A stretch of 32,834 nucleotides of DNA from Candidatus Woesearchaeota archaeon (GCA_018221105.1 JAAOYA010000006.1:1-32834), one strand, 5' to 3'. Positions 1-32,834 are shown, counted from the stretch's first letter. The notes: generated by a model from the letters alone, not told the origin. Numbers and translations: made by a program.

Positions 1-336
1 ATTAACATTACAAAAACGCATTTTTTCTTGATAGCTACAATTATGGCTCTTTTGGCGGCTGGAGTTCTAACAATTGCTTATGGTAGCGGTCACACAGCAG
101 ATTATGTAGGTCATACTTTAAACGAGTTACAAGGTGCCGACAGTGATGGTGACGGAGTGATAGACAACATAGAACTCGGTAGAAATAATTGTGCGTGGAC
201 TACAGAATCAAGATGTAATCAATGTGTAAGAGAATATTTTTGTGGCGCTGGAGAATACGTTGCGGGAGTTCGACACGTAAGCTCGGGAGAAACCCACTTA
301 GACTCCGTCCAAGTTTATTGTTGTTCTGTAAAATAG
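1..336 (+). CDS. Small Cys-rich surface protein with a calcium-binding-like motif (5' end probably outside window)
   Basis: The reading frame is open to the left edge of the window, so the true start may lie upstream; TTG at 28 and ATG at 43 are in-window alternatives. The visible N-terminus is a hydrophobic segment (signal peptide or membrane anchor). It is followed by DSDGDGVIDNIE, a thrombospondin type 3/EF-hand-like aspartate-rich loop, seen in extracellular Ca-binding proteins. The C-terminal part has six cysteines, including a terminal Cys-Cys pair three residues before the end; small pilin-like proteins further downstream in the window end in a similar way. A run of seven T follows the stop. 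I do not recognise a named family. A surface location is inferred from the hydrophobic start and the cysteines. Confidence 0.6.
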   Translation: MNITKTHFFLIATIMALLAAGVLTIAYGSGHTADYVGHTLNELQGADSDGDGVIDNIELGRNNCAWTTESRCNQCVREYFCGAGEYVAGVRHVSSGETHLDSVQVYCCSVK

Positions 337-343
337 TTTTTTT
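337..343 (+). terminator. T-run after the first gene
   Basis: Seven T directly follow the stop codon of the first gene, and the TATA box of the next gene starts eight bases later. A short T-run is the usual archaeal intrinsic terminator. No hairpin is visible. Confidence 0.4.
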
Positions 344-350
344 CACAAAC

Positions 351-359
351 CTTTAAATA
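351..359 (+). promoter_or_regulatory. TATA box of the Rpp30 gene (leaderless)
   Basis: CTTTAAATA is centred about 27 nt upstream of the ATG at 382. That puts the expected transcription start at or next to the start codon, and there is no Shine-Dalgarno sequence. Confidence 0.65.
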
Positions 360-381
360 AAAAAATTCTAGTTCTAATAGT

Positions 382-984
382 ATGTTTGAAGACATAGTAC
401 TGCCACAAGACAATGAACAAGAGCTTGCCAGCATGGCAAAAAAACTAGGATATGACAAGTTATGGCTAGCTTATAGCATAAAAGATTATGAGGGAAAAAA
501 AGACACTGCAAAAAAAATCAAAGACTTGAACTGTCAAGCCTGCATTATATGCGAGCAAAAAGACTTGCAAAAAGCACAAAAGCACAAAACTTTGATTATA
601 GTAAAAAATAGTGATAAGAATCGTCAAGTAATAGAAAAGTCAAAAGCAAACTACATAGTGGGAATTGAACAAGTAGAGCGCAATGACGCAATGCACCACC
701 GCCATAGTGGCATCAATCAAGTGCTAGCAAAACTATTAAAACAAAAAAACAAAGGCTTAATCTTTTCACTAGCAGACATTTTTGAAAGTGATAAGCAATC
801 ACAACTCTTGGGTCGGATAAGTCAAAACATCAAATTCGCACGAAAATTTCAGTTCAAAACAAAAATAGCAAGTTTTGCAAGCAACCCTTATTCTATGAGA
901 GCGCCAAAAGATTTGATAAGCCTGTTCATTTCATTAGGTATGTCGCCAGGAGAAGCAAAAAAATCTTTAGAAAACATAAAATAA
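382..984 (+). CDS. rnp3: RNase P protein component 3 (Rpp30 family)
   Basis: This 200-aa protein is the archaeal Rpp30 homologue, a TIM-barrel-like protein subunit of ribonuclease P. In the family it pairs with Pop5 and supports the catalytic RNA that trims the 5' leader of pre-tRNAs. Recognisable family blocks are the HSGINQVLAKLL stretch (about residues 108-119), the following GLIFSLADIF strand, and the C-terminal block with SNPYSMRAPKDLISLF then SLGMSPGEAKKSL. The length is close to the usual 200-240 aa. The start is ATG at 382, placed about 27 nt after a TATA box, so the mRNA is probably leaderless. The 3' end overlaps a convergent minus-strand gene by 18 nt. It is unrelated in function to the surface genes that follow. 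Confidence 0.92.
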   Translation: MFEDIVLPQDNEQELASMAKKLGYDKLWLAYSIKDYEGKKDTAKKIKDLNCQACIICEQKDLQKAQKHKTLIIVKNSDKNRQVIEKSKANYIVGIEQVERNDAMHHRHSGINQVLAKLLKQKNKGLIFSLADIFESDKQSQLLGRISQNIKFARKFQFKTKIASFASNPYSMRAPKDLISLFISLGMSPGEAKKSLENIK

Positions 985-1248
985 TACGACAACCAACAAA
1001 ATCATCAAAGTAGAATACACCATTGCAATGTGCTTATTATTGAACAAAAAATTATCAAACAAACTACTATGATGGTGTACTATAAGATTTTTATTAACAA
1101 TTGATTGTTCCTTAAAGGCTTTCTTGATTATATTATCAACATTTTTAGTATCATGATCTAATGCCAGCATTGCACTGCGAAGTTTTTGTGGACTAAAACC
1201 CTTTTGTAAGCCAGTTCTAGCGTATTCGAGCAAAATTTTACTTGTCAT
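967..1248 (-). CDS. Small membrane protein with an N-terminal helical (UBA-like) module and a C-terminal TM helix
   Basis: A 93-aa protein. Residues about 1-45 follow a pattern I associate with many DPANN membrane proteins: a helix, then KGFSPQKLRSAML, then an Asp-rich turn and a third helix with VDNIIKKAF, resembling a three-helix UBA/CUE-like bundle. The last 20 or so residues are strongly hydrophobic, suggesting a tail-anchored protein with the bundle in the cytoplasm. ATG at 1248 has a TATA-like sequence about 30 nt upstream on the minus strand, so the gene looks leaderless. It is convergent with rnp3 and overlaps its last 18 nt. The function is unknown. It is more convincing than the other minus-strand frames because of the promoter, the domain pattern and the orderly TM segment. 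Confidence 0.72.
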   Translation of the reverse strand: MTSKILLEYARTGLQKGFSPQKLRSAMLALDHDTKNVDNIIKKAFKEQSIVNKNLIVHHHSSLFDNFLFNNKHIAMVYSTLMILLVVVLFYVF

Positions 1249-1273
1249 GAAGTTTTCTATTGAATGGCGCTTG

Positions 1274-1283
1274 CTTAAATACT
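1274..1283 (-). promoter_or_regulatory. TATA box of the minus-strand membrane protein gene
   Basis: Read on the minus strand, AGTATTTAAG lies about 30 nt upstream of the ATG at 1248, which fits a leaderless transcript. It shares a 123-bp divergent intergenic region with the promoter of the gene at 1372. Confidence 0.5.
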
Positions 1284-1317
1284 TTTTGATTAGTTTTAGA
1301 CGGCAAAAAGTGGAAAT

Positions 1318-1326
1318 CTTTAAATA
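1318..1326 (+). promoter_or_regulatory. TATA box of the first large surface-protein gene
   Basis: CTTTAAATA is centred about 50 nt upstream of the ATG at 1372. The predicted start of transcription leaves a leader of about 25 nt, long enough to hold the GAGG at 1361-1364. Confidence 0.6.
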
Positions 1327-1360
1327 CTACAACCATCACAACAAAACACAAGCAACAAAA

Positions 1361-1364
1361 GAGG
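1361..1364 (+). promoter_or_regulatory. Ribosome binding site GAGG before 1372
   Basis: GAGG lies 7 nt before the ATG at 1372, a normal archaeal spacing, and fixes that start. Confidence 0.65.
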
Positions 1365-1371
1365 ATAAACA

Positions 1372-3558
1372 ATGCGCTCACAGACAAAAAAAATAGTAAT
1401 ACTTCTAACAATACTAACACTATTAATTGCTACCAGCGCAACAGCAAAAATCGCGTTTGTGCCATTGCCATTAGAAGAAACTTATGTTATTGGACCGCTA
1501 GAGAACACTGCTGAATACACTGGTGGTGATGAATGTGATAGAAGCGGAGGTTACCGTTTTGACTGTGAGCCAACATGCGATGTACACTTTTTATCAAATA
1601 GGGCGTTACAGTATAAGCCGGTCCACTTAAAAGATGAAATAGGAACAATTCAAAGTGTGAGATTTGCAAGATACGAGTGTACTGCTACATCAACTGATTC
1701 TGATGGATTAGTTTCTTGTTCAACCTATGGTTGGGTAACTAGAACTTTACTCGCAACTAACTACGACCCAGATACCACAATCAGAATGGGAGACACAAGT
1801 GATTCAAACAATGGCATTAATTGTTGGGCTTACAAAGTAGCAGATGTAGACTTAGATAATGATGGTCTTTTAGCATGTACTGCTGAAGAACTAGCAAAGC
1901 CAATAAACGAGCGTGTCACTTGCGATTGTGATGATAGTGATAGCGCAAAAAATAATGTTGAAATATGCGAAGATACTATAGATAATGATTGTGATACTGC
2001 AACAAGCGATAGCCTTGATGATGGACAATGCGTTGCCACTTGTGCTCTAGCAGAAGCCGGAAGTTTTTTTGCAGGGGGCAAAATTTGTGCAGAAGAAGAA
2101 TTATACTCTAACATTTTCAATTATTTTCCGGCAGGAACACAAGGATTATTTAGTACCAAATCATCAGTTGACAGCACAAACGTCAATGTTTTTGATGCTA
2201 TAAGTGACGGTGCTAACTGGCACAAATGCATAGCTAACACTGATAGAACAACAACTTGGGTGCACCAAGATTCAACAACAAGCCCTGGCGGACCTTCAAC
2301 AAACGCCATACCTGATTGTGCAATAAACTGTGATAATGCCTTTTTTATAGGAAGTTCTCAAAACAATCAAGGAAGTCTAGGAGGCGGACAAACACCCACA
2401 AGCATACAAGTGGTCAGTTCTAACTCATTGTTAGATAATATTTTAACAACAGAACAAGCCACAGAACCTGTCGACCCAACACTTGATGATAATCAAACAG
2501 ATACAGGCCAAGAAAGCGAAACAAACCCACGACAACTTGATGAAATATTGCCTGATGCTTCAACAGACTTTAACGATGTGAAAAATCGCTTTAATTGTTA
2601 CTATGAAGATGGCATAGAAAATAATGTTATAACACCAAAAGGAGTGATAGCAGAATGTTGCGGTGACAGTTTTGATGATTGCACCCAATCGAACACTCAA
2701 TACACACAATTAAACCCTAACACTAAAATACGCCGCTCAGGAATGACACCACAAATACTACAAGATTATTATGGTGGAGCAACAGAGAATGCAGTACTGC
2801 AATTATTATTTAATAGTGATTATACTTCTGGACCGTACGCTTTTAGCATTCCACATTATTGGGAAGGTGTTAACTACCAAAATGCTAATAGTATTCCATC
2901 ACTAAGAATCACTAACTGGCAAGACTATCAAAACCTAGAATTTGATATTTTCTTGCTAACAAGCAATGAATTAAAATTGATGATTTACAAAGATGATGGC
3001 ACACATGACTTTTTGGATGATATTAACTCTTATGTTCAAGGAGGAGACACTAACCCAAACATTGTGTTTAATGATAAACTAATAGCTTATTCGACAAACG
3101 GTAATGAACTTGGACGATGGCATCATATTAAAATACCTTTAAGTTTGATAGACACTGCAGAACCAATAGCTTTTTTATCATTGAGCGTGGATAACAATGT
3201 TCTGCGATCAAATGTTGAACAAACCTTTGGCAATGATAGACCATTTCAGTCAGAAACAGGAGTTAATATAATAAATGTGATAGGCCTTGACAGACTAATA
3301 CTAACAAATGTTGACACGCAAATTTGTGCAGGAGATACTAATCTTAACTGGATTACAAATGATTTAGACCAGGACGCTTGGGCCTGCAACGGCGTAACAA
3401 GTTTTGGTCACACAGGACTAACAGGACAAGACGCTTGCTGTGGTGATGATGGAGATTTCAATACCAAAGAGTATTCTTCAGGCGGAGATTATGGCGGTTG
3501 TTGGAATAACAACTATGTAGCTGAAGATACAATAATTCCAATAATACTAAGACAATGA
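1372..3558 (+). CDS. Large secreted protein with MopE-type metal-binding motif and a beta-sandwich-like domain
   Basis: A 728-aa exported protein. Residues 1-25 form a Sec signal peptide (KK, a long hydrophobic core, then ATSATA). Around residues 157-208 is a putative metal-binding motif of the MopE type (DLDNDG, CDCDDSDS, then CEDTIDNDCD), known from secreted Ca/Cu-binding proteins. A Thr/Gln/Asp-rich linker follows around 350-400. A segment around 480-640 alternates short beta-like strands and aromatic residues like a carbohydrate-binding beta-sandwich; this is only a resemblance. Cys-Cys-Gly-Asp motifs occur twice, the second close to the C-terminus. There is no C-terminal membrane helix, so it is secreted or held by partners. 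The stop overlaps the next start as ATGA (3555-3558), implying coupled translation. Not a named family; adhesin-like by composition. Confidence 0.85.
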   Translation: MRSQTKKIVILLTILTLLIATSATAKIAFVPLPLEETYVIGPLENTAEYTGGDECDRSGGYRFDCEPTCDVHFLSNRALQYKPVHLKDEIGTIQSVRFARYECTATSTDSDGLVSCSTYGWVTRTLLATNYDPDTTIRMGDTSDSNNGINCWAYKVADVDLDNDGLLACTAEELAKPINERVTCDCDDSDSAKNNVEICEDTIDNDCDTATSDSLDDGQCVATCALAEAGSFFAGGKICAEEELYSNIFNYFPAGTQGLFSTKSSVDSTNVNVFDAISDGANWHKCIANTDRTTTWVHQDSTTSPGGPSTNAIPDCAINCDNAFFIGSSQNNQGSLGGGQTPTSIQVVSSNSLLDNILTTEQATEPVDPTLDDNQTDTGQESETNPRQLDEILPDASTDFNDVKNRFNCYYEDGIENNVITPKGVIAECCGDSFDDCTQSNTQYTQLNPNTKIRRSGMTPQILQDYYGGATENAVLQLLFNSDYTSGPYAFSIPHYWEGVNYQNANSIPSLRITNWQDYQNLEFDIFLLTSNELKLMIYKDDGTHDFLDDINSYVQGGDTNPNIVFNDKLIAYSTNGNELGRWHHIKIPLSLIDTAEPIAFLSLSVDNNVLRSNVEQTFGNDRPFQSETGVNIINVIGLDRLILTNVDTQICAGDTNLNWITNDLDQDAWACNGVTSFGHTGLTGQDACCGDDGDFNTKEYSSGGDYGGCWNNNYVAEDTIIPIILRQ

Positions 3559-6257
3559 ACAAAAAAATAATATTAAAACTGGTAACAAGTTCACTATTAG
3601 TTTTACTACTAATGATTATACTATCAAGTTTTGTAACAGCTGCGGGCGGGTGTGCAGATTTTAATAATAATGGTGAAGTAGACGTTGAGCGATTATTCGA
3701 TACTTACCCGCGATGTTATAATGGGTGGGGTGATGAGCGCAATAAATGGTTAAATTGTGGCAGTGAAGATACTGTAGCTTTTTGCAATACTCAATGTGTT
3801 GGCATGGGCTACGATGGCGCTAGAGCAATGGACTGTATTCAAGGATCTGACAGCCCTTGGGGTTGTTCATTAGACCCTTATATTTCATACTTGCAATGTA
3901 CTTGTTATGATGACAGATATTCAGACCTTTGGTATTTAGAAAGGTATTATGGTAGAACAGGAATAACTTATTCAAGCGGCTATAATAGGTATGACTTGAA
4001 CAACGATGGTTCAATCAATGTAAATGATAGAACAGAAGTTTTCAACGTGCAAAGAACTACTTATCCTTCAAGCGAGCCAGAAATATGTGACGGTCTAGAT
4101 AATGATTGTGATCGTACAGTTGACGAAACCTGTGATGATGATAATGATAATTACTGTGATGATTTAATAACCTATGATGGTGATGCTGCAACTTGTACTA
4201 GAGGACAAAACGATTGTAATGATCAAGACCGATTAATTCCAAGCGGTGAAAGTTGTATGGACTTCATAGACAATGACTGTGACGGCCTAATTGACTTTCA
4301 AGACCTTGATTGTCACGTTGACCTTGATAACGATGGTTTTAACGCAACAATTGATTGTGATGATAGTAATATAAACATTAACCCTGCAGTTCGCGAACTA
4401 CAAGGCAACGGTATTGATGATAATTGTAATGGTGATATTGACGAAGACCCTAATAGATTACTAGATTGTTCTTTTACCCAAAATAATATTCTTTGCCAAG
4501 CAGATGAACTGTGCGTATTGAAATTATCAGATACTTTTAATGCTCAAGCTTCAACATGTCAAAGCAATTACCCGAACAGTTTATGTTGTAAAGCTGATGG
4601 TGTAACATTAAATGTTACAGACTTAAATCCTTTCATAAGATTATCAAGTGCTACAAATGCCCACTTGCAAGCAGGAGATTATCCAAACCAAGCAGAACAC
4701 TACCCAGTGCCAATAGGTCTTAGTGCTGGAGCCGAAAATCCAGTAGTTTGTCGCACAACAAGAGACGCTTGCACACCACAAGAAGAACATATGCTATCAA
4801 TAAATGATGAAACAAATGCTCACGGAGCAATTGGAGATGATTATGATGTGAAAGTCTGCTGTAAGTTTGGAACACGCACTAACCTATTGTATTATGGTGG
4901 AGGATTTTTGAGTTGCAACCAAGAAGACACATTAGAAAGCATTCGTGACGAGTTCGAAGCTAATGGCTTAGCACGTGGCGATGTTGATAATAGAAACACT
5001 TGTGATGCTGTAGGAACACACTTTTGTGATGGTAACCAGTGGAGCCAAGAAGGAGTACAAGACACAATAGAAGACATTTATTATCCTGCAATGAACAGAA
5101 CAGAGACCAAAACATGGAGAGGTTCTTCAGGTGGCGAAGGTTGTTGCCCAGAAAGCTTTTGCTGGTACGGATTAGGACAGAATTGTCAGTACAGCCAACA
5201 AAAAGATCCATTAGAAGCAGCTTACAATAATGGCAGTACAACAGTGCGTTGTATTAGTGGAGAGTGGGAAGAAGCCATTGAGCGAACAACACCTGACGGT
5301 TCAACAGGATATTGTCCTAGAACAACTGATTGTTTAATTAATCCAAACGGTGATTATGAACAAAATTATATTTTAGAAAATGGCAGTCAAGCACAATGCT
5401 TAGAAAACGGCCAAAGCTATGAAAACAGTTATTGTAATGCTGGTGTGTGGACTGACATGAGCACTTTAGTGGCGATAGAATTGCTTGAAACAATAAACGA
5501 CGCGAGCACTGATTTCACATTATACTGTGATACTTATGACGAAGTTGCCAACCAGCGCAACTATCAAGTTGCAGGCGCTGGAGTGCCTGATGATTATTTT
5601 GCTACAGGACAAAAAGTTTGTACAATAGTATTTGATGACGGACGCGTTGGTTTAGGCTTTTACGCAGAAGATCTTTCATCAGCAATAGTAATAGCGACAA
5701 ATCAGAACACTTCAATCAATCCTATTGGTTTTGGCTATCCTTTTGAAAACGTTTGCTTTGCAAGATTGATGACTCCTGGTATTACTGGTTTTAGAATTTG
5801 CACTGATTACAATGATGGCGGTTTATTAGATATTAACAAAGTATTGTATTATGATTCAGCAACAAAAATCTTTATGGTGGCAAACAGTGATGTTGGACTT
5901 GCAGATTCAACAGCTGTAGGAACACTACTTGACTTGTTTACTAATCCAATACTTTACTTTTACAATAAAGCAGAATTTGCATTGACAGGTATTGATTACC
6001 CTGCAGAAATGCCAGAAGACTTTGACAAGTTTTACATCAATAAAAAAGACACTAAAAGAATTGTAGGGCATTCTACGACTGGTGGTCAAATAAATGTTAC
6101 TTATTATGGTTTTAACACAGGAATTTGTGAATTGCTCGCAAACAAAGAAGCAATAACCTGTGATGATACTACAACAAGCAGTATCACAACAATAACTGAT
6201 GATGGAACATCAATCAATAATTGGCCATTACTAACTACTAATTTACGAATAAAATAA
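3555..6257 (+). CDS. Large secreted Cys-rich protein with dockerin-like and MopE-type metal-binding repeats
   Basis: A 900-aa protein with a long Sec signal peptide (residues 1-30, cleavage near VTAA-GG). Two dockerin-like Asp/Asn loops occur, at about 34-45 and 147-158 (DLNNDGSINVNDR). Residues about 175-300 carry three to four MopE-type metal-binding units (EICDGLDNDCDR, DFIDNDCDG, CDDSN then GIDDNCNGDID). Then come two modules ending in Cys-Cys (about 304-345 and 395-435) with a recurring N-A-H/Q element. The C-terminal 400 residues have many further cysteines and no clear TM helix. The start is ATG in an ATGA overlap with the upstream gene and has no ribosome binding site, so translation is probably coupled. 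Extracellular, disulfide-rich, Ca-dependent adhesion is an inference; I know no characterised homologue. Confidence 0.85.
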   Translation: MNKKIILKLVTSSLLVLLLMIILSSFVTAAGGCADFNNNGEVDVERLFDTYPRCYNGWGDERNKWLNCGSEDTVAFCNTQCVGMGYDGARAMDCIQGSDSPWGCSLDPYISYLQCTCYDDRYSDLWYLERYYGRTGITYSSGYNRYDLNNDGSINVNDRTEVFNVQRTTYPSSEPEICDGLDNDCDRTVDETCDDDNDNYCDDLITYDGDAATCTRGQNDCNDQDRLIPSGESCMDFIDNDCDGLIDFQDLDCHVDLDNDGFNATIDCDDSNININPAVRELQGNGIDDNCNGDIDEDPNRLLDCSFTQNNILCQADELCVLKLSDTFNAQASTCQSNYPNSLCCKADGVTLNVTDLNPFIRLSSATNAHLQAGDYPNQAEHYPVPIGLSAGAENPVVCRTTRDACTPQEEHMLSINDETNAHGAIGDDYDVKVCCKFGTRTNLLYYGGGFLSCNQEDTLESIRDEFEANGLARGDVDNRNTCDAVGTHFCDGNQWSQEGVQDTIEDIYYPAMNRTETKTWRGSSGGEGCCPESFCWYGLGQNCQYSQQKDPLEAAYNNGSTTVRCISGEWEEAIERTTPDGSTGYCPRTTDCLINPNGDYEQNYILENGSQAQCLENGQSYENSYCNAGVWTDMSTLVAIELLETINDASTDFTLYCDTYDEVANQRNYQVAGAGVPDDYFATGQKVCTIVFDDGRVGLGFYAEDLSSAIVIATNQNTSINPIGFGYPFENVCFARLMTPGITGFRICTDYNDGGLLDINKVLYYDSATKIFMVANSDVGLADSTAVGTLLDLFTNPILYFYNKAEFALTGIDYPAEMPEDFDKFYINKKDTKRIVGHSTTGGQINVTYYGFNTGICELLANKEAITCDDTTTSSITTITDDGTSINNWPLLTTNLRIK

Positions 6258-6273
6258 ATCTTAGTACTATGAA

Positions 6274-9200
6274 ATGTTATATGATAAAAGGTCACAACTC
6301 ACAGCATTTGTTCTTATAGGAATAGTTCTAGTGATAGTGTTCGGATTCTTGTTTTTTACTGCTACGATAGTATCAAAAAATCGTGTACAACGACAAGTTG
6401 ACAAAGCATTCGAAGACCTAATACAAACAACAGCACTAAAAGAATACATAACACAATGTGTTGAACAAACAAGCGCTGAAGCAATAACACTTATTGGATT
6501 GCAAGGCGGAAAACTATACGTTCATCAAGGAGGATTAATGAATCAAGGGTTTAAAGGTTATGATTACATACCATTTAATTACAATAATAAAACATACAAT
6601 GTCAGTTATGCAATAAAAAATCCTGCAACTTATGATAATATAACTACTTATAAAGTTCCAGAATATCCGTTACCACAAACAAACCTTTCAAATATTTTAA
6701 GAAAAAGACCTTGGGCAGTAGTTGATGGTTTATACCAACAAGCATTAGGATGGCAGGGATTACCGGACTTGTGCGATGATCAAGGACCGAACAAGTATTT
6801 AGCAACACTTCGCTACCCGGGATGCGATCACGAACTGTATAATAATCAAAGCACAGTACAACAACAACTAGCGTATTACATTGCCAATAGAACACAATAC
6901 TGTGTAGACTTTGACAGTATTAGCACTATAAAATCAACTTATAATATTACAGAAGGCAATGCCAGCGCGCAAGTAACACTTGGTGATGAAGACATAATTG
7001 TAAAACTAGTTTTTCCAATACACTTTGAAAAAAAAGGTTATAAACCAGTCATTAGACTGGCAGAATTCTCAACAGTTATTGATGCACGACTAAAAAAAGT
7101 GTATTCTTACGCTTACTACTTATCAAAAAAAGACATGCGAGATATAGAATTTAATACTAACACAGAGTACGAAGATGTTAATCTTGGCTGGGACGGTCAA
7201 ATGATAGTTAGGCGTTACAACAAACCATGCACTAATTGTGTTCCAGAACACTACAGGCACGCTGACATAATACAAATAATTGACAACGCGTCAAACATTA
7301 ACGGTCAAAAACTAGTATTTCAAGCAGCACTAGAAAACCGTTACCCAGCACTTGATTATATTCACACATTAGGATTTTATGATATTATAGCAATGGAAAA
7401 TGATACATTACACTTAGAACCATATGGTATTGATCCTGATGAAGATAACATAACATATAATTATTCTGGGTGGAAAGAAACCTGGAATGATGTTTTTGAT
7501 AAATTATGTTGTGATAGTGTTGATTGCACTAGTGACCCGGGAGCTTGCACGCTCACAAATAGTTTAGTAAGACCTTATAATTGGACTGGTTCACAACAAT
7601 ACCAAAATACTCAACAAAACGCGACATACACTATAACAAAAAATGATTTAGGATTACATTATACAAAAGTATTAGTTTGTGATGATAGTGGATTGTGTGA
7701 TTGGCAAGATGTTAGCATACTAGTTTTTGATGTTCCAAGTGCTTTTTTGAACGGCTCAAACCCTTACCCTGACATTCCGTCAACTAAAGGTAGTGTTGAA
7801 GATTTTTACTTGCTTGACGCTACTCAAAGTTTTGCGTATATTTCACAAGTTATAAGTTATCTTTACTGTGATAATGACGGTCCGTCACCTCCACTTAGTA
7901 ATTGTTTAGAACACCCGATTGCAACTTATCAACTTCCGCCACAGCCTGATATTGAAAGAATAAAAACACAGCAAGGATTTTTATCAACACAACCTGACAG
8001 CGGACATGAATTAAGTGTTGGTTACAGGACAGGTTTTGTCACAAGCACCGCAACTCTTATAGTGGAAGTTGAACAATGTTTACCTCATCGCAATCCTACA
8101 AGAGCGCCATATCCTTATAATACAAGTGACGGGTTTCAAGCAGATCATAATTGTTGCGCTGACGATTACACTTATGAAAGTGTTGACACTAACTGTTATA
8201 ATTATACAGTTTACGGTGGCAACATGAGTTTTGATGAAAACAAATTTCGAAGTACCGGTTTAGCACCAAACCCTTACAATTTAATTTATACTAATATGCC
8301 GCTCGCAAATATTGAAGATGCAAAAAATGATATTTATAGGAGATACTTTGAGCGTGATTGTTCAGGACAACGCGGTAACGTGTGCGATGGTAATGCAATT
8401 GACACACGAGAAAACATTGAAGATTGTGATGATTTAGAATTGCCAGGGCAAACAAGGCGATGTGCTGGGCCACCAACAAATTATTTATTGGCAAATAGTG
8501 CTACAACAAATTCAGCATTACAATGTACTTATTATACTGGTCAAACTTTTGAAAGTTTATACCAATCAGAATCAACAGTTTGTAATGAAAACTGGGAGTG
8601 CTCAGCAAGTACATATAATGATGGCGGTGTATATGCTGCGCAAGCTACTTGTAGCGGAACAAATAGTGGTTGTACTACTCCAGCGAACAGTCAATGCGCA
8701 GATAGTGACGTGTTAGATGGCAATGGTCAAGGAATTGCTTGTGGTGCTAGTTGTGATGGTCCTGAAGATTATTATCGCGTTGGAACAACTTGCAATTATG
8801 GGTGTACTAGCAATTGCAATTATAGAACTACTTCAACAGTTTGCCAAAACTCTCAAAACTATTGTTTAAGCGGAAATTATTGTTATTATGATGTTCAATG
8901 TCCTCCTGCAAGTGGCGGGGCAGTACAAACAGGCGAGTATTGTCCAAGCCCAGGAACTTTTAACGCTGCAAGCCAAACATGTTATTATGGAACTCAAAAC
9001 TGTAACAGTGCAGGAAATTGCATTTTAAACACCCAAGTATGCAATACTGTTGCAACAAACATAACAAACACTTGTTATCACCTGCCAGTTGGCGTGAGCA
9101 ATGTATGCGATGGAGCGAGCGGTTGCACTGTCATAACAAGCACTATGCCAACATCGTGTTCTCTTGGTAGTAGAGTATATTCTGGTGCTAGCAGTGACGG

Positions 9201-9294
9201 GTTTGAGTGCAACACTAACGGTTGGAGTTGCGCTAGAGTGCCATCAAGCTATGTGAGTTGTTATGACACAAGCCTTGGAGGTCCTTGCACATGA
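6274..9294 (+). CDS. Giant pilin-like N-terminus protein with Ig-like and Cys-rich C-terminal regions
   Basis: A 1006-aa protein. The N-terminus (MLYDKRSQ, then a 20-residue hydrophobic helix) looks like an archaeal class III prepilin signal. It is followed by the segment around residues 50-75 (ITQCVEQTSAEAITLIGLQGG) that I recognise from a widespread DPANN membrane-protein family. Residues about 380-490 resemble Ig/PKD-like domains with the GIDPDEDNITYNYSGW pattern. Residues about 590-1006 are very Cys-rich with frequent Cys every 8-12 residues. It starts 16 nt after the previous stop. ATG at 6274 was chosen because the charged-then-hydrophobic signal begins there; no ribosome binding site is visible. 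The topology should be a short cytoplasmic N-terminus, one helix and a large outside domain. It overlaps a frame opening at 9291 that is not used. Confidence 0.85.
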   Translation: MLYDKRSQLTAFVLIGIVLVIVFGFLFFTATIVSKNRVQRQVDKAFEDLIQTTALKEYITQCVEQTSAEAITLIGLQGGKLYVHQGGLMNQGFKGYDYIPFNYNNKTYNVSYAIKNPATYDNITTYKVPEYPLPQTNLSNILRKRPWAVVDGLYQQALGWQGLPDLCDDQGPNKYLATLRYPGCDHELYNNQSTVQQQLAYYIANRTQYCVDFDSISTIKSTYNITEGNASAQVTLGDEDIIVKLVFPIHFEKKGYKPVIRLAEFSTVIDARLKKVYSYAYYLSKKDMRDIEFNTNTEYEDVNLGWDGQMIVRRYNKPCTNCVPEHYRHADIIQIIDNASNINGQKLVFQAALENRYPALDYIHTLGFYDIIAMENDTLHLEPYGIDPDEDNITYNYSGWKETWNDVFDKLCCDSVDCTSDPGACTLTNSLVRPYNWTGSQQYQNTQQNATYTITKNDLGLHYTKVLVCDDSGLCDWQDVSILVFDVPSAFLNGSNPYPDIPSTKGSVEDFYLLDATQSFAYISQVISYLYCDNDGPSPPLSNCLEHPIATYQLPPQPDIERIKTQQGFLSTQPDSGHELSVGYRTGFVTSTATLIVEVEQCLPHRNPTRAPYPYNTSDGFQADHNCCADDYTYESVDTNCYNYTVYGGNMSFDENKFRSTGLAPNPYNLIYTNMPLANIEDAKNDIYRRYFERDCSGQRGNVCDGNAIDTRENIEDCDDLELPGQTRRCAGPPTNYLLANSATTNSALQCTYYTGQTFESLYQSESTVCNENWECSASTYNDGGVYAAQATCSGTNSGCTTPANSQCADSDVLDGNGQGIACGASCDGPEDYYRVGTTCNYGCTSNCNYRTTSTVCQNSQNYCLSGNYCYYDVQCPPASGGAVQTGEYCPSPGTFNAASQTCYYGTQNCNSAGNCILNTQVCNTVATNITNTCYHLPVGVSNVCDGASGCTVITSTMPTSCSLGSRVYSGASSDGFECNTNGWSCARVPSSYVSCYDTSLGGPCT

Positions 9295-9344
9295 CATTCG
9301 ACGATAAATTAGAAAGTTTTTTAAAGGTGTACAGTCCAAAAAAT

Positions 9345-9354
9345 CTTATTATAA
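9345..9354 (+). promoter_or_regulatory. TATA box upstream of the 1987-aa protein gene
   Basis: CTTATTATAA lies about 31 nt before the ATG at 9381, just after the end of the preceding gene. It suggests a new transcript start with a very short leader. Confidence 0.5.
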
Positions 9355-9371
9355 AGACTAAACACTGCACT

Positions 9372-9375
9372 GGTG
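9372..9375 (+). promoter_or_regulatory. Ribosome binding site GGTG deciding the start at 9381
   Basis: GGTG lies 5 nt before the ATG at 9381. The same frame is open from 9285, but the 32 residues added by the upstream TTG/ATG are polar and would bury the signal peptide. The ribosome binding site and signal peptide both point to 9381. Confidence 0.55.
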
Positions 9376-9380
9376 CAACA

Positions 9381-12300
9381 ATGAACAAAAAGAGGTTTTT
9401 GACGCTCATAACACTAGCTTTTATTCTAATAATTATACCACTAGCACTAGGCGCAGATTATTGTTGTTGTTATACTGATGTTGACGAACAAAATCAATCA
9501 GCATATATTGAAGGACAAAGTGATGTTTATACTTGCGATATTGATTATCCCGCTAGCTCAACAACTAATGCTGATAGTGTGACACCGCTAATTCTAAACT
9601 CTGATGAGTGCAGCACATATTGTGATGTAGCAATTGCTGGCCCAGGACCAACAGTTCAAACAATCGATTACACAATCACAGGAAGAGTCTACGATGAGAC
9701 TAATCAACCATTAGAAGGTGCAACAGTTAGTGGTGGACAAGTAGACGCTACAGGAGTTGCCAGCACATTAACAAACGTTGATGGATTTTATACTATAACA
9801 GTATCAGTGTTAGATACAGAGAATAGCATTACAGTTTATGCGACTCACAATTTATATGCGCAAAACTCTCAAGTAGCACAATTACCACTAGTTCAAAATC
9901 TTAATTTTAACATGGAATTGCGAACAGCTTGCATTGTAGATATTGACTGTAATGACAATGATGATACAACAACAGACAATTGCATCAATGAAGTTTGTGT
10001 TTATACAACAGTAGAACAACCGCCAACACCCCCAACCTGTCAAGTGGGAGACGCACTATGTTGTGGTAATGATTTGTGGGAGTCAGAAATACGCGAGGAA
10101 TGTGATGGTGTGGACGCGTCAAGTTGTGGTGGAGCAGCATGTCTTAATGATTGCACTTGTGCAAGAGTAGTACAGTGCACTGTTGATAGTGATTGTTCAC
10201 AAGGACAAGTTTGTGATAATGGAGAATGTGTAGTGCCATCAGCTTGTGGAGATGGCGATTATGCAGACGATCCAGGAGAAGAATGCGACGCGTTATGGGA
10301 CCCGTACCTTGGAATTGTTGATTACACTGGAACTTGCACGTCAGAAGACTTGTGCACACCAGCAGGGTTTCCAGGAGAGTGTCGTTGCAAACCAACACCA
10401 CAATGTGTACAACAACAAAGCGAAACTTTTGGCATTGAATGTACAGATGATTGCGCTTGTGAAGATTTGTGCCCTGTAGGACCTACAAACCTTGGACTAA
10501 CACCTAGTATTGATGAAGTAAGATTAGATTGGACTAATGATTGCGATCAAACAACAAAACAATATGTTTACCGATGTCAAACAATTGATTGTTTACCTTC
10601 ACAAAGTGGTATGATAATATCTCCAGAATTAAACGCTAACACTGATAGTTATACAGATAATCAAATAATGCCAGGAACTAGTTATTGTTATCAAATAGCA
10701 GCACAAGTTAGCAGTGCAACAAGCGCTATATTTAGTGAAAAAAATTGTACAAGCTCAGATGTAAACGATTGTGCTGGCGGCCAAGGTAGCTATTGTGCAA
10801 GCAATGCTATTAATTATTGTGATGGCAGCACAGCATTAGACTGTGGTGGTGACGTATGTGTAGAACAAGATAACAGTGCAAGTTGTGAACCTCAATCAAG
10901 CTGTGCAGGTTGTAACATACCAATAGGACTTTTTGGTGCTGTAACAGGACAATTAGGATTACAAATACATGATGATTTTTGTTTTAGTGAAGACGTTCCA
11001 ACATGCTATTTTGATTTAGGAAACAGTGTTAATAACTATTTTCAAGAATGTAAAGTTGGCGGAGTGCAAATAGATTCTTGCTATGATTTCAAAACAGAAT
11101 ACGCTTGTCAAAACGACAATAACAAATGTGGTTTTAGTGCTGGCGAGTGCGAATGGCAAACAGTAACTGACAATTCAGCATTAGACGAGTTAGGAGCAGG
11201 TGTTTGTAGGCCAACAGATATTGCAAAACAAGAATGTAGCAGGTGCGATGTTGACGCAGGATTTGACAATTGTAACACACAACTATGCGAGCTTTATGCT
11301 GCGCGAGATGATGGCAATAGTGATTGTCATTATTCAATAGTTGGCTGTAAAGCATCTGATGAGATGGGTTGTTCATTATATGATACTGCACAGCAATGCT
11401 TGGGATCTAACGGTCAAGAAAGTGATTATGAACTAAAATATACTCCGCTACCTCATGATGGCATTAGGGTAGGAGTTACTAATGTTCGAAATCAGTCAAG
11501 CGAAGACCAGTTTGGATACGGCACTTGCAAGTGGGGTTATGACTCAATAAGAGATGCTAATCGTTGCTTTAAAGACGCTGATGATAACAACAGACCAGAT
11601 TGTTTAGGATTTGTGTGCGATACTGATAATACACCACCAGTAACAACAATCAATTACCCATCAAGAACCGGACTACCAATAATGTTAGATGTTAGGGTTC
11701 AAGACATCACAGAATATGGCATTAGAACATATTACAGAATAGTAGAAAAAACAATTTATGACACAGACCCACTAATACATTATCCTAATAGCAGCACAAC
11801 AAACGTATACGATAGTGATGCGGGAATTGACATTGTCAACAATGCAAACCTTGCAGACCAAGAAGACACAGAATTTACTATTGTTTACTATTCTGTTGAC
11901 GCAGTCAACAACTTAGAAGGAATAACCACTCTAACTTTAGAAGTTGATTCAAGAGCTCCAACAATAACACTAGTAGAAGATGATAGAACATCTTACGCGA
12001 TTGACGAATTTGAAGATAATTGGTTTACAGATCTTTCAATACACTTAGAAGCCGACGAGCAATCACGTTGCAGCGCGTACTTGGCGAATGATTTTGGAAC
12101 TGGAACACCAGTGCAAACCTATAACAACTTAAACGGTGAGCTAACACCAACAAGAACACTTATTTATAATTTACAAGACGGATTTTACAATTATCATTAT
12201 ACTTGCATTGATGAAGTAGGAAACCAAGCCTCTGATATTATACAATTAAGAATTGAAGGCTCAAAAGCGATAATTGTAAACGAGCCAACAAGAACAGAAG

Positions 12301-15300
12301 CAGGAGTAACTATTGGTGATAGTGTACAACTAGATATAACAACTGATACTTTTGCAACTTGCAAGTACAGCACTACTGACCCATTCTACCAGGATAGAAC
12401 AATATTTTTTGAAAATGAAATGATCGCTATGGTTAGTGCTGATGGAATAACGCACACTGCAGAAACTACAATTTATCATGATGCTAGAAACCTATACTAC
12501 TTCAGATGCACAATAGAAGGCCAAATAAAAGGCAACAGAGCAGACGTTGGATGGATAGCTGTTGACAGTCAAGCACCAGACACTTGGCATGAAGTATTAG
12601 CTGACACAACAGACCCTAACCAAATATGGTATGCAAGTGATGGAGATTTAATAGTGCAATTAAACTGTCAAGACCCCGCACTAATATTGCTTGGTGATGA
12701 TAAAGCATTCAATGACTGTCAAATCTATTATTGTCAAATAATAACTGATGAAACAAGCACTAACACATGTGATACCTTTGGCAATCCACTAGCAGATAAT
12801 AAAATCACAATTAACAATCATAACGATGTGTACTATTACGCGCAAGACACAGAAGGCAACACTGCAGAATTGCAGCATTTTAAAATATTGCTTGACAAGT
12901 ACGATCCGGTTTTTACTAGAGTATTATTAGTTGACCAAAATGGTTATCAGCAATCAACAATAAGCTTTGGGTCCTGGATTGTCAACATTACAATGTCAGA
13001 AGAGTTAAGCGACATACAAGCCTATTATACAGTGCCAAGCTCAACTGGCTTGCAAACACAAGAATTGTACTATATTGAAAGAGCACAAAACAATGATCAA
13101 TTCGAATTATTACTAGCAGTATTGCCTTCTACTCAATTTGAAGGTATTGACGATCAAATAGCAGAACTAACACTAATAGCTACAGACCTACATGGCAGAA
13201 TAACAAATTATAATATGACTTTTGTAATTGATACAAAAGCGCCACTCGTGTGGTTAGAGCCAATGTTTACAAGCGCGTATTCTTACCCAACATTCCCATA
13301 CGCTGACAGCGATAATAGTCCATACCCATTATATGAAGAAGAAGGAATATATTATACTAACCAAGACGACTTGTTTGTAACAGGGTTTGTAGACTCTGCA
13401 CAAAACATATTATTCATCACTAATAATTCACAAGGAACAAACATCAAAGAGTCAACACTGCAACAAAACACAAAACATTCCGATATAGCAACATCACAAT
13501 TAAGCACTTCAAGCGATAAAGGACAAGACCATATTAACTTATTAGGAAGCATAGGAAACTACCCTGGAATACTAGCAAATGATTACATGGCAATAAATGG
13601 TTTTAGGCAAAACTATGGAGCTTATGGAAAATATTATTTGCTAAGAAGTGTTGTACAACCATCAAGTGGTGGAGGATTTCCATACACAGCATTTATTTTT
13701 GATACTCCACTAGAGCAAGACATTAACGCAAATACCTTACAAACAATCAGTGTTTATGCATTAGAGACTCCAAGTACTTGGTTTGGCCAAAACTTAGAAT
13801 TACAAGAAGGCTACAACACTTTTTACGTAGAAGCCTACGATAATAACAATAATATAGGAAGAATTCCGCAAAGTGATGCTTTCACATTGTACGTTGACAC
13901 AACACTATTTGATAACAGCATAACATTACTGCCAGGGCCAGGAAGCAACAATAATGCTAACACTCCAATACAATTCACTTTAACAAAACAGTCAACAACA
14001 GCAGTAGGCATTCCGGCAAACCTTGTAGATGTAACACTGACAGGCAATGATGTTAATGCTCCAAACCTTCCACCAGCAAATATTAGCACTCAAATATTCA
14101 ACGGTCAAACAATTTACACAATAACCTATGAGTTACAAAGCCCATTAGCTGACGGTTCATACACTTTAACATACTTAATAAGTGATAAAGCAACAAACAA
14201 CATTCAAGGAAGTTATGATTTTGAAATTGACACGCAAGCACCAAACACTCCAACAATAAACTTTGAACCAATCGGAGGAATATATCACAATCAAAGATGG
14301 TATTTAAAAGAAGCACCTTATGGCACTGAAGAAAAACCAGTAATTTTTAGATTAGACTTTGATGAGCCAACAGACACAATTGAAGTAACAACAGTAGCAC
14401 TAAGCGAAAACGGCAATGATAAATTTGACTGTTTCCAAAGTATCACATTTAACACTTTTGACTGTGTACTCTCCAGTGCTATAGACTTACTGCCAGGAAC
14501 ACAAAACTATCAACCAGAACCAGACTTTGAAGTACACGTAACAGCACAAAAAATTGTTAGTAATCCATTAGATGGAGATGAAGACATTGGAGAAGGAAAC
14601 TATCACGGTTGCGCTAATGATAATAGTTGTTTCTTTTTCACAATTGATAGCCAAACGCCTCAAATAGTAAACTTAGATATAAACTCTAGAGTGCGTGATG
14701 ATTACAGAATTAATTTCACAGCAGAAATACCTAACGAAAACCATGAATTGCGCGGAACAGTCACACTAACAGGACCAGGCGGATCACAAACTATTGATTT
14801 AACACATGTTGGACGCCAAGGAGAATACCACACTTTTAACTTTAGAGTCCCAGACTATGACGGCAGCGAATTAGAAGGAAATTATAATTTTGACTTTGAA
14901 ATTTGCGACTTTGCAGACAATTGCCAAACAGAACAAAAAATAGTTTATGTAGACCTAACACAACCAAGCATTGAAGATCTTCAAATCAGCTTTGATTCAG
15001 AAGTAATACAAATACCAGGACGTGGTTATGTAACACGATTTGATAACGTGATAATCAGTGGAACAATAGCTGATAATGATATAAAAGAGGTAATATTTGA
15101 ACCAGGAGATTACAACATAGAACTTGGAGCTAACGAACCATTTGAAACAGTTGTGCCGACAGATAATCATTTCACAAAACAAATAAGACTGCCATTAGGA
15201 CAAGCAAACCAAGAAGAAATTAATGAAATACGCATTACTTTAATAGACCAGGCAGGCTATGAAGTTCCACAAGTGATAAGAATAATTAAAGACCAGCGAA

Positions 15301-15344
15301 GGCCAGAAGTTCCACAGTTCACTATTAGCAGCAGACTATCATGA
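9381..15344 (+). CDS. Giant secreted adhesin-like protein with many Ig-like repeats
   Basis: A 1987-aa protein with a Sec signal peptide (MNKKRF, hydrophobic core, ALGA). Residues about 94-180 match a carboxypeptidase regulatory-like beta-sandwich (TGRVYDETNQPLEGATVSGG, then NVDGFYTITV). Residues about 190-370 are a Cys-rich string. About 368-460 looks like a fibronectin type III domain (NLGLTPSIDEVRLDW). More Cys-rich sequence runs to about 750. From there to the end come about eight Ig-like repeats joined by linkers of the type D-(T/S)-(Q/K/R)-A-P. The chain stops just after the linker DQRRPEVPQF, where another repeat would start, and has no membrane anchor. Its stop overlaps the next ATG as ATGA. 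The next protein begins, after its own signal peptide, with a matching Ig-like domain. The likely role is surface adhesion or surface-layer scaffold (inference). Confidence 0.85.
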   Translation: MNKKRFLTLITLAFILIIIPLALGADYCCCYTDVDEQNQSAYIEGQSDVYTCDIDYPASSTTNADSVTPLILNSDECSTYCDVAIAGPGPTVQTIDYTITGRVYDETNQPLEGATVSGGQVDATGVASTLTNVDGFYTITVSVLDTENSITVYATHNLYAQNSQVAQLPLVQNLNFNMELRTACIVDIDCNDNDDTTTDNCINEVCVYTTVEQPPTPPTCQVGDALCCGNDLWESEIREECDGVDASSCGGAACLNDCTCARVVQCTVDSDCSQGQVCDNGECVVPSACGDGDYADDPGEECDALWDPYLGIVDYTGTCTSEDLCTPAGFPGECRCKPTPQCVQQQSETFGIECTDDCACEDLCPVGPTNLGLTPSIDEVRLDWTNDCDQTTKQYVYRCQTIDCLPSQSGMIISPELNANTDSYTDNQIMPGTSYCYQIAAQVSSATSAIFSEKNCTSSDVNDCAGGQGSYCASNAINYCDGSTALDCGGDVCVEQDNSASCEPQSSCAGCNIPIGLFGAVTGQLGLQIHDDFCFSEDVPTCYFDLGNSVNNYFQECKVGGVQIDSCYDFKTEYACQNDNNKCGFSAGECEWQTVTDNSALDELGAGVCRPTDIAKQECSRCDVDAGFDNCNTQLCELYAARDDGNSDCHYSIVGCKASDEMGCSLYDTAQQCLGSNGQESDYELKYTPLPHDGIRVGVTNVRNQSSEDQFGYGTCKWGYDSIRDANRCFKDADDNNRPDCLGFVCDTDNTPPVTTINYPSRTGLPIMLDVRVQDITEYGIRTYYRIVEKTIYDTDPLIHYPNSSTTNVYDSDAGIDIVNNANLADQEDTEFTIVYYSVDAVNNLEGITTLTLEVDSRAPTITLVEDDRTSYAIDEFEDNWFTDLSIHLEADEQSRCSAYLANDFGTGTPVQTYNNLNGELTPTRTLIYNLQDGFYNYHYTCIDEVGNQASDIIQLRIEGSKAIIVNEPTRTEAGVTIGDSVQLDITTDTFATCKYSTTDPFYQDRTIFFENEMIAMVSADGITHTAETTIYHDARNLYYFRCTIEGQIKGNRADVGWIAVDSQAPDTWHEVLADTTDPNQIWYASDGDLIVQLNCQDPALILLGDDKAFNDCQIYYCQIITDETSTNTCDTFGNPLADNKITINNHNDVYYYAQDTEGNTAELQHFKILLDKYDPVFTRVLLVDQNGYQQSTISFGSWIVNITMSEELSDIQAYYTVPSSTGLQTQELYYIERAQNNDQFELLLAVLPSTQFEGIDDQIAELTLIATDLHGRITNYNMTFVIDTKAPLVWLEPMFTSAYSYPTFPYADSDNSPYPLYEEEGIYYTNQDDLFVTGFVDSAQNILFITNNSQGTNIKESTLQQNTKHSDIATSQLSTSSDKGQDHINLLGSIGNYPGILANDYMAINGFRQNYGAYGKYYLLRSVVQPSSGGGFPYTAFIFDTPLEQDINANTLQTISVYALETPSTWFGQNLELQEGYNTFYVEAYDNNNNIGRIPQSDAFTLYVDTTLFDNSITLLPGPGSNNNANTPIQFTLTKQSTTAVGIPANLVDVTLTGNDVNAPNLPPANISTQIFNGQTIYTITYELQSPLADGSYTLTYLISDKATNNIQGSYDFEIDTQAPNTPTINFEPIGGIYHNQRWYLKEAPYGTEEKPVIFRLDFDEPTDTIEVTTVALSENGNDKFDCFQSITFNTFDCVLSSAIDLLPGTQNYQPEPDFEVHVTAQKIVSNPLDGDEDIGEGNYHGCANDNSCFFFTIDSQTPQIVNLDINSRVRDDYRINFTAEIPNENHELRGTVTLTGPGGSQTIDLTHVGRQGEYHTFNFRVPDYDGSELEGNYNFDFEICDFADNCQTEQKIVYVDLTQPSIEDLQISFDSEVIQIPGRGYVTRFDNVIISGTIADNDIKEVIFEPGDYNIELGANEPFETVVPTDNHFTKQIRLPLGQANQEEINEIRITLIDQAGYEVPQVIRIIKDQRRPEVPQFTISSRLS

Positions 15345-18300
15345 CTTCATCATTCAAAGTCTTCACCATCATAACACTATTAATACTATTTTCAAGTGTT
15401 GTGTGTGCGCAGACAGTAATAAACACTGCAAACCCTCAAATAGAAGTAGCATTTGGCGAAGAGGTAATATTAATAGATGCCATAATTATAGATCAAGAAT
15501 TAAACCCTTACACAGTTTTAAATTCTACAAGTGATAGTCAAACATTTATTTTCTGGCCAGAACAAGCATTGCTTAATGGTTATTATGATTTACTAGTACA
15601 AGTTACAGATATTGTAGGAAACTTAGGAACTTACAGTTATGATTTTATAATTGATGCTCCAGTAACAGAAATAATTCTTGCAAACCCATACCTTGGATAC
15701 TCGCAAAACACAACTTTTGACATAATTTTAAGCACTACAAGAAGTGCACAGTGCAAATACAAAACAGTATCACTTAATCAAAACATCAGCTATACTAGCC
15801 CATCACTTTTAAATTTTGATACTTCACAAGACCAAACACATATACTAAACAATTACTTTGTACCGGCCGACTCATCAATACCAACAGATTTTTATGTTGT
15901 ATGCAATAACACTGCCCCTGACGTAAGAGGACTTTTATCAATAGAACATTTTGAATTATATGTTGACACAATAACACCTCAAATTAATAGTCTAGTATTT
16001 AATCCTAATAGAATAATAGACTTTGATGATGTTGCACAATACTTGCAAACAAATCTTAGGGTTAGCGCCTCAGAGTCAGTAATATGTCAGTACAAAGAAA
16101 ACATTACAAACACTTACCAAAATTTTGACAATTATGATAATAACAACTTGTTAGCTTATGATAATAGTCCTCAACAATCAGTTGATGATATACCAATACA
16201 ATCACCAGCAAGCTATGAATACACAGTTCGCTGTGAAGACCCAAGCCAGCGAATGACACAAGAGCAAAGCCTCATTGTAGAAGTTGATTTGTCAGCCAGT
16301 TTAACAATCAGAATTACTTCACCAACACAATACACTTCACAGCGCGACACTAATCTTGAGATGAGCACTAACAAACAAGCAATTTGTTATTACACGCTAG
16401 ACACTGAAACAACACAACAAATAGAATCTGGTGGAATACCATCAACAACACATAATGTTGACCTTGAAACATTAAGTATTGGAGCACACACACTAGAACT
16501 GTTATGTCGCTCTTCACAAGCAGGCTTTGAAGCAGAAGACAGCAGAACGTACGCTTTTACTATTGATCAAACACCTCCAGAAGTTACTGATATTGACACT
16601 CGCGATTTTGTTTGCCCTGCAAGCGATGGCGATTATGATTTAACCATTGAATTTGATGGAAGTGATAATGGACAACTTGACGGGTTTAATTATTCTATAG
16701 GAAGAGGCCGAGGAGATGATAATGTTGAAAGCTGGCAAAAAGTTGGCAGTAGAGTTAGAGCACGCAACATGAACTTATCAGGAGCTAGCAATATTTACGT
16801 CAATGTTAAAGCAGTTGACATGGCAGGACTGCAAAGCACTCAAGAAAGCCAAGAAGTAGAAGTTCGCAACGCCATAGAAGAAGGTTGTCGAGAATCAGAC
16901 CCTCCAACAGTAACACTTACAACTAATGATGTTGAGGGCGGTGTTGAAGTAGAAATTAATTGTTATGATGAGAGCGGTTGTGATCAAGTACTCTACGATA
17001 TTGATACTGATGAAGATTCTTGCAATCCAACATCAACTTACACACTACCATTTATTATTGATAGCACAACATATGTTTGCTGGAGTGCAACAGACGAGGC
17101 ATCAAACACTGATGAGGACAGTGAACTAGTAGAAGTGCTAGCAGGACACTGCTCTAACCAATTAACAGATAATGGAGAGAGCGATGTTGACTGTGGCGGA
17201 CCATGCGATGCATGCGACGAGGGAGCAGATTGTAATAATAACAATGATTGCGATAGTCTAATATGTCAAAGTTCAACATGTCAAGGGGCAAGCTGCTCTG
17301 ACGACATAAAAAACGGTGATGAAGGAGGAGTTGATTGTGGAGGCAGTTGCGCAAGCCAATGCAGCCTTGGAAGCTCTTGCGATATTAACAGTGACTGTGG
17401 CAGTAATAGTTGCGCACAAAACATTTGTGTAGAATCAAGCTGCTCTGACGACATGCGAAACGGTGATGAAACAGCAATAGATTGCGGCGGTTCATGTGAA
17501 GGTTGCACAGACGCTCAAAGTTGCACAACAGAAAGCGATTGCATATCAAATGTTTGCACAGGAGGCTTTTGTGTAGGCAGCGAGCGCGACAGTGACGGTG
17601 ACGGAATGAGCGACAATTACGAACTAGCCAACGGATTAGACCCCGAAAACCCTGACGATGCAGAGCTTGACACTGATGGTGACGGACTGACAAACCTTGA
17701 AGAATATCGCATAGGAACAAGCGCACAATTAAAAGACACTGATGGTGACGGACACAACGATTTTAAAGAATACAACAAAGGATTCAACCCATTAGACCCT
17801 GACAGTCACCCAAAATCATTAATTTTAATATTATTGTTATACATAATACTTTTAGCATTACTAGGCACAGGAGGATACTTTGGATATCGCTATTATCTAG
17901 AACACTATGCAAGCGGTACAAAACAACAAAAAACTTCTTTTAAAACAGGAATCGAACAAACAATAATGAAACCATTCTTAACAGAAGAAGAAAAAGCGCG
18001 CATTGCAAAACGCAAAATTGAAGATGCGAAAAAATCAGCCAAAGATCGCAAAGATCTATTTTCAAAATTCAAAACAGAAGGCAAACCGCAAGAGAGAATA
18101 ACGCCGCAAAAAGAATTAAAGTCGTTAGATATCAAACCAGGAAAAACAGCCACTGAAGAATTCATAGAATTAACAAAACTAAAAGAACACATGCAAAAAA
18201 ATAAAGGAGTACTAGAAAAACTCTCTGATGTAACAGAAGCTGACGAGTTCGAACAATTAACAAACCTATTAGACAAAAAAGGCCTAGCAAAAGAAGAACT

Positions 18301-18535
18301 ACAAAACTTTGCTGATAAATTCGGAAGCAAATTCGACCAATTACTAACAAAAGACGAAGTAAAACAAGCTACTACCACAAAAGAACAAGAAAACATTAAA
18401 GAAATATTCACTCAATTATCAAACCTAGCAGAAAAAAAACACCCTACAAAATCAAAAATACAAAAGCCTGCCATAAAAAAAGCGGTAACAAAAAAATCAG
18501 AGCCGCAAAAAAAGCCAGTAGAACCAAAACAATGA
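15341..18535 (+). CDS. Surface protein with Ig-like, Cys-rich and thrombospondin-3 repeats, one TM helix and a long cytoplasmic tail
   Basis: A 1064-aa protein. Residues 1-23 are a signal peptide (ending VVCAQ). Residues about 25-600 are Ig-like domains. Residues about 602-746 hold three tandem Cys-rich units of about 49 residues, each with NGDE, then DCGG-C, then a DC-x(2-3)-C pattern. Residues about 750-823 hold three thrombospondin type 3 Ca-binding motifs (DSDGDGMSD, DTDGDGLTN, DTDGDGHND). A TM helix at about 827-850 follows, then a strongly charged Lys/Glu-rich cytoplasmic tail of about 212 residues with predicted helical/coiled character and a basic end. This is the only large protein here with a clear C-terminal anchor, so it may hold the secreted partner encoded just upstream (ATGA-coupled). 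Its tail could connect the surface structure to cytoplasmic components; that is inference. Confidence 0.87.
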   Translation: MTSSFKVFTIITLLILFSSVVCAQTVINTANPQIEVAFGEEVILIDAIIIDQELNPYTVLNSTSDSQTFIFWPEQALLNGYYDLLVQVTDIVGNLGTYSYDFIIDAPVTEIILANPYLGYSQNTTFDIILSTTRSAQCKYKTVSLNQNISYTSPSLLNFDTSQDQTHILNNYFVPADSSIPTDFYVVCNNTAPDVRGLLSIEHFELYVDTITPQINSLVFNPNRIIDFDDVAQYLQTNLRVSASESVICQYKENITNTYQNFDNYDNNNLLAYDNSPQQSVDDIPIQSPASYEYTVRCEDPSQRMTQEQSLIVEVDLSASLTIRITSPTQYTSQRDTNLEMSTNKQAICYYTLDTETTQQIESGGIPSTTHNVDLETLSIGAHTLELLCRSSQAGFEAEDSRTYAFTIDQTPPEVTDIDTRDFVCPASDGDYDLTIEFDGSDNGQLDGFNYSIGRGRGDDNVESWQKVGSRVRARNMNLSGASNIYVNVKAVDMAGLQSTQESQEVEVRNAIEEGCRESDPPTVTLTTNDVEGGVEVEINCYDESGCDQVLYDIDTDEDSCNPTSTYTLPFIIDSTTYVCWSATDEASNTDEDSELVEVLAGHCSNQLTDNGESDVDCGGPCDACDEGADCNNNNDCDSLICQSSTCQGASCSDDIKNGDEGGVDCGGSCASQCSLGSSCDINSDCGSNSCAQNICVESSCSDDMRNGDETAIDCGGSCEGCTDAQSCTTESDCISNVCTGGFCVGSERDSDGDGMSDNYELANGLDPENPDDAELDTDGDGLTNLEEYRIGTSAQLKDTDGDGHNDFKEYNKGFNPLDPDSHPKSLILILLLYIILLALLGTGGYFGYRYYLEHYASGTKQQKTSFKTGIEQTIMKPFLTEEEKARIAKRKIEDAKKSAKDRKDLFSKFKTEGKPQERITPQKELKSLDIKPGKTATEEFIELTKLKEHMQKNKGVLEKLSDVTEADEFEQLTNLLDKKGLAKEELQNFADKFGSKFDQLLTKDEVKQATTTKEQENIKEIFTQLSNLAEKKHPTKSKIQKPAIKKAVTKKSEPQKKPVEPKQ
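17289..17454 (+). repeat. DNA-level copy of a Cys-rich repeat unit
   Basis: The 19-nt sequence CAAGCTGCTCTGACGACAT occurs exactly at 17289-17307 and 17436-17454, 147 nt (49 codons) apart, in the Cys-rich repeats of the anchored surface protein. Identity at the DNA level suggests a recent internal duplication or gene conversion. Confidence 0.7.
17669..17753 (+). repeat. Repeat of thrombospondin-3 coding motif
   Basis: The same 19 nt, GACACTGATGGTGACGGAC, occurs at 17669-17687 and 17735-17753 and encodes the DTDGDG Ca-binding loop. A related, less identical copy is near 17588. Confidence 0.7.
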
Positions 18536-19011
18536 AAATAAAAGCTCAACTAACAGGACAATTCGTTGTTTACATGGCAGCAGCAGTTGTAGCAGTAATA
18601 GTAGTGATTTATGGGTTTAGCGCGATAAAAACCTTTCTAGAACAAAGAGGAGATGTTGAAACAACAAAACTAGTAGAAGACCTAAAAACAGAAATTATCA
18701 AAATGGCGACTCAGCCACGCGACGTAGAACAAAAAAATCTTCGAGCACCACTAAAATACACACAATTATGTTTTATAGACTCTCAAAACCCCGGAATCTT
18801 AGATGACCCACTAATCAATGAAAGCTATCAAAGCGGCAAAAACTTCTTTCTAATAAGTAACGAGCAAACAATAGGCTATGACATAGGAATTATTGTGACA
18901 AGCCCTCAAAGCCCACTATGCATTGACAATCCAACAGGCTTGACAAAACTACGATTAGAAGGACTGGGCAATTCAGTGCAAGTAAGCGAGTGGCCTACAA
19001 ACCTACAATGA
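18532..19011 (+). CDS. Pilin-like single-pass protein (KAQLTGQF type)
   Basis: A 159-aa protein whose N-terminus, MKIKAQ then LTGQFVVYMAAAVVAVIVVIYGF, fits a class III prepilin signal: basic residues, a cleavage-like A-Q step, then an alpha-helical hydrophobic stretch. I recognise this LTGQF family from DPANN genomes, where it lies in clusters with other pilin-like genes. The rest (about 40-159) is a small extracellular domain with two cysteines that could pair. It starts in an ATGA overlap with the anchored surface protein and ends in an ATGA overlap with the MGMT-type gene, so all three are likely translated together. A minor pilin or pseudopilin role is inferred. No function is known for the family. 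Confidence 0.8.
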   Translation: MKIKAQLTGQFVVYMAAAVVAVIVVIYGFSAIKTFLEQRGDVETTKLVEDLKTEIIKMATQPRDVEQKNLRAPLKYTQLCFIDSQNPGILDDPLINESYQSGKNFFLISNEQTIGYDIGIIVTSPQSPLCIDNPTGLTKLRLEGLGNSVQVSEWPTNLQ

Positions 19012-19301
19012 AATTCTTTGACAAAGTTTATTCTATAGTGCAAAAAATACCTCGTGGCAAAGTGATAACTTACGGCCAAATAGCAAAAAAACTACAAACA
19101 CGCAATGCAAGACTAATAGGCTTTGCACTAAACAAAAACCCTAACAACAAAAAAACACCCTGTCATCGCGTAGTATTCGCCGATGGCAGCCTAGCACCAG
19201 GATTTATTTTTGGCGGTCCAAAAAAACAAAAAAAACTATTACAAGTTGAAGGCGTAAAATTTGAAAACAACAAAGTACTAAGAGAACACTTTTGCAAATA
19301 A
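19008..19301 (+). CDS. Short MGMT/alkyltransferase-type DNA-binding domain protein with PCHR motif
   Basis: A 97-aa protein equal to the C-terminal DNA-binding domain of O6-alkylguanine-DNA alkyltransferases. It shows the entry block PRGKVITYGQIA (residues 15-26), the winged-helix segment with the arginine-finger-type ARLIG (R35), and TPCHRVV with the acceptor cysteine at position 52. Classical MGMT/Ogt proteins are about 150-180 aa and carry an extra N-terminal domain that is missing here. Alkyltransferase-like (ATL) proteins replace the Cys by Trp or Ala; here it is Cys, so alkyl transfer is chemically possible. ATG at 19008 overlaps the previous stop (ATGA). An in-frame GTG at 18990 adds only six residues and is less likely. 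The position inside a surface-protein operon is odd for a DNA repair gene. Confidence 0.85.
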   Translation: MKFFDKVYSIVQKIPRGKVITYGQIAKKLQTRNARLIGFALNKNPNNKKTPCHRVVFADGSLAPGFIFGGPKKQKKLLQVEGVKFENNKVLREHFCK

Positions 19302-19308
19302 TAAAAAC

Positions 19309-19318
19309 TTTTTTATAC
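19309..19318 (+). promoter_or_regulatory. TATA box of the pilin-like operon at 19340
   Basis: TTTTTTATAC is centred about 26 nt before the ATG at 19340, and no ribosome binding site is present, so the transcript is probably leaderless. Confidence 0.6.
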
Positions 19319-19339
19319 GCTCGAGCAAAATAAAATACT

Positions 19340-20389
19340 ATGAGTTCAAAAAAAAGAGGTGCCATAGAACTACAATTCAATTGGATATTCGTACTAATAG
19401 TAGGAGCTGTAATACTATTATTCTTTTTTGTAATTGTAACAAAACAACGCGATGTAAGCCAATTACAAATACAAGCAGATGTTAGTAGACGATTAGAAAG
19501 CCTACTATCAGGAGCTCAAACAGTCAGTGAAACAGCACAAATAATAGAAACACCACGCCTGACACTATCATTTGATTGTGAAGGTTACAGAGCAGGAGGC
19601 ACCAGTCCAATAAAAACACTAAGCGCATATTCACTAGATCAAATAAAAGGAACACAAATAATACTTTTTAGCAAAAACTTCAACATACCATTTCGGGCGA
19701 CAAACCTATTATTTGTTACAGACAGTCAAACACGTTACATTATAGTATCAGATGACAGTCTAGGAACTAACATATTAGAGTTAATACCAGAACAAGTCGA
19801 CAGACAACTAATCAGCTACGATGATTTGATGAGTTTAGAAGAGCAAAACAGCAATCGCGCAAGATTCATATTTGTCAACCCGCCAAACGATGATAACATT
19901 ACAATACCTACAGAGTTTCGTAGTTACAAAGACGAAAAAGTTAGTGCCGCAAAAATTGATAGTGTTAGCCCGTATGATTACGGCCGAGTAGCATACTATC
20001 AAAAACAAGGATTATTTTTGGATCAAACAGCATCATATGTCGAATACATCGATGATCCTATGATGCTAGCAGCACTTTTTAGCCAAGACGAAGAAGTATA
20101 CCAGTGCAATATCAAAAGAGCATTGACGCAAGCAATGTTTATCGCAGACTTGTACGCTAAAAGAGCAGAATTATTAGCAAACAGTGGACTGGCAGATATT
20201 TGCAACTCCTACACTACTAGTTCGATAACAACACTTCAAACACTAAAAAACAGCATCAAAGCAAAAACAGCCGACAACATAGGCGCGACAAGCGCAATAC
20301 AAGACTTAGAAGGCATTCACTCCAACGTACTAGAATTAAAAGATCGCAACCAACGATTATTAGATGAAAGTTGTCCAACACTATACTAA
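19340..20389 (+). CDS. Pilin-like membrane protein (GAIELQFNWIFVLI family)
   Basis: A 349-aa protein. The N-terminus MSSKKRG then AIELQFNWIFVLIVGAVILL is a class III prepilin-like signal and matches a strongly conserved DPANN family with the IELQFNWIFVLI signature. The outer domain (residues about 40-349) is mixed alpha/beta with few cysteines, ends in a helical stretch rich in Ala/Leu/Lys/Gln, and has Cys near the C-terminus. ATG at 19340 is about 26 nt after a TATA box. It is followed after 4 nt by the next pilin-like gene, so it heads a three-gene unit (19340-21369). It is probably a structural or assembly component of a type IV pilus-like surface machine; I know no experimental data on the family. 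Confidence 0.82.
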   Translation: MSSKKRGAIELQFNWIFVLIVGAVILLFFFVIVTKQRDVSQLQIQADVSRRLESLLSGAQTVSETAQIIETPRLTLSFDCEGYRAGGTSPIKTLSAYSLDQIKGTQIILFSKNFNIPFRATNLLFVTDSQTRYIIVSDDSLGTNILELIPEQVDRQLISYDDLMSLEEQNSNRARFIFVNPPNDDNITIPTEFRSYKDEKVSAAKIDSVSPYDYGRVAYYQKQGLFLDQTASYVEYIDDPMMLAALFSQDEEVYQCNIKRALTQAMFIADLYAKRAELLANSGLADICNSYTTSSITTLQTLKNSIKAKTADNIGATSAIQDLEGIHSNVLELKDRNQRLLDESCPTLY

Positions 20390-20393
20390 CAAA

Positions 20394-20882
20394 ATGAGAA
20401 AAAAGAGCCAGATCAAGATGACAGAAAACATTGCTGTGATGGTAATATTCTTTGTCCTATTAGTATTTGCAATAGTATTTTATGCAAACGTCAAACGCGG
20501 CACAAGCCAAGACGAACTAGAAGAATTAAAACAATTAAAAGCAGTCGACGCAGCACTAATCTTGTCAAACCTTCCAGAAATCAAGTGCTCAATAGCAGCA
20601 ACAGAACAAGGAGCATGCTTAGACCTTTACAAAATACTAGCATTAAAAGAAATCTACGAGCAAAACCCCAACAGTGTAATAAACCATTACCAAGACAAGT
20701 TTGGCTTTGCAACAATAACAATACGCCAATTATACCCAATAGAGCAAACAATAATAGTCTATGACAACAAAATTGACGATGACAAAATATCAAAGTTTTT
20801 TACGCCAATACCAGTAACATTGTACAATGTAACAAATGGCAATAACGCTTTTGGAGTGATAGAATTTGAAAAGTACGCGTAG
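20394..20882 (+). CDS. Pilin-like membrane protein (MTENIAVMVIFFVLL family)
   Basis: A 162-aa protein. MRKKSQIK followed by MTENIAVMVIFFVLLVFAIVFY resembles a prepilin signal and a DPANN family with an MTEN-I motif at the start of the helix. The outer domain has two cysteines about 11 residues apart (near residues 67 and 77) and ends as a beta-rich segment. ATG at 20394 was preferred to an in-frame ATG at 20364, because the latter would add ten residues before the basic start and overlap the upstream gene. The spacing to the upstream stop is 4 nt. It overlaps the next gene by 17 nt. Confidence 0.8.
   Translation: MRKKSQIKMTENIAVMVIFFVLLVFAIVFYANVKRGTSQDELEELKQLKAVDAALILSNLPEIKCSIAATEQGACLDLYKILALKEIYEQNPNSVINHYQDKFGFATITIRQLYPIEQTIIVYDNKIDDDKISKFFTPIPVTLYNVTNGNNAFGVIEFEKYA
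20853..20860 (+). promoter_or_regulatory. Ribosome binding site GGAGTGAT deciding a TTG start
   Basis: GGAGTGAT, close to the archaeal consensus GGAGGTGAT, lies 5 nt before TTG at 20866 and inside the preceding coding region. It argues for TTG rather than the ATG at 20887. Confidence 0.6.
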
Positions 20883-21369
20883 TCAAATGGAATTTATTGG
20901 AATAGTGATAATAGTACTATTAATAACACTCGTAATGCTGTTTGTGATAATATGGCTTGCTAACAAAGAACCAAGCGACATAAAACGTGAAGTGACAACA
21001 ACACAAGTCACAGCAAACATATTAAACGCAATGCTAAAAACAACCACTGATTGTCGCGACATGAGAGCAAGCGACCTAGCACTAAACTGCATCAAAACAA
21101 GTTTTAACGCCGACACAATAAAAAATTGTCAAAACGGGCAAAACAGTTGCGAATACTTTGAAAGCTTCACAGCCTCAATACTAAACAACACAATATACGA
21201 GTGGGGTAACGATTATAACTTTTACATAGAATACGATTCAACACAATACTTACAATCAAGCACAGGCAATTGCGCAAGTGATAACGTGCGAAAAGAAACA
21301 GAAACAAGCCCATACCCGTTATACCCCCTGCAAGGAGCAATAGAAGTAGTACTACAAGTATGCAATTAA
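20866..21369 (+). CDS. Pilin-like membrane protein (RSQMEFIGIVIIVLL family), TTG start
   Basis: A 167-aa protein starting at TTG: (M)KSTRSQ then MEFIGIVIIVLLITLVMLFVIIW. The basic residues plus S-Q step and hydrophobic helix form a class III prepilin-like signal only if the TTG is used. The ATG at 20887 would remove all basic residues. A strong ribosome binding site 5 nt upstream supports the TTG. The outer domain has six cysteines, three of them close together (near residues 78-90), plausible disulfides. It overlaps the previous gene by 17 nt and is the last gene of its unit; the next gene has its own promoter. Minor pilin-like role inferred. Confidence 0.78.
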   Translation: MKSTRSQMEFIGIVIIVLLITLVMLFVIIWLANKEPSDIKREVTTTQVTANILNAMLKTTTDCRDMRASDLALNCIKTSFNADTIKNCQNGQNSCEYFESFTASILNNTIYEWGNDYNFYIEYDSTQYLQSSTGNCASDNVRKETETSPYPLYPLQGAIEVVLQVCN

Positions 21370-21385
21370 AAACAAAAAAGCAATA

Positions 21386-21396
21386 GTTTTATATAC
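21386..21396 (+). promoter_or_regulatory. TATA box of the pilin gene at 21441
   Basis: GTTTTATATAC is centred about 50 nt before the ATG at 21441, leaving a leader of about 25 nt that carries a ribosome binding site. Confidence 0.6.
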
Positions 21397-21428
21397 GACA
21401 AACCACCAAAAAAACATATAAAGCACTA

Positions 21429-21435
21429 AGAGGTG
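21429..21435 (+). promoter_or_regulatory. Ribosome binding site AGAGGTG before 21441
   Basis: AGAGGTG sits 5 nt before the ATG. It is one of the best Shine-Dalgarno matches in the window, which suggests strong expression. Confidence 0.65.
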
Positions 21436-21440
21436 TTTAC

Positions 21441-21716
21441 ATGTACAAAAAAGCACAAGGAATCAGCATGAACATGATAATAATAGCTGCGATAGCACTA
21501 TTAGTACTAGTAATCACGTCAATAATATTTATTGGCAGAATGTCCGGAACAACAGCAAGCATAGAAAGCTGCACTAACAAAGCAGGAATGTGCGGAGTAG
21601 TATGCGGATCAGAAGACGCTGGAACAGCAAATTATCCATTTCAATACAACGAATTCAAATGTCCAGACGCAAGTGACGGCACACCACAACAATGCTGCCT
21701 ACAACTACAAATATAA
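21441..21716 (+). CDS. Small type IV pilin-like protein, candidate major pilin A
   Basis: A 91-aa protein with a textbook archaeal prepilin start: MYKKAQG, then ISMNMIIIAAIALLVLVI, a hydrophobic helix. The predicted cleavage is around the A-Q-G step. The mature outer part is only about 55 residues with six cysteines and a Cys-Cys pair near the C-terminus. It is very similar in its N-terminal 30 residues to the next gene. It has its own TATA box and a strong AGAGGTG ribosome binding site, consistent with a highly expressed structural subunit. This is the best candidate in the window, with its neighbour, for the bulk pilin; that is inference from size and signals. Confidence 0.82.
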   Translation: MYKKAQGISMNMIIIAAIALLVLVITSIIFIGRMSGTTASIESCTNKAGMCGVVCGSEDAGTANYPFQYNEFKCPDASDGTPQQCCLQLQI

Positions 21717-21722
21717 AATTTT
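21708..21722 (+). promoter_or_regulatory. Possible TATA box of the pilin gene at 21740
   Basis: An A/T-only stretch with ATATAAAATTTTA lies about 25 nt before the ATG at 21740 and overlaps the end of the previous gene. The region is so AT-rich that the exact element is uncertain. Confidence 0.35.
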
Positions 21723-21739
21723 ATTTTTCTATTTTTAAA

Positions 21740-21991
21740 ATGAAAAAGGCACAAGGACTATCAATGAACGTGATAATAGTGGCGGCACTAGCATTAATAG
21801 TGCTAGTGGTCGTGACAATTATTTTCACAAGCAATGTGCGCAACGCTAACAGAGGATTAAATGCTTGTGAGAGTAAAGGACAAGGCGCGACGTGCAGGCC
21901 AACTTGCGAGCCTAGTGAAGTTTCTGTAGGAGCTGCTGATTGCAAAGATAGAGATGAAGCGAATAATTTCTGTTGTTTGCCAGTGAAGTAA
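21740..21991 (+). CDS. Small type IV pilin-like protein, candidate major pilin B
   Basis: An 83-aa protein: MKKAQG, then LSMNVIIVAALALIVLVVV, almost the same as the preceding pilin in the signal and helix, with a different Cys-rich outer part (six cysteines, ending CCLPVK). Tandem paralogues of this kind usually arise by duplication. ATG at 21740 was chosen because the basic KK directly precedes the hydrophobic helix; the frame is open upstream to 21692 but the added residues do not fit a signal. It is preceded by 23 nt after the neighbouring stop. Likely structural pilin or minor pilin. Confidence 0.82.
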   Translation: MKKAQGLSMNVIIVAALALIVLVVVTIIFTSNVRNANRGLNACESKGQGATCRPTCEPSEVSVGAADCKDRDEANNFCCLPVK

Positions 21992-22000
21992 ACCCGCGAA

Positions 22001-22010
22001 AAACTTATAA
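22001..22010 (+). promoter_or_regulatory. TATA box of the 34-aa protein operon
   Basis: AAACTTATAA is centred about 29 nt before the ATG at 22035, with no ribosome binding site. It is a leaderless promoter that supports the very short gene that follows. Confidence 0.6.
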
Positions 22011-22034
22011 ACGCTATAACACACTATTTTCTTA

Positions 22035-22139
22035 ATGACTAAAAAAGGCAATAAAACATTGTTAACAGTAACATTATTCACTTTACTGTTAGCATTATTA
22101 TTGTGGATTGGAAGACTAATAGTCACCAAAGTACTATGA
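22035..22139 (+). CDS. 34-aa single-helix membrane peptide
   Basis: This very short frame starts MTKKGNK, then has a hydrophobic helix LLTVTLFTLLLALLLW and a basic tail. It is supported by a TATA box at leaderless distance, by a basic-then-hydrophobic layout like its neighbours, and by an ATGA overlap (22136-22139) with the next gene. Its translation would couple the 320-aa pilin-like protein to the promoter. It could be a true small subunit or mainly a leader peptide for coupling. No family is recognised. Confidence 0.65.
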   Translation: MTKKGNKTLLTVTLFTLLLALLLWIGRLIVTKVL

Positions 22140-23098
22140 ACAAAAAAGCACAACAAGAAACACTTAGAAATTTATTATTGTTAATAATAGTTTTAGCATT
22201 ACTATCAGTATTTCTTTATACAACACTACTAAAAGCTGATAATATTGTAGACGAAGAACTATGCCTTAGCAGCGCAGTAATGCAACACGCGCAAAAAACA
22301 GTCAGTGGCAATCTTGCAAATCCATTCAGCGATATTAATTGCCCAGCAAAACTCTACGAGCTAGAAAATAAAGATTTAGACCTAGCAACAGCCGAAAAAT
22401 TGATGAGTCAACTTAACAAAAGAGGAATAGATTTTGATAACACAACACCAGAAGAATTCGCGCTTAACAATTTTTTAGCACAAAGAATGGAAAGTTGTTG
22501 GCGAGGACTAGGAAGTGGCAAATTAGACCTTTTCGATAGTAATATGATTGACAGAAACAGAGCATGCGTACTATGCTCTGTTGTAGAATTTGACGAGCTT
22601 AACATAGACAAAAATACAACTATTGACTTGGGTTACTGGCTAAAAAACGTTGAATACAAAAGTACAGGCATAAGTTATTTTGAACACTTGTTAGATCCTG
22701 ATATCAAAGAAAGACCAACAGTTTACGCTATGACAAGCAACATGCAATACTTTTACAACATTGAAAAACCAGTAGCAGTAGTGTTTGCTCGCTACAACGG
22801 TGGAAAACTCTCAAACTTACAAGGAACAGTAGGTACCGCGGGAGGAGCAGTTGGAGGCGCAATAGTTGGAGCAACAATTTGTTCAGTAGTGCCTGTAGGA
22901 GGAACCATTGTCTGCGGGGTTGGTGGAGGATTGCTAGGTGCGTTAGCTGGTAGTGGGGCACCAGCTATTAGTAATTTGCTATCAGGCGGACTAGCAGATG
23001 TTGACGAAGTACTAGTAATACCCTACACAGTAGAAAACCTACAATTAATCTGCCAAGAAGTAGTTAACGGTTTTAAAACACAAGAGGAAAAACCATGA
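22136..23098 (+). CDS. Pilin-like membrane protein with a glycine-zipper segment
   Basis: A 320-aa protein. The N-terminus MNKKAQQETLRNLLLLIIVLALL is prepilin-like. The outer domain contains a conserved Cys pattern around residues 121-147 (CWRGLGSGKL, then CVLC), which I recognise from DPANN surface proteins. Residues about 230-275 are a Gly/Ala/Val stretch with G-x(3)-G steps (GGAVGGAIVGA and GVGGGLLGALAG), a glycine zipper able to pack helices or insert into membranes. A short cysteine-containing end follows. It starts in an ATGA overlap with the 34-aa gene and ends in an ATGA overlap with the 47-aa gene. The function is unknown. Confidence 0.82.
   Translation: MNKKAQQETLRNLLLLIIVLALLSVFLYTTLLKADNIVDEELCLSSAVMQHAQKTVSGNLANPFSDINCPAKLYELENKDLDLATAEKLMSQLNKRGIDFDNTTPEEFALNNFLAQRMESCWRGLGSGKLDLFDSNMIDRNRACVLCSVVEFDELNIDKNTTIDLGYWLKNVEYKSTGISYFEHLLDPDIKERPTVYAMTSNMQYFYNIEKPVAVVFARYNGGKLSNLQGTVGTAGGAVGGAIVGATICSVVPVGGTIVCGVGGGLLGALAGSGAPAISNLLSGGLADVDEVLVIPYTVENLQLICQEVVNGFKTQEEKP
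23084..23087 (+). promoter_or_regulatory. Ribosome binding site GAGG before the 47-aa gene
   Basis: GAGG lies 7 nt before the ATG at 23095, inside the end of the previous gene. It is a strong hint that the short frame is translated. Confidence 0.55.
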
Positions 23099-23238
23099 AA
23101 TTATTAAAAAAAGGACAGTTAGGACTAGAAGACCTAAAAAAAATATTATTTATGTTATTATTACTAGTTCTTGGAGTTATACTAATCTGGAAATTTTACG
23201 GAGCAATAAAAACAGCAGCACAAAATGTTTTCCCATAA
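23095..23238 (+). CDS. 47-aa pilin-like membrane peptide
   Basis: The frame encodes MKLLKKGQLGLEDLKKIL followed by a hydrophobic helix (FMLLLLVLGVILIW) and a short tail. KKGQ-LGLED resembles a class III prepilin cleavage region. It has a GAGG ribosome binding site, an ATGA overlap with the upstream gene and a 14-nt overlap with the next gene, all typical of a real operon member. It would be one of the smallest pilin-like subunits, with almost no outer domain. Confidence 0.7.
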   Translation: MKLLKKGQLGLEDLKKILFMLLLLVLGVILIWKFYGAIKTAAQNVFP

Positions 23239-23605
23239 CAAAAAAGCAAACGTGGACATGGCCTTTAGTTGGGTCAACGGATTAATACTATTAATAATAA
23301 TAGTTGCAATAGTAGGAGTTGGATACTTTGTTTACACATTAAAAGCGACAACCGATTTATTAGGAGAAGAAAAGACACCTCCAAACGAAACACAAGAATT
23401 CATCCCTTTTACCGAGCGAGAAATACAAGCTTGTGTTGATCAAATACAAGAGACAGAATTTTATTGCTGTTATGAAGTAAAAGATAATAAATACTTTTAT
23501 TCAAAAAATGAGCGTTGCGCACAAAAAAAGTTTTTATGGTGGGAGAGAAATCTTGGAGAGCGCCAAATAATAGAAAACTGTTGTCAAAGTATAGGATTTG
23601 GATAA
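23225..23605 (+). CDS. Single-pass pilin-like membrane protein with Cys-rich outer domain
   Basis: A 126-aa protein. The start MFSHNKKA, then NVDMAFSWVNGLILLIIIVAIVG, is basic-then-hydrophobic, like the neighbouring prepilin-like genes. The outer part has six cysteines, including two Cys-Cys pairs, and several Trp/Tyr residues. The overlap with the 47-aa gene is 14 nt, and no ribosome binding site is visible. It ends one nucleotide before the next start. I do not recognise a named family. Confidence 0.75.
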   Translation: MFSHNKKANVDMAFSWVNGLILLIIIVAIVGVGYFVYTLKATTDLLGEEKTPPNETQEFIPFTEREIQACVDQIQETEFYCCYEVKDNKYFYSKNERCAQKKFLWWERNLGERQIIENCCQSIGFG

Positions 23606-23606
23606 A

Positions 23607-24134
23607 ATGGCAGGCGACGATGATATGGGCAATAAACTTGTAAACATCATACTAGTAGTAGGAATACTTTTTTTTGTGTTTATTGTTGTCGCAAAACTTT
23701 ACGCCGCGGTAACACCACACCCTGATAAAACAAGCCTTGATAATCGTGATGCTGTAGTGCAAGTTATTGAAAGTATGAAAGAAGACCTACAAAGTTGTGA
23801 CTCTGGGCAAGCAAGTACTTGCACAAAAGAAATAAGTCAGCCAATGCAATGGTCAAAAGACTACAAGTTATGGTTTATTGACAAAAATAATGCTATAATT
23901 GTAACTCTTTCTGAATGTAAAAAACAAAGCTGTCTATGTCTTACAGATGATACAAGATATTTTTGTGAACCATTAGATGATATAATAATGCCTGCTAATC
24001 CTACGTCGCTACATTCATCAGGCAATATTGATGCCTTAAACTTGAAAATGGGCAAGACAAGCGATGGTTATAGTTTAGAAATTGAACGTGTTGAAACACC
24101 AGAATTATTCGATCCAACAGTTATAGCGCCATAA
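23607..24134 (+). CDS. Single-pass membrane protein of the pilin-like cluster
   Basis: A 175-aa protein with a short acidic N-terminus (MAGDDDMGNK) and a hydrophobic helix (LVNIILVVGILFFVFIVVA), unlike the basic prepilin starts nearby. The outer domain has about seven cysteines, four of them within residues 109-125. ATG at 23607 was chosen one nucleotide after the previous stop, with AGGA 10 nt upstream. TTG at 23598 and ATG at 23625 in the same frame are possible; the latter would give a more basic start. It is the last gene before a new promoter. Confidence 0.72.
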   Translation: MAGDDDMGNKLVNIILVVGILFFVFIVVAKLYAAVTPHPDKTSLDNRDAVVQVIESMKEDLQSCDSGQASTCTKEISQPMQWSKDYKLWFIDKNNAIIVTLSECKKQSCLCLTDDTRYFCEPLDDIIMPANPTSLHSSGNIDALNLKMGKTSDGYSLEIERVETPELFDPTVIAP

Positions 24135-24144
24135 TTTTGCAAAA

Positions 24145-24155
24145 CTTATATAAAG
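24145..24155 (+). promoter_or_regulatory. TATA box of the hydrolase operon
   Basis: CTTATATAAAG is centred about 27 nt before the ATG at 24177 and is a near-ideal archaeal TATA box. It gives a leaderless transcript for the five-gene unit ending at 29429. Confidence 0.68.
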
Positions 24156-24176
24156 GTCTATTTCTGATTTTATTAT

Positions 24177-25166
24177 ATGTTTTTAACAGGTAGAAAGGGA
24201 GGTGTTAGCTTAAGCCTCGAACATTTAGTACAATTGGTTTTTCTAGTGGCTGTTGTCATGCTAATGTTTTTTCCTGCTTTTATTTCACAAGTTGGCACTG
24301 ATGATTACCGCTCAAAGTTAAGTGTTGCTAATGATGCACAAATACTTTTCGAGCTCGGACAAAGTATTAGTGGTAATTTGAATTTTTATTTTAACAGTCT
24401 CAACTATATTGTTGACTTGAAACGTGATGGTGTTTTTGTTCGCTCACAAGCAGAGAGCTCTCGCAATCCACCGCTCCAAAGACCTTTTCTGTCAAATTCT
24501 TATATTATGATCGGTGAAGCTAATGATACTAATCCTGTAATCGTAAAAAACAATAATGCTCTTAACCTGTTAAAAACAAGTAGTTCGGGAGCCGCCAGTG
24601 CAGCTAGTGACTTATGCGAGGCGTACAAGGCAAAACTCTTGTCTCAAAGTCTCATTATTGGCATTGATGCTGCGCATGGCGGGCCTGACACTACAACAAT
24701 AACGCATAATTTGTTCAATGAAGAAAAGTACGCTCGCCAACTTACAACTTCGACAAAAGTAGCTTTAGAATTAAAAAATATTAATAGCACTGCTAGCAGA
24801 CCACTTGACAGGCCAGTAAACAAAATAATAACTGGTAGTGAGCGACTACAAGCCTTGAGCAGTAGCACTGTACTTTTTAGTTTTCACACTTCACACTCTA
24901 GCATTTCACAAAACCAACTAATAATAACATACAATGAATTTGATGACGCAAAAAACCTTGCTTGTGTACTACAATCAAAACTAATTAGCGAGTTTAGTAG
25001 TGTTCAAACAAGACCAAAAATACTTTCAAGCTATCACGAGCCAATGCTAGACGCTCAAATTCCAGCTTTAATGCTCGAAGTTGGCGCTCCAGCAAACCAC
25101 CCGCAAAACACTGATCGATTAGCAAACATCATAACAAAAACAATTCAAGAGTTTTACCAACAATGA
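24177..25166 (+). CDS. Pilin-anchored N-acetylmuramoyl-L-alanine amidase-like protein (Amidase_3 fold)
   Basis: A 329-aa protein. Residues 1-35 are a prepilin-like start (MFLTGRKGG, then VSLSLEHLVQLVFLVAVV). Residues about 157-327 fit Amidase_3, the zinc amidase that cuts the bond between MurNAc and L-Ala in peptidoglycan: IIGIDAAHGG (H167), NEEKYARQL (E182/E183), SERLQALSSSTVLFSFH (H237), and PALMLEVGAPAN (E301). These correspond to the His/Glu/His zinc ligands and the catalytic Glu of AmiC/CwlM-type enzymes, so the site looks intact. The G in the usual D-x-GHGG is Ala, a mild change. It heads a leaderless operon and its stop overlaps the next start (ATGA). In an archaeon the substrate is unlikely to be its own wall. 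The fold call rests on motif order; a structure prediction would settle it. Confidence 0.75.
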   Translation: MFLTGRKGGVSLSLEHLVQLVFLVAVVMLMFFPAFISQVGTDDYRSKLSVANDAQILFELGQSISGNLNFYFNSLNYIVDLKRDGVFVRSQAESSRNPPLQRPFLSNSYIMIGEANDTNPVIVKNNNALNLLKTSSSGAASAASDLCEAYKAKLLSQSLIIGIDAAHGGPDTTTITHNLFNEEKYARQLTTSTKVALELKNINSTASRPLDRPVNKIITGSERLQALSSSTVLFSFHTSHSSISQNQLIITYNEFDDAKNLACVLQSKLISEFSSVQTRPKILSSYHEPMLDAQIPALMLEVGAPANHPQNTDRLANIITKTIQEFYQQ

Positions 25167-25636
25167 AACAATTACTAAAAAACAAAAAAGGCTTTGGAGA
25201 AGGACTCTTATGGGTTGCAAGACTGTTATTTTTGGCAGCAGTACTAGCAGGACTAACAGCATTTTACGCTTTTTCCAACACTGCAGGATTAAATGCTGAA
25301 GATGTTAGAGCGCAAGCTTTGGTGCTGCGATTAACACACGCCCCAAATGGCATATCATTTGTTGATGGCGCAGGACGATTACACATAGAAATAATAGATT
25401 ATAACAAATTATCAGACAATATTACACTTGCAACATTGTATAATTCTACAAGCATTACAGTAAACGTTAGCATTGACGGAGAAGACTTTTTTACAAATAA
25501 AAGATTTTACACTTTAGCAAAACCACTAGCAAGTTTTGGAAAGTATGAAACAGTAAAGCGTGAACGTCACACACAACTACTAAAAAATAATCAGTTAACA
25601 AGCACTAAAATGGTGATAGAAATTGTTTACCAATAA
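25163..25636 (+). CDS. Pilin-like membrane protein
   Basis: A 157-aa protein with a prepilin-like start (MKQLLKNKKG, then FGEGLLWVARLLFLAAVLAGL), followed by a cysteine-free outer domain of mainly beta character (about residues 45-157). It sits between the amidase-like and the next membrane gene in an operon with ATGA and 14-nt overlaps, so it is probably a subunit of the same surface assembly. The function is unknown. Confidence 0.78.
   Translation: MKQLLKNKKGFGEGLLWVARLLFLAAVLAGLTAFYAFSNTAGLNAEDVRAQALVLRLTHAPNGISFVDGAGRLHIEIIDYNKLSDNITLATLYNSTSITVNVSIDGEDFFTNKRFYTLAKPLASFGKYETVKRERHTQLLKNNQLTSTKMVIEIVYQ
25612..25617 (+). promoter_or_regulatory. Ribosome binding site GGTGAT deciding a TTG start
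   Basis: GGTGAT lies 5 nt before TTG at 25623, within the previous coding region. This is the same arrangement as at 20853-20866. Confidence 0.6.
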
Positions 25637-26123
25637 AAAAGCAATACTTGGAGGTATAGTAATACCAATAGCTATGATAGTAGTGCTTGCAATATTCATA
25701 ATCTTTTTTTCAGCAATAACAATACAAGAAAAAATGCAAGAAAACGAGCTAGCAAACCAAAACAAAGATTTTGAAGGAGGCTTTTTTGTACAATCACTAC
25801 TAAAAACAGAAGTTGATAATTTAGAAAGCCAAAAAACAGAGTTATGGCAGTTAATGGTGCAAGAAGAATACTTATATTTGACTAATGACTTGCAAGTTAA
25901 TCAACTACGAGATCTCTTGTACGAGCACATCTTTAGAATTACTAGGGAAACTTTCGGGGAGTTCAGTTGCCCTGATATAACTATTAATGGTCGTTACATT
26001 CAAGTTTCTAGAGATTGTGTCACAACAGGACAAGACAAATTATTTGAGAGCGAAACAAAAATTCCTTATTATTATTCAACTAATCCAACAACAATACTGA
26101 TGGAATTAAAAATTACAAAATGA
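25623..26123 (+). CDS. Pilin-like membrane protein, TTG start
   Basis: A 166-aa protein read from TTG: (M)FTNKKA, then ILGGIVIPIAMIVVLAIFIIFF, a basic-then-hydrophobic prepilin-like signal. No ATG occurs before the middle of the helix, and GGTGAT 5 nt upstream supports the TTG. The outer part begins with a charged helical stretch (about residues 35-85) and ends beta-rich, with two cysteines (near 118 and 133). It overlaps the upstream gene by 14 nt and the M23 gene by ATGA. Confidence 0.78.
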   Translation: MFTNKKAILGGIVIPIAMIVVLAIFIIFFSAITIQEKMQENELANQNKDFEGGFFVQSLLKTEVDNLESQKTELWQLMVQEEYLYLTNDLQVNQLRDLLYEHIFRITRETFGEFSCPDITINGRYIQVSRDCVTTGQDKLFESETKIPYYYSTNPTTILMELKITK

Positions 26124-27154
26124 AACAAAACAAAAGAGCAGGAGCATTTTTTGAAGGTTTCCTAGTTTTTACTATTATCATAATACTTGTGACAACGCTC
26201 TTTATTATTGTAACACGACAATCAAAAACAATTGATGAAGTTGGCCAAAGACCAATCTTGATAATGTCTGCCGTCAGCCTAGCAGATAATAAACTATTAT
26301 TTTTGGATATGGCAGCAGTCAAAGCATTAGAGCAAGCAGAAATTGATTTAGCATTGCAAGGAGGCTTTAGCACCCCAGACTGTAAAAGTATTGCAGGTTA
26401 CAGTTTATGGTTTGAAAAAACAGATTGTTACCCAAACATTGAAAGCGAATTATTAGAACAATTTAGCATAAACCTTGATGATTATTTATTGATTGCAGGA
26501 CTGCCAATTAATAATTATGATATGCTAATAGCAAATAATACAATCATTGCAAAAGCACGCCAGGATTTAGTAATTCCCATTGATCAAACACTAAAAGAAG
26601 CACAACAATTAAGTTTCAGCACTGCAAGTTGTGGTACTCCGATACCTGCACAAAACGGTTTAGTGTGGCCACTAGATGACACTAACCAATTGCATACTGT
26701 GCTGACAAGCTGTTACGGTCAAAGAAATTGCAAGCCTTACTGTGTTGACGAATCACACGACGCAATAGACATTGACGCAGTTACGGGAGATTGTATTTTT
26801 GCAGTGGCAGTTGGCGAAGTAATAGATGTTGGAGGCCCGTACAATAAAATTGTAATAGCGCACGAAAATGGTATGAAAACATTTTACTTACACAACGCCA
26901 AAAACATAGTAGCAAAAAATGATAAAGTTGTCAAAGGGCAAATAATAGGCTTTGTTGGAGGTTACGGCGAGGGAAGACAAAACCGTTACGGTGACCACTT
27001 ACACTTTGCAATAAAAATAGGAGACAATTATATTGACCCATTAACATATTATGGAGCTCAAGAATTGAAAATAAGCACTGAAAGTAATTGTTATTACGAC
27101 AAAAACATGATGGCAAATCTTGGATTTAATGATGAGGATGTTCATAATGGATAA
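26120..27154 (+). CDS. Pilin-anchored M23 (LytM-type) zinc peptidase
   Basis: A 344-aa protein. MKQNKRAG, then AFFEGFLVFTIIIILVTTLF, is a prepilin-like anchor. A spacer domain (about 40-170) follows, then an M23 peptidase domain (about 175-312), whose family cuts peptide cross-links in bacterial peptidoglycan. Visible residues are H213-x3-D217 (zinc ligands, in ESHDAIDID), H258 in TFYLH (catalytic-type His), and H293-L-H295 in GDHLHFAI. Supporting blocks are AVAVGEVIDVGG, KIVIAHENGMKTFYLH and DKVVKGQIIGFVGG. All expected residues are present, so activity is plausible. Cysteines around 198-225 could form disulfides absent from most bacterial M23 domains. It overlaps both neighbours (ATGA upstream, 8 nt downstream). 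Confidence 0.88.
   Translation: MKQNKRAGAFFEGFLVFTIIIILVTTLFIIVTRQSKTIDEVGQRPILIMSAVSLADNKLLFLDMAAVKALEQAEIDLALQGGFSTPDCKSIAGYSLWFEKTDCYPNIESELLEQFSINLDDYLLIAGLPINNYDMLIANNTIIAKARQDLVIPIDQTLKEAQQLSFSTASCGTPIPAQNGLVWPLDDTNQLHTVLTSCYGQRNCKPYCVDESHDAIDIDAVTGDCIFAVAVGEVIDVGGPYNKIVIAHENGMKTFYLHNAKNIVAKNDKVVKGQIIGFVGGYGEGRQNRYGDHLHFAIKIGDNYIDPLTYYGAQELKISTESNCYYDKNMMANLGFNDEDVHNG
27134..27137 (+). promoter_or_regulatory. Ribosome binding site GAGG deciding the start at 27147
   Basis: GAGG lies 9 nt before ATG 27147. Other in-frame ATGs at 27129, 27132 and 27138 overlap or precede it, so 27147 is preferred. Confidence 0.5.
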
Positions 27155-29429
27155 ACATTTTCACAAAGCATTGTACGTTTTTACAATTATATTGTTACTT
27201 GCAGGTTTAACAATAACTTTTTGGCAAGGCCCAACAATCACAGGTTATGCTATAAGCAATCAAAATAATTTGTTAATAACACCTTATTGTGAAGGCTATG
27301 ACCTTACAAAACTAACAGAATCATCTTTTAGTGCTTGTCAGCCCTACACCGCGCTTTTTAGCACTTACAAACCGCGAGAGATGGACTTATTACTTTTTAT
27401 GGCATTAGCAATGCAAGAGTCAAGCTGCAATCCAAACATCAATGATGGAGGAATACTGCAAGTTGATAAGGTATGCCTGCAAGAAAAAAAATGTGACACT
27501 ATAGAAAAACAATTTGAAGAAGGAGCAAAAGTGTTAGAGATAGAAATAAAAAATACATTAAAAACAAATGTTGACAACCAACACGCTTACGCATTCACAT
27601 TCTTTGGCTATAATCGTGGTGCAACAACAATGAAAAATGCTATAGATTATTACAAAGATGGTGAACAACCATTTTTTGCAATGAAAAGAGCCTGTGATGA
27701 AGTATTCAAAGGCGAAACAGACCGTTACGGTCGAGACAAGTGTAATGCTGCAGGCTACGGGCCATATTATCCTGCAAGCGTTTTTGAAAGATTCAGTAGT
27801 GCTTGTGGCGAGCTTGGAGGAACAGTAGTTGGAGATGTTTACAGCGTAAAATACACAGGTGCTTTAGGAGTGTTAGGTCAATACAATATAAAACCATCTT
27901 TTAGCACAACCCAAACCGTCAACTTAAGTGTTTATGATTATTTACAATCAAAAGCACAAGAACTAATCAATGATTGCTCGAGCGTTGATGACAAAGATGA
28001 ATGCGTAGAACAAAAAATCAGCCAATTCACAAGTGTGAATTTAGAGTGGAGTCTTGACTGCGATGAACAACCAGAATTTGTTGAATTAGTGCAAAATTAT
28101 CAAGAATGCTTAGAAACAACAGATAATGATTGTTATTGTCCACTACCAAAGAAAAATTTCAAGGTTGAAGATTTTACAGAATTAATTTTTGAAAATGGCA
28201 AGACAAGTTTTAAAATGACGACTAAAACAAAACCAGTAACTCAATTGTATGTTGATGATGGGGGACTTTGCATTATCGAAGATAATAATCGACAAATCAT
28301 AAAAGAACAAAGATTGCTATATCAAGAAGACACGCGAGGACAAAAAATTTTTATTGAAAATCAACCAAAATATTTAACACAACCCTACTTATATTATTAT
28401 AATGATACTGGAGGCTCGCATGCTTGTTTTACAGTCTCGGATAATTTTCCAATCACGCAAGCAGAACCTGCACCTTTATGCAAGTTGCAACCTAAAGCTT
28501 ACAAATTATGCGTAAAAACAAACAATGATGTAATAGGGTTTGATAGTAACACGCAGAAAATTAAAGAACAAAACTTAACGTATAAGTTTGCGCTTCGATT
28601 AGAACAAACAGCCCTGCCGCCAATAAACAATTTAGAAGTTTTAGACAAAGCTGGCAGTGAAGACAAAATATTGTTGGTTTTTGACGAGGCAAAAAGCAAA
28701 AACATAGACTATTATAACATATATATTGCAGAACAATCTTTTATTGATTATCCAATAACCAACCATCAAGTAAAAGCACCATTTGGCGTGCAAAACATTA
28801 CAATAAAAGCGACAAGCCCAAACAATTACCAATTAACACAACCACTAACAACTTGCACTTTTGTAAAGATTGGCGAGCCATGCCGTTTTACAGAACAACA
28901 AATACTAATAGAGCCTAACAAATTATACAAAATCAACGACCAACTAGTAATAGCACTAAAAGATTTTGAGACAACAAAAAATTATTACATTGCAATAACA
29001 GTAATCGACAAAACAGGACTAGAGATTGACAACACTAAAACAGATCAATTACTAGAATACAACAAAAACTACGCTCAAATAACATCAATTGATGACTTAG
29101 GCCCAGGACCTGTAAGCTTTAAACTAGCAGGACTAACAACTAATGAGATAACGCTAGATTGGGATAAGCCAGCAAACCTTGATGGCAGCACAATTGACGA
29201 CTTAGAAAAATACTTAGTTTTTTCGCAAGCAATTAATACTGATCAAAACTGCAATATTGATGAATTATTACAAGAAACACCACAAGAAAAAATAGCATTA
29301 GCGATAAGCACTAGACTAACAAGAACTGCAGGACAAAAACAATGTATTACTATAATGGCAAAAGACAAACAAGACAATCCTTCTAACGAGCAAGTCAAAA
29401 ACTTCTTACAAGTATACAGTCTCGAATAA
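27147..29429 (+). CDS. Membrane-anchored lytic transglycosylase-like (SLT/lysozyme fold) protein with fibronectin-like domains
   Basis: A 760-aa protein. Residues about 7-28 are one hydrophobic helix (signal anchor). Residues about 75-215 resemble an SLT/goose-lysozyme-type domain, whose members cleave the MurNAc-GlcNAc glycan bond. LLLFMALAMQESSCNP contains the expected catalytic Glu (E91), followed by GGILQV, a QFEEGAKVL helix, and FFGYNRGA at 152-159, equal to the family's A-Y-N-x-G step. Cysteines within the domain suggest disulfides. Further on are a Cys-containing middle region and at least two fibronectin type III-like domains (about 500-590 and 640-750). It is the last gene of the hydrolase operon and overlaps the M23 gene by 8 nt. 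The fold call rests on motifs; substrate and activity are inferred. Confidence 0.75.
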   Translation: MDKHFHKALYVFTIILLLAGLTITFWQGPTITGYAISNQNNLLITPYCEGYDLTKLTESSFSACQPYTALFSTYKPREMDLLLFMALAMQESSCNPNINDGGILQVDKVCLQEKKCDTIEKQFEEGAKVLEIEIKNTLKTNVDNQHAYAFTFFGYNRGATTMKNAIDYYKDGEQPFFAMKRACDEVFKGETDRYGRDKCNAAGYGPYYPASVFERFSSACGELGGTVVGDVYSVKYTGALGVLGQYNIKPSFSTTQTVNLSVYDYLQSKAQELINDCSSVDDKDECVEQKISQFTSVNLEWSLDCDEQPEFVELVQNYQECLETTDNDCYCPLPKKNFKVEDFTELIFENGKTSFKMTTKTKPVTQLYVDDGGLCIIEDNNRQIIKEQRLLYQEDTRGQKIFIENQPKYLTQPYLYYYNDTGGSHACFTVSDNFPITQAEPAPLCKLQPKAYKLCVKTNNDVIGFDSNTQKIKEQNLTYKFALRLEQTALPPINNLEVLDKAGSEDKILLVFDEAKSKNIDYYNIYIAEQSFIDYPITNHQVKAPFGVQNITIKATSPNNYQLTQPLTTCTFVKIGEPCRFTEQQILIEPNKLYKINDQLVIALKDFETTKNYYIAITVIDKTGLEIDNTKTDQLLEYNKNYAQITSIDDLGPGPVSFKLAGLTTNEITLDWDKPANLDGSTIDDLEKYLVFSQAINTDQNCNIDELLQETPQEKIALAISTRLTRTAGQKQCITIMAKDKQDNPSNEQVKNFLQVYSLE

Positions 29430-29433
29430 AAAA

Positions 29434-29445
29434 CTTTTTATATAC
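29434..29445 (+). promoter_or_regulatory. TATA box of the RPA operon
   Basis: CTTTTTATATAC begins four bases after the stop of the SLT-like gene and lies about 35 nt before the TTG at 29474, giving a short leader. Confidence 0.6.
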
Positions 29446-29463
29446 CCTAATCGGGCCAGTTTT

Positions 29464-29469
29464 AGGTGA
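29464..29469 (+). promoter_or_regulatory. Ribosome binding site AGGTGA before RPA
   Basis: AGGTGA lies 4 nt before TTG 29474 and 13 nt before ATG 29483. The spacing equals that of the radA gene, so TTG is preferred although ATG remains possible. Confidence 0.5.
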
Positions 29470-29473
29470 AACA

Positions 29474-30460
29474 TTGATACGAATGCCAACAAGTCAAATA
29501 ATCGACAAAATAATAAGTGAAACAGACCTGACAGAAACAGAAATTAAAGGTCGAATACAACAAAAACTTGACGCACTATCAGGACTAATAAGTGAAGAAG
29601 GAGCAGCGCACATAGTAGCAAACGAGCTAAGCATAAAACTATTCGATGCTGGAGGGAGACTACAAATAAAAAACATATTATCAGGAATGAGAAGTGTAGA
29701 AACAATTGGTAAAGTCACTAACATATTTGAAATTCGAGAATTTGAAAATGCACGTGGAAAAGGAAAAGTCGCAAACATAATAATAGGCGATGAAACAGGA
29801 CGCATCAGAATAGCAATTTGGGGAAGCAAAGCAGACAAAATAAAAGAATTAAAAGAAAACGATATAGTAAAAATAAAAAATGGTTACGTGCGAGAAAACC
29901 AAGGACGCAAAGAAGTACACTTAAACGATAACTCAGAATTGACAATCAATCCAAGCGATGAAACAATAGGAGAAGTATTACAAACTCCAGGTTTTGGCTA
30001 CACAAGAAAAAACATCAACGAACTAAAAAATGACGATAATGTAGAAATAATGGGTTTTATAGTGCAAGCGTTTGAGCCACGATTCTATGAAGTATGCCCG
30101 CAATGCAGCAAGAAACTAAAAAACAAAGAAGAAACACTAGTCTGTGACGAACATGGAATAGTAACACCAGATTATTCATACGTTCTAAACTTTCAAGTCG
30201 ATGACGGAACAGACATCATAAGAGCAGTAGCGTTTCGTCAACAAACACAAAAACTATTAGATAAAACGCACGAACAAGTGTTAATACTGCGCGAAAAACT
30301 AGAGAACTTTGAGTCAATAAAAAAAGAATTATTAGGAGAACAAGTAAAACTAGTGGGACGTGCACAACAAAACAATATGTTTGACCGTTTAGAATTTGTA
30401 ACACAATTAGTCTTTGCAAAACCATCACCAGAAGACGAAATCAAACGTTTAGAACAATGA
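29474..30460 (+). CDS. rpa: Replication protein A (single-stranded DNA-binding protein)
   Basis: A 328-aa archaeal RPA that coats single-stranded DNA during replication, repair and recombination. An N-terminal helical segment (about 1-60) is followed by an OB-fold at about 64-160 (TIGKVTNIFEIREF, then VANIIIGDETGRIRIAIWG). A second OB-fold-like part (about 185-300) holds an inserted zinc ribbon, C208-x2-C211 with C224 and H227. Length and order match euryarchaeal-type RPA. The start is TTG at 29474, supported by AGGTGA 4 nt upstream; ATG 29483 would lose three residues. It has its own TATA box and is ATGA-coupled to the following membrane protein. A partner for RadA, which lies 0.8 kb downstream. 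Confidence 0.9.
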   Translation: MIRMPTSQIIDKIISETDLTETEIKGRIQQKLDALSGLISEEGAAHIVANELSIKLFDAGGRLQIKNILSGMRSVETIGKVTNIFEIREFENARGKGKVANIIIGDETGRIRIAIWGSKADKIKELKENDIVKIKNGYVRENQGRKEVHLNDNSELTINPSDETIGEVLQTPGFGYTRKNINELKNDDNVEIMGFIVQAFEPRFYEVCPQCSKKLKNKEETLVCDEHGIVTPDYSYVLNFQVDDGTDIIRAVAFRQQTQKLLDKTHEQVLILREKLENFESIKKELLGEQVKLVGRAQQNNMFDRLEFVTQLVFAKPSPEDEIKRLEQ

Positions 30461-30828
30461 ACGGCTTAACACACTTATTAATAGGTTATGTTTTTGGACT
30501 ACTATTCTTGAAAATTTACAACGCACAAAACCCGGCAGTATTTATCATATTTGTAGGACTAGCAGCACTAATGCCAGACATTGACAATTCAAAAAGCACA
30601 GTAGGGAATAAAATAAAAATTATAGGATGGTTATTCAAACACCGCGGATTCTTTCACACACTATGGGCTGCGCTAATGTTTAGCGTATTGGCTTATGCTT
30701 TTAGTAAAGAAATTGCAATAGCAGTACTTGTAGGATACACTAGTCACCTACTAAGCGATTCACTAACACCTATGGGTGTTAGGCCACTATGGCCAATAAG
30801 CAAAAAAAAGCTCAAACTCGTCAAATAA
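30457..30828 (+). CDS. YdjM-like membrane-bound metal-dependent hydrolase family protein
   Basis: A 123-aa multi-pass membrane protein of the PF04307 (YdjM/LexA-regulated) type. Family residues visible are H6 in the first helix, LMPDID (D41), KHRGFFHT (H62, H67) and GYTSHLLSDSLTPMGV (H97, D101), which form the presumed metal site. Bacterial members are regulated in the SOS response. The biochemical role in archaea is unknown. It is shorter than many members (about 150-200 aa), with four hydrophobic stretches. It overlaps RPA by ATGA, so it is likely translated with it. Confidence 0.82.
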   Translation: MNGLTHLLIGYVFGLLFLKIYNAQNPAVFIIFVGLAALMPDIDNSKSTVGNKIKIIGWLFKHRGFFHTLWAALMFSVLAYAFSKEIAIAVLVGYTSHLLSDSLTPMGVRPLWPISKKKLKLVK

Positions 30829-30833
30829 CTCAA

Positions 30834-30865
30834 TCTCACTGGTCACTGGACAAGTCCGTGTGAGA
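30834..30865 (+). other. Inverted repeat after the YdjM-like gene
   Basis: TCTCAC (834-839 of the 30-kb block) pairs with GTGAGA (860-865), and inside it CAC-T-GGA can pair with TCC-GTG. It lies just after the stop of the YdjM-like gene and before a TATA-like element. It may help end the RPA transcript or bind a regulator; no T-run follows directly. Confidence 0.35.
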
Positions 30866-30874
30866 GTTATAAAC
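30866..30874 (+). promoter_or_regulatory. Probable TATA box before the radA unit
   Basis: GTTATAAAC is the best TATA match in the 163-bp gap. It would give a transcript start near 30895 and a leader of about 97 nt, longer than for other genes here. Confidence 0.45.
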
Positions 30875-30934
30875 AACTTCTACCATTATACTAGTAAAGG
30901 CCCCAAAAGCCAAACAAAAAATTGAACTCTTCGG

Positions 30935-30954
30935 ACCAACAACTAATTGTTGGT
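30935..30954 (+). promoter_or_regulatory. Perfect hairpin in the 5' leader before 30992
   Basis: ACCAACAA, a CTAA loop and TTGTTGGT form an 8-bp stem with no mismatches. It lies in the predicted leader, about 25 nt before the ribosome binding site. This could be an RNA structure or a dyad for a DNA-binding regulator. Confidence 0.5.
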
Positions 30955-30979
30955 ATGAAACAAGAACCGAAAAGGAACC

Positions 30980-30984
30980 GAGGT
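30980..30984 (+). promoter_or_regulatory. Ribosome binding site GAGGT before 30992
   Basis: GAGGT lies 7 nt before the ATG at 30992. Confidence 0.6.
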
Positions 30985-30991
30985 AAAAAAC

Positions 30992-31255
30992 ATGAACAAC
31001 CAACCAGAAAAAAAATTCAGAATTGGCAGCATCAGTGCCACAATATGGAAAAATAGTGCCCTAAACAAACAAGGAGAAGAAACAAGCTTCAACACAATAT
31101 CAATAGAGCGGGGCTACAAAGACAAAAACGATGAGTGGCAATCAACTAATTCTTTGCGAGTAGGAGACCTGCCAAAAGCAGAACTAGTACTAAAAAAAGC
31201 CTACGAGCACATAATGCTAGATAATAGTGCAGACCAAGAGTCTGCACAAGCATAA
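30992..31255 (+). CDS. Small conserved hypothetical protein next to radA
   Basis: An 87-aa soluble protein, Lys/Glu-rich, with a compact beta-like core: [15 protein letters not shown], then an Ile-Glu-Arg strand ([15 protein letters not shown]), then [24 protein letters not shown] as a C-terminal helix. I recognise this pattern (K-F-R-x-G-x-I-x-A-T-I-W, and the S-L-R-V-x-D-L-P-K-A ending) from small proteins in archaea and some bacteria, without a known function. Its position between RPA and RadA suggests a role with single-stranded DNA or recombination, but this is only context. It has its own leader with a hairpin and a GAGGT site, and 26 nt separate it from radA. Confidence 0.8.
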
Positions 31256-31271
31256 AATTAAAAAATACAAA

Positions 31272-31277
31272 GGTGAT
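31272..31277 (+). promoter_or_regulatory. Ribosome binding site GGTGAT before radA
   Basis: GGTGAT lies 4 nt before ATG 31282. It overlaps the in-frame GTG at 31273, which is therefore not the start. No separate TATA box is clear in the 26-nt gap, so radA is probably co-transcribed with the small gene upstream. Confidence 0.6.
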
Positions 31278-31281
31278 ACAA

Positions 31282-32319
31282 ATGGATATTCAAGCAATAA
31301 CACAACAAGAAGATATATTACAAGAAGAAATAATTGAAGAAAAAATAACAAAGAAAAACAAAAAAATGACCAAAGAAGAAGCCAAAGAACCAACACTATA
31401 TGACTTGCCAGGAGTAGGAGCTGCAACAGCAGAAAAACTAGAAAGCGCAGGCTACAACAATTTAATGTCAGTAGCAGTAGCCTCAGTAGGACAATTAGTG
31501 GACGTGGCAGGAGTAACAGAGGCAAACGCTAGAAAAATCATCAATGCAGCACGCTCATCAATGAACATGGGATTTGAGAGCGGTCAAGCACTACTAGCAA
31601 AGCGAGAAAAAATCATTAAAATACAAACAGGCTCGCAAAACCTCAATCAATTAGTAGGTGGCGGTTTTGAGACAAGCGCCATAACAGAAGTTTTTGGAGA
31701 GTTCGGAAGTGGAAAAACACAAATCGCACACGTTCTAGCAGTCAGAATACAAGAACAAGACCCAAGCGCTATAGCAGTATACGTTGATACAGAAAACACT
31801 TTCAGACCAGAAAGAATAAACCAACTATCACAAGGTGTTGGATTAGATCCTGACAAAGTATTAAAAAACATCAAAGTGGCAAGAGCATACAATTCAGACC
31901 ATCAAATGCTACTAGCAGAAAAAATCAATGATTTAATAATAAAAGACAAACTAAACGTAAAACTAGTAGTCATAGATTCTCTAACAGCACATTTTAGGGC
32001 AGAATTCATTGGTCGTGGAACACTAGCTGAAAGACAACAAAAACTCAACAGGCACATGCACGTACTATTAAGACTTGCTGACACACACAACTTAACAGTG
32101 CTAGTGACAAACCAAGTAATGTCGAAACCCGACATGTTCTTTGGCGATCCAACAACAGCAATTGGAGGCCATATAGTAGCACACGCTTCAACTTTTAGAA
32201 TATACTTGCGAAAAGGAAAAAAAGGTTCCAGGGTAGCAAAACTTATTGACAGCCCAAACCTTCCAGAAGGAGAATGTGCTTTTATGGTAGAACAAAGTGG
32301 TCTAACAGACGTCAACTAA
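31282..32319 (+). CDS. radA: DNA repair and recombination protein RadA
   Basis: A 345-aa archaeal RecA/Rad51 family recombinase that forms ATP-dependent filaments on single-stranded DNA and drives strand exchange. Residues about 38-95 are a helix-hairpin-helix domain ([20 protein letters not shown]). The ATPase core has Walker A GEFGSGKT at 139-146 and Walker B LVVIDS. It also contains the FRAEFIGRG segment, ending with [19 protein letters not shown] and the usual [17 protein letters not shown] block. The N-terminal 35 residues are an unusual charged Glu/Lys-rich extension. ATG 31282 is fixed by GGTGAT. The stop sits in the loop of a terminator hairpin. Its neighbour RPA fits the recombination context. 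Confidence 0.96.
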
Positions 32320-32339
32320 GACGTCAAATTCTTTTTTTT
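32308..32339 (+). terminator. Hairpin plus T-run terminator of radA
   Basis: GACGTC (32308-32313), loop AACTAA, then GACGTC (32320-32325) form a 6-bp stem. AAATTC and eight T follow (32332-32339). The TAA of radA (32317-32319) lies in the loop. Confidence 0.6.
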
Positions 32340-32370
32340 AGAATATTTTATAAAATAAAAAAGTTTTCCC

Positions 32371-32382
32371 AATACTAAATAG
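32371..32382 (+). promoter_or_regulatory. Possible TATA box of the TRAM gene
   Basis: AATACTAAATAG is about 50 nt before the ATG at 32425, the same distance as for other leadered genes here. The stretch at 32345-32358 is an alternative in this very AT-rich gap. Confidence 0.35.
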
Positions 32383-32410
32383 CTCAACAGAGCAAAACTA
32401 ATACATAATA

Positions 32411-32416
32411 AGGTGA
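32411..32416 (+). promoter_or_regulatory. Ribosome binding site AGGTGA before the TRAM gene
   Basis: AGGTGA lies 8 nt before the ATG at 32425. Confidence 0.55.
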
Positions 32417-32424
32417 AATAAAAC

Positions 32425-32834
32425 ATGGAAAGAAATAGATTTGGTGGAGGACAAAGATTTGTCCCGGTAAGAGAGGGTGACGAGTTAGATGTCACAATAG
32501 AAGCTGTCGGAGAAAAAGGCGATGGCATCGCAAAAAAAGACGGTTTCGTACTATTTGTGCCAAACGCCAAAGAAGGCGACACAGTACGAGTTAAAGTGAG
32601 TAAAGTTTTAAGAAAGGTAGGCTTTGCAGATATAGTAGGTGAAGCAAAAGAAGCACCAGCACAAGACAAAGCAACCAAAGAAGAGTCAACAGCAGAACCA
32701 GCAGATGAAGCAGGACCTGAAGACTCTGAAGACTTTGGCGAAGAAGACTCTGAAGAAGCTAAGGAAGATGCTGAAGAAGTGACTGAGGAAGAACCTGAAG
32801 CAGAAGAAGAGCCAGCAGTCGAAGAAGCTAAGGA
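32425..32834 (+). CDS. TRAM domain protein, 3' end outside window
   Basis: The frame is open from ATG 32425 to the window edge (136 codons). Residues about 13-75 are a TRAM domain (VREGDELDVTIEAVGEKGDG then a FVLFVPNAKEGDTV block and VRVKVSKVLRKVGFADIV), a small RNA-binding beta-barrel that in archaea occurs as stand-alone proteins with RNA-chaperone-like roles. Unusually, a long Glu/Asp/Ala-rich acidic tail (at least 60 residues) follows. Stand-alone archaeal TRAM proteins are normally about 60-80 aa, so the tail is an addition. It has AGGTGA 8 nt upstream and probably its own promoter after the radA terminator. Confidence 0.85.
   Translation, partial: MERNRFGGGQRFVPVREGDELDVTIEAVGEKGDGIAKKDGFVLFVPNAKEGDTVRVKVSKVLRKVGFADIVGEAKEAPAQDKATKEESTAEPADEAGPEDSEDFGEEDSEEAKEDAEEVTEEEPEAEEEPAVEEAK

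Follow-up and report, generated by a model that had tools for sequence, protein, structure and literature searches.

A pilin-like gene cassette with exchangeable peptidoglycan-hydrolase domains in a Woesearchaeota archaeon and its relatives: a candidate system for cutting bacterial walls

Introduction

Murein-hydrolase domains are already known from archaea of the kind studied here. In Pacearchaeota and Woesearchaeota, Castelle et al. 2021 described proteins resembling murein lytic transglycosylases (fam00969), suggested bacterial hosts for these archaea, and proposed that the proteins act on the walls of bacterial hosts or serve in attachment to them (PMC8204110); the same proteins were noted again in a 2024 paper (PMC10936187). 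Archaeal peptidoglycan hydrolases have been reported to kill bacteria, with Nanoarchaeota being rich in such hydrolases (Strock et al. 2025, PMC12352652). Cultivated DPANN live on archaea (PMC11291902), and few archaea of this kind have a known host.

Three further systems, described outside this context, resemble the locus presented below in how their parts are arranged. The modular type IV pilins PilB and PilC of Streptococcus sanguinis carry functional modules on small pilin modules, and a survey of such proteins lists mostly adhesion modules, with a peptidase in one architecture and no mention of archaea or hydrolases (PMC8179133). The minor-pilin tips PilHIJK and GspHIJK, together with PilC/PilY1, combine four small subunits with one large partner (PMC10191384). 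Polymorphic toxin systems join a constant N-terminal delivery part to exchangeable C-terminal enzyme domains (PMC3482391).

Here, we describe a five-gene unit from a Candidatus Woesearchaeota archaeon (genome of 1.15 Mb, 92% complete) and its counterparts in related archaea; the window refers to the whole stretch of 32,834 nucleotides that was analyzed. The cassette shares with fam00969 an extracellular murein-type hydrolase domain, large proteins, and an origin in related archaea, whereas the fam00969 report concerns one domain type and mentions neither a pilin-like scaffold nor a gene cassette nor any exchange between enzyme families. As in the study of Strock et al., peptidoglycan hydrolases, including M23, are made by archaea without peptidoglycan. 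That survey, however, required a recognized wall-binding domain in addition to a catalytic one, and its tested enzymes came from culture supernatants, whereas the enzymes of the cassette sit on predicted pilin-like anchors and a Pfam search recognized no cell-wall-binding domain in the window proteins. The likeness to modular pilins and minor-pilin tips lies in the parts list, with no sequence similarity detected. Compared with polymorphic toxins, the carrier is pilin-like; because the producer appears to lack peptidoglycan, no immunity gene would be expected in the cassette. We found no description of such a pilin cassette, or of hydrolase exchange on one, in the literature searched (mostly open-access, bioRxiv excluded).

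Results

A tight five-gene unit with archaeal flanks

Positions 24177-29429 read as a tight unit of five plus-strand open reading frames, each overlapping the next (Table 1). This bears out an earlier, sequence-only reading, which had placed an Amidase_3-like, an M23, and an SLT-like protein in one unit with two pilin-like proteins. The TATA-like boxes in front of AmiN and of RPA make these five genes a sensible boundary, and they plausibly form an operon. The fifth protein probably begins at the ATG at 27147.

Table 1. Features of the locus in window coordinates
Feature	Position	Strand	Description
Array of further pilin-like genes	18532..24134	+	Assigned from order and homology in relatives
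TATA-like box CTTATATAAA	24145..24154	+	~27 nt 5' of ATG 24177; sequence reading
AmiN (subunit 1)	24177..25166	+	Prepilin-like N-terminus and Amidase_3 domain
pA (subunit 2)	25163..25636	+	Small pilin-like protein; KKG and helix
pB (subunit 3)	25623..26123	+	Small pilin-like protein; KKA and helix
M23N (subunit 4)	26120..27154	+	Pilin-like scaffold (residues 1-165) and M23 peptidase (212-307)
Fifth protein, SLT-like	27120..29429	+	Signal or membrane helix, SLT/g-type-lysozyme-like domain, conserved C-terminal region (SLTC)
TATA-like box CTTTTTATATA	29434..29444	+	5' of RPA, marks operon end; sequence reading
RPA, YdjM, 87-aa protein, RadA	29474..32319	+	Syntenic anchor genes, outside the device

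The flanks are archaeal, with RPA, YdjM, and RadA downstream and RNase P p30 upstream. Immediately before the unit lies an array of further pilin-like genes, starting at 18532, 19340, 20364, 20866, 21441, 21692, 22103, 23225, and 23598, which is conserved in relatives too and probably belongs to the same surface system as the five genes.

Three predicted hydrolases in the window

The sequence-only reading had named three peptidoglycan-hydrolase folds with their key residues in place. The residues can be read in all three window enzymes; Amidase_3 and M23 lie above their Pfam cut-offs, but the SLT-like protein falls below its own and draws its support from more distant comparisons.

M23N matches Peptidase_M23 (PF01551) with 65.5 bits (E=5e-18, Pfam cut-off 28.7) and carries a complete HxxxD, H, HxH motif (H213, D217, H258, H293, and H295). 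Its M23 domain alone matches solved M23 peptidases in the PDB at 7e-10, whereas a PDB sequence search with the scaffold part gave no match. AmiN scores barely above the Pfam cut-off of 27 for Amidase_3 (PF01520; 27.1 bits, E=5e-6) over residues 161-307. Aligned with relatives, it retains the zinc ligands H, E, H and the catalytic E (H167, E183, H237, and E301), and a profile built from the window domain and those of sister cassettes matches the structures of Cwp6, LytH, CwlV, and AmiC, at 1e-13 downwards.

Comparison of the fifth protein with SLT (PF01464) gives E=0.044 and 13.8 bits, under the Pfam cut-off of 21.3, so it is not filed as a member; taken by itself, the SLT assignment is weak. 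Within a domain of about residues 60-225, it shows E100 in an ES motif, followed by GGILQ and YNRG. We base the SLT-like label on three observations: a profile of this domain and its closest relative matches goose-type lysozymes (E=9e-4); hhalign groups it, at 84% probability (E=8e-6), with sister cassettes' strong SLT domains, whose own matches to MltC and Slt70 reach 1e-19 to 1e-15; and the pattern ES..GGI.QVD..YNRG is shared with two relatives, one of them at locus L097. The fifth protein is hence best described as divergent and SLT/g-type-lysozyme-like, with membership in the SLT family not proven.

Four subunits with prepilin-like starts

Proteins 1-4 have class-III-like N-termini (KKG/KRA): a short, basic leader that ends in KG, KA, or RA precedes a single long hydrophobic helix. 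The fifth protein, by contrast, begins with an ordinary signal or membrane helix. The proposal that all three enzymes are surface-anchored therefore holds as far as an N-terminal helix goes; the prepilin-like type is confined to the first four proteins and does not include the SLT-like one. Across the 93 cassettes described below, prepilin-like starts were found in 71/83 AmiN, 63/85 pA, 79/95 pB, and 84/94 M23N sequences (74-90%), compared with 1 of 18 free-standing proteins in the SLT slot. For the remaining proteins of these stretches that start with a helix, a comparison set that itself includes more pilin-like genes, the figure is 112 of 326. By inspection of alignments, the Glu at +5 of classical pilins is missing in most sequences, as it is in some known minor pilins. 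Single-sequence AlphaFold2 models were poor (mean pLDDT of 37 for subunit 4 and 48 for pA), with a confident prediction for the N-terminal helix only. Elsewhere, the genome encodes a prepilin peptidase (Peptidase_A24) and two FlaI/TadA-like ATPases of the T2SSE family, one of them followed, by inspection, by a platform-like membrane protein.

A scaffold conserved across an order

When the M23 protein was used as a query, many relatives matched over the first 150 residues only. Of the 287 genomes sampled from the order, 251 (87%) contain a match to a profile of this scaffold, and weaker matches occur in other orders of the class. The DNA surrounding 36 such places, and then 60 more, was compared, yielding 93 counted cassettes. 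The recurrent order is further pilin-like genes, AmiN, pA, pB, M23N, the SLT-slot protein, RPA, YdjM, the 87-aa protein, and RadA; the SLT-slot protein is often fused to M23N. Homologs of pA occur in 85 and of pB in 80 of the 93, and SLTC in 64.

Looked for in relatives, the gene order is thus retained in part: the pilin-like cassette recurs beside RPA-YdjM-RadA, but among the 93 cassettes all three hydrolase folds are intact in the window only. Judged from these comparisons, the constant element is the four predicted pilin-like subunits rather than the three-hydrolase set. A recently acquired, single weapon island is ruled out by the presence of the scaffold in 87% of the sampled genomes; contamination of the assembly, by the same locus adjoining archaeal RPA and RadA in dozens of genomes; and chance resemblance, by the agreement of domains, motifs, and synteny.

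Retention of catalytic residues likewise differs between the enzymes. The Amidase_3 fold was detected in 43 of the 93 cassettes and its ligands are intact in 6 of those 43, so this part is degenerate in most relatives. Loss of catalytic residues in relatives, which the sequence-only reading had itself listed as evidence against its proposal, is thus seen for this one enzyme. M23 was detected in 24 cassettes, 20 of which have complete active-site residues, and SLT in 25, all 25 with the catalytic Glu, a figure biased by the detection itself. In two relatives, L033 and L073, M23 is degenerate.

Exchange of hydrolases on the scaffold

At least one recognizable peptidoglycan hydrolase is present in 59 of the 93 cassettes, counting firm cases, which leaves 34 without a firmly recognized one. 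The first 32 relatives came from a query containing M23; the 60 others were picked by scaffold score alone, and 38 of these 60 hold at least one such hydrolase. Pfam scans covered most of the cassettes whose subunit 4 had given neither an M23 nor an SLT hit with our own profiles. The M23 slot in relatives is occupied by M23, SLT, NlpC/P60, M15/VanY, M15_4, M74, Amidase_2, Amidase_3, 3D, or muramidase domains, including the M74 penicillin-insensitive murein endopeptidase, strong Amidase_3, a VgrG3-like muramidase, and divergent SLT-type domains. At locus L109, a Muramidase domain occupies the amidase slot, and the proteins that follow subunit 4 in relatives carry M23, SLT, GH25, Amidase_2, or M15_4 domains. 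A few cassettes hold other enzymes (metallophosphoesterase, GDSL, and PGA_cap).

Mapped on an RPA tree of 68 loci, the hydrolase label undergoes at least 26 changes, a count inflated by detection failures and taken from a tree with many weak forks and without a shuffled control. Exchange is also seen within genera. In one (L036, L117, and L129; RPA 66-71% identical), NlpC plus muramidase takes the place of M23, with identity of the subunit-4 scaffold down to about 28% across the swap, while L036 and L117 are 48% alike over the whole subunit-4 protein. In another (RPA 75-84%), Amidase_2 stands beside M15/VanY on scaffolds that are 33-43% alike. Across the two replacements, of M23 by NlpC plus muramidase and of M15 by Amidase_2, RPA remains 66-79% identical. 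Given these same-genus swaps and the low scaffold identity relative to RPA, the cassette diverges far faster than its neighbor gene.

Discussion

The reading we favor, to which we assign a probability of roughly 0.6, is that the locus encodes a surface display system of type IV pilin-like proteins, carrying hydrolases that change fast and cut bacterial walls at contact. It is supported by gene order, domains, catalytic residues, scaffold conservation, the exchange of non-homologous hydrolases, the prepilin-like starts, the prepilin peptidase and FlaI/TadA-like ATPases, and the lack of a detected Mur ligase. Counting against it are the failure of PDB searches and single-sequence models to reveal a pilin fold, the mostly missing Glu at +5, the degeneracy of Amidase_3 in most relatives, the 34 cassettes in which no hydrolase is firmly recognized, the few with other enzymes, and the lack of a recognized cell-wall-binding domain in the window proteins. 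Bacterial peptidoglycan is the best-supported target, as we infer from domains that share little but this substrate and yet are swapped on one scaffold. The archaeon's own genome, at 92% completeness, yielded no Mur ligase and hence no murein or pseudomurein pathway; synthesis of its own murein or pseudomurein was rejected on this ground. Of the bacterial-wall proposal made in the sequence-only reading, the peptidoglycan target thus gains support from the swaps and the missing Mur ligase, but the set of three enzymes is peculiar to this genome among the 93 cassettes.

How such a system might work can be outlined from its parts. The five genes would supply the enzymes of a surface structure built from type IV pilin-like proteins. 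Its four prepilin-like subunits would be held in the membrane with the C-terminus facing outward, processed by the prepilin peptidase, and put together by FlaI/TadA-type machinery whose genes lie elsewhere in the genome. Like the four minor pilins that tip bacterial type IV filaments, these subunits may form a conserved complex; peptidoglycan hydrolases would be grafted onto it, either as C-terminal modules or in the form of a fifth protein associated with it. In the window, this set would comprise an M23 endopeptidase together with an amidase and an SLT/lysozyme-like glycosidase, which could loosen the peptidoglycan of a bacterial partner or prey locally at contact. Quick exchange of enzymes at a fixed locus would be expected if different bacterial walls need matching. 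A bolder form of this proposal is that an order-wide, perhaps class-wide, contact apparatus of these DPANN-like archaea presents interchangeable hydrolases in the tip complex of a dedicated type IV filament and opens or kills bacteria as the usual partners; we regard this as tentative, with its chances somewhat short of even.

The cassette suggests a surface device by which poorly known archaea attack or open bacterial walls, and a near-core surface locus built on bacterial-wall enzymes points to bacteria as partners. If this is correct, bacteria would be the usual partners of a large lineage, and the principle of modular type IV pilins would extend to archaeal peptidoglycan hydrolases. The cassettes also amount to a large natural set of predicted wall-cutting enzymes grafted on one scaffold.

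The alternative that survives best, although it is unlikely, is scavenging, in which surface-displayed digestive enzymes would cut bacterial wall debris for uptake and leave live cells alone. The same hydrolase domains fit this explanation, small-genome archaea rely on salvage, and peptidoglycan fragments would be a useful source; a free secreted enzyme would do equally well, however, and pilin-like anchoring and rapid exchange fit contact and conflict better. Of slightly lower probability is an adhesin, whose hydrolase folds would mainly bind bacterial walls, with catalysis secondary or lost. This would explain why the Amidase_3 fold is kept without its ligands in most relatives, accords with the two degenerate M23 domains, and recalls the attachment also suggested by Castelle et al. 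2021 (PMC8204110), but nearly every M23 and SLT domain detected retains its active-site residues, which a pure adhesin would not need. Least probable, at long odds, is a role at the archaeon's own surface, either in remodeling its polymers or in processing its pilins or S-layer: a near-core locus that is so widely retained does resemble a housekeeping surface function, some M23-type enzymes cleave proteins, and non-peptidoglycan enzymes are present in a few cassettes, yet no murein or pseudomurein pathway was found in the 92% complete genome, and M74, M15, NlpC/P60, Amidase_2, SLT, and muramidase have no evident common substrate except peptidoglycan.

Variation of the cassette among relatives

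In most relatives, the cassette alignments reveal an Amidase_3 fold that has been retained with the loss of its zinc ligands. Conservation nevertheless persists at a single glutamate late in the domain (ExGN) and at an AC motif. Judged from sequence, the Amidase_3 fold of most relatives is a pseudo-enzyme with a putative structural or binding role.

Subunit 4 also varies. One cassette (locus L056) encodes two M23N scaffold proteins in tandem, apparently a duplication of this subunit, and in a few relatives the scaffold bears PGA_cap, metallophosphoesterase or GDSL domains, possibly targeting surface polymers of other kinds. Outside the cassette, the window's own genome (G000) holds one additional SLT and one additional M23 domain.

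Coordinates of features within and beyond the window
Feature	Location
Very large secreted proteins	window 1372-18535
Pilin-like gene array	window 18532-24134
O6-methylguanine-DNA methyltransferase-type gene	window 18990-19301
Two similar small genes in array	window 21441 and 21692
Tandem M23N scaffold proteins	L056 7019-11132
Subunit-4 scaffolds with PGA_cap, metallophosphoesterase or GDSL	L103 3756-5999, L109 3419-5575, L113 4702-6177, L085 1561-3534
Additional SLT and M23 domains	G000:C2:188398-188715 and G000:C4:147975-148166 (L136)

Genes upstream of the cassette

Upstream of the cassette lies an array of about nine further pilin-like genes, including two small genes that resemble each other, which probably represents the remainder of the filament; locus comparison shows its gene order to be conserved across relatives. 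Immediately upstream, the array is adjoined by a series of very large secreted proteins (the largest of 2019 aa) containing MopE, dockerin-like, Big_13, TSP3 and CarboxypepD_reg-like repeats. A small O6-methylguanine-DNA methyltransferase-type gene also sits within the array and seems unrelated to its pilin-like surroundings.
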